From an uncultured Myxococcales bacterium (lineage in GTDB: Bacteria > Myxococcota_A > UBA9042 > DTJE01), in contig CAIZWN010000057.1 of the NCBI GenBank assembly GCA_903936705.1, positions 1 through 64,000 of the forward strand: a stretch of 64,000 nt of DNA, written 5' to 3'. Both the position numbers and the translations under genes were made by a program. Below, one piece after another: positions 1-64,000 of the stretch (position 1 is the first letter of the stretch; each line of letters starts with the position of its first letter). The notes below the pieces were generated by a model. That model saw only the letters and a list, made by a program, of their open reading frames with translations, ran no database searches and was not told where the DNA came from.

Positions 1-115
1 CGTGATCGGCTGGGCTTGGAATCCGTGATCGGTTCAGCGTGGAATCAGTGATCGGCTGGCGTCGGAATTCGTGATCGGTTCAGATTGGAATCCGTGATCG
101 GATCGCGTTGGAATA
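1..115. repeat. five-unit 23-bp tandem repeat, probable IS21-family terminal repeats
   Basis: Five consecutive 23-bp units share the core GTGATCGG...GGAAT, each with a variable centre of about 7 bases; the first unit starts at base 1, so the array may extend left of the window. From general knowledge, IS21-family elements carry several short direct repeats of the type GGAATCNGTGATC near their ends, so this is most likely the inner end of an IS lying just outside the window. No istA/istB coding is visible, so the IS assignment is inference. The units directly abut each other, without the long unique spacers of a CRISPR. Confidence 0.6.
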
Positions 116-159
116 CGCAGCGCGTTTCTACCAAGCCTCGATCAAGCGGTCCTGCGTCG

Positions 160-326
160 GCCCAACGGCTTGCACGTCACCTGCACCCACGCCCGGCCGC
201 AGGCCGGTTCGGCGCGGTCCTTGCCCGCGGCCGCCGGGCAGTCACGAGGCGTCAACAACGCTTGAGCCGCGGGACAAGGCAAGGACCGTGACGAAAGTGG
301 GCGTCCACTGCATGCTCTGGTTCGAC
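160..326 (+). other. attC site 1
   Basis: It begins with GCCCAAC, fitting the RYYYAAC box, and ends with GTTCGAC, a variant of GTTRRRY. The interior is imperfectly palindromic: GGTCCTTGCC and CCGCGGC on the left side have inverted partners on the right. It is closely similar to site 3 at 2641-2808, for example in the shared stretches CGTCACCTGCACCCACG and GAGCCGCGGGACAAGGCAAG. At 167 bp it is at the long end of known attC sizes. The cassette to its left is missing, probably cut by the IS-like repeats. Confidence 0.75.
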
Positions 327-390
327 GGCCCACCATGGCGCTTCGAATTTGTGCGCGAGTTGGACGCCGATTTGCGTAAAGAATCGCAAA

Positions 391-1506
391 CTACGGATCG
401 CTCGGACGGCGCCTCCAGCGATACGCCACCGCCATTGCTACGACCGCAAGGACGAGGACGGACATGGGTCGAGACTTCGCCTGGGCGGAGCAACTGCCGA
501 CGCTGTCACTAGCGGTGGGTTCGCTCTCGGGTTCGGCAGCCAGCGCTTCACCATCGACTCCCGCATCGTCCACCAGCGCTTCTGCCGGAGCCGCGTCCAC
601 GTCGTCGATCCCGGAGCCATCGGCTGCGGGCAGGTCGGCGTCCTGGAGCAGCGATCCATCTGCCGAATCAATCGGGACATCGTCGGGCACGTTGGCCTCC
701 GGCGACTCCTCAGGAGGTTCGGCCGGGCAGGACAGATCCACTTCAATCGGCGCTGAAAGAGGCCCCGGCAGGCCCCCCGGAATCACGACGCGCAGGGTGA
801 CCTTGTGTACCCCGGCGGCAAGGCCCGCTTCGAGCCAGTTGTCGTCCGACGGACATACTGAGAAAATTTCAAGCGGCGACTTCCAGTCGTTGAAGGGAGC
901 GGGCATTACGTGCTGCGGGTCATCCGCTTCCCCCGGGAGCGATAGCCCCCATCTGCTTCCGTCCACGAAGGCCTCGAGCGCCGCAGTCGAGTGGAAGCCG
1001 CCCAGCGTCAGTTCGGTGAGGTTCAATTGCGCAACAGCAGCCGGTACACGTGCGTTGCAGGATCCCGAGCGCGAGGTCAGGAAATCCTTGACGGACACAG
1101 ACTCCAGTCCCGCGAGAGGAGGCTTGTCGGGAAGGGTTTCCACTGGGCCGGCAGTAAAGTGCCGCGTCTGCTTGCCGGATTGGCAGTCGTTTGGTAGCAG
1201 GACGGTGACCGTGTAACGCATCCCGGGGACTAGCCCGGATAGGGGTTTCAGAAGCCGCCAACGGCCCACGACCTCCTGCCCGTAGGGAACAGCAACGCCG
1301 GCCTCATCGACCCAGGTCGGCAGGTGTTGGGTCTCCAGTGGGTAGCCGTCCCTGAGGGCTACGACGACAGCGGGAAGGTTTGACGGGACGATCGCATCTT
1401 CGGCGGGTGCGATCACATGCTCGGAGCACCCGACGGAGCATGGAAGAGCTAGCCGTGGTGAAAGAAGGGCCGCTGCCAGTGCAATGGGCAGGCACACTCG
1501 CTTCAC
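391..1506 (-). CDS. secreted protein with MYXO-CTERM-like anchor (cassette 1 cargo)
   Basis: The 371-residue product starts at GTG 1506, five bases after a GGAGG box; longer readings would run into attC site 2. Residues 1-20 are a signal peptide (basic start, Ala/Leu core) followed by a Cys-containing mature start. A 240-residue soluble part of unknown fold with several Cys follows, then an acidic Asp/Ala/Glu/Pro linker (about 262-330), then SVGSC, a hydrophobic helix and the basic stop YRWRRR. That C-terminal plan matches MYXO-CTERM sorting signals of Myxococcota. The gene lies between attC sites 1 and 2 and reads against the + orientation of its neighbour cassette, so it needs its own promoter. 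Function is unknown; a surface-displayed protein is likely. Confidence 0.7.
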   Translation of the reverse strand: MKRVCLPIALAAALLSPRLALPCSVGCSEHVIAPAEDAIVPSNLPAVVVALRDGYPLETQHLPTWVDEAGVAVPYGQEVVGRWRLLKPLSGLVPGMRYTVTVLLPNDCQSGKQTRHFTAGPVETLPDKPPLAGLESVSVKDFLTSRSGSCNARVPAAVAQLNLTELTLGGFHSTAALEAFVDGSRWGLSLPGEADDPQHVMPAPFNDWKSPLEIFSVCPSDDNWLEAGLAAGVHKVTLRVVIPGGLPGPLSAPIEVDLSCPAEPPEESPEANVPDDVPIDSADGSLLQDADLPAADGSGIDDVDAAPAEALVDDAGVDGEALAAEPESEPTASDSVGSCSAQAKSRPMSVLVLAVVAMAVAYRWRRRPSDP

Positions 1507-1593
1507 GAATTCCTCCCAACTTGCCGCGAGAATGATCCCGCTTCTTCGGGTCCGAATGCAAGCGCCGAGCGACGTTGTTGACTCTCCTTGTCC

Positions 1594-1770
1594 GTCCAAC
1601 GGCTTGCACGTCAGTGGCAAACCCCGGTGCCCGGCCCGCAGGGACGGGCATCCGGCGCGGTCCCTGCGGCCCCGCCCGCTACAGACGTTCGCCCCACTGC
1701 AGCGTGACGCAGGCGGGGCCATAGCAGGGACCGTGACGGAAGGGGTTGGTCCAATCCACGCTTGTTCGAC
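1594..1770 (+). other. attC site 2
   Basis: It begins GTCCAAC and ends GTTCGAC. The 5' part (AACGGCTTGCACGTCA) matches sites 1 and 3, while the centre has diverged (GGCCCGCAGGGACGGGC). The pair GCGGTCCCTGC / GCAGGGACCGTGAC makes an inverted repeat across the site, consistent with the folded single-strand substrate of IntI. Its end GTTCGAC is exactly complementary to the start of site 3 (GTCGAAC), and its start matches the end of site 1 at 6 of 7 positions. Confidence 0.75.
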
Positions 1771-1813
1771 AGCCCCTTCCTGCCGGGTTGACGTGGCCAA
1801 GGATTTTGGCTAT

Positions 1814-1827
1814 TGTACAAATGTACT
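1814..1827. promoter_or_regulatory. probable toxin-antitoxin operator (two TGTACA-type half-sites)
   Basis: TGTACA and TGTACT occur eight bases apart directly before the toxin gene. TGTACA is the known core recognised by YefM/Phd-family antitoxins in autoregulation, and the downstream antitoxin belongs to that superfamily. The position right at the start of the operon fits repression by the antitoxin-toxin complex. Binding is inferred. Confidence 0.5.
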
Positions 1828-1843
1828 AGTGGGCGAGGCGGCC

Positions 1844-2236
1844 TTGCAGATAGTTATCGATTCGTCAGCGATTCTGGCTGTTCTTTTGCGCGAGCCACGG
1901 CGAGAGGCCCTGATTGCCGCCACCTCATCGGCCACCTTGCTGACACCGGCATCGACCCCATGGGAGATTGGCAATGCCCTGGTCGCTGGCTGGCGCAGGA
2001 AGAGGCTGAATCAAGGGCAGATAGCCGAAGCCTGGGCGTCCTTTCAGTCGGTATCACTCAGGCTTGTCGACGTGGATGTGTCGAAGTCATTGCGCTTGGC
2101 GGTGGATCACGGTCTCTACGCTTACGACGCGTATGTTTTGGAGGCGGCGCTCGTTAGACGTGTGCCGCTCCTGACGCTGGACCAGGCGCTTGCTCGAGCC
2201 GCCGAGAAGGCAGGCGTGGCGAATCTGGAGGTTTGA
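1844..2236 (+). CDS. PIN-domain (VapC-type) ribonuclease toxin, cassette 2
   Basis: The 130-residue PIN-domain protein is likely an RNase toxin. The acidic metal-binding residues are visible: D6 (VIDSSA), E41 (WEIGNAL), D95 (YDAYVLEAA) and D113 (TLDQAL). The chosen start is TTG 1844 behind GAGG at 1835-1838, giving the usual N-terminus MQIVIDSSA; GTG 1829 would add five residues but has no ribosome site. The stop lies 2 bp before the antitoxin ATG, so the pair is translationally coupled. Toxin-first order is the reverse of most vapBC and phd-doc loci. Target RNA cannot be told from sequence. Confidence 0.85.
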   Translation: MQIVIDSSAILAVLLREPRREALIAATSSATLLTPASTPWEIGNALVAGWRRKRLNQGQIAEAWASFQSVSLRLVDVDVSKSLRLAVDHGLYAYDAYVLEAALVRRVPLLTLDQALARAAEKAGVANLEV

Positions 2237-2238
2237 CG

Positions 2239-2610
2239 ATGAAGACGTTCACCTACTCCGAAGCACGTCAGCAGTTTTCGACGCTCCTGGACGAGGCGCG
2301 CAGCGCAGGACGGGTTCAGATTCGCCGGAGGGATGGCCAACTCTTCGTGCTTCAACCTGCAAAGCAGGAACGCTCACCCTTGGATGTTCCTGGCGTGGAC
2401 GCTGGATTGGCAGAGGGAGAGAGTCATTCGTGGCTGAGGGACGAACGCGATAATTCCGCGGTTCGCCTTCTTGGCACGATCGGGCTTGAACCCGAGAAGG
2501 GAAGGAGAAAGGCAACGTCCGGCAAGCCCCACTCCGCGCGGACATCGATCACGGTCCGGCCCGCCAAGGCGACCCGCAAGACGGCCAAGCGCGCGACAAC
2601 ACGTTCCTGA
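2239..2610 (+). CDS. Phd/YefM-type antitoxin with long basic tail
   Basis: The 123-residue protein starts at ATG 2239, seven bases after GGAGG. Residues 1-60 fit the Phd/YefM fold: MKTFTYSEARQQFSTLLDEA is the typical DNA-binding N-terminus, followed by GRVQIRRRDGQLFVL. It should bind the TGTACA sites upstream and neutralise the adjacent PIN toxin. The part after residue 80 is unusual: Phd proteins usually end near 80 residues, while this one adds about 40 rich in Lys, Arg, Thr and Ser (RKATSG, KATRKTAKRATTRS), resembling a histone-like or RNA-binding tail. The gene ends 30 bp before attC site 3, as expected for a cassette gene. Confidence 0.8.
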   Translation: MKTFTYSEARQQFSTLLDEARSAGRVQIRRRDGQLFVLQPAKQERSPLDVPGVDAGLAEGESHSWLRDERDNSAVRLLGTIGLEPEKGRRKATSGKPHSARTSITVRPAKATRKTAKRATTRS

Positions 2611-2640
2611 CGACAAGCGTCGATCTATCGCCCTGGGCCT

Positions 2641-2808
2641 GTCGAACGGCTTGCGCGTCACCTGCACCCACGTCCGGCCGCAGGCCGGTTCGGCGCGCCA
2701 CTTGCCCCGCGGCGTCCGGTTAGCGACGAACCGTTGAAGGCGCTTGAGCCGCGGGACAAGGCAAGGGGCGTGACGAAAGTGGCCGTCCACTGCATGCGCT
2801 GGTTGGCC
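2641..2808 (+). other. attC site 3
   Basis: It begins GTCGAAC, the exact complement of the end of site 2, and ends GTTGGCC, the exact complement of the start of site 4. The interior shares most of its sequence with site 1, including CGGCCGCAGGCCGGTTCGGC and GAGCCGCGGGACAAGGCAAG. This site gives the clearest support that these repeats are recombined attC sites rather than ordinary intergenic repeats. Confidence 0.8.
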
Positions 2809-2859
2809 GGCCCCGCGGAGGGCGTCGCTATTGGATTCCCACAACGGGAATCGACGCCG

Positions 2860-3288
2860 TCAAACGCCCCCCCGGCCATGACTCTCGTTGATCACGAAGT
2901 CGCCACGCTGGGTGACGGCGGAGAGCAGGAGACTCAACCGACCCACGCTGGGGACGGAGCGTCCCTGCTCGTATCGAGCGTAACTGTTCAAGGAACGTGA
3001 ACCCATGCGTTGACTGACCTCGGATTGGGACAACCCACTCTTCACGCGTTGCCGACGAAGCAACAGGGCGGTCAAAGCCCCGACGTCAGGCGAACCAATC
3101 TCGAAGTAACCTTCGTCACCAGGGAAGACCTCCACGTGAAAGCCGCTCTTGTTCACGAGACTTTCGACCGCGTCCGCGATCATCTCGTAGGCTTCCTTTC
3201 GGGTACGCCCCTGCGTCACGACCCCAAGGATCGGCACGTCGATCGCCCAGTACCGACCGGCCTTCTGCACCTGGCCAGAGAATCTCAT
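2860..3288 (-). CDS. hicB: HicB antitoxin (RNase H-like fold plus XRE helix-turn-helix)
   Basis: The 142-residue antitoxin of the HicA toxin has a first half with the HicB core (RYWAIDVPILGVVTQGRTRK, EAYEMIADAVE), used to cap HicA. Residues from about 71 form a Cro/C1-type helix-turn-helix (LRRQRVKSGLSQSEVSQRMG, SYARYEQGR) that should bind the operator upstream of hicA. Its ATG overlaps the hicA stop as ATGA, so synthesis is coupled. The pair lies between attC sites 3 and 4 in the minus direction. Confidence 0.88.
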   Translation of the reverse strand: MRFSGQVQKAGRYWAIDVPILGVVTQGRTRKEAYEMIADAVESLVNKSGFHVEVFPGDEGYFEIGSPDVGALTALLLRRQRVKSGLSQSEVSQRMGSRSLNSYARYEQGRSVPSVGRLSLLLSAVTQRGDFVINESHGRGGV

Positions 3289-3464
3289 CGCTTCCTCCCT
3301 CCGGCATCCTTGAGGATGGCCTTCGCGGTCAGTTCGTTGATCTCCGCGTGCCGCGGAATCGGAATCTCACGTTCACCCTTGGCCCACACGTCATGCCTTC
3401 CGCCATGGCGGACCAACTGCCAGCCCAACTCCCGCAACACCTTCTCGAGGTCGCGCCGCTTCAC
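3285..3464 (-). CDS. hicA: HicA mRNA interferase toxin
   Basis: This 59-residue product starts MKRRDLEKVLRELGWQL, then HGGRHDVWAKG and IPIPRHAEINELTAKAI, which is the compact double-stranded-RNA-binding-like HicA fold. H24 in GGRHD is the expected catalytic histidine. The start is GTG 3464; no good ribosome site is visible before it. The order hicA-hicB with a 3-nt overlap is standard. A perfect palindrome lies 9 bp upstream of the start. Confidence 0.85.
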   Translation of the reverse strand: MKRRDLEKVLRELGWQLVRHGGRHDVWAKGEREIPIPRHAEINELTAKAILKDAGGRKR

Positions 3465-3473
3465 TGGTGAAGC

Positions 3474-3491
3474 CTACACGTTTTCGTGTAG
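3474..3491. promoter_or_regulatory. perfect palindromic operator upstream of hicAB
   Basis: CTACACG, a TTTT spacer and CGTGTAG form a perfect 7-bp inverted repeat located 9 bp before the hicA start codon. HicB has an XRE-type DNA-binding domain and HicB proteins are known to repress their own operons by binding palindromes, so this is the probable autoregulatory operator. Confidence 0.6.
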
Positions 3492-3547
3492 TCGAGCAAG
3501 TCGGACCCGGATGCACGAGAGATGGGCGCTTGCCTCTTCCCTGGTCC

Positions 3548-3720
3548 GGCCAACGGCTTGCGCGTCACCTGCACCCGCGTGCCGGCCGCGCAGCGGCCGG
3601 ACTGGCCCGGACCTTGTCCCCGCGGCCTCCCGGGAGTTCCGAAGCTTCGACAGAGTGTGAGCCGCGGGGATCAGCAAGGTCCGGGTCAGAGCGAGTGTCA
3701 GGTGGACGTGCTGGTTAGGT
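3548..3720 (+). other. attC site 4
   Basis: It begins GGCCAAC, the exact complement of the end of site 3, and ends GTTAGGT, a perfect match to GTTRRRY. The left arm keeps CAACGGCTTGCGCGTCACCTGCACCCGCG; the pair GGACCTTG / CAAGGTCC and CCCCGCGGC / GCCGCGGGG form inverted repeats in the interior. Its end predicts that the next site should begin ACCTAAC, and that heptamer occurs at 4594. Confidence 0.78.
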
Positions 3721-3772
3721 GCCCCCTTGTCCCAGTCGTCAGACCGGGCCGATGGCCCTCCAAGAGAGGTAC

Positions 3773-3826
3773 GGGTGCAGTCGTCGCGCGTCAGGACTCG
3801 GGCGAGGATGTTCGTGTCATGGGCTT
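3773..3826 (-). pseudogene. remnant of a PIN-domain (vapC) N-terminus
   Basis: On the minus strand this piece reads AHDTNILARVLTRDDC, very like the start of VapC toxins (DTN, LARxLTxDD). No start codon, antitoxin or rest of the domain follows: the frame runs into attC site 4. It looks like the debris of an earlier toxin cassette fused by deletion to cassette 4. Confidence 0.5.
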
Positions 3827-3923
3827 CATCGGCTTTGCCTCGACCGCTTGCATCGTTGACAACTTTCAGAAACGGAAGAACATTCCCTCTGGTGGATGGC
3901 ATCTTCGCCCGGGAGGATAACTC

Positions 3924-4526
3924 ATGGATGACACTCTCGGATTCATGATCCTCGGTCTTTTGGGACTGCAAGGGCTGTTCATGCGCTTTTCACCCGGATC
4001 CTTGCGAATCCAGAAACCCGATGGCGGGGCAACGGCCTGGATATACAACATCTTGAATCTGGGTTTCCTGCTGGGATTGACACCCTTGATCGCATTCTGC
4101 CTGATTGGCGGCTTTCAAGACATTCTTGAATGGGGTCAATTGCAATCCAGCGCCATCAAGCCAGTCCCATTCCAGTTCATCGGTATCGTCTGTTACGTAT
4201 CCGGTAACGGTCTGTTGTATTGGAGTCGAGTTGTCTTAGGGAAGAGTTTTCGTCTGGGCGCGGTTCCACCAAAGCAGACGGACTGTCTGGTCATTTCCGG
4301 CCCCTTCAGGCATGTTCGGCACCCCATGTATTCTGCGGTGGTGCTGATGTCATTCGGATTAAGTCTTATCCTATTCAATTGGGTTCTCTTGGTCTTCACC
4401 CTCGTTTTCCTGGCCGTCATTATTCGAATGATACCCCTTGAAGAAATACAACTGACCCTCGCCTACAATGGCGAGTATCGTTCTTACCAATCCAGAACCC
4501 GACGCCTGATACCCTGGGTTTATTGA
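3924..4526 (+). CDS. membrane methyltransferase of the isoprenylcysteine/phospholipid methyltransferase family
   Basis: The 200-residue protein has about five hydrophobic segments and the C-terminal SAM-binding signature of the ICMT/PEMT-type family: GPFRHVRHPMYS (126-137) and, near the end, EEIQL and Y..YQSRTRRLIP (174-197). It probably methylates a lipid or a membrane-bound thiol; the substrate is not predictable. ATG 3924 follows GGGAGG by seven bases. The coding sequence is visibly AT-richer than its surroundings and uses codons such as AAT, ATT and TTA more freely, which fits a cassette of foreign origin. It lies in cassette 4 after attC site 4. Confidence 0.8.
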   Translation: MDDTLGFMILGLLGLQGLFMRFSPGSLRIQKPDGGATAWIYNILNLGFLLGLTPLIAFCLIGGFQDILEWGQLQSSAIKPVPFQFIGIVCYVSGNGLLYWSRVVLGKSFRLGAVPPKQTDCLVISGPFRHVRHPMYSAVVLMSFGLSLILFNWVLLVFTLVFLAVIIRMIPLEEIQLTLAYNGEYRSYQSRTRRLIPWVY

Positions 4527-4593
4527 CTCTGTATCTTCGACCTGTTGTTGGTAGCCAGAATTTGCGAGAGCCTCGCGCATTGGCTCCGGGTGC

Positions 4594-4691
4594 ACCTAAC
4601 TACCTCTATGCCGGTCCGTAATTGTGGACTACGGGAGGGGCTTGGCTTCAGTGATTTCCTCCGGGCTGGCTGCTGGATGGGGGAGTTCAAC
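4594..4691 (+). other. candidate degenerate attC site 5
   Basis: ACCTAAC at 4594-4600 is exactly the start predicted by the end of attC site 4, and GTTCAAC at 4685-4691 could be the other end. The interior has only short inverted pairs (GGTCC / GGACT, GGAGG / CCTCC) and no similarity to sites 1-4, so the site is either of foreign type, carried in with the AT-rich cassette, or a chance match. A given heptamer is expected about once per 16 kb. Confidence 0.4.
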
Positions 4692-4751
4692 TGCTTAATG
4701 TCCTTGTCATTACTGCATATTGGATTGCTGGCGAGGCGGGAGAATTGGTGG

Positions 4752-4997
4752 CTAGACCGATCGGCAAAATTGCTTGGTTATTTGCTTTGAGAACGGCTTG
4801 CCCGTGAGTGCCAAACCCCGGTGCTCGGCCCGTGTCCCCGCGGACCAGCCCGCCAGGAACGTGCGCATGAAGACTTCGTGGAGGACCAGGACAGGAACGA
4901 GGAGTTTGTTGGTGGCTTCGATCGGCTTCGCTAAGAAGGCTGCGTTTGGGCTGCCGGTGAGGTAGGCGATCCAGGCAGAGGAATCGACGACGTTCAT
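4752..4997 (-). pseudogene. VapC toxin truncated by an attC-like half site
   Basis: The first 51 residues are a PIN-domain start (MNVVDSSAWIAYLTGSPN, then VLVLHEVFMRTFLAG). The frame then runs into sequence copied from an attC left arm and ends at residue 81, so the later acidic residues of the nuclease site are absent. The start overlaps the vapB stop (TAATG). It is almost certainly inactive as a toxin. The intact gene would be about 130 residues. Confidence 0.7.
4788..4856 (+). other. half attC site (left arm only)
   Basis: The stretch GAACGGCTTGCCCGTGAGTGCCAAACCCCGGTG...CGGCCCG aligns with the left arm of attC site 2 (AACGGCTTGCACGTCAGTGG, CAAACCCCGGTGCCCGGCCCG). The right arm is missing and the sequence continues inside vapC, so a deletion joined an attC arm to the middle of a vapC gene. 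The heptamer before the arm (TGAGAAC) no longer fits RYYYAAC. Confidence 0.65.
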
Positions 4998-5203
4998 TAG
5001 CGATCCTCGTGTTCGCGGGGGTCAGAGGCATCCATGCCCTTCAGGCTTCCGCGGAGGTCACGGACGCCCTTGAGAGGGATGAGTTCGATCCGTCCGCGAT
5101 AGGCGATGGCCTGAACCCGCTGCCCTGGGCGGATCCGCAACTCTTCACGGATCGCCTTTGGGATGACGACCTGAAACTTGGTAGAGACGGTGACGGCATC
5201 CAT
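4997..5203 (-). CDS. vapB: VapB antitoxin, SpoVT/AbrB-type DNA-binding protein
   Basis: The 68-residue protein has a swapped-hairpin AbrB fold: MDAVTVSTKFQVVIPKAIRE, then LRIRPGQRVQAIAYRGRIEL. It starts at ATG 5203 after GGAGGG. Its partner VapC directly downstream is truncated, so the antitoxin is now an orphan repressor or is decaying with its toxin. Confidence 0.85.
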   Translation of the reverse strand: MDAVTVSTKFQVVIPKAIREELRIRPGQRVQAIAYRGRIELIPLKGVRDLRGSLKGMDASDPREHEDR

Positions 5204-5452
5204 GACACCCTCCTGCGTTCAACGATAAGCGTATCGATCAGGCAAACGACTTGCAAAGGCGAGACAGGCGATTCGATTCGAGGCTGGCCAATGCTGACGG
5301 AGGGCGGCTTCCTGTAGGCCGCTTCTCACCCCAAGGCCTTCAACCTCCCGTTTCAAAGCAATCGACCCGACAGAGACAGCGGGGCGTGCCCCCCCGCCGC
5401 TGACGCTGCCGAACGCACCAACCGCTGACTCAACACCGTTGTTCATCAGGCA
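5204..5452. other. spacer between vapB and the integrase 3' end
   Basis: There is no credible gene in these 249 bases. One short G/C-rich inverted stretch (GCGGGGCGTGCCCCCCCGCC) lies near 5382, and an ACTCAAC heptamer near 5432 fits RYYYAAC but has no recognisable partner. This is where a recombination site joining the array to intI would be expected in a reversed layout, but none can be assigned. Confidence 0.4.
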
Positions 5453-6085
5453 CTACAGCAGGTCGGCTGGACTGGCGACGCCCGATGGACCACGGTTCAG
5501 AACGTGGGTATATATCTGTGTCGTTCGAACGGATCGGTGGCCCAGCAGTTCTTGTATCGTGCGGATATCGTGATTTGCCTCCAATAGATGTGTCGCGAAC
5601 GAGTGTCTGAAGGTGTGACACGACACGCGCTTCTTGATGTTTGTGGCCATCACCGCCTCGTGCACTGCCCTCTGGAGGATGGATGCATCGATGTGGTGTC
5701 GGCCCTGCTGGCTGGTTTTCGGGTTTACCCATCGCTTTTCCTGCGGAAAAACCCACTGCCAGCGCCAATCTTTTGGCGCACCTGGGTATTTTCTGTTCAG
5801 GGCGTCAGGCATCGCGACACTTCCCCAGCCGTCGGAAAGATCCTGCTGGTGCAGCTTGCGAACCCTGTTGAGATGCACGTCAAATGTCTTTTTCAATGAT
5901 TGCGGAAGCATGACGTAACGATCTCGCTGTCCTTTCCCGTCCCGAATCAGAATGGTGTTTGCCTTGAAATCAATGTCCTGTACTCGAAGCTGCAGGCACT
6001 CGGTTATTGCAAGGGATGGTGCGCCATTCGATCCTCCAGGCACGTCCATGAACAAAGGATCGAACGAATGGTCGATTCGTTTCAC
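5453..6085 (-). pseudogene. integron integrase (IntI-type tyrosine recombinase), 5'-truncated
   Basis: The readable frame gives 210 residues matching the C-terminal part of integron integrases. It contains [13 protein letters not shown], the block [13 protein letters not shown], the IntI-specific insert ([20 protein letters not shown]) that separates IntI from XerC/D, and the catalytic boxes [17 protein letters not shown] and Y in [13 protein letters not shown]. The N-terminal DNA-binding domain and the box I arginine (expected just before TECLQ, in a GxRxxE context) are not found; the sequence before it ([10 protein letters not shown]) does not match. It is therefore a remnant unable to recombine. 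Its 3' end faces the cassettes, the reverse of class 1 integrons. Confidence 0.82.
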
Positions 6086-6172
6086 GCCAATTTGTCGAGA
6101 CTTCGCATGAAGCTGTTGCAGAACGAATGGTTTGGAGTGGCCATCGGACGGCGCCGATGCCCGCTGGCAAGG

Positions 6173-6802
6173 TCACGGAATGACGGCGCCGGTGGTCCCG
6201 TCGATCTTCTTTCGGTTGCCATCCGTGCGGCGAGTCACGAGCCACTGGTTCGTGCGGACGTCGAAGGTCAGATCGTATGCGACCTCGATCGCGTCATCTG
6301 CAAACGCTGCGGCAATGGCCTGGGCGGAATCAATCTGCGGAAACGGCTTGTCGTTTGCCGGGTCACACCCGGCGCCACCGCACGTTCCTCCCTTCAGGCA
6401 GTCGCAAAGGTTCCTGGCGACACACGCGCCAGCCGTCACGTCGAACATCAGGGCGCTGGACTCGCTGCAAAAGGCCGTCGCCCATCCCGAGGCCTGCAGA
6501 CCCGAAGGCCGCCCGGTACGCAAAATCTCGGCGCCCTGGATCGTCCCGGCCCATCGTGCGCCGGACCCGTACGCCGCGGTGGCCAATGGCAGAAGCAATT
6601 CGACCGTCGTCCTGGCAGTATCCACCGAAATAGTCGGGGCACCAGGGCACACGGACGCCGGACGCGGATCATCAACGTCCGAACAGGAAATAGGTGCAGT
6701 CACCCCTTCCGGAGGGATGTCCAAAGCCTCGCTGCCCAGACTGCTGCTGCAGGCAGCAACAGCAAGTGGCAGCAAGAAGGGCCACGATATCAGGCGACGC
6801 AT
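6173..6802 (-). CDS. lipoprotein of unknown function
   Basis: The 209-residue product has a lipoprotein signal (MRRLISWPFLLPLAVAAC). ATG 6802 follows GGAGG by seven bases. The mature part has eight or more Cys, with a cluster CVARNLCDCLKGG...CGGAGC, and a C-terminal segment VAYDLTFDVRTNQWLVTRR. I recognise no family. It lies immediately upstream of the intI remnant on the same strand and may mark the host side of the integron border. Confidence 0.7.
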   Translation of the reverse strand: MRRLISWPFLLPLAVAACSSSLGSEALDIPPEGVTAPISCSDVDDPRPASVCPGAPTISVDTARTTVELLLPLATAAYGSGARWAGTIQGAEILRTGRPSGLQASGWATAFCSESSALMFDVTAGACVARNLCDCLKGGTCGGAGCDPANDKPFPQIDSAQAIAAAFADDAIEVAYDLTFDVRTNQWLVTRRTDGNRKKIDGTTGAVIP

Positions 6803-7063
6803 CAGATGCCTCCAGGTGCCGGGCTGACCCCACAACCGGGGCCGCGCAACCGCGCCTACTGTCGGTCGGAAGTCAACTGGTGTCAACCTGAACGGCTGGC
6901 AGCCGGGACCTGGCATGATCACCCGATTCCCAATGACGCTCAGGCGCATTCAAATCATGTCGATATCCGTGTTTTTCAACGGCCGGACCATCCCAGGATT
7001 GATTTACTCCTGTTCAATTCACACAGTCCTGATGTTCATCCCTCAAAACCTTCGGGGGAACGG

Positions 7064-8263
7064 ATGATTTCCAGGAAACTCGCAATCTTCGTAGTCGTGA
7101 TCAGTTCATGCGGCTCGTGCCAGCCGACAACCACCGCTGGCGCAGGTTTCACCGACGTGTCGCCCAGGCAACTTGTCCGTTCGGAAGCCGGGTATCTGTA
7201 TGCGGTGGTCCCGACGTGTGACCTGTACCCTGCGTGCGCAGGGTCGGAAATCAGGGCCTACCGGGGAACCGAACTGCTGGGTGCCACGAAATACCAGTTG
7301 ATCGATCCCGTGAATTCCCCCAGGGACGGCGCTGTTTCAACGGCCGCGGCCCTGGATGCCAACGGATTGATCCAGGTCATCTGGATCGCCCGCAGCGGCA
7401 TGGTGCGTTCGGCTGCCATCAACACGGCCACGGACCAGTGGACCTCGATCAGGGACATCGAGGATTCCAACTGGACGGACTTTGGCCAGGGAGATCAGGG
7501 CGTGGCCCTGGCTGTCGATGCAGCCGGACGGGCCCATGCATTCTGGAACCGGCGCATCGACACTCATCTGCACATCAGGCACTCGGTGCTTGTCGGCAGA
7601 TCGTGGACGGCGCCCGAAACCGTGGATGATGTCGTGCTGACGGATCGTGGCAACGCCTGGCACCCGACTGTCGCGTTCGCCCCCGATGGAACACTGTGGC
7701 TTGCCTGGCTGCATGGCAGCGGAAACTACAAGCCCGACGGCGTGATCCGGGTCAGGGAACTATCGCCTGCAGGACGGTGGGAGGCCTCCGTCCCTATTCC
7801 GGGCGGAGCCATGACCGGCATCGACAATGGCCCGTCGATGTTGGTAACCCCTGACGGTGTGGTGCATCTGGCGTTCGGCGACACCGGCAACGTTGCCACC
7901 TATTGGTACCGGAATGCATCCGGATGGCACGGGGACCGGCAGCCCCCTCAGACGCGAACCCACAACCCCTCTCTGGGCCCCGACGGCCGTGGCGGCGTCT
8001 TTCTGTACGCTCACGGGACGGTCCCGGCGAACGATTTGGCCGGGCACGGCATGGACCTGTACTCGATGCGTCTTCCTCCTGGCGCCACCGCGGGCACCGT
8101 CGGCATCTGGGGCCCCTGGACGCGAATCTTCACGGGCAGCTTCGACAGTTCGGTAAACGCCCGCTGGGCACAGTTTTTCAACCCCTACCCTGCCCTCCTG
8201 GACCTGGCCTGGTGGTCTGATTCGTATCCGAACGTCCTGTGGATCGCGCTGAACCCGGGCTGA
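7064..8263 (+). CDS. secreted lipoprotein with sialidase/BNR-like propeller repeats
   Basis: The 399-residue product starts at ATG 7064 behind a GGGGGAA box; the long open frame to its left is not coding. Residues 1-18 form a lipoprotein-type signal (LAIFVVVISSC). Repeated blocks such as ALDANGLIQVIWIA, AVDAAGRAHAFWNR, AFAPDGTLWLAWLHG, LVTPDGVVHLAFGD and SLGPDGRGGVFLYAH look like blades of a BNR/Asp-box-type beta-propeller. The catalytic residues of sialidases are not identifiable, so it may be a binding protein rather than an enzyme. Confidence 0.7.
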   Translation: MISRKLAIFVVVISSCGSCQPTTTAGAGFTDVSPRQLVRSEAGYLYAVVPTCDLYPACAGSEIRAYRGTELLGATKYQLIDPVNSPRDGAVSTAAALDANGLIQVIWIARSGMVRSAAINTATDQWTSIRDIEDSNWTDFGQGDQGVALAVDAAGRAHAFWNRRIDTHLHIRHSVLVGRSWTAPETVDDVVLTDRGNAWHPTVAFAPDGTLWLAWLHGSGNYKPDGVIRVRELSPAGRWEASVPIPGGAMTGIDNGPSMLVTPDGVVHLAFGDTGNVATYWYRNASGWHGDRQPPQTRTHNPSLGPDGRGGVFLYAHGTVPANDLAGHGMDLYSMRLPPGATAGTVGIWGPWTRIFTGSFDSSVNARWAQFFNPYPALLDLAWWSDSYPNVLWIALNPG

Positions 8264-8392
8264 CCAATCGCCGCAGGAAGACACGTCCAGACTGTTTGCC
8301 CCTGTCGCACCGGCCTCAAGCTGCCACCGCACCTTCCCTTCCCCCGGCCTTTCGGGTAGATTCCGTCCGCGCCTATTCAGGAGATTCCCGCG

Positions 8393-9310
8393 ATGGCCGG
8401 CCCGATCCTCGCGCACAGATACCCGTCGGTCCTGGACCTGTTTGGCAACACGCCGATGGTCCCGATCCGCCGGATGAACGCGAACCCGCGTGTCGAGTTG
8501 TGGGCCAAGATCGAAGGATTCAACCCTGGAGGTTCGGTCAAGGACCGCATCGGGCGCTCGATGATCGAGGACGCCGAGGCTTCCGGCCGCCTTCAACCAG
8601 GGATGACCATACTTGAGGCGACCTCCGGCAACACCGGGATCGGCCTTGCCCTGGTTTCCGCCGTAAAGGGATACAAACTGACGTTGACGATGTCGGAAGG
8701 CGTTTCGATAGAGCGCCGAAAAATCCTGGCCGCGTACGGCGCGGAATTCGTGCTGACGCCAGCGGCAAAAGGGACCGACGGCGCGATCGAACTGGCCTAC
8801 GAAATGGCCGACAAGGAACCGGATCGCTGGGTGCTGATCGACCAGTACAACAATCCGGCGAATCCGCGCGCACACTACGAAGGGACGGCCCCCGAAATCT
8901 GGCAGCAGACAGAAGGTCGGGTCACCCACTTCGTGGCCGCGATGGGCACGACCGGGACGGTCATGGGATGCTCGAAAAGACTGAAGGAATTCAATCCCGC
9001 GATCCGCGTGACCGCCGTTGAACCGTACCTTGGCCACAAGATTCAAGGACTGAAAAGCCTGAAGGAAGCGTACGTCCCCGGGATATTCGACCGGAAACTG
9101 GTGGACGAAAAGGTCAATGTCGCCGACGAGGACGCCTTTTCCACCTGCCGGAGAACGGCACGAGAAGAGGGCCTTCTGGTCGGCATGAGCAGTGGCGCGG
9201 CGCTGTTCGCGGCGCTGGATCTGGCGGCCAGGCTGGAGGAAGGCGTGATCGTCGTGATCCTGCCGGACTTCGGCGAGCGATACCTGTCGACAACCCTGTT
9301 CACGGCGTGA
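8393..9310 (+). CDS. cysK: cysteine synthase (O-acetylserine sulfhydrylase family)
   Basis: This is a 305-residue PLP enzyme making cysteine from O-acetylserine (or a related activated serine) and sulfide. Visible motifs are the PLP lysine in NPGGSVKDR, the substrate loop EATSGNTGIG, the phosphate-binding GTTGT and the C-terminal GMSSGAALFA. Length is normal for CysK/CysM. Four bases separate it from cysS, an operon that links making cysteine to charging tRNA with it. Members of the family also include cystathionine beta-synthase cores, so the sulfur donor is inferred. Confidence 0.9.
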   Translation: MAGPILAHRYPSVLDLFGNTPMVPIRRMNANPRVELWAKIEGFNPGGSVKDRIGRSMIEDAEASGRLQPGMTILEATSGNTGIGLALVSAVKGYKLTLTMSEGVSIERRKILAAYGAEFVLTPAAKGTDGAIELAYEMADKEPDRWVLIDQYNNPANPRAHYEGTAPEIWQQTEGRVTHFVAAMGTTGTVMGCSKRLKEFNPAIRVTAVEPYLGHKIQGLKSLKEAYVPGIFDRKLVDEKVNVADEDAFSTCRRTAREEGLLVGMSSGAALFAALDLAARLEEGVIVVILPDFGERYLSTTLFTA

Positions 9311-9314
9311 ATAC

Positions 9315-10730
9315 ATGCTGCGGCTTTACAACACACTGACGCGCTGCAAGGAATGGTTCCGCCCAGCCGTCGAGGGCCGGGTTGGCATCTACACCTGCGG
9401 CCCAACCCTGCACGACCACGCCCACGTCGGCCTGATCCGACGCCTGCTGGCCGTTGACATGCTGAAGCGGCTGCTGATGCACGAAGGCTATCAGGTCCGC
9501 CATATCGTCAACCTGACCGACGTCGACGACAAGACCATCGCGGAATCGGCGCGACGCGGCGTCCGACTGGACGAACTGACCGGCCTGTACGCGACCGAGT
9601 TCTTCGAGGACGTCGCCACGCTGCGAATGTTCCCGGCCGATCACTACCCGCGCGCATCCGAACACGTCGAAGACATGGTGGCCATGACGCGCAAGCTGGT
9701 CGATGCCGGCCTGGCCTACGAGATGCAGCGATCGGTGTACTACGACATCAGCCGCTTCCCTGGCTACGGGCGCCTGTCGAAGATCGACCTGAAGGGCGTC
9801 AAGGCCGGTGCCACCGTCGAACTGGACTACTACGAAAAGGACCACCCCGGCGACTTCACGGTCATGAGGCGTTCGGACCTGGCCGAACTGCGTCGACGCA
9901 TCTCGTGGGCCACCGACTGGGGCCAGGTTCGGCCTGGATGGCACATCGAGTGCGCGGCGATGGCGCGAAAGTACCTGGGCGACACCTTCGACATTCACAC
10001 CAGCGGACAGGATCTGGCCTTTCCGCACAACGAGAACGAGAACGCCCTGTGCGAAGGTCTGACCGGCAAGCCCATGGCCAGGTACTGGATGCATTCTGGC
10101 CTGATCAAGCGCGACGGCCGCAAGATGTCTCGATCGGCTGGGTCGGCGGTGACGTTGCGAGATCTGGTTGGACGCGGCTACACCGGCAGCCAGGTCCGCT
10201 GGTTCCTGCTGGGAATCCATTACCGCCGACCGCTGGATTTCGGCTTCGATGCCCTGGACACGGCATGCCGCGAGTTGGCACGCCTTGACGACCTGATACG
10301 AAACCTGCGCCTGGTGGCACTCACAGCCGGGCAGGAAAAGGAGATTGACGATCTGGTCGTCGCGACCGATCGCGCTTTCTTCACCGCCATGAGGGACGAC
10401 TTGAACCTGCCCCGGGCGAAGGCTGCCCTTTTCGACCTGGTAAAGGTTGCAAACGGGCACATTGCCGACGGCACAATCAGCCAGTACGGCGCCCAACTGG
10501 CGCTGGACTTCCTGTACAGGGCCGACCGCGTCCTGGCGGTGATGGACTTCAGCGCGGGCCCTGCTGCCGACGCGGGAATTGACGCTCTGCTGGCAGAACG
10601 CGACGCAGCGCGTCAAGCAGGTGACTATTCCAGAGCGGACGAGATCCGCCTGGAACTGGCCGTCCTGGGGGTCGCCGTCGAAGACACCCCGGGGGGGGCA
10701 AGAATCCGGACACGAACTAGGCCCTCCTGA
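9315..10730 (+). CDS. cysS: cysteinyl-tRNA synthetase
   Basis: The 471-residue class I synthetase charges tRNA-Cys. It shows the HIGH-type box in TCGPTLHDHAHVG, the zinc ligands (C in TCGPT, C in WHIECAAMA, H and E in FPHNENE) and the KMSKS loop as KMSRS. FPHNENE replaces the more common FPHHENE, leaving the proposed ligands intact. The anticodon-binding part is present and length is normal. The gene follows cysK by 4 bp without a clear ribosome site, so coupling is likely. Confidence 0.93.
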   Translation: MLRLYNTLTRCKEWFRPAVEGRVGIYTCGPTLHDHAHVGLIRRLLAVDMLKRLLMHEGYQVRHIVNLTDVDDKTIAESARRGVRLDELTGLYATEFFEDVATLRMFPADHYPRASEHVEDMVAMTRKLVDAGLAYEMQRSVYYDISRFPGYGRLSKIDLKGVKAGATVELDYYEKDHPGDFTVMRRSDLAELRRRISWATDWGQVRPGWHIECAAMARKYLGDTFDIHTSGQDLAFPHNENENALCEGLTGKPMARYWMHSGLIKRDGRKMSRSAGSAVTLRDLVGRGYTGSQVRWFLLGIHYRRPLDFGFDALDTACRELARLDDLIRNLRLVALTAGQEKEIDDLVVATDRAFFTAMRDDLNLPRAKAALFDLVKVANGHIADGTISQYGAQLALDFLYRADRVLAVMDFSAGPAADAGIDALLAERDAARQAGDYSRADEIRLELAVLGVAVEDTPGGARIRTRTRPS

Positions 10731-10867
10731 CGGCCATGACGATCTCGGCCATGGATGTAGAATCTTTCTTCTAACATCTTGTTTTGCTTGCGTCATTTTT
10801 CGACAGGCCAACTTGACTACCTTTTCCAAGGGTGTCAAAAACAGGCTAAATCAAGGAAGGAGCCTTT

Positions 10868-11089
10868 ATGGGTTTTTGGGAGGATCCACGAATGCGAGTG
10901 CCGGGCAACGTTGCTGTCGTCCTGGGCCAGGTCGCGGTCGGAATCAGCGAGCGGGTGGTCGAGATTGCGGTTGGCAGCGGGCTGGCCCTGGTTGCCGTCG
11001 GCACCGGCCACCTGCTGCTTGATCAGGCCTGCCCCGACCTTGGAGACGAGACTTCAGCCCGGCCCCGATTTCACGATCTCGCCGCCTGA
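10868..11089 (+). CDS. small hypothetical protein
   Basis: This 73-codon frame has a strong ribosome site: AGGAAGGAG followed by six bases and ATG. The product (MGFWEDPRMRVPGNVAVVLG...) has an amphipathic to hydrophobic middle, VGSGLALVAVGTGHLLL, which could be a short membrane segment. No family is recognised. It lies alone between cysS and the cyclase gene on the other strand. The ribosome site is the main support; composition alone would be neutral. Confidence 0.45.
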   Translation: MGFWEDPRMRVPGNVAVVLGQVAVGISERVVEIAVGSGLALVAVGTGHLLLDQACPDLGDETSARPRFHDLAA

Positions 11090-11166
11090 CGACTGTCGCA
11101 AACAAGCCGATCCTGCCGCGAATTTTCCGGCCAGCCGTCTTTACCCGCGCAAACGACGTCCACCAA

Positions 11167-11808
11167 TCAGACGTCCTCGGACATCGACTCCAGCAGCACC
11201 CTGGCCGGGGCGCCATCGGCCCCCTGGACCTTTAGAGGCAGGCACAAAAGCCGGTACGAACCTGGCGTCACGTCCGCCAGGTCAAGCCCCTCGATGATCC
11301 AGGTTCCAGCCTCCAGCAGAATTCGGTGGGTTTCCAGGCCGTCAGACAGGCGCCCGACGGACAGCGAATCAACCCCTACCAGCGCCACCCCGCGTGCCGC
11401 AAGAAAGCTGGCCGCATCCGCCGTCAAGGCAACGAAATCGTCGTCGAAACGGTTGCGCAACACCTGCCGATCAGAGTTGCGCGTCCGCAGCAGCAGTCGA
11501 TCTCCCGCCTGAAGGTCGAACGGGAGAAGATGGCAGACGTCCACGACGGGCGAGTCCGCGATTCCAACGACCCGACAAGGCCCTACCAGCATTTCCAGAG
11601 GCGCAGCATCAACCGCCAGGCCGCCTGACAGCAAATGCGCCGGGGCATCAACGTGGGTGCCGGCGTGCGAGGACATCGACAGACGCGACACCGAGGCCGG
11701 ATCGCCACGCTGGATGGATTCTACGGGTTCGCAGCAGAATTCCGGGTCACCAGGCCATCCTGTCATTCCGGCGCGAAGGGACATCGACACGTCGATCAGG
11801 TTGCGCAT
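11167..11808 (-). CDS. cyclase / kynurenine formamidase-like metal hydrolase
   Basis: The 213-residue protein belongs to the putative cyclase family (KynB-like). The metal-binding signature HAGTHVDAPAHL is intact. ATG 11808 follows GAGGGGG; the open frame extends further upstream but without a ribosome site. KynB hydrolyses N-formylkynurenine, but many family members act on other amides or lactones, and no other tryptophan catabolism gene is nearby. It is transcribed away from the ADP-dependent kinase across 166 bp. Confidence 0.8.
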   Translation of the reverse strand: MRNLIDVSMSLRAGMTGWPGDPEFCCEPVESIQRGDPASVSRLSMSSHAGTHVDAPAHLLSGGLAVDAAPLEMLVGPCRVVGIADSPVVDVCHLLPFDLQAGDRLLLRTRNSDRQVLRNRFDDDFVALTADAASFLAARGVALVGVDSLSVGRLSDGLETHRILLEAGTWIIEGLDLADVTPGSYRLLCLPLKVQGADGAPARVLLESMSEDV

Positions 11809-11974
11809 CAAGGTCCCCCTCGAACCAGCCATCGGCGGCCCATCCCGCAAGTTCCGCAGTTGCCACGAGTCAGCGTACCGGGCAGGGATTTGCGGGTCAA
11901 GGCGGCACAACACCTCCTTCCCAACTCCCGCCTTGCGTGCGACCATCCGGCGCGATCTTGTTGGGGAAGGTGCC

Positions 11975-13399
11975 ATGACTGACAGCGAACTCAAGACGGC
12001 CTGGCGCGGCAACTACAGCGAGGTCGAGGCATCGCTGGCGATGATCGGCGACTGCGGGCGCGTCGTGGCGGCATTCAACGCCAATATCGACGCCGTCGTG
12101 AAGGTGTCCGGAAGCCGGATGGCCCAACTTGTGGCCGCGACCGGACTGGTCCAGACGGCCTTTGATAACGTTCTACCCCGCGCGATTCGTTCGCCGGCCG
12201 ACCTTGTTCGTGGGCTGCTGCGCTGCTTTTCCCAAGGCATCGCCGAGGAATGGTTGATCGAGGATGAAGCTGTGTTCGCCTGGGCGCGAGACCATGTCGG
12301 CTGGGACCGCATGCAGATGGGCGGGCAGGCTGGAATCGTTGCCAACGCGATGGCTCTGTGCGGCGTGCAGGATGTCCTGGTTCACTGCGCCTCGCTGCCG
12401 GCCGATCAGGCGCGCCTGTTCCTGGACCTGCCCAACCTGCGTTCCACCGGATCCGATAGCGAACTGGCAAAGGCCCATGACATCGTGCGCAACGATTCTC
12501 CGATGGTCCACTGGATCCTGGAATTCGACGGCGGCGACGTCCTGCGGTTGCCGGGTCGGGATGTGACCTGCCCCAAGTCGAACCGCTTCATCGCGACATA
12601 CGACCCGATGAACCTGGGGCTGCGCGTGGACGAGGCTTTCCAGCGACAGGCCTCCAGTCTGCCAGTCGACCTGGTCGTCCTGTCCGGCTACCACCTTCTG
12701 ACCGAGACGCTGCCCGACGGCGGAAAGGGCGCCGATCGTGTGGACGCGTCGATGGAAGCCGTGCTGGCCTGGCGGGCGACGAACCCGGACTGCCTGCTGC
12801 ACCTGGAGATCGCCTCCACGCAGGACCGTGCCGTGCGCCGGCACATACTGGAAGGGCCGGCCAGGAAGGTGGACAGCATCGGGCTGAACGAGCGCGAGAC
12901 GATCGACCTGCTGGAACTGCTGGGCGACGATGAACTGGTCGCCACCTGCAACCGCGAGGCGCGGGCCGATCACATGTTACAGGCCTTGCTGCGCCTGTTC
13001 CGTCATACGGGATGCCCGCGACTGCAACTGCACATGTACGGGTTGTACCTCACTGTCCAGCAGAAGGGTTTCCGGATCTCGCCGGCCGCGAACCGCCGTG
13101 GCATGCAGGTGGCGGCCGTAGTCGCCGCCGGGAAGGCCGGCACGGGCGCACTGGAGGACCGGTCGGCCCTCCTTTGGGCAAAAGAACGTGACGTGTCGGA
13201 CATCGGTCTGACCGAGCTGAAAAGGCTGGCCTACCGCATCGGGCTTGCATGGGGGCGCAGCGACATCGTGACCACCGGGATCTTCAATGGGCCCGACTTC
13301 GACATCATTGCCGTCCCGACGATCCTGGTCGAGCACCCCGTGACGCTGGTGGGCATGGGTGACACCATTTCGTCCGTCTCGCTGGTGGCGGCACGCTAG
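11975..13399 (+). CDS. ADP-dependent sugar kinase (ADP-PFK/ADP-glucokinase family)
   Basis: The 474-residue protein carries the full motif set of the ADP-dependent phosphofructokinase/glucokinase family, a ribokinase-fold group best known from archaea and animal ADPGK: FNANIDA (34-40), MGGQAGIVAN (about 115), HLEIAS, SIGLNERE, and the catalytic GMGDTIS near the C-terminus, where D is the general base. It should phosphorylate glucose or fructose-6-phosphate with ADP giving AMP; the substrate cannot be told. ATG 11975 follows GGGGAAGG closely. Bacterial members are uncommon; the gene is GC-matched to its neighbours, giving no sign of recent transfer. Confidence 0.85.
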   Translation: MTDSELKTAWRGNYSEVEASLAMIGDCGRVVAAFNANIDAVVKVSGSRMAQLVAATGLVQTAFDNVLPRAIRSPADLVRGLLRCFSQGIAEEWLIEDEAVFAWARDHVGWDRMQMGGQAGIVANAMALCGVQDVLVHCASLPADQARLFLDLPNLRSTGSDSELAKAHDIVRNDSPMVHWILEFDGGDVLRLPGRDVTCPKSNRFIATYDPMNLGLRVDEAFQRQASSLPVDLVVLSGYHLLTETLPDGGKGADRVDASMEAVLAWRATNPDCLLHLEIASTQDRAVRRHILEGPARKVDSIGLNERETIDLLELLGDDELVATCNREARADHMLQALLRLFRHTGCPRLQLHMYGLYLTVQQKGFRISPAANRRGMQVAAVVAAGKAGTGALEDRSALLWAKERDVSDIGLTELKRLAYRIGLAWGRSDIVTTGIFNGPDFDIIAVPTILVEHPVTLVGMGDTISSVSLVAAR

Positions 13400-13433
13400 G
13401 CATCGTCGTGCCTTGGCAGAAACTGCCCGAAGC

Positions 13434-15605
13434 CTATAGCCGATTGTCCAGTCCCTTCGCCGACAGCGAAATGCGCCGCCGCGGCAGGTCCACGGACAGT
13501 ACGCGAACCTTCAGGCGCATACCGGGACGAGCGACCTCCGATGGCTGACGCACGAAGCGATCGGCCAGTTCGGAAACGTGCACCAGACCGTCCTGGTGGA
13601 CACCGATATCAACGAATGCGCCAAAGGCCGTCACATTCGTCACCGCGCCTTCAAGCTCCATTCCAGGCGCCAGGTCGTCGATTGTCCGGACGTCGTCCCG
13701 GAAGTGAGGCGCCTCGAACTCGCGCCGCGGGTCGCGCCCGGGCTTCTTCAGTTCAGCGGCAATGTCGCGAAGAGTCGGCTGGCCTACGTCGCCACCGGTA
13801 TAACGAGACAGGTCGATGCGATCCACGGTGGCGGCACTGCCAACCAGTGCCTGCAGGGGCACGCCCATGTCATGCGCCATCCGTTCCACCAGCGCGTACC
13901 GTTCAGGGTGCACCGCCGAACCATCCAGAGGGTGCGTCCCGCCCCGCACGCGCAGGAAGCCGGCCGCCTGCTCGAAAGTGCGAGGTCCCAGCCGCGGCAC
14001 AGCCAACAGGTCCTTGCGCGACTTGAAGCCACCTCGCCGATCACGCTCGGCAACTATGGCCTTCCCGAGGGCCGGCCCTATGCCGGCAACGTAGGCCAGG
14101 AGGGCCGCCGAGGCGGTGTTCAACTCGACACCTACGCCGTTGACGCAATCCCCCACGACCTCGTCCAGCCGACGCTTCAGCAGGCCGTCGGCAACATCGT
14201 GCTGATACTGCCCGACGCCAATCGATCGCGGATCGACCTTGACCATATCGGCCAGCGGATCCTGCAGGCGGCGCGCAATGTGGATGGCCCCCCGCACCGT
14301 CAGGTCCAGCTGGGGAAACTCCTCGCGGGCAATGTCCGACGCGCTGTAAACGCTTGCGCCGGACTCGCTGACGGGCACGACCATCACGTCACCAAGGCCT
14401 GCCGCCGCCAGAACCTCCCTCGCGAAAGATTCCGTCTCGCGCCCCGCGGTACCTGTGCCAACCGCGATGGCGTCGGGCCGATGCTGGCGCACGAAGGCCA
14501 CGAAATCAACGCTGGCGCGGCTGGCCGAGGCGTCACCCGAGTGCGGATACACGGTCACGTGCCCAAGGAAGGCGCCCCGGGCATCCACGGCGGCGCACTT
14601 GCAGCCGGTGCGCAGGCCAGGATCCACCCCTACTACCGCCCGTTCACCGAACGGGGGAGCCAGCAGCAGTTCCCTCAGGTTCGAAGCGAATACCTCGACT
14701 GCGTCCCGTTCCGAACGGTCGGCGACCTCACCCAGGATCTCCCCGTCCACAGCAGGCCGCACCAGTCGATGAAACCCGTCCTCGACAGCCGACGCCAGTT
14801 CCTCGGCGAACGGTGAACGGCGGTCCAGTCCCATCCGTGTCCTGGTCCATTCCACCAGCGGGGCGTCGTCGCACTCCAATTTCACGCGCAGCAGGCCCTC
14901 GGCCTCCCCGCGACGCACCGCCAGGTACCGATGGGACGGCAGTCTGGCCAGCCCCTCGCGATAGTCGTAGTACCCCTCGAAACGTGTCGGACCGGTGATC
15001 TTCGACTTGATGGCCTCGGACCGCAGGACACCACGATCGCGCAGGGATTCCCGCACCCTGGACCGCACATCGGCCCGATCAGCCGCGACCTCTGCCGCGA
15101 TATCACGCGCGCCAGCCAGCGCCGCGTCCACGTCCGCGACCCCTTTCTCCTGGTCAACAAACGCCCCGGCTTCGGCCCGCGGATCGCCGGTACGAGGCTG
15201 CGCCAAAATACGCGCAGCCAAAGGCTCCAGGCCCCTTTCGCGCGCCATCCCCGCCCGCGTCCGCCGCTTGGGACGAAACGGCAGGTATAAGTCCTCCAGC
15301 GCAGCCTTGGTTGCGCATGCCATCAGGGCGGCCCTCAGTTCCTGGGTCAGCTTGCCCTGCCCTTCGATCGACTCGATGATGGCCCGGCGACGCTTGTCCA
15401 GTTCGACCAGGATCTCGCGACGTTCCTCGATCGCCCGAATCGCCACCTCGTCCAGGCCCCCCGTCACTTCCTTCCGATATCTGGCCATGAACGGGACCGT
15501 CGCGCCCTCGTCCAGCAGGCGCAGGACGGCTGCCACCTGGGCGAGTGGCAGACGCAGCTCGGCCGCAAGCAGCGGGCCCGGATCGAAAAGGGCGGGATCT
15601 GACAT
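13434..15605 (-). CDS. tex: Tex-family RNA-binding transcription accessory protein
   Basis: The 723-residue protein has the Tex domain order: helical N-terminal domain (LARQ-type start, FMARYRKEVTGGLDE), YqgF/RNase H-like domain (VVGVDPGLRTGCKCA), helix-hairpin-helix segment (VAGIGPALGKAIV) and C-terminal S1 domain (GMELEGAVTNVTAFGAFVDI). Tex binds nucleic acid in the cytoplasm and affects transcription and RNA fate. ATG 15605 lies eight bases after GGAG. Length is slightly short of the usual 750-780 residues but all domains are present. Confidence 0.93.
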   Translation of the reverse strand: MSDPALFDPGPLLAAELRLPLAQVAAVLRLLDEGATVPFMARYRKEVTGGLDEVAIRAIEERREILVELDKRRRAIIESIEGQGKLTQELRAALMACATKAALEDLYLPFRPKRRTRAGMARERGLEPLAARILAQPRTGDPRAEAGAFVDQEKGVADVDAALAGARDIAAEVAADRADVRSRVRESLRDRGVLRSEAIKSKITGPTRFEGYYDYREGLARLPSHRYLAVRRGEAEGLLRVKLECDDAPLVEWTRTRMGLDRRSPFAEELASAVEDGFHRLVRPAVDGEILGEVADRSERDAVEVFASNLRELLLAPPFGERAVVGVDPGLRTGCKCAAVDARGAFLGHVTVYPHSGDASASRASVDFVAFVRQHRPDAIAVGTGTAGRETESFAREVLAAAGLGDVMVVPVSESGASVYSASDIAREEFPQLDLTVRGAIHIARRLQDPLADMVKVDPRSIGVGQYQHDVADGLLKRRLDEVVGDCVNGVGVELNTASAALLAYVAGIGPALGKAIVAERDRRGGFKSRKDLLAVPRLGPRTFEQAAGFLRVRGGTHPLDGSAVHPERYALVERMAHDMGVPLQALVGSAATVDRIDLSRYTGGDVGQPTLRDIAAELKKPGRDPRREFEAPHFRDDVRTIDDLAPGMELEGAVTNVTAFGAFVDIGVHQDGLVHVSELADRFVRQPSEVARPGMRLKVRVLSVDLPRRRISLSAKGLDNRL

Positions 15606-15833
15606 TGGCGGACTCCGGTTTACCGGGGCCGAGAATGCCTGCTGGCTGGCGACCGGTCAAGGCGATGCTGTCACGGTGCCCCTGTTGCAAACAGGCCGCA
15701 ACAGCAACGATCACGTTGGAAACGCACGATCCTGCAAGCCATCCGCAAGTATTCTTGTCACCGGTCACGCGCGACAACGATAGGCAGTCGATACAAGGGA
15801 ATCACATTCCTGAATCCAAGCCCGTCCCGTCCA

Positions 15834-15863
15834 TTGACGGAGACACCGCCGATAGTCTATTCT
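15834..15863 (+). promoter_or_regulatory. sigma-70-type promoter directly before purM
   Basis: TTGACG (15834) and TATTCT (15858) are separated by 18 bases. Transcription would start near 15870, only about three bases before the purM ATG at 15873, and no Shine-Dalgarno sequence precedes that ATG. The purM message is thus probably leaderless or nearly so. Confidence 0.5.
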
Positions 15864-15872
15864 CCGCGCCCG

Positions 15873-16910
15873 ATGGGAACACTTACCTACAAGGATGCCG
15901 GGGTCGATTCGAACGCGCAGGATGACTTCGCGAGCGCTATCGGCCGAATGGTTTCGGGCCACCGGGGGCCCGAGGTGATCGCGGGGATTGGCGGCTTTGC
16001 AGCGGCGGTGGCGCCGGACTTGACGGGGATGACTCGCCCCGTACTGGTATCCGGTACCGACGGCGTTGGAACCAAGCTGAAGCTGGCCTTCGCGACTGGA
16101 ATCCACGACACCGTTGGGATCGACCTGGTGGCGATGTGCGCCAACGACGTCCTGACTACTGGCGCTCGACCGCTGTTCTTTCTGGACTATTTCGGGACGG
16201 GTCGACTGCAGCCGGGCGTTGCCCTGAAAGTCGTCGAAGGTATCGTCGAGGGATGCAGGCAGGCAGGCTGCTCGCTGGTTGGCGGCGAAACGGCGGAATT
16301 GCCTGGTTTCTACGCCCCTGGGGAATACGACCTGGCCGGTTTCTGCGTCGGGCTGGTGGACCAGCCGAGGATGCTGACTGGCGCCCTCTGCCGCGAGGGC
16401 GACGTGCTGATTGGTCTTGCCTCCTCGGGGGTCCACTCGAACGGATTCTCGATGGTTCGACGCGTGGTCGAGGCCCGTGGCCTTTCCCTGGAACGAACCT
16501 ACGAAGGCTTTGAACGACCTCTGGGCCAGGTGCTGCTGGCTCCGACCATCATGTACGTGAACGCCTGGAAGGCGGTGCAGGGTCGCTTCGATGTGCACGC
16601 GATGGCCCACATCACGGGCGGCGGCCTTGGGGGCAACCTTCCTCGCGTCATTCCGGCCGGCCTTCATCCGGTCGTCCGGCGGGCCTCCATTCCCACGCCT
16701 ATGATCTATCCTTTCCTGCAAGGCGTCGGCGGCGAACCGCACATCGACGATGCGGAAATGTGGTCGGTCTTCAACATGGGCGTAGGATACGTATTCGCAA
16801 TCGCAGCCGGTGACGCCGAGGCCGCTTCCGCTGCCCTGGCAAACGCCGGCTACTCGCCCTTCGTCCTTGGACGGCTTGCGGCCGGCGACGGCGATGTGGA
16901 GTGGACGTGA
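15873..16910 (+). CDS. purM: phosphoribosylformylglycinamidine cyclo-ligase (AIR synthetase)
   Basis: The 345-residue enzyme makes aminoimidazole ribotide from FGAM and ATP in purine synthesis. Recognisable segments are LTYKDAGVD at the start, SGTDGVGTKLKLA, DLVAMCANDVL, GGETAELPGFY and ITGGGLGGNLPRV. ATG 15873 gives the standard N-terminus; TTG 15834 would add 13 residues but coincides with the -35 element. It is the first gene of a run purM-purN-flavoprotein-tolC-like-mlaC. Confidence 0.93.
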   Translation: MGTLTYKDAGVDSNAQDDFASAIGRMVSGHRGPEVIAGIGGFAAAVAPDLTGMTRPVLVSGTDGVGTKLKLAFATGIHDTVGIDLVAMCANDVLTTGARPLFFLDYFGTGRLQPGVALKVVEGIVEGCRQAGCSLVGGETAELPGFYAPGEYDLAGFCVGLVDQPRMLTGALCREGDVLIGLASSGVHSNGFSMVRRVVEARGLSLERTYEGFERPLGQVLLAPTIMYVNAWKAVQGRFDVHAMAHITGGGLGGNLPRVIPAGLHPVVRRASIPTPMIYPFLQGVGGEPHIDDAEMWSVFNMGVGYVFAIAAGDAEAASAALANAGYSPFVLGRLAAGDGDVEWT

Positions 16911-17536
16911 GCGAGGCCCCTCGGGTACCAATCGCCATCCTCATCTCGGGCCGCGGGACGAATATGATTTCCCTGGTCCGGGCATCCCAGGACGGCAGAC
17001 TGCACGCCCACATACGCGTGGTGATCAGCAACAAGGCCGATGCGCCTGGCCTTGCTGCAGCACTTGAACTGGGCATCCCGACCATGGTGCTGAACCACAA
17101 GGATTTCGAGACCCGGGAAGCTTTCGATACTGCGCTGGCCGATGCCATCGACGGATACGGCGCCAGGTTCGTTGCACTTGCCGGCTTCATGCGCGTATTG
17201 ACACCCGCCTTCCTGAACCGCTTCCCACGCCGGGTATTGAACATCCACCCTGCACTTCTGCCGTCATTCCCCGGTGTTCACGCGCAACGCCAGGCCCTTG
17301 AATACGGCGCGAAGCTTGCCGGATGCACCGTCCATTTCGTAGATGAGGGAACCGACACCGGCCCTGTCGTCGCCCAACAGGCCGTCGAGATCCTTGATGA
17401 CGACACCGAGGATTCCCTGTCGGCCCGCATTCTGGAAGTCGAGAACCGCCTGTACCCGCAAGCGCTGGATGACGTGCTGTGCGGCCGGCTGCGCTTTAGT
17501 GGTCGCCGCGTGCTGCGAGAGGCAACCGAATGTTGA
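16907..17536 (+). CDS. purN: phosphoribosylglycinamide formyltransferase (GART)
   Basis: The 209-residue enzyme transfers the formyl group of 10-formyltetrahydrofolate to GAR. Motifs: ILISGRGTN at the N-terminus, the catalytic region LAGFMRVLTPAFL and NIHPALLPSFPG, and VDEGTDTGPVVAQ. The start at GTG 16907 overlaps the purM stop as GTGA with GGAG six bases before. It acts two steps before PurM in the same pathway. Confidence 0.93.
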   Translation: MSEAPRVPIAILISGRGTNMISLVRASQDGRLHAHIRVVISNKADAPGLAAALELGIPTMVLNHKDFETREAFDTALADAIDGYGARFVALAGFMRVLTPAFLNRFPRRVLNIHPALLPSFPGVHAQRQALEYGAKLAGCTVHFVDEGTDTGPVVAQQAVEILDDDTEDSLSARILEVENRLYPQALDDVLCGRLRFSGRRVLREATEC

Positions 17537-19026
17537 GGTCTTCGTACGACATCGTGATCGTCGGGACTGACCTGCCGGCTCTGGTGTTCGGGGCAATGTC
17601 CGCCAAGAAAGGTTACCGAGTGCTGGTGCTGGGTCATGGCGGCCAGGACAACATCTACGAGTTCGAAGGGTTCCACTTCGTCCGTCGACCGCACATTCTT
17701 TTTGGTTTTTCCGATTCCAACCCGATCAGGGAAGTCTTCCGCGAACTGGCCCTGGCACCCGAGATGCGCAATCTTCCGCGACCCATGGTCCCGACCGCCA
17801 GCATCATACTGCCAGACGCCAGGATCGAGATCACCCACATGAAGGGGATCCTCGAAGAGGAGATCCTAAGAGAGTTCCCCGGCCGCATCGACACCTTCCG
17901 CGAATTCGTACGACGCATTGGCGACGTCGAGAAATCGCTGGAACCCGTTCTGCGCGACACCCCCATGCTTCCACCGGGGACCATCAAGGAATACCTGGCC
18001 TTCCGCCGCTATCGAAAGGGGCTGGAGGGACTGCTGTCGGATGGCAACATCGACGCACTGGCACCGCTGGGCGACGACCCTCGACTGCGCTCGTTTTTCG
18101 CGGGTCCCCTGACGATGATGTCGGGTGTGTCGGAACCGTGGTTGCATCCTCTGCCTTTCGTGCGCCTGGCAAATCACATGCTGCGCAGTCTGCACTACGT
18201 CGAGTGGGGGCTTGACGCCCTGAAGAACCTCTTCCTCGATCGTATCCGGAACAACTCGGGCGACGTGCGCCCGTCGGACTCGGTAGACATGCTGGTTGTG
18301 CGACGTGGGCGGGTCCGCGAGATCGAGATCCGAGCTCGCGAGGAAGCCATCGGGGTCGGGATGCTGGTTGTCGGCACCGAACTTGGGCCGGTGCTGGATC
18401 TGATCCCCGTGGAATCCGCCAAGCGAAGATACCGCGCGCGAATCGAACGCATCCAGCCTTCGCACTACATGGTGACCGTCAATATCGGCGCACGCCGCGC
18501 TGTCCTGCCCGAGGGCATGGCGCAGACCGCCTTCGTCATCGGCAATCCGGCAAAACCCATGGAAGGCGCGAACCTTCTGGTGGTCCAGAGCGATCCGGCC
18601 ATGCCGCCAAGCGATGCGCTGGATCCCGAGAGAACAACAATTGCCGTTGCAGGGTTGCTGCCTGCCGACAGATTCGACGGCAAGCCATCGACCCTGGCCG
18701 CCTTCGGCCGTGAAATGGTGTCGGGCCTGCGCCATGTGCTGCCCTTTATGGACCAGCATCTGCTGGCAACATCGGTTTCGGCGGTTGGAATCCACCCCAA
18801 GTCGGGGGATCCGATCGTCGATCGCTCCGGTCTTCATGCCGTCTACCCGTCTGTTTTGCCGCGCAGCCTTGACCTGGCCACCTGGCCAATACGAACCTCT
18901 TACGCCAACATGATGCACCTGAGCGATGGAACGGCAGGGCCACTGGGCTTCGAGGGCAGCTTCGTTTCGGCCTTCGAGGCTTTCGAACTGCTGAAGAAGT
19001 TGGTCCCGTTGAAGAGCGGAGTGTAG
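17530..19026 (+). CDS. FAD/NAD(P)-binding oxidoreductase-like protein
   Basis: The 498-residue protein begins with a Rossmann-like strand-turn-helix (YDIVIVGTDLPALVFGAMSA, then YRVLVLG), resembling phytoene dehydrogenase/protoporphyrinogen oxidase-type flavoproteins. The glycine motif is degenerate (VGTDLPA for GxGxxG), so FAD binding is uncertain. The C-terminal part (GLHAVYPSVLP, LGFEGSFVSAFEAFELLK) fits the second FAD-contact region of such enzymes. It overlaps purN by 7 bp and is followed within 5 bp by the TolC-like gene. Substrate unknown; an envelope lipid or isoprenoid is a guess from the neighbours. Confidence 0.6.
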   Translation: MLRSSYDIVIVGTDLPALVFGAMSAKKGYRVLVLGHGGQDNIYEFEGFHFVRRPHILFGFSDSNPIREVFRELALAPEMRNLPRPMVPTASIILPDARIEITHMKGILEEEILREFPGRIDTFREFVRRIGDVEKSLEPVLRDTPMLPPGTIKEYLAFRRYRKGLEGLLSDGNIDALAPLGDDPRLRSFFAGPLTMMSGVSEPWLHPLPFVRLANHMLRSLHYVEWGLDALKNLFLDRIRNNSGDVRPSDSVDMLVVRRGRVREIEIRAREEAIGVGMLVVGTELGPVLDLIPVESAKRRYRARIERIQPSHYMVTVNIGARRAVLPEGMAQTAFVIGNPAKPMEGANLLVVQSDPAMPPSDALDPERTTIAVAGLLPADRFDGKPSTLAAFGREMVSGLRHVLPFMDQHLLATSVSAVGIHPKSGDPIVDRSGLHAVYPSVLPRSLDLATWPIRTSYANMMHLSDGTAGPLGFEGSFVSAFEAFELLKKLVPLKSGV

Positions 19027-19030
19027 CGGC

Positions 19031-20512
19031 GTGGTCCGGGAAATCGCAGGAAGGCCTTGCGTTGGCATAGCTGGCTTCCTGCTGGCAATTGCCATCGCCA
19101 CGCCTGCGCTGGCCGCAGATGGGCCTGCTCCGATTGCCCTGCCCCCCCCGATTCCGGACGTGACTCTGTCGACACGTGCGCCGACTCAACAGACTGACGG
19201 CGAAGCCTTGGACCTGGCCGCCTGCCTTACGCGGGCCCTGCAGAAATCGCCGCTGCTGGACGCTGCCCGTGCCGGAACGGACGCCTTCAAGGCGAAACTG
19301 GATCAGGCCGAATCATTCCAGTGGCCACACATCAGGGTCGATGCCTTTGCCTCCCCGATGCCGGGCCGCCGCGGCACCGTTTTGTCGGGCTATACGGATT
19401 GGGATCAATGGGGCGCATTCCTCTACACCGAGATCAACGGGTACGTTCCGCTGTACGGATTCGGGAAGATCCGGCACCTGAAGAAGGCTGCACGACTAGG
19501 CGTTCAGGTCGGTCGAGCCCAGGAACAAATCGCGCGAGCCGAGGTTCGATTCCGCGTGCTGAAGGCCTATTTCGGCCTGATGTTCGCACGCGAGTTGCAG
19601 TCGGTAATGGACGAGGGACACGGTTATTTCGAAAAGGCCCGGCGCCACATGGCAAAGATGAAGGAATCTGACGACCCATCATTCGACCCGGTAGACGAGA
19701 TGAAAATCCGGGTTTTCGACGCGCAGTTCCAGTCAAGGGACCTGGAATCAAGACGACTGCTGGCCCTTGCGCTGGCCAATCTCCGCTACGCAATGGGCGA
19801 GGATCCACAAAGCGGGCCCGACGTTGCTACCGGCGAGGCCAGTACGATCCAGCCGTTGCGATCAGTGACGCTGGTCGAGGCGATCGAGGCCGCAATTGCA
19901 GGACGGCCCGAACTGGTGGCATTGCGCACCGGAGTGGCGGCGCGGTCTTCGGAAGTTGATGCCAGGTACTGGCACATGTACCCGGACTTCGTGGTGGCCG
20001 GACGGTTCACGGCCGCCTACTGCAATGTCGCGGACAAACCGTCAAGCCCGTTCGCGAACAACCCATATAACGGCTGGAGCGGTGGCGCCGGTTTGGGGCT
20101 TCGCTGGGACCTCGACCTTGCGCGAAAGCTGGGCGAATGGCGCGAGGCGAAGGCTGTTCGCAACAAGCTGATGGCGGATATGGATGAGGCCGATCACGGG
20201 GTGCGACTGGAGGTCGAGAAGCTGTTCCGCGAAATGACGGATGCTCACCTGATGGTTGGGGCGCAGCAGGACGCGCTGAAGGCCGCCCGCGGGTGGGTCG
20301 TGTCCAAGCTGGATCTTTACGAGAACGACCTCGCGACACTTCGCGACGTCATGGACGGACTGCTGCCATTCTTCCAGTCCCGGCTGGACCTGCTGAAGGC
20401 CATGCATGACTACGACGTGTCTGTGGCGGCACTCGAACGATCCGCAGGGCTGCTGCTGGTTCCAGTGAATGGCACGCTTCAGGATGGCCAGGCGCCTAGT
20501 TCCAGGGAATAA
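19031..20512 (+). CDS. TolC-type outer membrane efflux protein
   Basis: The 493-residue protein starts at GTG 19031 with a signal peptide (IAGFLLAIAIATPALAADG). It has two long helical repeats typical of outer membrane factor proteins, each with a region like ALDLAACLTRALQKSPLLDAARAG and TLVEAIEAAIAGRPELVALRTG. It should form a trimeric channel-tunnel in the outer membrane. No inner-membrane pump or adaptor is adjacent; the next gene is an MlaC-like periplasmic lipid carrier. Confidence 0.8.
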   Translation: MVREIAGRPCVGIAGFLLAIAIATPALAADGPAPIALPPPIPDVTLSTRAPTQQTDGEALDLAACLTRALQKSPLLDAARAGTDAFKAKLDQAESFQWPHIRVDAFASPMPGRRGTVLSGYTDWDQWGAFLYTEINGYVPLYGFGKIRHLKKAARLGVQVGRAQEQIARAEVRFRVLKAYFGLMFARELQSVMDEGHGYFEKARRHMAKMKESDDPSFDPVDEMKIRVFDAQFQSRDLESRRLLALALANLRYAMGEDPQSGPDVATGEASTIQPLRSVTLVEAIEAAIAGRPELVALRTGVAARSSEVDARYWHMYPDFVVAGRFTAAYCNVADKPSSPFANNPYNGWSGGAGLGLRWDLDLARKLGEWREAKAVRNKLMADMDEADHGVRLEVEKLFREMTDAHLMVGAQQDALKAARGWVVSKLDLYENDLATLRDVMDGLLPFFQSRLDLLKAMHDYDVSVAALERSAGLLLVPVNGTLQDGQAPSSRE

Positions 20513-20556
20513 AGTATCAGCCTTGACGTTGCCTGGAGTACCCAGAGGAGATGACG

Positions 20557-23309
<2,753 letters not shown>

Positions 23310-23316
23310 GAACGTG

Positions 23317-25047
23317 CTAGTAGATTGGTACCAGTTCGCTGCCGGGATAGTAGTGTTCCAGGATCTTGGCGAAGGGCGTCCCGCCAGATGCCATCCCTAT
23401 CGCGCCAACCTGGCACATCCCGACGCCATGCCCGAATCCTGCTCCCGTGAAGGCAAATCCCTTGGCGCCGTTCTCGCGTGACTCGTCCATGACAAACAGC
23501 GAGGATCTTAGACCACCCAGCGACTTGCGGATCCTCAACTCGGGAGACAGCACCACATTGGCCAGTTCACCAGAAACCTCGAGTCTGAGAATGCGCCCCG
23601 ACACGCCACGATCCAGGATTTTCAAGGACTTGATATCTCCAGGGTCGGTACCGGTCTGTTCTTTCACGCCCGAACGCACATCGGCTGCCGATACCACCTT
23701 CTTCCAACGGAAGGATTCCTTGCCGTATTTGGTTGAACCGCAATAAAGGCCGGATGGCGGTGTCTGCACAAACGCACGAACGGCGGCGTCGGTCCGCCCC
23801 CCCTCGAAGAGCACCGTCCCTTCAGGCGCATCGGGAACACCCTTCAGGTATTCGTGACCAGAACCCTGCCAAACGGCGGCGCCACTCTCGGTGTGGCCGC
23901 CGCAATTCGCGCTGTAGACGGAATCCGCCAGTCCTCCCTGCGCAAACAGCATCCGCCCCCGGGTGTCATCGACCGCCTTGCTGGTCCTTGGATCCTCGCG
24001 GTTCTGCCCTTTGTAGACCTGGCAATGCACGTCGGCGCAAACCATGTAGGGGTCAGCCGTATGACGGTTCCCCAGCTTCGCAAAAAGTTCCCCCCTGGCA
24101 CACACGGCCTGCGCTCGCAGTGCATCAGGCGGCGAATCCACATAAATCTCGGATGGAACCAGGCCTTTCAGCAAAGTCTCGGCATCGACTGCGTTCACGG
24201 CCGCCAACTTTCCCTCGCGATCAGGCGTCAAAACCAGGCGTCCGCGGTATGAACGATCTTCCCGTCCGTGCCAGGAAAATCCCTTTCCGTATTCCACTGA
24301 CCGGATGGTAAAAACACGCCCGCCAGCGGGTTCAACCATGACCATCCCCGGAAAAGACAGCGAGGCTTCGACTCCTGAACACGACACCTTGACCGTGCCC
24401 CGAGGTCTTTCCACAACCTCCTCGAAAAGTTCCATGGTTCCCAGGCCGGTCTTGGCGGCCAGGGCGTCACGCCTTCGGGCAGCATCCTTCACCGAATCAA
24501 AAGACGCATCCTCGACAAGCGTTGATGTCCGATTGTCCAGCACGCGCCCAAAGAACCCGAAGATGCTGCCGCGTTGAACCGACCGAAGCTTCAGCCCACG
24601 CAATTCCCATGAAGCCCGCTCGCGGCGAATCGCATCCAGATCGCGGGCAGGCAGCCTGGTCAACGCAACCCAATGGCGAATACGGGCGGCAAGCCCCTCT
24701 TCCAGTCGCGCCGTGCAGGTCGTCCTCCCCTTGCCCACCCGAACAGACGGGCCTCCGACACCTTCAGGCAGGAAATCCAGCGGACCGTCGGACTCGAACT
24801 GAATGCTGGTTTCCCCCTCGACAAGCGCGACGGTGACTATCGGAACATTCTCGCGAGTAAACAGGAACTTCGTCTGGTAAAGGAGAGCGGTACGATCTCG
24901 ACGGGTGAAATCCTCGCCGTCCACGTTCTGAGCAATCAATGGTCGCCCGGCCAGAAGGACAGCCCCAGTCACAACGGCAGCTAAGATGACTCTGATGTAT
25001 GGCAGAAATCCGATTGAGCGCCGAACCGGACGATGCTGGTTGCTCAT
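23317..25047 (-). CDS. SpoIID/LytB-domain cell wall protein
   Basis: The protein of about 576 residues has an N-terminal membrane anchor or signal (FLPYIRVILAAVVTGAVLLAG) and a SpoIID/LytB domain: LKGLVPSEIYVDSPPDALRA, QAVCARGELFAKLGNRH, DVHCQVYKG and the C-terminal GFGHGVGMCQVGA. SpoIID enzymes trim peptidoglycan glycan strands, and LytB members assist amidases. The organism shows no other sporulation gene here; non-sporulators use this domain in division or lytic enzymes. The start is uncertain: 25071 and 25077 are alternatives. Confidence 0.82.
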   Translation of the reverse strand: MSNQHRPVRRSIGFLPYIRVILAAVVTGAVLLAGRPLIAQNVDGEDFTRRDRTALLYQTKFLFTRENVPIVTVALVEGETSIQFESDGPLDFLPEGVGGPSVRVGKGRTTCTARLEEGLAARIRHWVALTRLPARDLDAIRRERASWELRGLKLRSVQRGSIFGFFGRVLDNRTSTLVEDASFDSVKDAARRRDALAAKTGLGTMELFEEVVERPRGTVKVSCSGVEASLSFPGMVMVEPAGGRVFTIRSVEYGKGFSWHGREDRSYRGRLVLTPDREGKLAAVNAVDAETLLKGLVPSEIYVDSPPDALRAQAVCARGELFAKLGNRHTADPYMVCADVHCQVYKGQNREDPRTSKAVDDTRGRMLFAQGGLADSVYSANCGGHTESGAAVWQGSGHEYLKGVPDAPEGTVLFEGGRTDAAVRAFVQTPPSGLYCGSTKYGKESFRWKKVVSAADVRSGVKEQTGTDPGDIKSLKILDRGVSGRILRLEVSGELANVVLSPELRIRKSLGGLRSSLFVMDESRENGAKGFAFTGAGFGHGVGMCQVGAIGMASGGTPFAKILEHYYPGSELVPIY

Positions 25048-25146
25048 AACGTCAGACGATCCTGCCCGCATCGCCACCGTCCGTCAACGGATGTTTGCGG
25101 TACCAGTCAGTGTGGGGGCCGGGTATGACTGCGCCAGAAACGCGAA

Positions 25147-25164
25147 GGGCGCCCTAAGGCGCCC
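25147..25164 (-). terminator. hairpin downstream of pilA
   Basis: GGGCGCC and GGCGCCC flank a CTAA loop, a 7-bp G/C stem about 28 bases after the pilA stop. The tract after it on the minus strand is only weakly T-rich (TTCGCGTTTCTGG), so it could be a terminator or an mRNA 3'-end stabiliser. Confidence 0.5.
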
Positions 25165-25191
25165 CCGCGTGCCGGTGAAAGGAGAGAGGGA

Positions 25192-25770
25192 CTACTCTGT
25201 TTCGTTGTCGACGAAGTAGGCGCTGGCGCCGACCGCGGAGCACTCAGCGTACTTCGCATCGTTGTCGCCGTCGATGATGCGCTGGAACGTCGACATCGAC
25301 CCGTCGCAATCGAGGTCAGCATGCGCATTCGCAGTCGCCTTCGCTTCGACCATGGTCTTGCTGTTGCTGTCGAACGAATAGACGAAGTAGGACTGGTCCG
25401 AGATCTGGAAGGTCAGGGATGCCCATACCTTCGTATTCCAGTAGGCGTTGCTGGGATTGCAACGACCATCCTGATCCGTGTCCAGGGCCGCGAGGCAGCA
25501 GTTCGCGCCGGGGGTCAAGCCCTGGAAAGCCGGGAACTGGCAATAGATCTTGGTGCCAGCCTGGTCGATCTTCGGGGCGGTGTAATAGAACGCCGCGCCC
25601 TTGAAGACCTTGTCCAGCTCGTCGATCGCTTCTGTCGTCTTGGCGCGCCGCATGTACTTGATGAACGCGGGCACTGCTACGACGGCGAGGATGCCGAGAA
25701 TGGCCACGACGACCATCAACTCGACCAGTGTAAAGCCCCTGACATTCAGCTTGCGAAACTTGTTCAACAT
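25192..25770 (-). CDS. pilA: type IV pilin (PilA-like major pilin)
   Basis: The 192-residue pilin starts with a short leader MLNKFRKLNVRG and the class III signal FTLVELMVVVAILGILAVVA; prepilin peptidase should cut after the Gly and methylate Phe1, with Glu5 present. The mature part has a conserved-type sequence AVPAFIKYMRRAKTTEA and at least seven Cys in the C-terminal domain. ATG 25770 follows GGAGG by five bases. A -24/-12 promoter lies about 100 bp upstream, as for pilA in myxobacteria. No pil assembly genes are in the window. Confidence 0.88.
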   Translation of the reverse strand: MLNKFRKLNVRGFTLVELMVVVAILGILAVVAVPAFIKYMRRAKTTEAIDELDKVFKGAAFYYTAPKIDQAGTKIYCQFPAFQGLTPGANCCLAALDTDQDGRCNPSNAYWNTKVWASLTFQISDQSYFVYSFDSNSKTMVEAKATANAHADLDCDGSMSTFQRIIDGDNDAKYAECSAVGASAYFVDNETE

Positions 25771-25871
25771 CGGATCCTCCACTTGAATGAAAACCTCAAT
25801 TCCAAAAACCCGCCCGAGCATCGGGTATGAACGCCCGCCCTCTCCCGCGGCTCGCTCTGTCCGTAGATAAA

Positions 25872-25886
25872 GCAACTCGCGTGCCA
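25872..25886 (-). promoter_or_regulatory. sigma-54 (-24/-12) promoter of pilA
   Basis: On the minus strand the site reads TGGCAC-GCGAG-TTGC, a full match to the sigma-54 consensus TGGCAC-N5-TTGC. It is about 102 bases upstream of the pilA start and in the right orientation. Sigma-54 transcription needs an enhancer-binding activator such as PilR, which is the known arrangement for myxobacterial pilA. Confidence 0.8.
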
Positions 25887-26144
25887 AACGACATATCTTG
25901 TTGTTTCCAGTAGTTCCAGGTTCAGCTGGTTCATCATGCGACCGGAACGGACATTCCTCGGCATGCCGGAGTGACAATTTCCGTCACCTTGCCAGAAAAG
26001 ACCGATCATGACTGGTTTGCTGAGGGAAATTGCGCGAATGGCCCAGGCTAACGGTCTGGACACCATAAGTTCCCTGATGCAAAATACCCCCGCAATCCGG
26101 GTCTTCCCGGGCAATTTCAGTGTGGTCCTGCAAGGAGCGCCCCT
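25887..26144. other. intergenic region between pilA promoter and the GH4 gene
   Basis: These 258 bases hold no credible gene. The left part should contain the binding sites for the sigma-54 activator of pilA, and the right end the AAGGAG ribosome site (26132) of the GH4 gene. I could not assign a convincing promoter for the rightward operon. Confidence 0.4.
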
Positions 26145-27413
26145 TTGAAGATTGCCGTGATCGGCGGGGGTTCCACCTACACCCCCGAACTGTTCGAAGG
26201 ACTTCTCCAAAGACAGGCGGAGCTTGGCCTGACGGACGTGGTCCTCGAGGACATTGACGCAGATCGACTGGGACCCGTGGCGGGTTTCTGTCGCAGGATG
26301 GCCGACGCCGCCGGCTCGCCGGTTCGAGTCACCGACACCCTTGACCTGGACGATGCACTCGAGGGCGCGGCCTTTGTCGTTACGCAGATACGCGTGGGCG
26401 GCCAGCGCGCCCGTCATCGCGACGAGACAGTCCCGATGCGTCATGGCTGCATCGGCCAGGAGACAACCGGGGCCGGCGGGTTTGCGAAGGCCGTCAGGAC
26501 CATTCCGGTTCTGCTGGATATCGCACAGCACGTGCGTAGGCACGCACCTGGCGCTTGGGTGATCAACTTTGCAAACCCGTCAGGCATCGTGACCGAGGCT
26601 CTGTTACGGTTGGGTGGCGTGCCGGCGATTGGATTGTGCAATATCCCCACCGAGATGAGGATGGAAGCGGCAAAGGCACTGGGCGCCCCTCCGGAATCCG
26701 TCGAACTTGACTACTTCGGCCTGAACCACCTCGGGTGGATTCGCGGTATGCGAGTAGGTGGTGTGGACGTCTTCGAACACGTACTGGCAGCGTTTACCGG
26801 CGAAGGGGGCCCTGCCAACATACCGCAAATTGACGTGGGGGCTGACGTGGTGGCGGCGATGCGCGCCATTCCGACGTGGTACCTGCGGTACTACTATTCG
26901 ACCGAGGCCGTGCTGCAGGAATTGGCGGGCCAGCCAAAGACCCGCGCAGAGGTCGTAATGGATCTGGAAGATCGCCTGTTTGCCATATACCGAGACCCGA
27001 CCCAGCACGATAAGCCAGCCCTGCTGGGCGAGCGTGGCGGGTCCTTCTACTCGCGAGCCGCTATCGACGTCATGGCGGGACTGCTGTCGCCTATTCCACG
27101 AATCGAGATCGTGAACACACTGAACCAGGGCGCCATCCCAGGAATCCCGGATGACGCGTCCGTCGAGATCCCGGCCGAACTCTCGGCCCACGGCGTTCGT
27201 CCGCTGCCCCAGGAGACGGTGCCCGAGGAGATGTTCGGCCTGATGCGGCAGGTCAAGGCCTACGAACGGCTGACCATCGAAGCGGCCACCAGCCGATCGC
27301 GGCACAAGGCGCTTGCTGCTCTGATTGCGAACCCTCTGGTGCGAACGGCGGAAAAATCGCGCGCCATTCTGGCCGACATCATCGCGAACGGCGATTTTGA
27401 TCCTGTGGACTGA
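26145..27413 (+). CDS. family 4 glycoside hydrolase (6-phospho-beta-glucosidase/alpha-galactosidase type)
   Basis: The 422-residue NAD- and Mn-dependent hydrolase starts at TTG 26145, seven bases after AAGGAG. The N-terminus KIAVIGGGSTYTPELFEGL is the GH4 NAD-binding fold. NFANPSGIVTEALLR and IGLCNIPTEM, with Cys in the metal site, and YFGLNHLGW follow as in 6-phospho-beta-glucosidases. GH4 enzymes cleave by oxidation-elimination at C3. It leads an operon with an aminotransferase and an oxidoreductase, which suggests processing of an unusual or amino-sugar glycoside. Confidence 0.85.
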   Translation: MKIAVIGGGSTYTPELFEGLLQRQAELGLTDVVLEDIDADRLGPVAGFCRRMADAAGSPVRVTDTLDLDDALEGAAFVVTQIRVGGQRARHRDETVPMRHGCIGQETTGAGGFAKAVRTIPVLLDIAQHVRRHAPGAWVINFANPSGIVTEALLRLGGVPAIGLCNIPTEMRMEAAKALGAPPESVELDYFGLNHLGWIRGMRVGGVDVFEHVLAAFTGEGGPANIPQIDVGADVVAAMRAIPTWYLRYYYSTEAVLQELAGQPKTRAEVVMDLEDRLFAIYRDPTQHDKPALLGERGGSFYSRAAIDVMAGLLSPIPRIEIVNTLNQGAIPGIPDDASVEIPAELSAHGVRPLPQETVPEEMFGLMRQVKAYERLTIEAATSRSRHKALAALIANPLVRTAEKSRAILADIIANGDFDPVD

Positions 27414-27493
27414 TCGCGAAGGCCGGCGCGATGCGCCAGCCGCTTATTGAGGACTTCGTCGTACTACGTACGGCGTGGAAAAAGGAGGCTGCA

Positions 27494-28744
27494 ATGGACA
27501 CACTGGCCCTGTTCGGCGGTACCCCGGTAAGATCGGAACCCTTCAGCCCATGGCCATTCTTCGATGATCGCGAGCGCCAGCACCTGCTGAAGGCACTAGA
27601 GTCGCGCAACTGGGGCGGCTACCCCTTCCCCAGCGCTCTGGCCGAACGCTTCGGACGCAAGTTCGCAAAAGCCCATGGTGCAAATTACGGAATCCCGTGC
27701 GCCAACGGGTCCGTGACCATGGAGATAGCTTTGCAGGCAATGGGCCTGAAGGCCGGCGAAGAGGTCATCGTCCCAGCGTACACCTTCATGGCCACGGCCT
27801 CTTGCGTCGTTCGCACAAACGGCGTGCCGGTGTTCGTGGATGTCGAGCCCCGCAACTACTGCATGGACCCGGCCGCTGTCGAGGCCGCTATAACTCCGGA
27901 CACGCGGGCAATCATCCCGGTACACCTGGGTTCGTCTATCGCGGACATGGACCGGATCCTCGACATCGCGAAAAAGCACGGTCTGGTAGTGATCGAGGAC
28001 TGCGCCCATGCACACGGCGGGCAGTGGCGCGGCATGGGCGTCGGCTCGATGGGCGACTTCGGCAGCTTCAGTCTCCAGTCTTCCAAGCTGATGACCAGCG
28101 GCGAGGGCGGGGTTCTGACCGTCAGGGACGACGTGATGCACCAGAAGTGCAAGTCAATCATCAACTGCGGCCGCAAGGAGCCAGGTTACGATGGCTTCGA
28201 TGAGCAGTTGTTCGGGGCAAACTACCGGATGAGCGAACTGCAGGTTTCGGTGGCGCTGGCGCAGACCGAGCGTCTTGAGGAAGTCACTGCCAGACGCGCA
28301 ACGATGCACGAGTACTTCAAGCAGACTCTGCACGCCCAGGTGCCGGGCCTGCGGGTACTGGAAACCGACCCGCGCGTAACAAGACTGCACTGCTACCAGA
28401 CAGTCATGCAGTACGACGCTGCGGCCTTTGCTGGCGTCCACAGGGACCGTTTCCTGGAAGCGCTGGCAGCCGAGGGTGTCCGTTTTTCGGGAGATTTCTA
28501 CGAACCTCTGTACCGCATCGACATCTTCAATGCCAGGTCCGAGCAGTGGCCGATGCTGCGCAAACGCTATGGCGAAGGCATCCTGGGCCACTCCGAACTG
28601 TGCTGCCCGGTTACCGAAAAGGCAGCATGGCACGAGGCCGTATGGATGCACTACCCGTACATCTCCGGCAGCAAGCAGGATGTCGAGGACGTGGTCACGG
28701 CCATCAAGAAGGTGCAAGACCACGCAGCGGAACTGCTGAAGTAG
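27494..28744 (+). CDS. DegT/DnrJ/EryC1/StrS-family sugar aminotransferase
   Basis: The 416-residue PLP enzyme has ATG 27494 after AAAGGAGG. Signatures: the N-terminal LALFGGTPVR, the glycine-rich cofactor loop CANGSVTMEIALQAMG, VEDCAHAHGGQW and the PLP lysine in FSLQSSKLMTSGEGG. It should transaminate a keto-sugar or keto-inositol; AHBA synthase and scyllo-inosamine-type transaminases share this start. It lies between GH4 and Gfo/Idh genes that could supply a keto substrate. Confidence 0.88.
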   Translation: MDTLALFGGTPVRSEPFSPWPFFDDRERQHLLKALESRNWGGYPFPSALAERFGRKFAKAHGANYGIPCANGSVTMEIALQAMGLKAGEEVIVPAYTFMATASCVVRTNGVPVFVDVEPRNYCMDPAAVEAAITPDTRAIIPVHLGSSIADMDRILDIAKKHGLVVIEDCAHAHGGQWRGMGVGSMGDFGSFSLQSSKLMTSGEGGVLTVRDDVMHQKCKSIINCGRKEPGYDGFDEQLFGANYRMSELQVSVALAQTERLEEVTARRATMHEYFKQTLHAQVPGLRVLETDPRVTRLHCYQTVMQYDAAAFAGVHRDRFLEALAAEGVRFSGDFYEPLYRIDIFNARSEQWPMLRKRYGEGILGHSELCCPVTEKAAWHEAVWMHYPYISGSKQDVEDVVTAIKKVQDHAAELLK

Positions 28745-28792
28745 GACTGGCGCAACGCGCACCGTCCTTGACCCCCTTCCAAGGAGGACACC

Positions 28793-29902
28793 ATGAATGC
28801 CAAGATCGGCGTGGGCCTGATCGGCTCGGGCTATATCAGCAAGACCCACCTGGATTCACTGCGCACGATTTCCGATGTCGAGGTGGTCGGCGTGGCCGAC
28901 GTAGACTTCGAGAAGGCTGGTCAGTTTGCCGCGGACAACGGACTGCCGCGCAGCTGGCCGTCGCATTCGGCCATGCTGGAAGACGCTGACGTTCATGCCG
29001 TGGTCATCGGGATTCCCAACTGCTTTCACCACCGCGTTGCCATGGATGCGCTTGAGGCGGGCCGGCACGTGATCTGCGAAAAACCGCTGGCTCTTACCAT
29101 CGAGCACTGCGAAGAGATGATCGCGACGGCCAAGCGCAAGGGCCTGACGCTGGCCTACGCCGAGGAACTGTCCTTCGTCCCGAAGTTCCTGAAAGCACGA
29201 GACCTGATGAAGTCGGGTGGGATAGGCAAGCCCTACCTGTTGCGCCAGTGCGAGAAGCATGCCGGCCCCTATTCCCCTTGGTTCTGGAAGCCCGAGCAGG
29301 CCGGCGGCGGGATCCTGATGGACATGGGCTGCCACAGCATCGAATGCATCAGGTACATCCTGGGCAAGCCGGCGGTGAAGTCGGTGTGGGCACACATGGG
29401 CACGTACCTGCACAATGAGATCACCGTCGAGGAGGACCACGTACTGATCATGATGGAGTTCGAGGACGGCACAATGGGACAGGTCGAGGCGTCCTGGGCA
29501 CTGAAGGGCGGAATGGATTCGACGCTTGAGATCTTTGGCACGCGCGGCGTCGTCTACGCCGATCTTTTGAAGGGCATGGGCCTGCGCGCTTTTTCCGAGA
29601 AGGGATTCAAGGACCAGCCCGATTTGGGCAAGGGCTGGGTCTACCCCGAGTACGACGTACTGTGGAACAACGGCTACCCTCAGGAAGACCGGCATTTCAT
29701 TGATTGCATGCGGTCGGGAGCGACTCCCGAGGAATCAGGCGAGGACGGACTGGCTGTGCTGGAAATAATGCTGGCGGCGTACCACAGCGCCGGCCTTGGC
29801 CGGAAGATCAACCTCCCGTTTCGTCCGAAAGGCCTGACGGTTCCGCCGGTTGATCTTTGGCTGCACCCTCGGCCCGAGCTTGGCGACGGTCCGATCCCCT
29901 GA
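28793..29902 (+). CDS. Gfo/Idh/MocA-family NAD(P)-dependent oxidoreductase
   Basis: The 369-residue protein has the N-terminal Rossmann fold (GVGLIGSGYISKTHLDSL) and the family motif CEKPLALTIEHCEEM, where EKP contacts the cofactor and substrate. MDMGCHSIECIRYILG in the second domain carries the His of the active site. ATG 28793 follows AAGGAGG. It probably oxidises or reduces a sugar or cyclitol hydroxyl to pair with the upstream aminotransferase. Confidence 0.87.
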   Translation: MNAKIGVGLIGSGYISKTHLDSLRTISDVEVVGVADVDFEKAGQFAADNGLPRSWPSHSAMLEDADVHAVVIGIPNCFHHRVAMDALEAGRHVICEKPLALTIEHCEEMIATAKRKGLTLAYAEELSFVPKFLKARDLMKSGGIGKPYLLRQCEKHAGPYSPWFWKPEQAGGGILMDMGCHSIECIRYILGKPAVKSVWAHMGTYLHNEITVEEDHVLIMMEFEDGTMGQVEASWALKGGMDSTLEIFGTRGVVYADLLKGMGLRAFSEKGFKDQPDLGKGWVYPEYDVLWNNGYPQEDRHFIDCMRSGATPEESGEDGLAVLEIMLAAYHSAGLGRKINLPFRPKGLTVPPVDLWLHPRPELGDGPIP

Positions 29903-29959
29903 CAATCCGATTTTTTTGAGCAGACTTCATGCAACGAACGTCGCACCACACCGAGGTTT

Positions 29960-29982
29960 GAAGCCTCTTTTGTTGAGGCTTC
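29960..29982. promoter_or_regulatory. perfect 8-bp inverted repeat (operator or attenuator)
   Basis: GAAGCCTC, a seven-base TTTTGTT loop and GAGGCTTC form a perfect stem. No T-run follows on the + strand. It is 57 bp after the oxidoreductase stop and 55 bp before the sigma-region-4-like regulator, so it may be a terminator of the sugar operon or an operator for the regulator gene. Confidence 0.45.
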
Positions 29983-30037
29983 CCAAGGCCGATCTGTTGT
30001 GCTAATGTGCCCGCACCTGATTTCCGGGTGGATATCA

Positions 30038-30595
30038 ATGGACCCGAAGGAACGGCCTTCCGTCAGCCCAGCGGGCCAGGACCGCGGCGGGGAGCGCCAC
30101 CAGGGAAAGCGTCGGTCACGCACGATTGCTGCGCGTCGCCTGGGCAAGGTTGACTTCTCGGACGGCCTGCCGTTCGAGGCCGAACTTGAACAGTACCGCC
30201 CCCACAGCCGCCAGGATTGCATTGACGGCTCGCGCCCCTGCCCGTGGGTTTCCTGCAAGTATCATCTGTATCTGGACGTCAACCCTCGGACGGGCTCGAT
30301 AAAGCTGAACTTCCCGGACATCGAGCCCTGGGAGATGGTCCACTCATGTGTTCTGGACATTGCGGACCGTGGGCCGGTCACTCTGGAGGACGTCGGCCGC
30401 ATCATGAACCTGACGCGCGAACGCATCCGCCAGCTAGAGGCATCCGCCTCGACCAAGATTCGCAGCACGCGGCTTGCTCAGGAATACAGCAGCTTCGTAG
30501 TCGAACGACCGATCAAGCCTTCGGCTGGTCGCTCGCCCAGCACACAGCCGCCACTCGTTGTCGATGACGACGAGTCTGTCGAGGAAGCCGACTAG
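30038..30595 (+). CDS. orphan sigma-70 region 4-like DNA-binding protein
   Basis: The 185-residue protein has the element [29 protein letters not shown] (about 123-151), nearly the region 4.2 helix-turn-helix of housekeeping sigma factors. Regions 2 and 3 are missing. The middle has a Cys pair and [19 protein letters not shown], and both ends are charged and disordered in look; the C-terminus ends in an acidic [10 protein letters not shown]. It likely binds -35-like DNA or the polymerase beta flap rather than acting as a sigma factor. ATG 30038 follows GGTGG. Confidence 0.75.
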
Positions 30596-30629
30596 GCTCT
30601 GTCAAATCTGTCCCATAGAGATGACCGAA

Positions 30630-31106
30630 TCATTTCCTGGTGCGCGGAAGGCTCCGTGGACGAGATGACTGTGCTGATTTGGCGGCAACGGGCTTCCTTG
30701 CTGCAGTGGATTTTTTCGCTACGACTGCAGGCTTCGGCTTGGCTGGCCTCGGCTTTAGCACGGCGGCCGGGACGGTCACTGGGGCTGCAACCGGCACTGG
30801 AACTGCCACCGGCACTGGCACCGGCACTGGCACCGGCACAGGTGCCAGAGCGACCGCCTGCTGCTTGCCAAGTTCGCCCTTCATACGCGCAATTTCGGCC
30901 TCGAGGTTCTTCACGACACCGCGCAGGGATGTCAACTCGTCCCGGGTGACAAGTTCCAGCGTACGGGCAACCAGCTTGACCTGCGCCTCGATGTTCTGAC
31001 GCATGTCTGCCTGGAGATTCAAAGCCTGGGTCAGCATTGCCTGGACCTTCTCGTCAGACAGGACCTTCAGCGCCACCGGAGAAAATCGCTCCAGCACTGC
31101 CTTCAT
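30630..31106 (-). CDS. UbiK/BMFP-like coiled-coil protein with Pro-Val and Lys/Ala-rich tail
   Basis: The 158-residue protein starts at ATG 31106, eight bases after GGAGGG. Residues 1-85 are helical, with RTLELVTRDELTSLRGVVK and NLEAEIARMKGELG resembling the BMFP/UbiK coiled coil; UbiK assists ubiquinone synthesis and phasins are similar. A (VP)n tract follows, encoded by near-repeats of GGCACTGGCACC at 30790-30843, then a Lys/Ala/Pro-rich end like histone H1 tails. Function uncertain; DNA or membrane tethering is possible. Confidence 0.6.
   Translation of the reverse strand: MKAVLERFSPVALKVLSDEKVQAMLTQALNLQADMRQNIEAQVKLVARTLELVTRDELTSLRGVVKNLEAEIARMKGELGKQQAVALAPVPVPVPVPVPVAVPVPVAAPVTVPAAVLKPRPAKPKPAVVAKKSTAARKPVAAKSAQSSRPRSLPRTRK
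30790..30843. repeat. 12-bp coding repeats (Pro-Val tract)
   Basis: Near-exact units of the type CCGGCACTGG/CACCGGCACTGG encode alternating Pro-Val in the UbiK-like gene. Such tracts are prone to slippage, so tail length may vary between strains. Confidence 0.6.
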
Positions 31107-31251
31107 GACGACGTCCCTCCACAGTTCCAGGACCATGACTGCCTCCTATCCCTGAATCGGGATCCGGATTCTGGTCCCTTTCGGGGTTCAAAGTCAATCA
31201 AGCACTAGACGGCAACAGGTGCTCAAAGCCTTCGGGAAATGGCATCAGCGA

Positions 31252-31279
31252 TTGACAGGCGACGGCTACGTTCTAGAAT
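31252..31279 (+). promoter_or_regulatory. sigma-70-type promoter of gap
   Basis: TTGACA (31252-31257) and TAGAAT (31274-31279) are separated by 16 bases, matching consensus at 6/6 and 5/6. Transcription should start near 31286, giving a leader of about 48 bases before the gap ATG. It is the best promoter in the window by sequence, fitting a highly expressed glycolytic gene. Confidence 0.75.
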
Positions 31280-31333
31280 GCCGCCAGGTATGAGGGACCT
31301 GTTGCCCTCTCTTTGCACCCTCAGGAGGATCAG

Positions 31334-32389
31334 ATGAGCAGAAAGATCAGGATCGCGATCAACGGCTTTGGGCGCATCGGGCGCCTGGTGGCCCGCGCTG
31401 CCATCGAGCAGGGTGGATTCGAAGTGGTTGCCATCAACGACATCATCGACCCGAAGGACTTCGCCAAAGGCGTCAAGTTCCACTCGAAGCTGTTCCAGTT
31501 CGACTCGACACACGGGCGATTCCCCGGAACCGTGGAGGCTAACGAGAACCAGATTATTGTTAACGGCCAGCCGATCGACATGATTTCGTTCAAGAGCCTC
31601 GAAGAACTGCCCTGGGCCAAGTATGACCTCGATTTCGTGGTCGAATCTACCGGCATCTTCCGCAAGCGCGATCAGGTGGAAACACATCTGAAGAACGGCG
31701 CCCGCCGGGTGCTGCTGACAGTCCCGCCGAAGGACTCTGTCGATGCTCTGATCGTTTGCGGCGTGAACGACAACGAGTTGAAGAAGGAACACAAACTCCT
31801 GTCCAACGCATCCTGCACGACGAACTGCCTGGCCCCGATCGTCAAGATCCTGAACGACAACTTCGGGCTTGTGCGCGGGTTCATGACCACCGTACACGCA
31901 TACACGAACGACCAGCGAATCCTTGACCAGTTCCACAAGGAGGACCTGCGTCGGGCCCGCTCGGCCGCAGTGAACCTGATCCCGACCTCGACTGGGGCCG
32001 CCAAGACCATCGGCAAGATCATCCCCGAACTGGACGGCAAGCTGGATGGCATGGCCGTTCGCGCACCGATTGCCGACGGCTCGCTGGTTGATTTTGTCTG
32101 CGAACTGGAGCGAATCCAGGTTCAGGACACCAAGGCCATGATCAAGGAGATCAATGCCGCGGTTAAGAAGGCTGCCGAGGGTCCGATGAAGGGTGTCGTC
32201 GAGTACAGCGAGGACGCGCTGGTATCGTCGGACATCATCCACAACCCTGCCTCGTCGATCTTCGATTCGAAGTCCACGATGGTCATGCCGAACAGTCGCA
32301 TGGTGAAGATCCTGACGTGGTACGACAACGAGTGGGGATACTCCTGCCGTTGCGTTGACCTGATGCGGATGGCAGCTGCCCTGGACTGA
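31334..32389 (+). CDS. gap: glyceraldehyde-3-phosphate dehydrogenase
   Basis: The 351-residue glycolytic enzyme oxidises glyceraldehyde-3-phosphate with NAD and phosphate. It shows INGFGRIGRLVARA, the active site SNASCTTNCLAP and WYDNEWGYSCR near the end. ATG 31334 follows AGGAGG. Its stop directly abuts the stop of the convergent downstream gene, leaving no intergenic base. Confidence 0.95.
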   Translation: MSRKIRIAINGFGRIGRLVARAAIEQGGFEVVAINDIIDPKDFAKGVKFHSKLFQFDSTHGRFPGTVEANENQIIVNGQPIDMISFKSLEELPWAKYDLDFVVESTGIFRKRDQVETHLKNGARRVLLTVPPKDSVDALIVCGVNDNELKKEHKLLSNASCTTNCLAPIVKILNDNFGLVRGFMTTVHAYTNDQRILDQFHKEDLRRARSAAVNLIPTSTGAAKTIGKIIPELDGKLDGMAVRAPIADGSLVDFVCELERIQVQDTKAMIKEINAAVKKAAEGPMKGVVEYSEDALVSSDIIHNPASSIFDSKSTMVMPNSRMVKILTWYDNEWGYSCRCVDLMRMAAALD

Positions 32390-34060
32390 CTATCCCTGGA
32401 ACGAAAAGATCACAGGTTCGCCCGCGCCATCGCCCATTTCGCCGACCAGTAAGCCCCCCCGAAATCCGCGAGCCTTCGTGCCTTCGATTCTGACGTGATC
32501 GCTTCCCAGAATCAGCGGCAAAAGACGCTGAAGAAAAGCCAGGGACTCCACGGATGAGCGGATGCCTACTCGCTGCAGCCCGGAGTCCGGGTAATTGCAT
32601 GAACAGCCTTGGCCGTCCGGGTCGATTACCCCGTCGAAAGCGATGCTGCGGGTTGCATCCCACCACAGCCAGTTCCTGCGCAGTGCATGTTCGGCGGCAC
32701 CCGCCAGGAATGGAAACACCGAGTCCAGAACCGAAATAACCCGCGTGGCAAGTTCCAGCGACGCCGAACAATCAAACCGGCATGGAATGTGCGGCACCAA
32801 AGTGAATGGCGACACCGGGTCCAGGACGTTCAATTCCCATCGCAAATCGCCTGAACGACGCCTGGCAGCAGCAATCAGATCGGAGGTCGAGCTGTGCGGT
32901 CCAGCCGACGCAAAGGCATCAATACAGCACGTCGGATAGCCCAGAAGAAGGCCGAGTTCTCTTGCAAAAACGGCGGCATCCATCGGACGATCACCGTCCT
33001 GCGAACCGGCGAACCTGGTCTGAAGGTCGGCAGCCAACTGCGCCTCGTCACCTTTCGAAAAGAAAACGTGCTGCAATGCCACGCCACGAGCCCCTGCGCC
33101 AGCATCCCGATCCTTCGGAGCTGCCGGCTGTGAAACGACGCACGTTCGCAGGCCCATGGTTTCAATAACCTGCGCCTGACGCACCGCATCGGCTGCATCC
33201 ACAACGATCCGTCCGCATGGGCGGATCCCAGCCTCGACTCCCAGCACATGGATGCGGCCGGTCAGGAACGTTGGAGGGTGCAGGCGCGACAGCAGGCCGG
33301 CAGGCCCCAGACTCAGCTGCGAGCCTGGTCCCGGACCGAACGGGCGCACATCCAGGCGGCCCCCAGCTCCATTGGCAACTGCAGCAACCGGAAGCCCGTC
33401 ACAAGCCAGCGAAAGCCGGCACGACCCGCACGCCTCCGTAAAAATCCTGGCAGGATCCTCGAAAGGCACGCGCAGCCTGCCGCCCCGGCTTCCGGAAATC
33501 GGGTCGTCCAGCTCGGCCACGAAGGCATTCGAAACGACCTGCTTTTCAACCAGGGATGGAAACGAACACAAGGGCCAGCCTCGGACAGCCAGCAGGCGGA
33601 ACCGCGTCGAGGCAATACCCAGGCAAATGTCATCGCCAGGGCCTGGCCCATCTGGGGGGATTTCAAGGACGAATGCATCCGCCTGGCATGGATTGACAGG
33701 GTCGCCGCAAGCGCCAGGAACCGTGCGCAACGCCACGAACGCAAGGCCTCCCGTGGCCCGCAAATCGCGCAGCGTCTCGAAGGGCCCCGCCCCATCAAGG
33801 ATCAACTCGACCTCGTTCAGGCCTGCCGACACGGCTGTGCGCAGTGACTGGACGGTCCACTGAGTGGCCGGTCCAACTATGCGCACCCTGATGAATCCGG
33901 CATCCCTGGCCGCCGATATCAACGACGCAGGAGGATTGGTCGCAGCCCCGGGCCACGCTATCGTCAGGCGATCCCTGTGGCCGGACGGAACCTGCCGGAT
34001 CAAATCGGCCGGGTCGCCCGCCTGCGGTGCCTTCATCAACGTGACAAGTCTGGGGGTCAT
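32390..34060 (-). CDS. DUF483-like protein with Cys-rich N-terminal region
   Basis: The 556-residue protein has in its C-terminal third the segment ELGLLLGYPTCCIDAF, which resembles the DUF483 signature, then VPHIPCRFDCSASLELA. The middle has GSCRLSLACDG, which looks like part of a SPASM/twitch-type iron-sulfur motif, but no CxxxCxxC radical SAM box is visible. The N-terminal 250 residues resemble a barrel-like series of strands and helices. It is the last gene of the operon exbD-tonB-gluzincin and overlaps the gluzincin gene by 4 bp. Function unknown; metal or cluster binding is an inference from the Cys pattern. Confidence 0.6.
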   Translation of the reverse strand: MTPRLVTLMKAPQAGDPADLIRQVPSGHRDRLTIAWPGAATNPPASLISAARDAGFIRVRIVGPATQWTVQSLRTAVSAGLNEVELILDGAGPFETLRDLRATGGLAFVALRTVPGACGDPVNPCQADAFVLEIPPDGPGPGDDICLGIASTRFRLLAVRGWPLCSFPSLVEKQVVSNAFVAELDDPISGSRGGRLRVPFEDPARIFTEACGSCRLSLACDGLPVAAVANGAGGRLDVRPFGPGPGSQLSLGPAGLLSRLHPPTFLTGRIHVLGVEAGIRPCGRIVVDAADAVRQAQVIETMGLRTCVVSQPAAPKDRDAGAGARGVALQHVFFSKGDEAQLAADLQTRFAGSQDGDRPMDAAVFARELGLLLGYPTCCIDAFASAGPHSSTSDLIAAARRRSGDLRWELNVLDPVSPFTLVPHIPCRFDCSASLELATRVISVLDSVFPFLAGAAEHALRRNWLWWDATRSIAFDGVIDPDGQGCSCNYPDSGLQRVGIRSSVESLAFLQRLLPLILGSDHVRIEGTKARGFRGGLLVGEMGDGAGEPVIFSFQG

Positions 34061-35037
34061 TGCACCTCGTCAGGGCCGGGTACCGTCCAGGCACCTGCGG
34101 CACCATCGGTGGAAACCGGGGCAGGAACAGCCAACGCCCTCAACTGTTCCTGCATCACCCACATCGCCTTCCTGGCCGCCGCCTTTCGCCGCTTTCGAAC
34201 GTAGGCCCAAAGGAAAAGCAGCAGCACAAGCATCCACAGGACCGCCGCACTGGTGGCAAACACCAGCCACGATGCGTAGGGATCAATGGTTCGCTCGAAC
34301 TTGCGCCATGTCGTGTCGGGAGATCCCGCAAAGGTGTGATCGAACGCCAGCTCGAATGGCATGTCGTCCTGCAACGCACGGACGAGGGCCTTCACCCCGG
34401 TCCCGCCGGTCACCCGCTGCAGGTATCGCACGAACAACTGCGACTGGGAGTAAGCCAGATGGACTCGTGGAACATCACCCGGAAAGGAATCGACCAGCTC
34501 GCCCAGGGGAATGAAGGACCCGGTCGCCGCAGCGCCAAGAAAGGAGTTCAGCCGCCCGCCAACCTCCTCCCCGGCAACCAGCATCGCGAACCCCTCCTGG
34601 AACCACCTGGGCACAGGCCGCCCCTCGAGGCTCGAATCAAGATAGACGTGGGCCAGTTCATGAACGAACGTATCGGATGCGCTAAAAACCTCGTTGCCCC
34701 GCGCGGAAAGCACAACAAGCCCCTGTTCCGGAAACGCAAGCCCGGCTATCCACTCCCGCACCGGCCGATCTGTTCCGACCATCTGTTCCATCGAGGCCTC
34801 GTCGGACGCGATTCGAACCTCGATGACCCGCTCGTCAATGGTCCCCAGCAGCCCCAGGACGTACGAACGTTTGGCTTCGGCCATCGCGGCCAGATGATCC
34901 GCCAGTCCGACGGCTCCGGAATCGGGCAGAAAGCGAAAATGAGTTGTGGATGCCTGCTCGGCGGGCAATGCCAAGGCAGGAGCGACCAGCACCAGCGTCA
35001 GCAGCACCAAAAAGGTCAGCTTTGCAAAGCCTGCCAA
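34057..35037 (-). CDS. secreted gluzincin (peptidase MA-like) with C-terminal membrane anchor
   Basis: The 326-residue protein has a signal peptide (LTFLVLLTLVLVAPALA) and a zinc peptidase site, VHELAHVYLD with FQEGFAML supplying the third ligand, as in the peptidase MA family. One transmembrane helix (about 268-290) is followed by a basic cytoplasmic tail. It would place a metalloprotease domain in the periplasm or outside. It follows tonB by 15 bp and overlaps the next gene. Confidence 0.8.
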   Translation of the reverse strand: MAGFAKLTFLVLLTLVLVAPALALPAEQASTTHFRFLPDSGAVGLADHLAAMAEAKRSYVLGLLGTIDERVIEVRIASDEASMEQMVGTDRPVREWIAGLAFPEQGLVVLSARGNEVFSASDTFVHELAHVYLDSSLEGRPVPRWFQEGFAMLVAGEEVGGRLNSFLGAAATGSFIPLGELVDSFPGDVPRVHLAYSQSQLFVRYLQRVTGGTGVKALVRALQDDMPFELAFDHTFAGSPDTTWRKFERTIDPYASWLVFATSAAVLWMLVLLLFLWAYVRKRRKAAARKAMWVMQEQLRALAVPAPVSTDGAAGAWTVPGPDEVQ

Positions 35038-35052
35038 TCATGCCTCCCGAAC

Positions 35053-36081
35053 CTACTCGGGCCTTTGCCAGAAGAACTTGCCCTGCCCTGCGCCAACTTC
35101 CAGCAGAAATCCGAACGAAAAGGCAATCCTGCCGTCCTCGTCTGCCAGGCCGGCGGGGGGATTCGGAAACGGACCAGCCTCTCTAAACGACCGCATGGCC
35201 TCCTCGTCCAGGAAAGGCACGCCCGACTCGCGGGCCACTTGCATTCTGGCAACCGCCCCCTTCGTATCCAGAATAACCGCCAGGATGGTCAGGCGATCCC
35301 GGTTGCCAAAGACCTTTCCGTAAGGGTCGCGGGCCTGGTAGAGGTCGCCGGGCCTCCATTCCTCTCGTACCCGCTCCTTCACCCGCTGAAAGAAATCCCA
35401 GTACTTGAATGATCGGGTGTTGACCAGCGTCTGGTCCCCCTCGTCGGGAACACCAAAGACCGCGTCGGACGAGATGACTCCACCCGTGGGATCGCCCGCA
35501 GGCAACGCACTGTATGAGCGAGCCGCGCCACGGCCACCCGACAGGCCCGGGACTAGCAGGCGGTCGAGCCCCGCAAGCCCACGCATCCCGCGCCCGGGTC
35601 GCTCGGCTCCAGGGCTGCCAGCCGGCATTGACCTGGCGTCGTCGGGGGAAGGGAGAGCCTCTGCGGCGGAAACAGTCTCGCGGGCAGACGGCGCGGCGTC
35701 AGGCTGCCTTGCGCCCTTGGGCCTGCCAACCGGCGCACCCTTTCCGGAAGCAGTCCGTCGGGCCTTGACTTCACGAGCCACCTGACTGTCCCACCGCGAC
35801 AGGAACCGCGCCTCGTCAGGCACTTTCTCGATCGGGGGCCTCGGCAGATCCACGATCTGGCCATCAACAGATTCCCTCTTCTTCACCGCGGGAATGGCGG
35901 CCCGCGCGGCGCTATCGAGAATTCTCAACCTTACAGCCTCGCGCTTCGGCACGGCATCAGGTGGGGGTTCGACGTTCATCAGCAGGATCAGGATCAGCAG
36001 ATGGGCAAGAATCGACGCAAGTACGCCTCCGACAAAACGCCGTCGATCCGAACGTGGGGAGGTAATGCGGGAACGATCCAT
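35053..36081 (-). CDS. TonB-family energy transducer
   Basis: The 342-residue protein has an N-terminal membrane helix (FVGGVLASILAHLLILILLM), with the His common in TonB/TolA anchors, a long Pro/Ala/Arg-rich spacer, and a C-terminal TonB-type domain (VILDTKGAVARMQVARESG, FLDEEAMRSFREAGPFPNPP). It spans the periplasm to drive outer membrane transporters or a similar process. It lies 32 bp after exbD. The GTG at 36084 is an alternative start one codon earlier. Confidence 0.82.
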   Translation of the reverse strand: MDRSRITSPRSDRRRFVGGVLASILAHLLILILLMNVEPPPDAVPKREAVRLRILDSAARAAIPAVKKRESVDGQIVDLPRPPIEKVPDEARFLSRWDSQVAREVKARRTASGKGAPVGRPKGARQPDAAPSARETVSAAEALPSPDDARSMPAGSPGAERPGRGMRGLAGLDRLLVPGLSGGRGAARSYSALPAGDPTGGVISSDAVFGVPDEGDQTLVNTRSFKYWDFFQRVKERVREEWRPGDLYQARDPYGKVFGNRDRLTILAVILDTKGAVARMQVARESGVPFLDEEAMRSFREAGPFPNPPAGLADEDGRIAFSFGFLLEVGAGQGKFFWQRPE

Positions 36082-36113
36082 CACGCGGTCTCACGATGTC
36101 AGGACAAGGCCGG

Positions 36114-36545
36114 TCAAGGTCCCGCCGGCGCGCCAGCCGGGCTTCCGGCGTGCTCGACCGCCGCAGCGAAATTCTTCACACCCAAGCCGCGCAGGGCATC
36201 GATGACCTCCATCACGCGGCCGTACTCCACCTGACGATCACCGTCCACCAGGACTTCCACGTTAGGATCAGCTGCCAGCAACGACGGCATCTTCGTGCGA
36301 AGGTCATCCATCGAGACCTCCTCGCCCTGAAGAACCAGGCGCCCCCCCGGGGCGACCACTACCGACAGCGACGAAGGCGATTCGTCCCGACCGGTGGCCC
36401 CTTCTGGAAGCTGCACGTCGATCGATCGCCTGGTAATGTAGGTGGCCGTAACCATGAAGATTATCAGAAGCACAAGCATGATATCGACCATGGGCGTGAC
36501 GTTGATCTCGGTAATCATGCCCCGCGGATCCCGGGATGGTTGCAC
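36114..36545 (-). CDS. exbD: ExbD/TolR-family proton channel subunit
   Basis: The 143-residue protein has the single N-terminal helix with the key Asp (NVTPMVDIMLVLLIIFMVTA) and the periplasmic domain ending in the repeat-like DRQVEYGRVMEVIDALRGLG. It couples proton flow to TonB. GTG 36545 lies four bases after GGAGG. The obligatory partner ExbB/TolQ is absent from this operon and the window, so it must come from elsewhere. Confidence 0.85.
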   Translation of the reverse strand: MQPSRDPRGMITEINVTPMVDIMLVLLIIFMVTATYITRRSIDVQLPEGATGRDESPSSLSVVVAPGGRLVLQGEEVSMDDLRTKMPSLLAADPNVEVLVDGDRQVEYGRVMEVIDALRGLGVKNFAAAVEHAGSPAGAPAGP

Positions 36546-36721
36546 ACTGCCTCCAGGTTCGGTGACACGCTGCCAGAATCAACGATCAGCGGGCATACTA
36601 TCGGTCTGATTCGCTCCGGGTCAAGTGCGCGCGACCCGCCTCTTTTCCACAGCCGTAGCTTGTGGCATCATATTGCCGGTCTTTGGAACGCTTGCCCCTC
36701 CTGAAAAGTGGAGACGTCGCG

Positions 36722-37936
36722 ATGTCAGAATCCCAGACTACCTGTCCGTATTCCCGTGCCTCCCGGATCATACTTGGTTTGGTCCTGGTGCTGGGCCTGG
36801 CCCTACCAGTGGGGCTCGTTGCGTGGTCGCACGTATCCCGAGAATGGAAGACGTGCGGCGAAGTATCCTTCTGGAAGAAGCAAGGCAATACCGCTTTCCT
36901 TGCGGGGGACTTCGGATCGGCTGGCCGGCTTTATGGCCGCGCTTTGGCTGTCGATCCATCGTCGGTTGAGATAACCAGGTTGGTGACCCGGGCTCGCCTG
37001 CACGATTCGGCCTGGCGGCTGGATTTGTTCCAGGGCGAAGTTTCGCCGGAACTGCTGATGGACGCGGATGCCGTTGATGCGGCATTTCCCTCCGACAAGG
37101 CGACCACGTCTGCATTGCGCGGTTTCGCCCAGACAACTTCCGGGCGGATAACCGAGGGCCGCGAACTCTACAAGAAGGCACTGGCGCTAGATCCAGCTAA
37201 CGGCCCTGCCCACCTTGGGTTGGCCCTTCTTTACAGGGCCGACGACCTGTCGTTGCCTGAAGCGGTCAGCGAGATCGAATTGGTCCTGAAGGCACGCCCA
37301 GACAATGCCGACCTGCTCGCCATCGCAAGTCGGATCATGAGGGATGCCGGTGATCAGAAGGGAGCCGCCGCCCGACTCGATCAGGCTCTGAAACTGAAGG
37401 TCAAGCCCGAATGGCTGCGGGATATGGGCACTTTTCTGCTGGTCCAGAAGGACCTGGAGGGGGCCCTCAACAAGCTTGGCGAATCGGTCAGGATGAATCC
37501 CCGTGACGCCGCCGCATGGGACCTGCTGGCGCAGGCACAATTGATGACCGGCAACCTGTCGGGAGGCGAAGCATCGGCAAGGAACGCAGTGTCCATCCTG
37601 GCCCAACCCAACTACTCGTTCCGGCTGGCGCAGGCCCTGAATACCCAGAAGAAATTCGGCGAGGCGGTCCAGGTGCTGCTGCCAATGCTGCAAAAGCAGC
37701 GTGACATCCTGGTTGTAGCCGAACTGGCCGGTTCCCTGGAAGGCATGGGAAGAAGGACCGAAGCTATATCGCTTTACCGCGAAATAGTCGGCGTGAAGGG
37801 CCCGGACGACCAGCGCCAGGCGCAAGTCGTCTCCCAGTTGCAAGCTTTTGCAGGACAGCGACTGGGCGCTCTCGAGTCTGAGATCTCGACGGTACCGGCG
37901 CCAACCTCTGCAAAGGGTCGAACCGGCACCCGCTGA
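36722..37936 (+). CDS. membrane-anchored TPR protein
   Basis: The 404-residue protein has one N-terminal membrane helix (IILGLVLVLGLALPVGLVAW), then tetratricopeptide repeats over most of its length, for example KKQGNTAFLAGDFGSAGRLY, EGRELYKKALALDPANGPA, and NLSGGEASARNAVSI. It probably scaffolds a protein complex. ATG 36722 lies after GGAG at nine bases. It is divergent from exbD and convergent with the PP2C gene, with 6 bp between stops. Confidence 0.75.
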   Translation: MSESQTTCPYSRASRIILGLVLVLGLALPVGLVAWSHVSREWKTCGEVSFWKKQGNTAFLAGDFGSAGRLYGRALAVDPSSVEITRLVTRARLHDSAWRLDLFQGEVSPELLMDADAVDAAFPSDKATTSALRGFAQTTSGRITEGRELYKKALALDPANGPAHLGLALLYRADDLSLPEAVSEIELVLKARPDNADLLAIASRIMRDAGDQKGAAARLDQALKLKVKPEWLRDMGTFLLVQKDLEGALNKLGESVRMNPRDAAAWDLLAQAQLMTGNLSGGEASARNAVSILAQPNYSFRLAQALNTQKKFGEAVQVLLPMLQKQRDILVVAELAGSLEGMGRRTEAISLYREIVGVKGPDDQRQAQVVSQLQAFAGQRLGALESEISTVPAPTSAKGRTGTR

Positions 37937-37942
37937 ATAGAT

Positions 37943-38746
37943 TCAGGTCTCGATCAGGGAAACAGTCACGTTATCCACCCCGCCGGCAACAAGGGCAGCA
38001 TCAATCAGTCTGTGAGTGCGCTGGGACAGGCTGCCGCCCTGGTTCAGGATGGCCTCGATAACCTCGTCCTCAAGCATGTCGTTCAGGCCGTCCGAGCACA
38101 ACAGATACACGTCCCCAGGCATGACGCGCCGCCTGAAAAATTCGACGTCAGCGCGTTCCCGCAGGCCAAGTGCCTTCATGATCACGTTTCTATGGGGAAA
38201 TGAACGGGCCTCACTGGGATGAATCATCTTGAGTCGCAGATACTCGTTCAACAGCGAGTGGTCGCTGGACAGCACGTGCAGATGCCCCTTTCGAAGGCGA
38301 TAAATCCGGCTGTCCCCTGAAAAGACCACGAACAGGGTCGAACCGTGAAAATAGGAGGCGACAACCGTCGTCCCCATGCCCCGGAAAGCAGACGATGCCG
38401 TCGACATCTCGAAAATGATCCGATTTGCAAATTCTATCGCCGCAACAAGGTCCGTCTCGCCTGGAGTCGGCCGCCCCAAGAGGCCTCTCACGGTATTTCC
38501 CAACCGCGTCATGGTCTCGTCCGAGACCTTCCCGGTAAACCAGTCCCTGATTGCATCGATGCACAGCGCCGAAGCAACGTCCCCCCGCTGGTGACCACCC
38601 ATCCCGTCGGCAACTACGAACAAGTTCTGCTCGGCCATCAGGAGGTATGCATCCTCGTTGCGCGAACGCACCCGGCCGACATCCGAAAGTGCGCAAGCAT
38701 GCAACTTGGCGCCCTCCAGCCCGACCTCCTGAAACGATCTGGTCAT
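37943..38746 (-). CDS. PP2C-type Ser/Thr protein phosphatase
   Basis: The 267-residue phosphatase has the PP2C metal-binding motifs: SDVGRVRSRNEDA, VVADGMGGHQRGDVAS, FSGDSRIYRLRKG, LCSDGLND and the final GGVDNVTV. It should reverse phosphorylation by Ser/Thr kinases such as the one at 56.8-59.0 kb. It overlaps the tldD stop by 4 bp and so belongs to the nudix-tldD-PP2C operon. Confidence 0.92.
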   Translation of the reverse strand: MTRSFQEVGLEGAKLHACALSDVGRVRSRNEDAYLLMAEQNLFVVADGMGGHQRGDVASALCIDAIRDWFTGKVSDETMTRLGNTVRGLLGRPTPGETDLVAAIEFANRIIFEMSTASSAFRGMGTTVVASYFHGSTLFVVFSGDSRIYRLRKGHLHVLSSDHSLLNEYLRLKMIHPSEARSFPHRNVIMKALGLRERADVEFFRRRVMPGDVYLLCSDGLNDMLEDEVIEAILNQGGSLSQRTHRLIDAALVAGGVDNVTVSLIET

Positions 38747-40497
38747 TGTTTCCCACCGTCGGAAGCAACTGTTGCCGGGGGAGGCAGGACCGGAGGCCTC
38801 TCGGTCCCCTCCTGCGCCCGCTGGAGTTCGATCTCCCCGAACAGCATATCGGGCGCGACGGTGGATACCGGAACCATCCCCGATTCCGCACCGCAGTAGC
38901 CGTTGAATACCCCGTACCGGTCCGAAGTCGCAATGATTTTATTGATGGAGGACAACGGCGTCCCGACAATCTCGATGCCGCGAACCAGAGTCTCCTGGCC
39001 CGTCTTGGAATCGACGCGGTAGGAAACGCGTGGTGAGCCCTTGTATGCCTGGTAACCGTAGGACGAAGTGTTCGTAGAGCCACCTGCGATACTGTCGATG
39101 ATGATACCGAAAGGCTTGCCCTGTCGACGAACTTCCTGCAGCAACAGTTCCTTCATCCTCTCGCGGGACACGGGCGACTTGCCGCGTATCACAAGATTCG
39201 CCATGCGCCCGACCGCCGGCTGGAACCCGTCGGTGCGCCCATGACCATTCGACACCCCGAATCCCTCGATAGGCTTGCGCGACATCAGGAAGCCCTTCAG
39301 CACCCCGTTCTCGACCAGTACCGCCTTTCGGGAAGGCACGCCTTCATCATCGACACGATAGCTGCCATTCAGGGCCGTGCCGGCCGAATCCGAGAGGGTC
39401 GGGTCATCGAAGATATCGATGGTTTCAGGCAGGATTTTCTGGCCCAGTTGGCCCTTGAACGTCCGCCCCTCCTCCTCGCCTTCCTGACGCTGGCCCTCAA
39501 GGCGATGGCCGACGGTTTCATGAAAGAAGACCCCGGTGGCCTCGGGCGACATCAGGACCGGCACGGTCATGGGGTCTACAATTGGCGCCTTTCTCATACG
39601 CACCAGGCGCTCGACCATCACTCGAACGTCGGGAATCGCAACTTCGGCACCAGGCAGGTCCTGGGGACGCCGTCCGTACCAGTTGATCGTATCCTGAAGC
39701 AGCATGCCGTCCTCGGCGCGGGTCACGGCTACAACCAGCAACTGCACGTAATCGTCAACGGACCTTACCCTGGTTCCCTCGGAATTTACGAAATACCTGG
39801 TCAGACGAACCGAACTGACCTCGACCGACGAGTCGAACAATTCCGGAAAGTCCAGCATCACAGCCGAAATCTTGCGAACATCACGTTCCCACGACTTGCG
39901 GTCGAACTTCAGTTGAGGCCGCGTCTCGACAAGTCGAAACTGGGTCTCGCGCGTCAGACTGCCGGCCTGCCGCTCCTTGGGGTCGTTGACCGTCTTTGAT
40001 TTCACGGTCAAATATGACATCAGTCCAGCCTTGTAACGATAGTCGGTCAGCAGCCACAGCACGCGTCGCAGGGCATTCACCGACCGGTCGTCCACCGGCG
40101 CCAGGTTGTTCGGGACGAACTTCTGGCGCGGATTGAAAAACGATTCCTGGTCCTCGGAGGAATCGAGGTCGTAGTTGCCCACGCGGACATCCACCTGCGC
40201 AGTGCGACTCTGGAACGCCTGCGACTGGAAGATGGCTCCGAACTTCCCGCTGACGTAGGACCTGTCCGTATCGCGAACGGTGTAGGCGATGAAATACGGA
40301 GCTTCGTAGCCGGACAGCCTCATGGTATCGCGACTGCGTATCAATTCGTCGGACATTGCAGCAATAATCCAGTCGTCGTTGGCGCCACCGTCAGCCGCGG
40401 ATGGCCCCGCAAGAACAACGGTCGATCGCGAGAAAACCAGCACGCAGACTATGGAACACAAAGCCAGAATACGACTGCGGAACACGACAGCCTTCAT
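38743..40497 (-). CDS. secreted TldD/PmbA-family metalloprotease
   Basis: The 584-residue protein carries the TldD zinc motif HETVGHRLEGQ and the downstream NGYCGAESGMVP with the metal Cys. Cytoplasmic TldD forms a heterodimer with TldE/PmbA to process peptides; here a signal peptide (FRSRILALCSIVCVLVFSRS) indicates export, which is a recognised bacterial variant. No TldE partner is nearby. It overlaps both neighbours by 4 bp. Confidence 0.82.
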   Translation of the reverse strand: MKAVVFRSRILALCSIVCVLVFSRSTVVLAGPSAADGGANDDWIIAAMSDELIRSRDTMRLSGYEAPYFIAYTVRDTDRSYVSGKFGAIFQSQAFQSRTAQVDVRVGNYDLDSSEDQESFFNPRQKFVPNNLAPVDDRSVNALRRVLWLLTDYRYKAGLMSYLTVKSKTVNDPKERQAGSLTRETQFRLVETRPQLKFDRKSWERDVRKISAVMLDFPELFDSSVEVSSVRLTRYFVNSEGTRVRSVDDYVQLLVVAVTRAEDGMLLQDTINWYGRRPQDLPGAEVAIPDVRVMVERLVRMRKAPIVDPMTVPVLMSPEATGVFFHETVGHRLEGQRQEGEEEGRTFKGQLGQKILPETIDIFDDPTLSDSAGTALNGSYRVDDEGVPSRKAVLVENGVLKGFLMSRKPIEGFGVSNGHGRTDGFQPAVGRMANLVIRGKSPVSRERMKELLLQEVRRQGKPFGIIIDSIAGGSTNTSSYGYQAYKGSPRVSYRVDSKTGQETLVRGIEIVGTPLSSINKIIATSDRYGVFNGYCGAESGMVPVSTVAPDMLFGEIELQRAQEGTERPPVLPPPATVASDGGKQ

Positions 40498-40922
40498 CCA
40501 TCCTCCCTTGCGATCCGAACGCTATGTCCTCGACCCGAAAGACGCACGATAGTCCCTAAATCAGCCGGCGGAAAAGAGTACGAGTCAAGCTCGGAAAGCG
40601 TCACCCATCGAAGGTCATGCACATTGCGGCACTCGAGATGGTCGAGAATGAGATTGCACCTATATGACCGAAAGTCCAAGGTAAACGACTCCTGTTCTCG
40701 CACGGTCCTGTCAACCAGCTCACCTACCTCCACGACCGCGTTCAGTTCTTCCATCATTTCACGCCGCAGGGCCGTGGCATCGTCCTCGCCAGGTTCCACC
40801 TTGCCGCCGGGAAATTCCCAATACAGGGGAAACGACGCCATTGGTTGACGCTGGGTGATCAAGAAATGCCCGTCACGCTCGACAACCGCCGCGACGACGT
40901 CGATTCCGGGTCTATCGACCAC
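40494..40922 (-). CDS. Nudix hydrolase (MutT-like)
   Basis: The 142-residue protein has a perfect Nudix box (GGKVEPGEDDATALRREMMEEL, 23-residue pattern GX5EX7REUXEEXGU) and the beta-strand start VVAAVVERDGHFLITQRQ, as in MutT 8-oxo-dGTP hydrolases. GTG 40922 is preferred because AGGGGG precedes it by six bases; the frame runs open to 40979. It heads the operon with tldD and the PP2C phosphatase. Confidence 0.85.
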   Translation of the reverse strand: MVDRPGIDVVAAVVERDGHFLITQRQPMASFPLYWEFPGGKVEPGEDDATALRREMMEELNAVVEVGELVDRTVREQESFTLDFRSYRCNLILDHLECRNVHDLRWVTLSELDSYSFPPADLGTIVRLSGRGHSVRIAREDG

Positions 40923-41022
40923 CAAGTTCCCCCTACCCTGCCAATGGCGAACGATAGCCCGCGGCACAACCGAAGGCAAGAATACAGGCTCATTCGAACC
41001 AGCCTGGAAATACGGTGATTTG

Positions 41023-41619
41023 CTACCCGCCCAGAACAGGCGAGAAGTCGGAGTTCAAGGCTTCCATCTTCTCCCAGATGTGGGAGACGTCGTTCGTCAG
41101 AATCAGCAGGTCGTGCTTGCGGCCGGTGACGTCCTTCACGTGGCGGCGCAGCGTGGCTTCCTTGTTGAACCCCAGCGACTCAAGCGCCCTGAGTGCCCCG
41201 CCCTTGCTGCCAGCAACAAACGCCTTGACGATCTCGATGCCCTCGCCAGGAGCGGCGCGGACCAGGTGGCGCAACAGAACGGTCGCCAAACCGCATCGCT
41301 GCATCGAACGGGCAACCACCAGGCGCACCTCGCCCACGTGCCGCGTCCAACCGTACAAACCGCGCTCGATTGTAGCTGACGCCACAATCCGCCCATCGAA
41401 CTCGACCACAAGCGCCAGTACGAGGTCCTCGGTTTCGCGGACGAACCGGTGAACAACCTCGGGCTTCGTCACGTCGTTTCGCAAAAACAGTCGATCCTCC
41501 AGGGGCAGGCCCTGGAAGAACTCAACCATTCTGGCCTCGTCGCGGATGGTCATTTCGCGAACGATGATCGACCGACCATCGCGCAGAATCTCGGTCTGGG
41601 GGAAATTCTCGTACTCCAT
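41023..41619 (-). CDS. GNAT-family N-acetyltransferase
   Basis: The 198-residue protein has the GNAT core: VREMTIRDEARMVEFFQGL at the start, VASATIERGLYGWTRHVGEV, and the acetyl-CoA loop VVARSMQRCGLATVLLRHLV (a Q/RxxGxG/A variant). ALRALESLGFNKEATLRRHV is the last strand-helix. ATG 41619 follows GGAGG by five bases. Substrate unknown. It follows korC on the same strand after 124 bp. Confidence 0.8.
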   Translation of the reverse strand: MEYENFPQTEILRDGRSIIVREMTIRDEARMVEFFQGLPLEDRLFLRNDVTKPEVVHRFVRETEDLVLALVVEFDGRIVASATIERGLYGWTRHVGEVRLVVARSMQRCGLATVLLRHLVRAAPGEGIEIVKAFVAGSKGGALRALESLGFNKEATLRRHVKDVTGRKHDLLILTNDVSHIWEKMEALNSDFSPVLGG

Positions 41620-41743
41620 GGCGTCCTCCGCACTCAGCAAGCCCGAAAATTCCTGGCTGCGCCTACCTCGATGGCGTCGGGTCGAGCATCCGAACCGGCA
41701 AGGCAAGCGCAACTTTCCAACAATACGACGCTCATCACAGCCA

Positions 41744-42295
41744 TCAAGCGGCGCCAACCAGCGAACGCCCGTGCTCGAATCCGCGCCTGAAGGCGTTCAA
41801 GTTCAGTGACTCGGTACCCTTGGGTACCGACGACAGGAGTGCCTTTTCCGCGGCGCCCACCGAGACGATCCCGGTCACGCCGACGAAGAAGCCAACCATC
41901 ACGATGTTCAACACCAGGCGTCGCCCAAGTTCCTCGGCTATTCGCGTAGCACCAATTCCGTACGCACGAACGCCCTCGGGCAATTCCTTGATGTGGACCA
42001 GTTCCTCCTCGTACAGCAGCATCCCGCCAGGCTTCAGGCTAGGGGCGAACTGCGTATATGCGTCTGGAGACATGACCACGAGGATGTCCGGGTTCAACAC
42101 GTAAGGATAGTCCACCGGATCGTCGGCAATCGTCACCTGAGCCGAGCATGCGCTGCCTCGAGCCTCGGGGCCGAACGCCTGAATCAAGGTCGCGTTGAGA
42201 CCGTCATAGATGGATGCCGCCTTGCCCAGGATGATCCCGGAAAGGATGACGCCCTGACCACCCAGTCCCCCGATGCGTATCTCGGTCCTGGTCAT
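41744..42295 (-). CDS. korC: 2-oxoacid:ferredoxin oxidoreductase, gamma subunit
   Basis: The 183-residue subunit has the family start EIRIGGLGGQGVILSGIILG and the GxEARGSACSAQV region. It is part of the KorABCD complex that oxidatively decarboxylates 2-oxoglutarate (or a related oxoacid) to its CoA thioester and reduces ferredoxin. The start is 1 bp after the korB stop. The specificity is inferred from the operon order. Confidence 0.88.
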   Translation of the reverse strand: MTRTEIRIGGLGGQGVILSGIILGKAASIYDGLNATLIQAFGPEARGSACSAQVTIADDPVDYPYVLNPDILVVMSPDAYTQFAPSLKPGGMLLYEEELVHIKELPEGVRAYGIGATRIAEELGRRLVLNIVMVGFFVGVTGIVSVGAAEKALLSSVPKGTESLNLNAFRRGFEHGRSLVGAA

Positions 42296-42296
42296 T

Positions 42297-43184
42297 TCAA
42301 CCCCCGTACCGGCTGTAGCGGTCGCCGAAAACCTTGCCGAAATGGTCGTTCATCGATTCCAGCCAGGTCGGCCGCTCGCGATCCACGAACGTCCCAACCA
42401 CGATCTCGCCTGTCAGCCCCAGCCCGACTTCCTTGGTGTCGGCTCCGTTGCGCAACACCGATTTTTCCTTGTAGGTCCGAACCATGTCGACGCCGTCTCC
42501 CAGGCGATTACGGCGCAGGAACAGCGTCGGGCACGGTGCCAGTATCTCGATGAATCGGAAGCCCTTCTTTCCCAGGGCTTCCTTGAAGCACCTCGTCAAC
42601 TGGCGCACGTGGTACACGGTCCAGCGGGCCACGAAAGTTGCGCCGGCGGCATCGGCCAGGAACGGCAGGCTGGCCGGGTTCTCGAAATTGCCGTATGGCA
42701 TGGTCGTCTGGGTCGCACCGATCGGAGTCGTGGGCGCCACCTGGCCACCAGTCATGCCGTACGTGAAGTTGTTCACGCAAACAACCAGCAGATCCATGTT
42801 GCGCCGCGCAGCGTGCATGAAGTGGTTGCCGCCGATGGCGAACAGATCGCCGTCACCCGAATAAACCACAACGCTCAATTCGGGATTGGACAATTTCAGG
42901 CCGGTGGCAAACGGGATCGCGCGGCCATGTGTGGTGTGGAACGAATCCAGGTTCAGGTACCCGGCGACACGTCCCGTGCAACCAATACCCGACACGATCG
43001 CCAGTTTGTCGAGGTCGCTTGCGGCCTCTTCGATTGCGCGCGTGAAGCAGTTTACCGTTGTTCCGATGCCGCAGCCCGGACACCAGATGTGCGGGATGCG
43101 CTCCTGGCGCAGATAGGGCATTACCGGGTTGTCCATCATGGGCATGCCCGACAGATCCTGATCGTCTTGAATCGCTTCGCTCAT
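42297..43184 (-). CDS. korB: 2-oxoacid:ferredoxin oxidoreductase, beta (TPP) subunit
   Basis: The 295-residue subunit binds thiamine diphosphate and a 4Fe-4S cluster. It shows WCPGCGIG, the TPP motif YSGDGDLFAIGGNHFMHA with VNNFTYGMTGGQ, and IEILAPCPT. Its ATG overlaps the korA stop as ATGA. Confidence 0.9.
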   Translation of the reverse strand: MSEAIQDDQDLSGMPMMDNPVMPYLRQERIPHIWCPGCGIGTTVNCFTRAIEEAASDLDKLAIVSGIGCTGRVAGYLNLDSFHTTHGRAIPFATGLKLSNPELSVVVYSGDGDLFAIGGNHFMHAARRNMDLLVVCVNNFTYGMTGGQVAPTTPIGATQTTMPYGNFENPASLPFLADAAGATFVARWTVYHVRQLTRCFKEALGKKGFRFIEILAPCPTLFLRRNRLGDGVDMVRTYKEKSVLRNGADTKEVGLGLTGEIVVGTFVDRERPTWLESMNDHFGKVFGDRYSRYGG

Positions 43185-44338
43185 CGCGCCGCCTCCTGGA
43201 TACGGTCGAGGATCACCTGCGGGTCGTGAACCGTTCCGCCGGCGTGGTCCACCAGGAGGACCGGGATCCGCCCGTTCACGGCCAGGCGGACCTCGTGCAC
43301 CATCTGGCCGAGGTTGAGTTCAGGCACGACCATCGCCTTGCACTTCGATGCCAGCGCTGCGATACGGGCCGCTGGGAAAGGCCAGGTCACAACCAGACGG
43401 GCGTGGCCAACCTTAAGGCCGGCGGCACGCGCCCGAAGGACCGCGGCCGAAGCCACGCGTGATGTGATGCCGTACGACACGACGACAACGTCAGCGTCCT
43501 CGCATCCTTCCTCGCGAATATCCGTCAGCGCGTCAGCGTTGTCTCGAATCTTTCCGGACAACCGCCGTATCAGCTTGTCCTGCTGCTTGGGGGTCATGCA
43601 GGGCCAGCCCCGCTCGTCATGCGTCAGACCGGTGACGTGGATCCGGTGACCGTCCCCAGCCTTGGTCATCTCGGGCACGCGGTCAGCACCAACGTCATAG
43701 GGGCGGTAGGTTCCGGGGGCCTTCGCCGTCCAGCGACGCTCGGTAATCTCGATGGCCGACGCCTCGGGAATCACCACGCGCTCGGTCATGTGACCAACGA
43801 CCTCGTCCATCATCAGGAACACTGGTACTCGCCACTGTTCAGTCAGGTTGAAGGCCCGAATGGTCAGGTCGAAGCATTCCTGCGGGCTGTTGGGCGACAG
43901 GGCGATGATCTCGTAGTCGCCATGCGATCCCCACTTCACCTGCATCATGTCAGCCTGCGCCGGCAGCGTCGGAAGCCCGGTGGACGGCCCGCCACGCTGC
44001 ACGTCGATGAAGACGCACGGCGTTTCGGTGATGTACGCCAGGCCCAGATGCTCCATCATCAGCGACAAACCGGGGCCCGAGGTGACTGTCATCACCTTCT
44101 TGCCGCCCCAGGCGCCCCCAAGAATGGCTATGGAGGCAGCCAGTTCGTCCTCCATCTGGATGAACAACCCGCCCACGAGGGGAATGCGCTGGGCAAAGCG
44201 CTCGACCACCTCGGTGGACGGGGTGATCGGGTATCCGGCTACGAACCGGCAGCCCGCCGCCAGCGCGCCTTCACAGGCCGCATGGTCACCGTCCAGGAAG
44301 TGGATTCCCGTGAGTACACCCTTCGGATCCGCCGTCAC
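43181..44338 (-). CDS. korA: 2-oxoacid:ferredoxin oxidoreductase, alpha subunit
   Basis: The 385-residue subunit has the pyrimidine-binding domain with FVAGYPITPSTEVVERFAQ, MEDELAASIAILGGAWGGKK and TSGPGLSLMMEHLGLA, and the CoA-binding domain at the C-terminus (VVVVSYGITSRVASAAV, VPELNLGQMVHEVR). Together with KorB it forms the active site. It starts 13 bp after the korD stop. Confidence 0.9.
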   Translation of the reverse strand: MTADPKGVLTGIHFLDGDHAACEGALAAGCRFVAGYPITPSTEVVERFAQRIPLVGGLFIQMEDELAASIAILGGAWGGKKVMTVTSGPGLSLMMEHLGLAYITETPCVFIDVQRGGPSTGLPTLPAQADMMQVKWGSHGDYEIIALSPNSPQECFDLTIRAFNLTEQWRVPVFLMMDEVVGHMTERVVIPEASAIEITERRWTAKAPGTYRPYDVGADRVPEMTKAGDGHRIHVTGLTHDERGWPCMTPKQQDKLIRRLSGKIRDNADALTDIREEGCEDADVVVVSYGITSRVASAAVLRARAAGLKVGHARLVVTWPFPAARIAALASKCKAMVVPELNLGQMVHEVRLAVNGRIPVLLVDHAGGTVHDPQVILDRIQEAAR

Positions 44339-44351
44339 GGTACCTCCGGCA

Positions 44352-44654
44352 TCAACTGGTAGGATTATCCAAGGACGCCTGTCGAGCTGCCGCGGTCACC
44401 CTGGCCACCTCGATATCCTTGAATCGTGCTCCAAAAATCGCGAAGTCCGGACAATACAAACCGCACAAGCCACAGCCTGTGCAATCATCGGGCGTACCCA
44501 AAACAGGGTAGTGATACCCCTTCGCGTTGAACTCCCTCGAAAACTCCAGACAGTCGGTCGGACAGAATTCGATGCAGTATGAACAGCCCTTGCAGACCTC
44601 GGGCTTTACGAACACAGTCCCTTTTGCCTTCCGGACCGTTGCGGGGTCGCTCAT
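44352..44654 (-). CDS. korD: 2-oxoacid:ferredoxin oxidoreductase, delta (ferredoxin) subunit
   Basis: The 100-residue protein has two 4Fe-4S motifs, CKGCSYCIEFCP and CTGCGLCGLYCP, and passes electrons to free ferredoxin. ATG 44654 lies eight bases after GGAGG; the longer open frame has no ribosome site. It is the first gene of korDABC. Confidence 0.9.
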   Translation of the reverse strand: MSDPATVRKAKGTVFVKPEVCKGCSYCIEFCPTDCLEFSREFNAKGYHYPVLGTPDDCTGCGLCGLYCPDFAIFGARFKDIEVARVTAAARQASLDNPTS

Positions 44655-44730
44655 TCTCGGAACCTCCGTGACTTTGCCCGGTCGGATCACCCCGGCAGAA
44701 AGGGGTGTCGCTGCCGCGTGCATGAGGACC

Positions 44731-44759
44731 TTGCTATGCCGTCCTCTGCACAAAGTCAA
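44731..44759 (-). promoter_or_regulatory. possible promoter of korDABC
   Basis: On the minus strand TTGACT and TAGCAA are spaced by 17 bases, about 77 bases before the korD start. The -35 is good, the -10 weak. It is the only candidate I see in the 240-bp divergent region. Confidence 0.35.
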
Positions 44760-44893
44760 CCTTTCAAGACGGCGCCGGCAGGCTCGCGCAAGACACTCGG
44801 GCCTTGCGTACCTGTTTCGGATGGTTATTCTCCACAAACGAATGCCTGCCGTACTGGACGTCGTGCATTCCAATTGTTTTTCAAGGGGTTGAA

Positions 44894-45082
44894 ATGCGCT
44901 GGCCGACGGGACGCAACTGGGTTATTGGAAAGATGGTGGGTTTGACGGTGCTTGGGGCGCTGGGCGGCTACCTCTACTACGTGTTCGTGGGATGTTCGTC
45001 GGGAACGTGCCCGCTGACATCCAGTCCAATTTCGACCACGGGCCTGGGTGCCGTGATGGGCTTGACCATCGGCTGGCCATAG
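44894..45082 (+). CDS. small membrane protein of the DUF6132 type
   Basis: The 62-residue protein has two hydrophobic segments around a conserved GCSSGTCPLTSSP, and ends in GAVMGLTIGW. This layout (helix, GCxSGTCPxTSxP, helix) matches a small-protein family often seen near rhodanese, YeeE-type or thiol genes. The Cys pair suggests sulfur or metal handling, by inference. ATG 44894 follows AAGGGG. Confidence 0.65.
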   Translation: MRWPTGRNWVIGKMVGLTVLGALGGYLYYVFVGCSSGTCPLTSSPISTTGLGAVMGLTIGWP

Positions 45083-45159
45083 AGCCTGCGACGCGATTTT
45101 CTACAAGTTGCCATCGTGTCAGGGATGCGCGTACCATCCGGACCGATCGGAGGAGCGAC

Positions 45160-45927
45160 ATGGGACTGTTCAGCAAGCTTTTTGGCGGTTCCAAGACGGA
45201 TGGTTCCGTGGAAACCGGACCACGCGGCCCGTCTTCGCTGCCGGCCCCGGTAGTCCGCCTGATGAAGAAGGTCGAAAACAAATACGGACAGTCGCAGGAT
45301 CGCCAGGCAGCCATCAGGCAACTGGCTGACATGGGGACACCGGAGGGTGTCCATGGAATGCTGCGCCGCTTCACGTTCCGCATCGAGCAGTCGATAGGCG
45401 ACGAGGAGGAGAAGCGGCAGGTATATGACGAACTGCTTCGTCTGGGCCCTGTGTCTGTTGCTCCCATCCTGGCCTTCCTGGAGGCCGAAAACGCCCCTTA
45501 CTGGCCTACGAAGGCTCTGTGCGAGATCATCGGCGAGGAATCGACGGTCGCACGCCTGATCGAGATTATCGAACGCGCCGAGGCCATCTTTGACCGGGAT
45601 ATCGAGCGCAAGGTCGAGCTGGTTTCGAACCTTCGCGAGTACAAGGATCCGCGAGTCCGCGACCTGTTGATGGGATTCCTGTCGGCCGAGAACGAGGAAC
45701 TGCGCGTCCATGCGATCGAAGGCCTTGCCGAGTTGGGCCGCGAGGAGATGGGCGACCTGATGGTCGAACGCCTGCTGGACGACAACGAAACCCAGCGAGT
45801 CAAGACGGCTGTTCTCAACCTGCTGATCGAGAAGAAGTGGAAGGTCAAACACCACAAGGAATCAATACGGAAAGTCATCCCGGCGGCTTTCTGGATCGAC
45901 GACGTCGGCGTAATTCACAGGCGTTGA
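45160..45927 (+). CDS. HEAT-repeat protein
   Basis: The 255-residue protein is almost entirely helical with HEAT-like pairs: RQAAIRQLADMGTPEGVHGM, ELLRLGPVSVAPILAFLEAE, DLLMGFLSAENEELRVHAIE, LVERLLDDNETQRVKTAV-type helices. The first ten residues (MGLFSKLFGG) form a hydrophobic tip common in peripheral membrane adaptors. ATG 45160 follows GGAGGAG. It is likely a protein-protein adaptor. Confidence 0.75.
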   Translation: MGLFSKLFGGSKTDGSVETGPRGPSSLPAPVVRLMKKVENKYGQSQDRQAAIRQLADMGTPEGVHGMLRRFTFRIEQSIGDEEEKRQVYDELLRLGPVSVAPILAFLEAENAPYWPTKALCEIIGEESTVARLIEIIERAEAIFDRDIERKVELVSNLREYKDPRVRDLLMGFLSAENEELRVHAIEGLAELGREEMGDLMVERLLDDNETQRVKTAVLNLLIEKKWKVKHHKESIRKVIPAAFWIDDVGVIHRR

Positions 45928-45943
45928 ATCGCCAGCCCCCCCC

Positions 45944-46114
45944 TCAAAGACCTTCGGCTTGCGCCTTCAATCGCAGAATCAGATCTGTCAGCGGCTTCAA
46001 CGACACGTCCTCTGTCGAGGAGGCGACATCGTAACCGAACGGGTTGTCCAGATCGCGGATCAGCAGGATCAGGTAGGTCAGAAAGAAGGTGATTTCTTCA
46101 CAGACCACCGCCAT
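45944..46114 (-). CDS. small membrane protein or fragment of a larger one
   Basis: The 56-residue frame reads MAVVCEEITFFLTYLILLIRDLDNPFGYD and ends with a helical SLKPLTDLILRLKAQ. The hydrophobic helix followed by RDLDNPF looks like the C-terminal end of multi-helix membrane proteins, so it may be the remnant of a truncated gene. ATG 46114 follows AGGA by seven bases. The upstream sequence is used by the divergent lipocalin-like gene. Confidence 0.4.
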   Translation of the reverse strand: MAVVCEEITFFLTYLILLIRDLDNPFGYDVASSTEDVSLKPLTDLILRLKAQAEGL

Positions 46115-46128
46115 GTTATTGTCCTGGC

Positions 46129-47145
46129 ATGTCGATCCACCCTTCCGAGAAATGGAACCGCGTACGATGGGCCTGTGATACCCGACCGTGCGTGGAATCA
46201 CTGTTTCTGAAATTCCACCTTCCCGACCACTCGGCATTCTGGGCGCGCTATTCCCTGCGACGGCCCGCCCCCGGGCAGGGTGACGCCGTGGGCTGCCTTT
46301 GGGCGATTTACGCCGGTCCCGACGGAACCGTTATGGCCTGCGACGAATACCCCGCATCGGACGTCGACTGCGCGAAGTCGCGGTTCTGGCTGCGCATCGG
46401 GCCAGGCGAGTTGTCTACGGGACGCGCAACCGGGCGCGTCGATCGGCTGGTTTCGCCGGGCAAGACAGTACTTCCCGGAAGCATGTCCTGGGACCTGACC
46501 ATCGACAGTGGTCCGACCCTGATTCACCTGCCGTACGAAACCATGTACGACTCCTTCATGCCTCGCAACAAGATCGTGTCGCCTCTGGTCTCGACTCGCT
46601 TCCATGGAACGCTGCGCATACAGGGACGCGAGATCCGTGTCGGCAGTGCGCCGGGTATGCAAGGTCACAACTGGGGCGCCGCCGTTTCGCCATCGTGGGC
46701 ATGGTGCCACGTCGCCGGTTTCGAGGGTGAAGGCGACGCCGCGTTCGAGGCGGTCGGCAGTCGGCTGCCCCTGGGGCCATTGCAGATGCCGGTCACCATG
46801 CTGTACCTGCGGCTGAAGGGGCAGGAATTCCTGCTGAACAATCCGGCCCGAATGCTGATGGCACGATCGAATGTGAAGGGCCTTTCCTGGCAGTTCGAAA
46901 GTTCTGTCGGGCGGGTGCGTCTGGACGGGACCATCGTCGCACGCCCCGAGGCCACTGTCGGCCTGGACTACGTGTCCTCGGACGGGCAGACGGTTCGGTG
47001 CATCAACTCGAACCAGGCGTCTGCCAGCATCCGGGTGCGGGCCCCGGGCATTGGGGAACGAGTACTGCAAACCGGACACGCTGCGACTCTGGAACTGGGA
47101 GGCACCGAAGCCCCGATGGAAATCCAGGCGGCGGTAAGGGGATAG
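46129..47145 (+). CDS. lipocalin-like protein (CrtC/AttH/tocopherol cyclase-type fold)
   Basis: The 338-residue protein is built of beta strands with conserved-looking segments such as FLKFHLPDHSAFWARYSLR, PGMQGHNWGAAVSP and WAWCHVAGFEG. The GHNWG with following W is typical of the duplicated lipocalin-like fold found in CrtC hydratases, AttH and tocopherol cyclase. The substrate should be a hydrophobic molecule, but no carotenoid gene is nearby. The start ATG 46129 has no ribosome site. Confidence 0.65.
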   Translation: MSIHPSEKWNRVRWACDTRPCVESLFLKFHLPDHSAFWARYSLRRPAPGQGDAVGCLWAIYAGPDGTVMACDEYPASDVDCAKSRFWLRIGPGELSTGRATGRVDRLVSPGKTVLPGSMSWDLTIDSGPTLIHLPYETMYDSFMPRNKIVSPLVSTRFHGTLRIQGREIRVGSAPGMQGHNWGAAVSPSWAWCHVAGFEGEGDAAFEAVGSRLPLGPLQMPVTMLYLRLKGQEFLLNNPARMLMARSNVKGLSWQFESSVGRVRLDGTIVARPEATVGLDYVSSDGQTVRCINSNQASASIRVRAPGIGERVLQTGHAATLELGGTEAPMEIQAAVRG

Positions 47146-47163
47146 TGATTCTCCTACGTGCGG

Positions 47164-48756
47164 TTACCGTGGCCCTGCAAACGCATTCCAGACTTGCAGC
47201 AGCGCCTCGTCGGTCGCCTTCCGGGCGGCAAATCGGTCCAGCGCCCTGCAGCGCCCGCGCTTTTGCGCTTCCGGACGGCATTCTGGAGCGTTCGCAAGAA
47301 CTGCGAATTCCACGAATCCCCCACCCGGAAGATCGACGGTCCCGGCAAGTGTGACGGCATCGTCCAGCGTGCCAGTCTTGGCCCGAACGTGCCCTTCGAG
47401 AGACGTTCCCTTCAGTCGCCTTTTCAGCGTGCCGTCCACGCCCGAAACCGGTAGGGCCTGGAGGACCACTTCCCCCACGGGATTCTTGCGCAGCCATCCT
47501 ACAAGGGACACGGCTGCCCGCGCGGTCACGACGTTCGCATCATAGAGGCCCGAACCGTTTGAAAACCCCACCGAACCCGCAGGGATTCCGACGCGTTGAT
47601 TCAGGAACGACACCAGAGCCCTGGCGCCCTCGGAAAAGCCCACCGGCTTTCCGCCAGACGATTGCGCACCCGCCAGCCTCAACACGGCCTCGGCAATGGG
47701 ATTGATGCTGTCCTTCAGCATGGGCAACAGGACCTCTCGCAGCGATGGCCCCTTGCGGGTGCAAAGGACGCGCAGACCCGATGGGGCAGCGGCAAGCGGA
47801 GGGCCATCCTTGACCTGAACGCCTGCTGTAGCCAGGGCGCGACGAAACACTCCGACGGCATGCCCGCCGGGATCCGGAACGCGAAATGACTGGACGATCG
47901 GGTTCCTGGACACGAATGTCCCGGTCAATTTCAGGACCAGTCGCGCATCTGCATCGACCGTAGCCGACAATGCAAACCTGGTATTGCGCCCTTTGGGTCC
48001 CTTTGTGCCCACTGCGGCCGAGGTAGCCGTCGCAGAGTTCCTTTTAGCCCCACTACCGCCGATCGAAGCCTTCGGACCGGGTGGATTTCCGCTGGTAATA
48101 GCCCCGTTCTCCACAAGGATTCGATCGGACGACGAGGACAAGGCCACGTTCACAGGACCGCCGGGCCTTCCGGCGGATACAGTCAGCGTCACGGCCCCAC
48201 GGTCAATCTGCAAGGCGGCGACACCAGCACGATAAGGTGCCAGGGTATCCTTGCGATCGTAGGCTGGAGGTTCGGATGCCGACGTGAAAGGGCCGGATTC
48301 CACGACAAGTTCGCCCACAAATCGAACACCTTTTTCGCGGACACAGCGAGCCAGGGCCTCGATATCCGCCGCTTCAAGTGTGGGATCCCCGCCCGGAGTC
48401 ACCAGCAGCACTTCGATGCCAGGACCATCCCCAATGGCCGATACCACCGTAGGAAACCTCATGTCGGGCCCCATCAATTGGACGGCCACGGCTGCAGTGA
48501 AAATCTTTGATACCGACGCCGGGTTCAGACGCAGGTCGCCGTTTTGCACGGCAACCTCCCTTCCATCCTTTACGAAGACCGCGCCAACACGCGCGCCGCC
48601 CGCCTCGAGCCCCTTCAGAGGTGCCAGGATTGCATCGGACAATGTGGTCGAGTCCTGAGCCATTACCGGATTGGCTGGCAGAATATTCAAGAAGAACAGA
48701 AACCATGCAACCGAAATACGACCCAGGGAACACTGACGTATTGGGTGTTCCCGCAT
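47164..48756 (-). CDS. dacB: D-alanyl-D-alanine carboxypeptidase/endopeptidase (PBP4, peptidase S13)
   Basis: The 530-residue periplasmic penicillin-binding protein has a signal peptide (VAWFLFFLNILPANPVMA), the SxxK motif in NPASVSKIF, SxN in KDSINPIAEA and KTG in HVRAKTGTLDD. Family S13 trims or opens peptidoglycan peptide cross-links. It is the third gene of PEGA-SUMF1-dacB, 49 bp after the SUMF1 gene. A Gly/Ala/Lys-rich insert near residue 225 is unusual. Confidence 0.9.
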   Translation of the reverse strand: MREHPIRQCSLGRISVAWFLFFLNILPANPVMAQDSTTLSDAILAPLKGLEAGGARVGAVFVKDGREVAVQNGDLRLNPASVSKIFTAAVAVQLMGPDMRFPTVVSAIGDGPGIEVLLVTPGGDPTLEAADIEALARCVREKGVRFVGELVVESGPFTSASEPPAYDRKDTLAPYRAGVAALQIDRGAVTLTVSAGRPGGPVNVALSSSSDRILVENGAITSGNPPGPKASIGGSGAKRNSATATSAAVGTKGPKGRNTRFALSATVDADARLVLKLTGTFVSRNPIVQSFRVPDPGGHAVGVFRRALATAGVQVKDGPPLAAAPSGLRVLCTRKGPSLREVLLPMLKDSINPIAEAVLRLAGAQSSGGKPVGFSEGARALVSFLNQRVGIPAGSVGFSNGSGLYDANVVTARAAVSLVGWLRKNPVGEVVLQALPVSGVDGTLKRRLKGTSLEGHVRAKTGTLDDAVTLAGTVDLPGGGFVEFAVLANAPECRPEAQKRGRCRALDRFAARKATDEALLQVWNAFAGPR

Positions 48757-48805
48757 CAAGGCTCCCGAGGCGGCCCAAAAGATGGTTGAAAATCACCCTG
48801 GAGAA

Positions 48806-49885
48806 TCAAGGCGCCTGATTCTTCACGCAGCGGAAACCAATCGTGGGTTCGAACTGGCCCGCAGCGAATTTCCTGCTGCGATCAGTCGTGCGAGCCGTGC
48901 ACAGGTTGTCAGTACCAGTCAGGAAATTGCCTCCGCGAACCGGACGATCCGAACCTGTCGACTGGATCAACACGTCCGCCTGCTTCAATTCCGTATAGCG
49001 CAGACACCTGGGAAGGCCTTTCAGATCGAAGTACTGCGCGCCTCCTTCCGGGCGACATTGCGAAAAGCAACTGTCGCCAGCAGAGTTACATTCAGCGCAT
49101 GGGTTGAGGAAACAATTCTCCACACCAGCCCAATCACTGCGTGCAAAGCAATCGCAACCGGAGGGCAGTAAAGGCTTCTCGCACGTAAGGTCCTCGGCAT
49201 AGGCGCCCGACACCCACTCGGACACGTTGCCGGCAAGATCCCAGATTTTCTGCCCATTCTCGATTACGAAGTCGTCCGCGGACCCCATCGCCGCCTTGGG
49301 CTGGGAATCTCCGGCGCACAGTGCCATTGCAACCGTCTTGTCACAGTTCTGCAGGCTTGAGTCGCCATTGGAAATTGCCGAGGAGCGCTTCGAAGCCTGG
49401 TCGGTGAACGGCCCAGCCGCGACCCGCTCCCACTGGAGCTCTGTCGGCAACTTTCGGTCAACGAATTTGCAATACACCTCTGCCTGCGCCTGGGAAATGG
49501 CCATGACAGGGAAGTTTTCGTATGCCGTGGCCGAATAGTAGTCCTCGAAGCCCTTCGGCCCCGGGGACTTGGGCGCCTGGCATGTCCCCATATCGACGCA
49601 GTATCGGTACTGAATGTTTGTAACCTCGTGCTCGTCGATCGAGAAAGCATCGACATTGACCAGGACCGTTGGCCACACCTTTGGCAAGCCTGCCAGATTG
49701 TTGTCGGTCCAAGCCTGCTCGCACGATACCTTGCCGGCATCAACACAAACTTCGGTGCTGCCGAACAAGAATTGCCCACCCGAGATCGGCACCAGTTTCG
49801 TTGGCTCGGGTGGAATCACGCCAGTGACGCACGCCTGGAACAAGGCGCATGAAGCCAGCGCCACGAAGCCGCTGATCCGAGTCAT
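48806..49885 (-). CDS. SUMF1/formylglycine-generating-type lipoprotein
   Basis: The 359-residue lipoprotein (signal ending LFQAC) has the FGE-sulfatase fold: ISGGQFLFGS, FSIDEHEVTNIQYRYCVDMG, PVMAISQAQAEVYCKFV, KLPTELQWERVAAG, IWDLAGNVSEWVSG and the terminal RGGNFLTG, IGFRC. It has many additional Cys. True formylglycine-generating enzymes use a Cys pair near the C-terminus that I cannot identify with confidence, so it may be a binding or structural variant. ATG 49885 follows GAGGAGG. Confidence 0.82.
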   Translation of the reverse strand: MTRISGFVALASCALFQACVTGVIPPEPTKLVPISGGQFLFGSTEVCVDAGKVSCEQAWTDNNLAGLPKVWPTVLVNVDAFSIDEHEVTNIQYRYCVDMGTCQAPKSPGPKGFEDYYSATAYENFPVMAISQAQAEVYCKFVDRKLPTELQWERVAAGPFTDQASKRSSAISNGDSSLQNCDKTVAMALCAGDSQPKAAMGSADDFVIENGQKIWDLAGNVSEWVSGAYAEDLTCEKPLLPSGCDCFARSDWAGVENCFLNPCAECNSAGDSCFSQCRPEGGAQYFDLKGLPRCLRYTELKQADVLIQSTGSDRPVRGGNFLTGTDNLCTARTTDRSRKFAAGQFEPTIGFRCVKNQAP

Positions 49886-49895
49886 TATCGCCTCC

Positions 49896-51218
49896 TCACC
49901 AGCGCGCCGTTGCGCCGAGCATGAATCCGTTGCCTATAGGTGCAGGACCCGCGACTGGCATCGGGATCTTTTCCATCAACACCAGGTCTTGCGGACGGAC
50001 CTCCTTGCGGGCGCCCTCCCAGATCAACAGTGCCAGACCGATCCCCAGCAGGCCCGAGCCGACCCCGTAGCCCACGTATGTCCACTGCTTGTAAGTCTTG
50101 TAATCGCTTGACGTGTTCCATTCCTTGTTCGCCATGGACCGCAGCCAGAAACCGGTGCCCAACGATCCGCCGCCAAGTATCAACGATGTGATGCCCAGCC
50201 CACCGCGCCAGGAAAACGACTTGCGGCCCAGTTTAAGCTCGGCCTTCACGTCCGTCACAACCCCGGCGCGAATCTCGACGGTCCTCGATACCTGGTTGTA
50301 GTCCTCCTTTTCGACCACGATCTGGTGCGTCCCCGCTTCGACCGGCAGGGGGTCATCAAACGGCGACACCGCAACGACCTTCCCGTCGACGTAGATGCGC
50401 GCCTTCCTGATGTTGGTGTAGACCCGGACGAACCCGTCGTTCTTGATCTTTTCCATCGCGAACGCCAGCCGCAACGCGTCGCGGGACCTGACGACGAACT
50501 CGCGCTCAAACCCCTGGTGCCCCTTCTTCTTCAGAAAAACCTTGTGGGTACCGGCAGGCAGGTGGGTCGCATACGGGGTCGAGCCAAGTACCTTGACCGG
50601 ATCGTCCACGTATATCTCGGCCCCGCTGGGGTCCGAATCGATGGTGACCTCAGGCAGGGCAAGGAATGCCTTTTCCTTCAGGACTTCGATAGTGCGCTCG
50701 ACGTCGGCAGCGTCATTAGCAGCCGTACCGTTGTTCTGCGCCTGGGCCAGTTCGAGGTAGGACTGGTAACTGGCAGCCGCCTTGTCGTATTCGGCCGCCT
50801 TCTCGTGCGCCTTGGCTGCATTGAACAGGTTTGACGGATGTGAGAACAATACCTGGGCGGCCTCGAACGCGGCTGCCGCCTGGATGAACTGTCCCTGATC
50901 GTACAGCGCCTGCCCCTGAACGCCCATCGCCCGCGACTTATCCTTGGGGTCATCGGCTACGGGGGCTTCCGAGGGCGCGGCCTCGACAGAAACAGGAGCA
51001 TCGCCCACAGCAGTGGACGTCACTGGATCAGGGGCCGCAACCGGCACCGCTTCCGGGGCCGCAACCGGCACCGCTTCCGGGGCCGCAACCGGCACCGCTT
51101 CCGGGGCCACCACCTGCACCTGGTCCGCCGGCGGCTGGACCTGGGCTTGCGCCACGGCAGGAAGCAACAAACCAGTCAGCGTCGCTAGAACAACCACTTG
51201 CAGGACGCTTCGCATCAT
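49896..51218 (-). CDS. PEGA-domain envelope protein with N-terminal repeats
   Basis: The 440-residue protein has a signal peptide (VLATLTGLLLPAVAQA), an Ala/Pro/Val-rich stretch with three copies of PEAVPVAA, a TPR-like helical part (ALYDQGQFIQAAAAFEAAQV) and two PEGA domains (VTIDSDPSGAEIYVDD, GSTPYATHLPAGTHKVFLKK; RVYTNIRKARIYVDGKVV). Two membrane helices near the end (LGITSLILGGGSLGTGF, YGVGSGLLGIGLALLIW) anchor it. PEGA domains bind surface or wall polymers. It leads the operon with the SUMF1 lipoprotein and dacB. Confidence 0.8.
   Translation of the reverse strand: MMRSVLQVVVLATLTGLLLPAVAQAQVQPPADQVQVVAPEAVPVAAPEAVPVAAPEAVPVAAPDPVTSTAVGDAPVSVEAAPSEAPVADDPKDKSRAMGVQGQALYDQGQFIQAAAAFEAAQVLFSHPSNLFNAAKAHEKAAEYDKAAASYQSYLELAQAQNNGTAANDAADVERTIEVLKEKAFLALPEVTIDSDPSGAEIYVDDPVKVLGSTPYATHLPAGTHKVFLKKKGHQGFEREFVVRSRDALRLAFAMEKIKNDGFVRVYTNIRKARIYVDGKVVAVSPFDDPLPVEAGTHQIVVEKEDYNQVSRTVEIRAGVVTDVKAELKLGRKSFSWRGGLGITSLILGGGSLGTGFWLRSMANKEWNTSSDYKTYKQWTYVGYGVGSGLLGIGLALLIWEGARKEVRPQDLVLMEKIPMPVAGPAPIGNGFMLGATARW
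51031..51120. repeat. 24-bp tandem coding repeat (three full units plus part)
   Basis: Three exact units of GGGGCCGCAACCGGCACCGC + TTCC lie end to end at 51031-51102, with a fourth that diverges after GGGGCC. They encode PEAVPVAA in the PEGA protein. Exact identity suggests recent expansion by slippage. Confidence 0.85.
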
Positions 51219-51379
51219 TTAGGATTCCCCCGGAATGGAATGGATGGCCAGGATTTCCAAGCCGACCTGCGCGTCCAGGCAGTCCCGTACCGTCTGGTTA
51301 CGGGTAGAATGTTAGGGTGGCCCCCTGGGTGTGTCAAGGAAAGCGTGGCGTTTGACGACGTTGTGCACCGGGAGGATTG

Positions 51380-52309
51380 ATGCGGTATCGACGACTTGGA
51401 CGTGCTGATTTCGAGGTATCGGTAGTGGCGGTAGGCACGTGGGCAATGGGAGGGACCGACTTCGGTCGCACCGACGATCGCGATTCGATAAAGGCAATCC
51501 ACCGGGCCCTGGATCTGGGGGTGACCCTGTTCGATTCTGCCCCCATCTACGGCGGCGGCAGGGCCGAGGAGGTCCTTGGTCGGGCGCTGGAAGGGGTGCG
51601 CAAAGGCGTCGTGATCGCGACGAAGTGCGGGCCGGTCGAGCCACGCCCCGGTCTCTTGCGCATGGACTACTCCCCGCAGGGGCTGGTTGCCCAGGTGGAT
51701 GCAAGCCTGCGCAGGCTGAAAACGGATGTCATCGACCTGCTGCAGATGCACTGGCCGGACCCGGCGTGGCCAATCGAGGACGCCATTGGGGCAATGGGCC
51801 GATTGGTCGATGCTGGCAAGGTCCGCGCGATCGGGGTCTCAAACATGCGCCCCGAGGAACTGCGGAAGGCGGTAGCGGCCGGTCCGGTGACCTCGCTGCA
51901 ACCTCCTTACAGCCTTCTCAACCGGGAATTCGAGAAGGAACTCCTGCCGCTGTGCCGGGAACTCGATCTGGGGGTGCTGGTCTACGAACCGCTTGCCAGG
52001 GGCATGCTGACTGCCAAGTTCACCCCCACATGGAAATTCGAACCGGGTGACGTACGATCGTCGGACCCACGTTTCCGCGGAACTGCATTCACCGACAACC
52101 TCGCCAAGGCCAGGAAGATCAATGAAGTGGCCAGGTCCGAAGGCATTCCAGCGGCGCAGGCTGCCATTGCCTGGGTCCTGGCAAACCAGGGAATTTCGAC
52201 GGCCCTTTGCGGGGCCAAGACCGCTACCCAGGCATTCGAAAACGCCCGCGCTGCCGACCTTGAGCTGGATGCAACAACACTAGCCGCGCTGCGACGGGCG
52301 GCCGATTGA
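51380..52309 (+). CDS. aldo/keto reductase
   Basis: The 309-residue NADPH-dependent reductase has the (beta/alpha)8 signatures: GTWAMGG, LGVTLFDSAPIYGGGRAEE with catalytic Asp and Tyr, ATKCGP with Lys, DLLQMHWPDPAWP with His, VRAIGVSNM and the C-terminal AIAWVLANQGISTALCGAKT. The order fits the AKR family of the YajO/IolS type. ATG 51380 follows GGGAGG. Substrate unknown. Confidence 0.88.
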   Translation: MRYRRLGRADFEVSVVAVGTWAMGGTDFGRTDDRDSIKAIHRALDLGVTLFDSAPIYGGGRAEEVLGRALEGVRKGVVIATKCGPVEPRPGLLRMDYSPQGLVAQVDASLRRLKTDVIDLLQMHWPDPAWPIEDAIGAMGRLVDAGKVRAIGVSNMRPEELRKAVAAGPVTSLQPPYSLLNREFEKELLPLCRELDLGVLVYEPLARGMLTAKFTPTWKFEPGDVRSSDPRFRGTAFTDNLAKARKINEVARSEGIPAAQAAIAWVLANQGISTALCGAKTATQAFENARAADLELDATTLAALRRAAD

Positions 52310-52371
52310 TCCAATCGGTACCGGACATCTACCCGCGCTTATGACCAGGACATCACGTCCGCTTATGACCC

Positions 52372-52400
52372 TTGCACCCGGGCAGTCCGCATGCTAGCCT
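52372..52400 (+). promoter_or_regulatory. promoter of tRNA-Arg
   Basis: TTGCAC and TAGCCT are separated by 17 bases and end 18 bp before the tRNA, a usual distance. Just upstream, CGCTTATGACC occurs twice (near 52336 and 52360) as a direct repeat of unknown meaning. Confidence 0.45.
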
Positions 52401-52418
52401 TCGCCCCGCGTTGACCCT

Positions 52419-52492
52419 GGGGGATTAGCTCAGTTGGATAGAGCGTTGGTCTCCGGAACCAAAGGTCGTGGGTTCGAACCCCGCATCCCCCA
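52419..52492 (+). tRNA. tRNA-Arg (anticodon CCG)
   Basis: The 74-nt sequence folds as a full cloverleaf: acceptor GGGGGAT/ATCCCCC, D arm GCTC-AGTTGGATA-GAGC, anticodon stem TTGGT/ACCAA with loop CTCCGGA giving CCG, and T arm GTGGG-TTCGAAC-CCCGC with one G-U pair. The 3' CCA is not encoded. It reads the Arg codon CGG. Gene boundaries are set by the acceptor stem. Confidence 0.95.
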
Positions 52493-52557
52493 CCTGTTTC
52501 CGGCTTTTTTGCATCAACCCACCGCACTTTGCTGACTCCGAGCCACTGGAGGTAGCC

Positions 52558-53502
52558 TTGAGCGCCCGCATTCTGATCGCCGACAAGCTTGCAAACCGTG
52601 CGGCGGAGATCCTTGGATCCTCCGGACACGAAGTCACGACCGTCACCGGCATGACAGAACAAGAACTATGCCACAAAATCCAGGGCTTTGACGCCATCAT
52701 TGTCCGCAGCGCAGTCAAGGTGACAAAACCTGTTATCGACGCGGCGGATATGCTGAAGGTGATCGGTCGGGCCGGCACAGGGGTCGACAACATCGACGTT
52801 CCTGCCGCGACGAAAAAAGGCGTCGTGGTAATGAACGTTCCGGGCGGCAATTCCTTGTCGGCAGCCGAACATACCCTTGCCATGCTGTTTTCGGTGGCCC
52901 GCATGGTGCCGCAGGCCGATGCCTCGTTGCGGCGCGGCGAGTGGCAGCGCTCAAAGTTCACCGGCATCGAGATCACCGGCAAAACCCTAGGCATCCTGGG
53001 TTTTGGCCGCGTGGGACAGATTGTCGCCGACCGCGCTCTGGGCCTGAAGATGAGGGTCCTGGCCTTTGATCCGGCTGTCCGCTCGCTGTTCATGGAGTCC
53101 GCCGGTGTCGAGGCCGCAAACGATCTGACTGCGCTGGTTTCGCGTTCAGACTTCATCTCGCTGCACATGTCGGGTGGTGCGGCGACGAAGGGAATAATCG
53201 GGCGAGACGCTTTGGCGCACTGCCGTCCTGGCGCGATGCTGATCAACTGCGCACGCGGCGATATTGTCGACGAGGCAGCTTTGGCCGAGGCCTTGAAGGA
53301 AGGCCGTCTTGCCGGTGCGGCCCTTGACGTGTTTTCCAGCGAACCCCCGATAGACAGTCCCCTGCTCGGGCTGCCGAACGTGGTCATGACGCCGCATCTG
53401 GGCGCATCCACGCTCGAGGCCCAGGAGCGAGTGGCAATCGCCATCGCAGAGCAGGTTCGTGACTTCCTTGACACGGGCCGGCGATACGGCTGCGTCAACT
53501 AG
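52558..53502 (+). CDS. serA: D-3-phosphoglycerate dehydrogenase-type D-2-hydroxyacid dehydrogenase
   Basis: The 314-residue enzyme starts at TTG 52558, five bases after GGAGG. It shows IGRAGTGVDNIDVPAA, the NAD fold LGILGFGRVGQIVADRA, the catalytic INCARGDIVDE, and TPHLGASTLEAQERVA. This fits SerA, the first step of serine synthesis, and could feed cysK. It lacks the C-terminal ACT/regulatory domain of long SerA forms, so serine feedback may be absent. It is 65 bp after the tRNA and 16 bp before purA. Confidence 0.85.
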   Translation: MSARILIADKLANRAAEILGSSGHEVTTVTGMTEQELCHKIQGFDAIIVRSAVKVTKPVIDAADMLKVIGRAGTGVDNIDVPAATKKGVVVMNVPGGNSLSAAEHTLAMLFSVARMVPQADASLRRGEWQRSKFTGIEITGKTLGILGFGRVGQIVADRALGLKMRVLAFDPAVRSLFMESAGVEAANDLTALVSRSDFISLHMSGGAATKGIIGRDALAHCRPGAMLINCARGDIVDEAALAEALKEGRLAGAALDVFSSEPPIDSPLLGLPNVVMTPHLGASTLEAQERVAIAIAEQVRDFLDTGRRYGCVN

Positions 53503-53518
53503 ACAGGAAGCAACCTGA

Positions 53519-54811
53519 ATGCCGAACAGCCTTACGATCGTGGGAATTCAATGGGGAGACGAAGGCAAGGGCAAGGTCACCGACCTGCTGGCCCGTGACG
53601 CCTCTCTCGTCGTGCGCTACCAGGGAGGCGCCAATGCAGGCCACACCGTTGTCGTCGAAGGACGCAAGGTCGTCCTGCACCAGGTGCCGTCAGGGATCCT
53701 GAACCCGTCAGCATTTTGCGTGATCGGTCCTGCCGTGGTAGTGGACCCCGAAACCCTTCTGGCCGAGATGGACGAACTTGGCCACGCTGGGGTGGCCGTG
53801 AATCCGGACCATCTTGCAATCAGCCGCCAGGCGACGGTCGTCCTGCCGTACCACAAGCGTCTCGACACACTGCGCGAGGCCGCGCGTGGAGCGGGACGCA
53901 TCGGAACCACCGGGCGCGGCATCGGCCCCGCGTACGAGGATCTCTTCGGGCGGACGGGAGTTCGGCTGGCGGAATTGTGCGACGAGGACCGCCTGGCGGC
54001 ACGCATCGATGCTCAGTTGCCCGAGCGGAACGCCGTTTTGAAGTTCCTGGGAGGCGAAGCGCTGGACCGCGATTCGCTGATCCAGCCAGCCCTGTTGCTG
54101 GGCGAGCGCCTGCGCCCATTCCTTTGCGATACCGGGAATGTGGTAGCCAAGCACCTTTCTGCCGGGCATAACGTGCTTTTCGAGTCGGCCCAGGGGACCC
54201 TGCTGGACGTCCTGCACGGTACCTGGCCCTTTGTAACCTCGTCTTTGACTGTGGCGCCGGCAGCCTTCGCCCTATCGGGCGTTGGCATCCCTTTGCGAGG
54301 GGGAGTCCTTGGTGTTACGAAGGCGTACACCACTCGCGTCGGAAGTGGCCCCTTCCCCACCGAGGATACGGGCGAGTACGGGGAGTGGCTGCGTCAGAAG
54401 GGCGGCGAATTCGGTTCTACCACCGGACGCCCGCGCCGATGCGGACATCTGGATCTGCCTGCGCTTCGATACGCCCACCGGGTGAATGGCACGTCAGCGC
54501 TTGCGTTGATGAAGATGGACGTCCTGTCCGGCCTTTCCAGCGTAAAAGTGTGCACTGCCTGGCGAGTCGGCGGCCGCACGATCGACGTGGCCACACCCGA
54601 CATGTTCGCGGACCCGACCCTGGTTCCGGTGATCGAAGAGTGGCCTGGCTGGGCTGCGCCCCTGGACGGCGCAACCTCGATGGAGTCTCTGCCCCGCGAG
54701 GCACAGGAGTACGTCCAGCGAATCGAGTCCACGCTGGGCATTCCGATCGAACTGGTCTCGACTGGTTCAGGTCGCGAATCAACAATCCTTCGACGCAATC
54801 CCTGGGCCTGA
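53519..54811 (+). CDS. purA: adenylosuccinate synthetase
   Basis: The 430-residue enzyme makes adenylosuccinate from IMP, aspartate and GTP. Motifs: IQWGDEGKGKVTDLLA, GGANAGHTVV, IGTTGRGIGPAYEDL, FESAQGTLLDV and GSTTGRPRRCG. Two small deviations are seen: FVTSSLT for the usual FVTSSNT, and RCGHLD for RCGWxD. Both lie near the substrate loops, yet the rest is regular. Together with purM and purN it makes this window rich in purine genes. Confidence 0.93.
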   Translation: MPNSLTIVGIQWGDEGKGKVTDLLARDASLVVRYQGGANAGHTVVVEGRKVVLHQVPSGILNPSAFCVIGPAVVVDPETLLAEMDELGHAGVAVNPDHLAISRQATVVLPYHKRLDTLREAARGAGRIGTTGRGIGPAYEDLFGRTGVRLAELCDEDRLAARIDAQLPERNAVLKFLGGEALDRDSLIQPALLLGERLRPFLCDTGNVVAKHLSAGHNVLFESAQGTLLDVLHGTWPFVTSSLTVAPAAFALSGVGIPLRGGVLGVTKAYTTRVGSGPFPTEDTGEYGEWLRQKGGEFGSTTGRPRRCGHLDLPALRYAHRVNGTSALALMKMDVLSGLSSVKVCTAWRVGGRTIDVATPDMFADPTLVPVIEEWPGWAAPLDGATSMESLPREAQEYVQRIESTLGIPIELVSTGSGRESTILRRNPWA

Positions 54812-54858
54812 CCGCGCGGCATCTGGTATCCTTCGCAAGGATTGTTTCGAGGACCCCG

Positions 54859-55932
54859 ATGTCCATGATGGATCCCGCAAATGCAACCGCCAACTTCGGT
54901 AACGTTGTTTCGACGTTCCGGCTGCTGGTTCTGGCCGAACCGGCTACCGCCAAACGCCTGACCCTGGCCCTCGCCCCTTTTGGTTACTCGCTGGAAATCG
55001 AATCTTCGGTTGCCGACGCCATGAACTCGATCCAATCGGCCCCTCCCGAAGTCGCAATTGCCTCTGGCAGTCTTGCTGACAATGCCGGATTCAACCTTCT
55101 TCGCAGGCTGAGGACCCAGCGATCGACCGAGGACCTGCCGGTCCTTTTCGTGACCGCCCCCGATGCGCCGGATCAGGAACTCAGGGCGTTCCAGATGGGC
55201 GCCGAAGAAGTCGTCGGCGCGGACACCTCAGACGGCACTCTGCGAGCCCGCCTGCGGGTCCTGTTGCGCTTTACCTCGATTCGTCGCCGTCTGATCAATG
55301 AAAAACGTCGCCTGGAGATCCGCGTGACCGACCGGACCCGGGAATTGCTGGAAATCACCATAGCCACCGTAGCCGCCCTCGAGAAGGCCGCAGAAATGAC
55401 TGACCAGGAGACCGGTCAGCACATGACCCGCGTGGCGGAGTATTCGTCCCTGCTGGCGACCGAGATGGGCATGGATCATGAATTCATCGAGAAGATCCGT
55501 TTGTATGCGCCGTTACATGACGTCGGCAAGGTAGGTATCAGGCACGACATCCTGAAGAAGGAGGGGGTGCTGACAAGGCAGGAATTCGATGAGATGAAGT
55601 TGCACACCCGCTACGGCTACGAACTTCTTACAGCGGCGCGTGCCGACCCGGTGGCGTCGAACATTGCCTTGTCCCATCACGAACGGATTGACGGCAGCGG
55701 CTATCCCAATGCGCTGAAAGGAGACGCAATCCCGCTCGAGGCCCGCCTGGTGGCCGTGGCCGATGTCTTCGACGCACTGACTACCCGGCGTCACTACAAG
55801 GAGGCTCTGCATCCCGACGATGCGTTCACATCGATCGGCGACGAATTAGCGAGCCGGTTCGACCAGTCGGTGATCAAGGCTTTCCTTAGCCGACGCAAGG
55901 ACATAACCGACGTCTTTCTGCGGTGCCAATGA
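54859..55932 (+). CDS. HD-GYP protein with degenerate receiver domain
   Basis: The 357-residue protein has an N-terminal receiver-like domain (about 12-135) that lacks the phospho-accepting Asp: the strand reads VAIASGSLADNAG. A linking coiled coil is followed by an HD-GYP phosphodiesterase domain: GQHMTRVAEYS, PLHDVGKVGI, HTRYGYELL, SHHERIDGSGYP and VADVFDALTTRRHYK. HD-GYP domains degrade cyclic di-GMP (or related dinucleotides). ATG 54859 follows GAGGA. Its input is probably not phosphorylation. Confidence 0.88.
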   Translation: MSMMDPANATANFGNVVSTFRLLVLAEPATAKRLTLALAPFGYSLEIESSVADAMNSIQSAPPEVAIASGSLADNAGFNLLRRLRTQRSTEDLPVLFVTAPDAPDQELRAFQMGAEEVVGADTSDGTLRARLRVLLRFTSIRRRLINEKRRLEIRVTDRTRELLEITIATVAALEKAAEMTDQETGQHMTRVAEYSSLLATEMGMDHEFIEKIRLYAPLHDVGKVGIRHDILKKEGVLTRQEFDEMKLHTRYGYELLTAARADPVASNIALSHHERIDGSGYPNALKGDAIPLEARLVAVADVFDALTTRRHYKEALHPDDAFTSIGDELASRFDQSVIKAFLSRRKDITDVFLRCQ

Positions 55933-56750
55933 CCAGTTCGAAGCCGGGAGTTTACGACACCCCCCTGGGCCGTGATAGTATCCCTGCCATGCGTGGCGCC
56001 GCCCAAACCATCGTCAATCCCAGGAACCTGGAACTGCTGGCGCGCCTGCTTTACGAGATCCCGGATGATTCTGATGGTCTCGTCGCACGGCATGCCATAG
56101 TTTCTGATGTCGCCTACGCGTTCGATCCTGCCAGGGATCCGCTTGCAGCATCCTTGCAGCGGTGTCTGGCCACCTTGCGGGCACGAGCCGAAGCCACCCG
56201 CAAGTCGGTTCACATTGCCCCCCCTCCCACAGAAACTCTTCCCACGTTGGCTTTCCACGCAAGTGAGACCATAGAAGTCCCCGAGCCAGAATCGGTCGCG
56301 CAACCATCCGAGGCCCGCACCGTCGAGACGGCTGCGCAGGCCATGCCGATCTCGGTTCACTGGAGCCCGGACAATCGACTGCTGTACGAGGACGTTGTCC
56401 GTCTTTTTGACCTGGGGGACTCTGCCGGCGCGATGATATCGCTTGAACGCCTGGTAATGCTGTCGCCATCAGCCGAGGAACTGAAGGTCTTCCTGGACAA
56501 GAACGGGGACCTGCTGTTGAAACTGTACCGCGAGTCGCTTGGGTCGATGGACCGAGTTCCGGTGCCTCTGAAAGACCGATCTCCCATAAAGATCCCGACC
56601 GACCACCATGCCCTTCTGATGGACGTCCTGAGGCTGGCCGACGGGCACCGTACTTTGCGCGACATGGCCCGCAAGAGCCCCATTTCCGAACTTAGAACAC
56701 TGGTCGTGATCTCGCACCTCGCCCGTTCCGGTTTCGTTGAAATCGCCTGA
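55929..56750 (+). CDS. hypothetical protein with a C-terminal winged-helix-like part
   Basis: The 273-residue protein overlaps the HD-GYP stop as ATGA and so is co-translated. Its middle is disordered and acidic (residues 95-140), and the C-terminal 70 residues (DHHALLMDVLRLADGHRTL, RDMARKSPISELRTLVVISH, LARSGFVEI) look like a small helical DNA- or protein-binding module, similar in style to the tail region of the nearby DUF4388 kinase. I recognise no family. Coupling to the HD-GYP protein suggests a role in the same signalling path. Confidence 0.6.
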   Translation: MTSSKPGVYDTPLGRDSIPAMRGAAQTIVNPRNLELLARLLYEIPDDSDGLVARHAIVSDVAYAFDPARDPLAASLQRCLATLRARAEATRKSVHIAPPPTETLPTLAFHASETIEVPEPESVAQPSEARTVETAAQAMPISVHWSPDNRLLYEDVVRLFDLGDSAGAMISLERLVMLSPSAEELKVFLDKNGDLLLKLYRESLGSMDRVPVPLKDRSPIKIPTDHHALLMDVLRLADGHRTLRDMARKSPISELRTLVVISHLARSGFVEIA

Positions 56751-56771
56751 CAAGGGTTTGACCAAGGACCA

Positions 56772-59048
56772 TTACCGCCGGGGCGGCGAGGACTGACTTC
56801 CGCGGAATGTCCAGGCACCAGTCTCGGTCATCAGGAAAACCACCCGATACACCAGCAGTTCAGTCTCGGGCCCCTGGGGCAGAACCTTCAGTAGCTGGTT
56901 GATGCTGGGCTGGCTATCCAGGAGGTTCAGCACCCGCATCTCCCGGGGCAGCAACTTCAGTTCCGACATTACGACACGGGTATTTTCGGCGCGCACCAGT
57001 CGCCTGGGACCAGCATCGCTCAACAACGCTCGCAACAAGGTCAGGGGATACTGGGCACGAACCGCCTCCGAAAGCGCCTCCATCGGGTCCAGGTCCATCG
57101 TGACCGCGGCTTTCGGTATCGAGGCATTCTCGAAGAACCCGTACCATCCTGAATCCCAGCTGAAGAGTTCCAGGAATCGCTCGCGGAACTGCAGGGAAAG
57201 CACCTCGGCAAGCTCGTGGGCGCCAACAACACCCTGGGAAACCAGCGCATCTCCCAGGCGCCCGGTGACATTGCCGGATTGCCTGACGGCATCATCCACG
57301 GATTCACGAGTGGTCATCCGCCGGCGAACCAGGAACTCTCCCAATAGTTCCAGCTTGAGGTTCGAATAGATGAACCTGGGACGCCCATCGCGAAAGTAGA
57401 CTTCCTTCTGGTTCGAACCCTGTTTCAGGGTGAGGACCCCACTCAGTCGCTGGTCCCTGACTATCTGGGTTATCAGCCTGACCATGACACGACGTTCAAC
57501 CGTTCCTTCGAACAACAGCACGCGCCGCGACGCCTCGACGCCGGCGTCCCGCATGTGCCCCCTGAATGCCGTGACGTCGCCAACCGGCATCCATTCGCCA
57601 TCGTTCATCGAGCAGGATTCGTCCTCGGTGATCGAGCGGCTCTTCAGCAGGCTGAGAACATTGTCGAACGAAACCGGCCCGAACAGGTTCCCCTCCCTGT
57701 CGCGGATCCGGAAACTGGCCGCCTGTGGAGCTACCCTGGCGCTCCGGGTGTTCTGAGCCATCGCTCTAAGGCCGGAATCATCGATTGACGGATCCGGCAA
57801 ATCGGGGTCGGTGGCACGCGGGGGCTGGACAGGCAATGGCGGTTTCAGACGCATGGTACTTGGATTTGGCACCCCTTTGCCAGCATCCCGCTGCACATTT
57901 GCAGGCTCGACTTGCAGGCCCGTGGCGGTCGAAGGCTGCGCGCCTCCAGGACCGGAAGAAAGTGTCGGCTCCCTCCCGGCTCTAAGTTCGTCAATCGCGG
58001 CCACAGCAGCTGCCGCGGCTGCACTCCTCGAACCCTCGGTCACTTCCTCGACTTCCAGAGGCAGCAACTCCTGTTCGGCCTCCTCCGGAAACAAATCCCG
58101 CATAAGAGCCGACACCTGGGTGGAACTGACCCTGTGGTTCCGCGAGTACAACCAATCCTGCAGGTCGTTCAGGAAGTCATGGGAGTTCTTGTAGCGACGC
58201 TCGCGATCCTTGGCAAGCGCCTTGCGAAGGATATCGGCAAGCCCAGCCTCGATCTCCGGGTGGCTGGCAAGGCGCTTCTCGACATCGGCGTCCCTGACGT
58301 TGATCAACGTCTGAAGGTCGGTACGTCCCAGGAACATCCTCTTCAAGGTAAGCGTCTCGAACAGGATGATTCCCAACCCGAAGATATCAGACCTGTGATC
58401 AATCTCCCGGCCCATTACCTGCTCGGGCGACATATAGCCCAGCTTGCCCTTCAGGACGCCGGCCCCTCCCTGGTCGCCCCCAGACGTCGCCGCCTTGGCA
58501 ACGCCGAAGTCGGTAACCTTGACCTCACCGTCGAAGGACAGCAAGACGTTCGACGGCGACGTGTCTCGATGGATGATCTGCAAAGCGTTGCCGTATGGAT
58601 CGCGAGCGTTGTACGCGTACCACAACGCCTTGCAAACCTCGCCAACCATATGAACCGCCAGTTCCGGCGGGAGGGTACGCCCCAACTTGTTGGCGCGGGC
58701 CATCACCCTCTGAAGATCGCGTCCATGGATCAGTTCCATGGCCAGGTAGTACTGGCCATCAACCTGATCGAATTCGTGGATGCTGACGATATTCGCGTGT
58801 TGCAGTGGCGCCGTGATTCGCGCCTCGTCAACGAACATCTTGACGAACGAAGGGTCCCGGGAATAGCCGATCAGGATCCGCTTGATGACTACGACTTTCT
58901 GGAAGTCCCCAGCACCGCGAACAACGGCCTTGAAAATCTCGGCCATCCCCCCCGACCCGATCTTTTCCAGCAGAAGGTATTTGCCGAACTGGCGGGGACG
59001 CATCTGGGAAACGTTGGATGCCGCGCTTCCGTTGGGCTCCTGACTCAC
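56772..59048 (-). CDS. Ser/Thr protein kinase with GYF_2-like and DUF4388 modules
   Basis: The 758-residue soluble kinase starts at GTG 59048. Residues 17-280 are a eukaryotic-type kinase: KIGSGGMAEIFKAV, VVIKRIL, IIHRDTSPSNVLLSFDG, VTDFGVAKA and GYMSPEQVMG. A variable Pro-rich link follows, then a GYF_2-like block (DREGNLFGPVSFDNVLSLLK), then a DUF4388/PATAN-type module (LSGVLTLKQG, VYFRDGRPRFIYSN, LGDALVSQGVV) and a helical C-terminus. No transmembrane helix is seen. DUF4388 occurs in many myxobacterial signalling proteins. Substrates unknown. Confidence 0.9.
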   Translation of the reverse strand: MSQEPNGSAASNVSQMRPRQFGKYLLLEKIGSGGMAEIFKAVVRGAGDFQKVVVIKRILIGYSRDPSFVKMFVDEARITAPLQHANIVSIHEFDQVDGQYYLAMELIHGRDLQRVMARANKLGRTLPPELAVHMVGEVCKALWYAYNARDPYGNALQIIHRDTSPSNVLLSFDGEVKVTDFGVAKAATSGGDQGGAGVLKGKLGYMSPEQVMGREIDHRSDIFGLGIILFETLTLKRMFLGRTDLQTLINVRDADVEKRLASHPEIEAGLADILRKALAKDRERRYKNSHDFLNDLQDWLYSRNHRVSSTQVSALMRDLFPEEAEQELLPLEVEEVTEGSRSAAAAAAVAAIDELRAGREPTLSSGPGGAQPSTATGLQVEPANVQRDAGKGVPNPSTMRLKPPLPVQPPRATDPDLPDPSIDDSGLRAMAQNTRSARVAPQAASFRIRDREGNLFGPVSFDNVLSLLKSRSITEDESCSMNDGEWMPVGDVTAFRGHMRDAGVEASRRVLLFEGTVERRVMVRLITQIVRDQRLSGVLTLKQGSNQKEVYFRDGRPRFIYSNLKLELLGEFLVRRRMTTRESVDDAVRQSGNVTGRLGDALVSQGVVGAHELAEVLSLQFRERFLELFSWDSGWYGFFENASIPKAAVTMDLDPMEALSEAVRAQYPLTLLRALLSDAGPRRLVRAENTRVVMSELKLLPREMRVLNLLDSQPSINQLLKVLPQGPETELLVYRVVFLMTETGAWTFRGSQSSPPRR

Positions 59049-59300
59049 CGATCCCCCCGTCGAACCACTGGCACTGCAACATTATCCGAGGCAAAAAGGC
59101 CGCACAGATTGTCCCCGCACGAACGCTGCATTGTCAAGCGCCGTAATGGCGTCGAAAAGGCCTCTGATGGAATGAAGCGGCAGGAACACGAACGAGGCCG
59201 GCAATAAAGCTCTTCGAGTAAACTGTCCGCAAAACTGCCAGTGACACCGGGCCCACAGGCAAAAGAGAGCTTGAATCAACAGCAGGGCAGCCAGCAGAGC
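59049..59300. other. intergenic region upstream of the kinase
   Basis: There is no credible gene in these 252 bases. The region separates the PEGA protein stop from the kinase start, both on the minus strand, so it should contain the kinase promoter. I see no convincing consensus element. Confidence 0.35.
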
Positions 59301-60752
59301 CTAACGAATACCGCGCAGAGTAACCTTCACGTCGCCGGACGGGCCGCCAGCATCGCCCGAACCGCCGGCCGTCACACCCCAATAAGTCAGGCCGGCAACC
59401 GCGCCCAGGCCCACTACGAGGGCTGTCCAGAACCACCACTTCTTTACGACACTGAATTCCTTTGGCTTCTTACCGGTATCGCGGAAGATCGGGGAATTCG
59501 GATCCACCATCAAATCGTCACCGCCCGCGCCAACAGACCCGGCAGACGCCGGGGCCACGCCGCCCTCGGGCATGGCAACGGCGGGGGCCGATTCAAGCGG
59601 GGCAAGGGCTGTTTCAGGCGCGGGGGACATCCCGGTAACCCTGGACAACAAATCCGAAAGACCGGACACCAGGGTCGCATCACGGGAAAGATTCTCGCGA
59701 AGCGGCACAACCTGGTCTCCCCTCCCATAAACACCTTGCAGGACGAAACCCTTCTTGTCTGACGAAACCCGCAGCACTACCAGGTCTGTCGCACCTGTAT
59801 TCCGGGCCAGCCCACGGGTATCGGCGGGCAATGCACCACCTTTATCCGTGCCATTGAGGATTGTCGCAACGCCCGCGTCAACCCCGCTGCGATTCGAGGC
59901 CGGAACCATGACCACATCAAGCCGCTGCTCGGATCCACCACGGATCGACACGAACTGCGCCCAACCCTCATGGCCATCCGCAAATACCGAAACCAGATGA
60001 TCGCCCAGTTTCAGGCCGGATACCTTCAGAGGAGCAAAACCGCGCAGCTCGCCACCGACATAGACCTCGGCCCCTGCAACGTCCGCGACCTGGATGTCCA
60101 GGCTGCCGTCCGGAGCATCCGCCACGTCCTTCTGGATCTGCGTAAACAGGTTTCGCGACTCAAGGCTGAATGCGTACTCGATCTGCTTCTGGCCCGGGTA
60201 CAGCAACATCGAACGACGCACGGCCTCCTTGGCCTGAAGTTGCTTGCGCAACTGGAAGAAAGCAACGCCAAGTCCCTTGTAGGTCCGGGCTACCAGGGCA
60301 CGATCAGCCAAACCAAGCACGGGCTGAAGGGCCGACTCGGCCTCCTTGTATGCAGCAAGGGCCTCGTCCCACTTCTGGCCGTTCAACGCCTTGAAGCCAA
60401 CCTCGACACGATCCGTCACGAAAGCCAGCACGGCATCCGGAACCGCTTCGGACATGGACGCACGACGAAGGCCAGCGCCTGCCAGACGGTCGGCGGCACC
60501 GCGAAGGAGGCCACGGATTACCATGGCGGTAGTCGCATCCTTCTTGGCGTCCTTGGGCACCACAATCAAGGCCATTCTGCGGGTGACCTGACCGGGGGCG
60601 ACCTGCGCCCTGGCCTGACCAACCAGCGAGAGAGCGCCGGTGACCTCCAGTTGCAGCAGGCTCACGGCAAGGAATGCCGCAATCCCTGCAAAAAAACGGG
60701 ACCGGCGTGTCGGAACCAAGGTCGGGAACCGGTTGTTCCGGGGGGCATTCAT
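59301..60752 (-). CDS. PEGA-domain envelope protein, second paralogue
   Basis: The 483-residue protein starts at ATG 60752 after GGGAGG. It has an N-terminal helix (FFAGIAAFLAVSLLQLEV), a TPR-like segment (GFKALNGQKWDEALAAYKEA), a PEGA domain (DIQVADVAGAEVYVGGELRG, LKVSGLKLGDHLVSVFADGH), a Pro/Ala-rich link and a C-terminal helix (WWFWTALVVGLGAVAGLTYW). The layout parallels the PEGA protein at 49.9-51.2 kb. It follows the kelch-like gene by 13 bp. Confidence 0.78.
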   Translation of the reverse strand: MNAPRNNRFPTLVPTRRSRFFAGIAAFLAVSLLQLEVTGALSLVGQARAQVAPGQVTRRMALIVVPKDAKKDATTAMVIRGLLRGAADRLAGAGLRRASMSEAVPDAVLAFVTDRVEVGFKALNGQKWDEALAAYKEAESALQPVLGLADRALVARTYKGLGVAFFQLRKQLQAKEAVRRSMLLYPGQKQIEYAFSLESRNLFTQIQKDVADAPDGSLDIQVADVAGAEVYVGGELRGFAPLKVSGLKLGDHLVSVFADGHEGWAQFVSIRGGSEQRLDVVMVPASNRSGVDAGVATILNGTDKGGALPADTRGLARNTGATDLVVLRVSSDKKGFVLQGVYGRGDQVVPLRENLSRDATLVSGLSDLLSRVTGMSPAPETALAPLESAPAVAMPEGGVAPASAGSVGAGGDDLMVDPNSPIFRDTGKKPKEFSVVKKWWFWTALVVGLGAVAGLTYWGVTAGGSGDAGGPSGDVKVTLRGIR

Positions 60753-60765
60753 CGCGTGATCCTCC

Positions 60766-62475
60766 CTACTGCGCCAGGTTCGTTTTCAGGACCGGAGGCG
60801 TGTACAGTTCCAGCAGTCCGGTCGAGCCGTCAGACAGGCCAGCGGCGTCAACCATACCACCCGTCACCAGCAACGTATCATCAATCAGTCGCTCGACAGT
60901 GTGCCCGGCCCGGGCGAAAAAGTCCGGCTTGCCAAGCGCCGATGGCGTCGAGAACTTGCTGGTGGCCAGGTCGAAGAAACACGCGCCGGCCTTTGCAACG
61001 CCGCTGAAATCCCGATAGCCGCCCAGCAACACCGCCAGGTCCCCCTCGAACGAACTCGAACCCTTGTGGAAGAACATGCCGCCGCAAGGGGATGCGTCCA
61101 GCGTCTGCGCGGATATCGTATCGACCTTATCGGTCGAATCCACGGTCAGAAGCCAGGCATTCGCCACGGGTTCGACCCACTTGCCACGCTCGTACTTGAC
61201 ACCACCCGCCACCAGGAAGCGCTTCAAGCCTTTATCCGTTTCCTTCACCGGCATCACCGCGGGGAAGAACAGCGTAGGCAGCCCGTTTACGGCAACGGAC
61301 CGGAAAGCGCCACTGGCACCAGCCTGTTGACCAGATGACTGCGTGAAAATCTCAACCACGGAGTCGCCAGATGTCGTACCGCCCACAACCAGCAGCCTGG
61401 AAAGGCCCTGACTCGTGTCCTCCAGTTTCACCATCGCCGCGCCGTTGTGCTGACTGTTGAGCTTCAGGCCGCCATGCAGGTCCAGCAACCCGCCAATGGG
61501 ATTCTCGCCGGCCTCATCCTTGTTGGCATAGGGAGCCCACAGCTCGGCTACGTTGTAATTCGAGTCGTCCAGGGGCCACTTCCCGCCACCAGTGATCAGG
61601 ACCGTATCGTCGAAAAGCCGGCCAACCGTCGAAAATGCCCGAGGCTGCAGCATCCGGTCGGGGTTCCCGTCACGTTTCAAGGCCAAGGCAAACGTGGAGG
61701 TCGCCACATCGAAGATCTCGTACGAGTCAAGGCTGGAATTGGCGTCGATCTCAAGCGGGAACGAGACCCCCTTCACGGTCATCGACGTCGTGCCGCCGAA
61801 TATAAGAACCCTTTCGCTGCCGACGGCCGGAACGTAGACCATGGAGTGTCCGGCACGAGCCTCTACCATTTGCGCAATCTCGGTCAACTCGCCCTTTGAC
61901 GGGTCGTACACGTATGCGCTGCGGGAAGCTCCGCCGAGTTTGAAGGTACCGTCACCTTTGTCGGTTGCGCTGGTAAACCCGCCGGTCATCAGCACCCGGC
62001 CGTCACCAAGGACAACCGAGGACGAGAACGTCAACTGGGGGAACATCTGGGGGACGCCCACGCACGTGAAGGAACCGTACCGCGTCAGGACCATCTCGAC
62101 ATCAGTCGTGCGGTTCTGGGTAACGGCAACCTCGCGCCGGCGACCGAACCAGGACGGGGTCTCCTGCCCGGGAACAAAGCCCAGGACGGTAACCACGTTA
62201 TCCAGTCCGACAGGAACATCGCCAAGCGAAACGTCCTGCGTCGATGCCGTGATAGCCTTGGTCCCGTCGGCCAGTACCGCAATCTTGCGGGTGTCCGGGT
62301 CCGAGCCCGTCACTAGAATCTGGACGCGGTCGACCACGCCCTGAGGGGCCGCGCCGACCTCACACGTGCTGGTCAAGGCCGTGGCCACGACGCCTATTGC
62401 GCCAGAGCCTGGCTCGCCCACCCCGCATGCCATCAGGCCGAGAACCGAAAATACGAACAAGCTTCTCGTCGTCAT
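60766..62475 (-). CDS. lipoprotein with kelch-like beta-propeller repeats
   Basis: The 569-residue lipoprotein (signal SLFVFSVLGLMAC) contains repeats of the kelch type: VLGDGRVLMTGGFTS, RVLIFGGTTS, LFDDTVLITGGG, LLVVGGTTSG, FLVAGGVKYE and LIDDTLLVTGGMVD, each with a double glycine followed by a turn. These should form a propeller facing the outside or periplasm. ATG 62475 is preferred over 62526 because it starts the signal peptide; GGGAGA lies 10 bases before. It heads the pair with the PEGA protein. Confidence 0.78.
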   Translation of the reverse strand: MTTRSLFVFSVLGLMACGVGEPGSGAIGVVATALTSTCEVGAAPQGVVDRVQILVTGSDPDTRKIAVLADGTKAITASTQDVSLGDVPVGLDNVVTVLGFVPGQETPSWFGRRREVAVTQNRTTDVEMVLTRYGSFTCVGVPQMFPQLTFSSSVVLGDGRVLMTGGFTSATDKGDGTFKLGGASRSAYVYDPSKGELTEIAQMVEARAGHSMVYVPAVGSERVLIFGGTTSMTVKGVSFPLEIDANSSLDSYEIFDVATSTFALALKRDGNPDRMLQPRAFSTVGRLFDDTVLITGGGKWPLDDSNYNVAELWAPYANKDEAGENPIGGLLDLHGGLKLNSQHNGAAMVKLEDTSQGLSRLLVVGGTTSGDSVVEIFTQSSGQQAGASGAFRSVAVNGLPTLFFPAVMPVKETDKGLKRFLVAGGVKYERGKWVEPVANAWLLTVDSTDKVDTISAQTLDASPCGGMFFHKGSSSFEGDLAVLLGGYRDFSGVAKAGACFFDLATSKFSTPSALGKPDFFARAGHTVERLIDDTLLVTGGMVDAAGLSDGSTGLLELYTPPVLKTNLAQ

Positions 62476-62590
62476 GCTCAGCGGTCTCCCGGTGATCTGC
62501 CCCACGGCGAACCGACAAAGGACCATTGTTGCCGGGAGGATAGGACAGGACGAAGGGGGAAGTCAACCTCAATAAGGCGCACGCGAGCGC

Positions 62591-64000
62591 CTACGGGCAC
62601 AACTTCCGGACCGACACGTCGTCCACGAACATCCCCAGCCCATCGTTTCCTGCATCATCGACGCTGTCAAAGACGAAACGCAGCCTTACGACACGCCCTG
62701 CGAATACGGACAGATCGATGTCCGAAACCTCGTACCAGGATCCGTAGTCGCCTGCCGGAACCGAGGTCTTGTCAAGAACGACGGTAGGAACCTCGCCATC
62801 CATGACATCGACGCGGAAAAGATCCCTCGTCGGATCGGACTCAACATCAAGCAGAAGCGCCATGTTCAGCAGAATCCGGCCAGACGATGGAATCGCAATC
62901 GAGGGGGAGGTCGCCATACCCCGCGAAATTCCGCCGTTGTAATAGCCGGTTACATTCCCGAACCTCATTGACCGCTCGGGCGAGTGGGACCGAAGATCGC
63001 TGAGAGCAAACACCGCAGGCGCCCCCCCGGCAGGCGGAGGGGACAGGTCCTCGATCTCGAAGCCGTCCAGGTCGGTACGGACGTCGAAGGTAAACGCGGC
63101 AAGGGTCCGCGCGAGACAGCAGCCATCCCCATCCTTCGGCACGTTGAAACATCGGCCCCCGATGCATCCATCAATCGTACATTGGTTCTCGTCATCGCAA
63201 TCGGCCGTCTGAAGGCAGCAACCCACGGCTCCGGTATCGAATGTTGCGCAAAGCTCGCTGCTGCAGGAACCGGTACGGCAGAAACCGTCGATGGAACAGT
63301 CGTAAATCCCCTTGCAATCCCGCAGGACGCAGGGGTCGTGCGACAGGTTCAAATCGTCAATGTAGACACCCTCGTAATCGTTCATCACGGCATCGACCGG
63401 ATCGAACCTGAATCTCAGACGCACCGTCCTCCCGGCAAAACGGGTCATGTCGATACCAACCGGAACGAACTGCTTCCGGGTAGTACCGTTCACATTGTCC
63501 GATGACCACACCGTCGTCAGAACTTCATCCGTCGATCCTGCGGCTTCGACGACAATCACCTCGAATCTGTCCCGGCCCAACGGGTTGTAGTTGGCGCCTG
63601 TCAGGTCATCGAATTCCGTCGACAGGAACAACTGGAACGAAAGGAACGAGTAGCCCTGGGCCGGCAGCACCTGAGGGGAACTGGTCGCCTCGCCAATCGT
63701 CGGCAAATCCCCGGCAAAATTCGGCCCGTCAAGGTTGCCGTAGTAAAGCGAACTGCCTCCCGATACGGACCTTTTTGTCGACAGCTGCCACCGCACGTCG
63801 GAGCCGGCAGGGACCGTCTGGGCGCTGAAACCATCGAGCCCGCCGTCAAACGGCGCAGTAAACAGCAAGGTCCTATTGCAACAGACTTCCGGCGGAAGAG
63901 TCCGGTACTCGCAGAAGCCTGATGGGCAAGAAGCCACATCGCACTCCCCGGTCACCTGACATTTGTCGACGACGTTCTCGGACGTGCACTCGGGTTCGAT
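62591..64000 (-). CDS. large Cys-rich secreted protein with duplicated jelly-roll-like modules (5' end outside window)
   Basis: The frame is open from the right edge (IEPECTSENVVDKCQ) to the stop at 62591, so at least 469 residues, with the N-terminus missing. Two copies of a module are seen, about 170 residues each: LDGFSAQTV...GRTVRLRFRFDPVDAVMNDY and LDGFEIEDL...GRVVRLRFVFDSVDDAGNDG. Each ends with a DD-containing strand, as in MAM or carbohydrate-binding jelly rolls. They are joined by Cys-rich links such as CDDENQCTIDGCIGG, of the type common in myxobacterial surface proteins. Probably a surface adhesin or binding protein. Confidence 0.75.
   Translation of the reverse strand: MEPECTSENVVDKCQVTGECDVASCPSGFCEYRTLPPEVCCNRTLLFTAPFDGGLDGFSAQTVPAGSDVRWQLSTKRSVSGGSSLYYGNLDGPNFAGDLPTIGEATSSPQVLPAQGYSFLSFQLFLSTEFDDLTGANYNPLGRDRFEVIVVEAAGSTDEVLTTVWSSDNVNGTTRKQFVPVGIDMTRFAGRTVRLRFRFDPVDAVMNDYEGVYIDDLNLSHDPCVLRDCKGIYDCSIDGFCRTGSCSSELCATFDTGAVGCCLQTADCDDENQCTIDGCIGGRCFNVPKDGDGCCLARTLAAFTFDVRTDLDGFEIEDLSPPPAGGAPAVFALSDLRSHSPERSMRFGNVTGYYNGGISRGMATSPSIAIPSSGRILLNMALLLDVESDPTRDLFRVDVMDGEVPTVVLDKTSVPAGDYGSWYEVSDIDLSVFAGRVVRLRFVFDSVDDAGNDGLGMFVDDVSVRKLCP

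Follow-up and report, generated by a model that had tools for sequence, protein, structure and literature searches.

The window, a stretch of 64,000 nt, begins at position 1 with the end of a 70.7-kb contig in a draft MAG of an uncultured Myxococcales bacterium (96% complete, 4.85 Mb, 84 contigs). Near this end four related sites, S1 to S4, of 167, 177, 168 and 173 nt, separate unrelated small genes, as a sequence-only reading of the DNA had reported in giving a range of 167-177 nt; most of these genes form toxin-antitoxin pairs. That reading overlooked a remnant of the integron integrase gene intI at 5456-6013, attI, an attC fragment at 4788-4850 and the contig end itself; more than a bare array, the window holds that end of an integron where intI and attI lie, its integrase being broken. 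The features are listed below, the top strand of attC being the minus strand of the window for S1 to S4.

1-116 (no strand assigned): five 23-nt repeats, GTGATCGG...GGAATCC, at the contig end
160-326 (minus): S1, predicted attC, 167 nt, R'' GTCGAAC, R' GTTGGGC; chimeric, L arms mismatched
394-1506 (minus): ORF for a 371-aa protein, cassette gene
1594-1770 (minus): S2, predicted attC, 177 nt, R'' GTCGAAC, R' GTTGGAC
1838-2233 (plus): PIN-domain toxin, VapC-like (Pfam PF01850, 4.6e-11)
2236-2610 (plus): Phd/YefM antitoxin (PF02604, 8.2e-8)
2641-2808 (minus): S3, predicted attC, 168 nt, R'' GGCCAAC, R' GTTCGAC; chimeric, L arms mismatched
2860-3288 (minus): HTH antitoxin, HicB-like (HTH_31, 6.4e-8)
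3285-3464 (minus): HicA toxin (PF07927, 1.4e-13)
3548-3720 (minus): S4, predicted attC, 173 nt, R'' ACCTAAC, R' GTTGGCC
3924-4526 (plus): isoprenylcysteine/phospholipid methyltransferase-like membrane protein (PF04191, 3.7e-12; PF04140, 7.9e-9)
4594-4617 (minus): predicted attI, GGACCGGCATAGAGGTAGTTAGGT, with R box GTTAGGT, which complements the S4 R'' box ACCTAAC in the intI direction
4755-4997 (minus): truncated PIN toxin (PF01850, residues 3-43 only), between intI and attI
4788-4850 (minus): attC fragment, R' half, fused into the PIN gene; 90% identity to S2 over 41 nt
5000-5203 (minus): MazE-type antitoxin (PF04014, 2.6e-9), between intI and attI
5456-6013 (minus): intI remnant, C-terminal half of an integron integrase

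The cassette genes run both ways, neither direction being clearly preferred. The 371-aa protein has no family match in Pfam or NCBIfam, and the methyltransferase-like gene, which is the first, attI-proximal cassette, also matches NF040696 (1.1e-17, under its cut-off).

On the plus strand, S1 to S4 start with GCCCAAC, GTCCAAC, GTCGAAC and GGCCAAC and end with GTTCGAC, GTTCGAC, GTTGGCC and GTTAGGT, and the end of each site complements the start of the next, at 6 of 7 positions from S1 to S2 and at all 7 from S2 to S3 and from S3 to S4, just as had been claimed; the reverse complement of the S4 end, ACCTAAC, recurs at 4594-4600 (7/7), in the R box of attI. Over 13 adjacent pairs (4 in the window and 9 in G001, a genome of the same genus), 51 of 52 variable positions agree; shuffled controls average 28.4 and peak at 45, so that none of 20,000 shuffles reaches 51. 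In G001, which carries an eight-site array on contig C231 and three further sites on C14, the rule is kept in every adjacent pair. Such a rule is the signature of cassettes: each gene is flanked by an R' half on its left and an R'' half on its right that derive from a single excised circle. In the pairs from the window and from G001 alike, a site's R' and the R'' of its neighbour thus belong to the same cassette.

The same counts uphold the argument that cassette insertion predicts this pattern and ordinary repeats do not, and on the neighbour rule (51/52; 0/20,000) direct repeats of the REP or MITE kind were rejected. That dispersed palindromic repeats, REP or MITE-like, should separate these genes by chance is hardly credible: related sites do lie outside the array, single or paired, on contigs C5, C44, C46 and C50, but MITEs predict no match between the end of one copy and the start of the next, and neighbour complementarity, extrahelical bases, attI and the remnant of IntI are features of integrons alone. 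Repeats elsewhere in the genome had been named in advance as a sign against attC; they exist, but as singles and pairs, and the attC reading stands.

The sites were described by structure, and the covariance model, bottom-strand folding and comparison with related genomes that the sequence-only reading had proposed bore it out, in that the sites fold as attC hairpins and their type recurs among genomes of the host family. The bottom strands of S1 to S4 form long hairpins (z of -3.1, -4.7, -2.1 and -5.3, respectively; 170.2, 101, 158.9 and 150 bits with the covariance model CM R1), S1 and S3 folding worst because their L stems, which are chimeric, are mismatched. The R'' and R' boxes, L stem, bottom-strand hairpin and extrahelical bases of attC are all found, with the L stems degraded in S1 and S3; S4 has an intact L stem and two single extrahelical bases, both on the R''-L'' arm. 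Six sites, drawn from three genera, yield a consensus with 49 pairs, of which 12 show compensatory changes; the MAFFT alignment of sites was made without the short site C37a, whose middle aligned wrongly. Across 32 distinct family sites, 92.8% of cells are paired, compared with 77.4% after shuffling and 35-41% after sliding, in an alignment that was fitted to the covariance model and so favours structure, with both controls far off. Among these 32 sites, changes fall on both sides in 36 of the 49 pairs, including 5 of the 6 pairs in the side hairpin that makes a three-way junction. On this evidence S1 to S4 are attC sites, of a family whose 32 distinct members share a covarying three-way-junction hairpin.

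CM R1 finds 15 sites in the genome of the window and another 15 in G001. Within the family, 8 of 13 genomes have sites; outside it only three do, with 284 sampled in the phylum. This attC type is nearly confined to the family of the window, in keeping with the earlier proposal of a chromosomal integron array with long, host-specific attC in Myxococcota. A search of Rfam at gathering scores returned tRNA only, and no Rfam family fits the sites at that score. We dropped the three-way junction as a novelty, since branched terminal structures have already been described for the VCR sites (PMC2727003); it is a form specific to this family and no new principle. Isolated or paired attC of the same family also lie far from the intI end, at C5:142725, C44:1933, 5084 and 212653, C46:46313, and C50:19695 and 20713, and by analogy these resemble known attC clusters and singles without an integrase.

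The intI remnant scores 283.8 bits with TIGR02249 (cut-off 265) and is an integron-type tyrosine recombinase, although the gene is truncated. Its N-terminal 163 residues are absent: it matches from residue 164 of the intact 349-aa IntI of G001, with 76% identity, and while its open frame continues to 6172, it does so in unrelated sequence, homology stopping sharply near 6001-6013. The nearest solved structure is that of V. cholerae IntI4 (2a3v, E 1.1e-51). The catalytic Arg has been replaced by Ala (LAITEC, compared with LRLAEC in G001 and LRLMEC in 2a3v), so that an IntI with complete catalytic residues is not found here, and no other IntI exceeds the cut-off in the assembly, a draft MAG; because of these two observations we file the window as a decayed rather than a working integron. 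A 39-residue scrap of an IntI C terminus at G000:C5:4891-5007 is a trace of a second lost integrase.

Past the 3' end of intI lies the motif ending in GTTAGGT that we assign to attI, and motifs like it stand 3' of intI in G001 (GGTCCGTATAAAGGTAGTTGGCC) and in G002 (GGTCCGTATAGAGGTAGTTGTGC). The latter two share GGTCCGTATA(A/G)AGGTAGTT, ~240 and ~280 nt beyond the stop codon of intI, a search pattern that failed to match the window's own diverged copy. In G010, an R box GTTGGAC stands ~273 nt past intI and is followed by a cassette ending in an attC that begins GTCCAAC. The predicted attI is thus located 3' of intI, and three genomes of the genus have it at a similar position. It lies ~850 nt from intI in the window, as opposed to 240-280 nt in the intact relatives, because the MazE/PIN fragment fused to half an attC (4755-5203) sits between them.

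Direction has to be read from something other than the R boxes, which give none because they are palindromic. Extrahelical bases lie on the R''-L'' arm by definition (PMC2727003), and in S4 and in sites G010a and G004a they do so only if the site is read the way intI runs. Together with an attI 3' of intI, this makes the array co-directional with intI, and the same relation of intI to attI or attC is seen in the loci of G001, G002, G004 and G010. On these features, intI, attI and array all read from right to left in the window, an arrangement known as a 'reverse' integron, and the left-to-right direction implied by the sequence-only reading is overturned. A plus-strand array in the textbook direction, to whose far end intI lies close only by chance and in which the ACCTAAC at 4594 marks just the boundary of the last cassette, would be equally compatible with R-box complementarity, which is symmetric and cannot show direction, and with the roughly half of cassette genes that run from left to right. 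Against such an array stand the attI-like motif that three genomes of the genus have at a similar place 3' of intI, the R box in another genus, the placement of the extrahelical bases and the repeated layout of the four other loci, and we regard it as very improbable.

Gene families, site structure, attI conservation, direction and truncation, as far as sequence can establish them, point to the reverse intI-attI end of a probably sedentary chromosomal integron that has decayed in this genome, a reading to which we give a probability of about 0.92. In the ancestor, IntI would have recombined the folded attC bottom strand of circular cassettes with an attI ~250 nt downstream of the intI stop, and the newest cassette, here the methyltransferase, would have come to lie beside attI. 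A deletion would later have taken the N-terminal half of intI, and a cassette fragment would have come to its present place between intI and attI.

The array itself carries further marks of decay. In S1 and S3 the 5' arm is of one attC type (GTCACCTGCACCC, whose partner is CACCTGACAC, as in S4) and the 3' arm is of a different one (CAGTGGACGCCCAC, whose partner is GTCAGTGGC, as in G001), and the L-arm scores of S1, S2 and S3 are 7.6, 8.6 and 9.4, compared with 11.2-17.6 in G001, the sister genome with an intact IntI. Homologous recombination between sites of the array probably produced these chimeras, since crossing-over through the shared middle of two sites would yield them while preserving the R-box rule. 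Elsewhere in this genome, on contig C52 (L016), an IS21 istAB at 1947-4563 splits an attC into halves at 1658-1811 and 4594-4640. The 23-nt repeats, GTGATCGG...GGAATCC, recur at the right end of contig C37 (L017, last 150 nt); they are probably the end of a putative IS element. The left end of the window probably belongs, together with C52 and C37, to a single array that is interrupted at insertion elements.

The intI locus of G004, which belongs to another genus, shares synteny with the window in genes 5' of intI (21.3-23.3 kb), and the 5' flank of intI in the window is for this reason probably native; the 5' flank genes are also syntenic between G001 and G002, and no synteny was seen between the window and G001. 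These observations bear on whether the integron might be intact and active, its truncated intI being an assembly misjoin or a working copy lying in an unassembled gap. The draft state of the assembly, the position of the array at contig ends and the intact intI of G001 and G002 in the same genus would fit this, but the chimeric L arms of S1 and S3, the IS21-split attC and the PIN-attC fusion are decay independent of intI, and the syntenic flank also argues against a misjoin; we consider it unlikely. In the decayed integron that we favour, the cassettes are probably now fixed unless an integrase acts in trans, and present inactivity may be inferred.

To place the window within its phylum, we surveyed Myxococcota for integrases and scored the surrounding sites. 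IntI exceeds the curated cut-off in 66 of 284 sampled species, the window having the lowest score among the 66 (282 bits in this survey; the next is 311). The view that myxobacterial integrons are little known holds for the openly licensed literature, where they are sparse, and fails for genomes, where they are common. Counts of attC side and direction were made with a scorer filtered on R boxes and extrahelical bases; a plain scorer without these filters was discarded, as it matched shuffled sequence about as often as the window. In Myxococcota and some loci of other phyla, all 48 attC-like sites that lie 3' of intI and could be oriented point the same way as intI, and on the 5' side 4 of 5 are opposite, including those of G144 and G208. 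In a stricter count over 60 loci, the 3' flanks (258 kb in all) held 27 sites and the 5' flanks (363 kb) held 5. In a class 1 integron used as a control (L164), the array lies 5' of intI; the single site detected there, whose fold was read by eye, has more bulges on the opposite arm and was not passed by the automated filter.

A tree of IntI places the window's remnant within a family clade of co-directional integrases (100/99), and the canonical G144 groups weakly with class 1 IntI1 (93/62), with many loci unlabelled. G144 (L125) and G208 (L149) are Myxococcota integrons with the array 5' of intI, in the divergent textbook layout. Gemmatirosa kalamazoonensis plasmid 1, a gemmatimonad replicon of 1.1 Mb, carries a reverse integron (L165, NZ_CP007129.1 847833-866792) with 15 attC-like sites 3' of intI, all co-directional with it. 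Locus L030, titled Geobacter sp. QR_Bin.25, equals L124 (G228) in intI position, identity and flank lengths, and its name conflicts with the classification of G228 in the window's phylum.

Where direction can be read, the reverse layout is mostly the usual one in Myxococcota. It might even be the ordinary and perhaps ancestral state across Myxococcota, Nitrospirota, Omnitrophota and Gemmatimonadota, with the divergent layout, that of class 1 and of Vibrio integrons, a derived special case, but such an ancestry is doubtful, as the survey took relatives of a single IntI and a single phylum as its starting point. Were it true, models of Pc and of intI regulation would rest on a derived layout. 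The reverse layout also offers a testable case for cassette expression when intI reads into attI, and the intact G001 and the decayed window, within one genus, show how an array degrades after loss of its integrase, through chimeric attC, insertion elements and fused cassettes.

Integrons of Myxococcota are little described in the openly licensed literature, although earlier reports may exist: a 2021 list of phyla lacks them (PMC8618304), and Myxococcota attCs are named once (PMC9668308). The survey moves the phylum from hardly described to one where roughly every fourth species sampled has an integron integrase. Reverse integrons are already known from Treponema denticola, Blastopirellula marina, Chlorobium phaeobacteroides and Acinetobacter baumannii (PMC6557892, PMC3607928); to these the window adds a member from Myxococcota and a pointer to a phylum-wide pattern. 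Like them, it has an intI transcribed toward attI, in the direction of the array, and toxin-antitoxin cassettes, and its attI R box GTTAGGT is also that of T. brennaborense, where it stands ~215 nt past intI (PMC3607928). Unlike Treponema, with attC of 63-132 nt, the window's family has attC mostly of 165-178 nt with a conserved side hairpin. It differs from the known reverse integrons in its host phylum and in its truncated integrase.

The V. cholerae integron has a divergent layout. The window resembles the V. cholerae superintegron and its VCR sites in its probably sedentary array, its long attC with a branched, variable terminal structure and its extrahelical bases on the R''-L'' arm (PMC2727003), and the structure nearest to its integrase comes from that species, whereas its attC sequence is unrelated to VCR. 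It is also like the CALIN of IntegronFinder surveys (PMC9024848), being an array without a functional integrase in a genome with further isolated sites, but unlike CALIN, its array is still flanked by a recognisable intI remnant and attI.

Follow-up and report, generated by a model that had tools for sequence, protein, structure and literature searches.

Which enzyme is encoded by a gene of the ADP_PFK_GK family (PF04587) when it lies on a bacterial chromosome, and what does it mean for the sugar metabolism of its host? We address this question for a gene at 11975..13399 (+ strand, stop included) in a window of 64,000 nucleotides, which is the whole stretch of DNA that was analysed. The host is a Myxococcota MAG of 4.85 Mb, assembled into 84 contigs, with 96% completeness and 1.2% contamination.

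Bacteria are absent from a family tree of 2013, which covers archaea and eukaryotes (PMC3688580), and a glucose kinase review from 2025 names archaea and animals only (PMC12696579). Bacterial occurrence of family members is mentioned in passing (PMC7948494), and in a study of candidate phyla PF04587 was sought and none was found there (PMC7304191). In the open-access literature we found no assay of a bacterial PF04587 enzyme; RefSeq calls such proteins ADP-dependent glucokinase/phosphofructokinase, in haloarchaeal entries. The kind of enzyme is known, and its bacterial clade is apparently uncharacterised.

A complete member of the ADP_PFK_GK family

The frame runs from ATG 11975 to the stop at 13399, with 474 codons plus the stop and no internal stops. 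In a Pfam profile search the 474-residue protein matches PF04587 with 249.6 bits (E-value 6.3e-74, cut-off 27 bits), and residues 29-471 are aligned to profile positions 2-429 of 430. The top sequence match in the PDB is the ADP-dependent phosphofructokinase (PFK) AncMsPFK (6c8z, E-value 1.4e-57), and ADP-glucokinases come next. The sequence identity to characterised enzymes is 24-31%.

An AlphaFold2 model of the protein (mean pLDDT 90.7, pTM 0.89) shows a ribokinase-like large domain with an inserted small domain. Its first 22 fold matches in the PDB all belong to the ADP_PFK_GK family, with the highest TM-score, 0.88, for the ADP-glucokinase of T. litoralis (1gc5). The assignment to the ADP-dependent sugar kinases, made in the initial annotation from the letters alone, is borne out by the full-length profile match, the PDB matches and the fold of the model. 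It is confirmed, far beyond chance, that 11975-13399 holds a real and complete PF04587 protein.

The mechanically called reading frame begins further upstream, at GTG 11657. We place the start at ATG 11975 instead, because a Shine-Dalgarno-like GGGGAAGG, read from the sequence at 11963..11970 (+), precedes this ATG by 4 bases and because the start methionines of six close relatives are aligned with it. Further, the protein misses the cut-offs of two archaeal NCBIfam equivalogs, NF010642 (231.9 of 387 bits) and NF010641 (180 of 554 bits); the bacterial clade described below is distinct from both.

A sugar site of the glucokinase type

To describe the active site, residues of AncMsPFK with roles given in PMC7948494 were mapped onto the protein and next compared across an alignment with 82 bacterial and 8 archaeal rows. 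The catalytic Asp, the HxE motif, the Mg-binding Glu and R206 are invariant across all these rows. In the protein, the GxGD motif with catalytic Asp463 is found in LVGMGDTIS (residues 458-466, codons 13346..13372, +), the Mg-ADP motifs HxE and (N/D)xxE are found at residues 276-278 (12800..12808, +) and, as NxxE, at residues 305-308 (12887..12898, +), and the family-conserved R206 is Arg204 (Arg204 to Asp210, 12584..12604, +). In the bacterial rows Asn takes the place of the first Asp of DxxE, as in the glucokinases of Thermococcales.

The earlier statement that all motifs are present holds for GMGDTIS (residues 460-466), HxE, NxxE and the conserved Arg, but not for one Thr described as family-wide. 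An inter-domain contact, Glu188-Thr446-Val447 in T. litoralis glucokinase numbering, is said to be conserved throughout the family without exception (PMC3688580). The equivalent of Thr446 is the clade-specific Leu458 in the protein and Leu in 82/82 bacterial rows, while the Glu and Val of the contact are retained. Since the claim of conservation rests on a tree of archaeal and eukaryotic sequences, and does not concern a catalytic requirement, family membership is left standing.

Glucose and fructose 6-phosphate (F6P) enzymes differ at a few positions: E90 is conserved in glucokinases and bifunctional enzymes, and K179, N181 and R212 in PFK and bifunctional enzymes. Alanine mutants of the latter three raise the KM for F6P about 200- to 1000-fold (PMC7948494 for both statements). 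None of the 82 bacterial rows departs from Glu at the glucose-binding E90 (Glu92 in the protein, codon 12248..12250, +), and in the same 82 rows K179 is replaced by Leu or Met, N181 by His and R212 by Asp. The protein has Met177 and His179 (12503..12511, +) and Asp210 at these three positions. It thus lacks the F6P residues of an ADP-PFK and carries those of an ADP-glucokinase, with E90 present, His at N181, and K179 and R212 absent. The sugar site also includes NANIDA (residues 35-40, 12077..12094, +), which corresponds to N32, N34 and D36 of AncMsPFK. Position Q244 is mixed in the bacterial rows (His in 50, Gln in 31) and uninformative.

The glucokinase of T. litoralis has the same pattern of Leu/Met, His and Asp as the bacterial rows; those of P. 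furiosus and P. horikoshii share the His and Asp and have Cys at K179. The residue pattern predicts a glucokinase without PFK activity. Because the sugar-site residues are of the glucokinase type and not of the PFK type, we narrow "sugar kinase" to glucokinase, and we put the probability that the protein is an ADP-dependent glucokinase, within the ribokinase-like ADP_PFK_GK family, at about 0.8.

If it works like its T. litoralis homologue, the protein would bind Mg-ADP first and glucose second, and its small domain would then close. Asp463 would activate the 6-hydroxyl of glucose, and transfer of the beta-phosphate of ADP would yield glucose-6-phosphate and AMP. The product could then pass through phosphoglucose isomerase, which is encoded in the host genome, to ordinary ATP- or PPi-type phosphofructokinases.

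A native gene in a bacterial clade

The host genome contains a single PF04587 copy, and the nearest named relatives of the protein are from Myxococcota MAGs, at 73% identity. In the host's order the gene occurs in seven of 14 genomes, which belong to three genera of a single family; the same seven are the only carriers among 379 sampled genomes of the phylum. The third-position GC of the gene is 0.82, the same as in neighbouring housekeeping genes, and a tex-like gene lies downstream of it both in the host and in a congener (L012, cluster 79). The gene is resident and native, and not a contamination.

Just upstream, in divergent orientation, lies a putative cyclase (PF04199, 11167-11871). Elsewhere in the window a PIN-domain protein, an HTH protein and a phage-type integrase (5453-6085, minus) are clustered in 1484-6085, possibly the remnant of a mobile element. 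On the minus strand, 48806-60752 encodes in a row FGE-sulfatase-like and PEGA/TPR proteins and a Ser/Thr protein kinase with DUF4388. A search against Rfam gave tRNA only.

A scan of 84,980 species genomes gave 148 loci with relatives. The best 80 of the 148, which were retained, span, judging by record titles, eight phyla: Pseudomonadota, Bacteroidota, Ignavibacteriota, Myxococcota, Spirochaetota, Bdellovibrionota, Planctomycetota and Chlorobiota. Because the scan patterns came from Myxococcota sequences, bacterial homologues at a greater distance may exist outside the clade. In plasmids, the homologues found were haloarchaeal only (24-27% identity).

A phylogeny had been proposed as a check. 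The 80 retained relatives form one clade with the protein, and in a careful tree of 33 rows (27 of them bacterial, with eukaryotic and Methanosarcinales glucokinases left out) this bacterial clade has 100/100 support. Three groups, each with full support, make up the tree: bacteria, archaeal glucokinases, and PFK/bifunctional enzymes. As the tree is unrooted, we claim no sister group for the bacteria; forcing them together with a single PFK row is rejected with no more than p = 0.026. Further, 13 positions are constant in the bacterial rows and absent from 8/8 archaeal rows, Leu at Thr446 among them.

In the gut alphaproteobacterial order around locus L048 (genome G403), 114 of 153 genomes are above the PF04587 cut-off, and the predicted ADP-glucokinase looks near-core there. 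The genomes of this order are small, about 1-2 Mb. The gene neighbourhood consists of housekeeping genes only; it is kept within the alphaproteobacteria, where the upstream gene order (nth-like, tsaD-like) is conserved, and shows no conservation across phyla. The cultured marine Bacteroidota Marinifilum and Labilibaculum also carry a member of the clade.

Glucokinases and phosphofructokinases of the host

Glucokinases of the PF02685 type have no match in the host genome or in the host's order, and PTS EIIC has none in the host genome. The sole ROK protein of the host resembles the B. subtilis fructokinase 1xc3 (E-value 5.1e-88); its best NCBIfam match is FrctkaseScrK, with 253 bits under a cut-off of 400, and it scores 82 bits on the ROK glucokinase model, against 174-214 for the GlcK-like ROKs of relatives. 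The hexokinase search matched in no control genome and is uninformative for the host. With no PF02685, no PTS EIIC and a fructokinase-like ROK, the predicted ADP-glucokinase is the only recognisable glucokinase in the host and would be its main one, subject to the 96% completeness of the MAG and to the possibility that fructokinases accept glucose.

This does not hold for carriers in general, since 4/7 of those in the family also have a GlcK-like ROK. Such a ROK is found in 6/7 genomes of the order that lack the ADP-glucokinase, and a strict swap of one enzyme for the other within the order is rejected (4/7 against 6/7, Fisher p = 0.56). The glucokinase sets vary even within one family (G003, G004 and G000 against G001, G002, G010 and G011): ADP-glucokinase alone, together with a GlcK-like ROK, or ROK alone. 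In a set of 50 genomes with a member of the clade, PF02685 matches are nowhere strong and reach 39 bits at most. On the glucokinase model no ROK exceeds 110 bits in 21 of these genomes, and 8 lack ROK proteins altogether. Most Bacteroidota carriers have GlcK-like ROKs.

The host genome has three PFK-A genes. In one (L002) the motif GGDGTMCG comes close to GGDGSxxG, given for ATP-dependent enzymes, and departs from GGDGSxxI, given for ADP-dependent ones (PMC11609450 for both motifs). The others, L003 (GGNDS; G000:C68:177796-178785) and L004 (GGDDS; G000:C74:21163-22113), score above the cut-off set for PRK14072, a diphosphate-dependent subfamily. By these motif and subfamily assignments the host has one ATP-type and two PPi-type phosphofructokinases. 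Together with the predicted ADP-glucokinase, the PPi-type enzymes give the host at least the genes for activating sugar without ATP.

Alternative explanations

From this gene, taken with nearby gap and a 2-oxoacid:ferredoxin oxidoreductase, the initial annotation had suggested an ADP-driven glycolysis that would suit an anaerobic life on little energy. Both neighbours exist, at 31313-32389 (+) and at 41747-42295, 42297-43184 and 43181-44338 (all minus), and the first kinase step probably does use ADP. However, they lie 18 and 28 kb from the kinase gene and are not co-oriented in the manner of an operon, and the neighbourhood is not conserved across phyla. The suggested search for an ATP-PFK found the ATP-motif enzyme L002, besides the two PPi-type enzymes, which leaves glucose phosphorylation as the one step for which ADP use can be claimed and makes the wider proposal very improbable. 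An ADP-PFK or bifunctional enzyme working at the F6P step is slightly less implausible, though still improbable: both activities occur in the family and AncMsPFK is the best match by E-value, but the three F6P residues are Met, His and Asp in the protein, are of non-PFK type in all 82 bacterial rows, and three PFK-A enzymes are already encoded in the host.

A family member with an altered donor (ATP or other) or acceptor (another hexose or a sugar analogue) is the least unlikely of these alternatives. The clade is deep and separate, its 13 specific positions include the Thr446 to Leu change beside the catalytic loop, and we found no member with assay data. Against this, all examined Mg-ADP and glucose contacts are retained and the solved relatives are all ADP kinases, which makes such a change unlikely. 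In a MAG, and with a family described mainly from archaea, one might suspect that the contig is archaeal and misbinned, or that the gene came from archaea very recently; this is already contradicted by the housekeeping-like third-position GC, the six other genomes of the family with the gene, the tex-like gene shared with a congener and the fully supported clade of 27 bacterial rows, and its probability is close to nil.

Implications and comparison with known enzymes

The ADP-dependent glucokinase is thus the reading that we prefer. More tentatively, several bacterial phyla might use this deep clade as their main or only glucokinase, paired in the host with PPi-type phosphofructokinases in an ATP-free sugar activation (ADP for glucose, PPi for F6P); we consider this possible but rather doubtful. 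If the glucokinase prediction is correct for the clade, ADP-dependent glucose activation would be a common bacterial trait and not a speciality of archaea and animals, pathway reconstructions that label such genomes glucokinase-less would be corrected, and bacterial sequences would belong in the debate on how animals acquired ADPGK. As Marinifilum and Labilibaculum are cultured, ADP-dependent glucose activation is directly testable there.

Among known systems, the ADP-glucokinases of Thermococcales (T. litoralis 1gc5/4b8s, P. furiosus 1ua4) resemble the protein in fold, in Mg and catalytic motifs and in the full set of residues that separate glucose from F6P enzymes. It differs from them in being bacterial, with at most 31% identity, and in the changes Thr446 to Leu, Arg117 to Gln and Arg202 to Lys. 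With the ADP-PFK and bifunctional enzymes (P. horikoshii 1u2x, M. jannaschii 5od2, AncMsPFK 6c8z) it shares family, fold, GxGD and HxE, and with the bifunctional ones also E90; in contrast to them it lacks K179, N181 and R212 and has NxxE in place of DxxE. Animal ADPGK (mouse 5ccf) has the fold family in common, at 19% identity and a TM-score of 0.64 in a structural comparison. The ADP-dependent PFK-A of cyanobacteria and alphaproteobacteria (PMC11609450) is likewise a bacterial ADP-dependent glycolytic kinase, but it has the unrelated PFK-A fold and acts at the F6P step.
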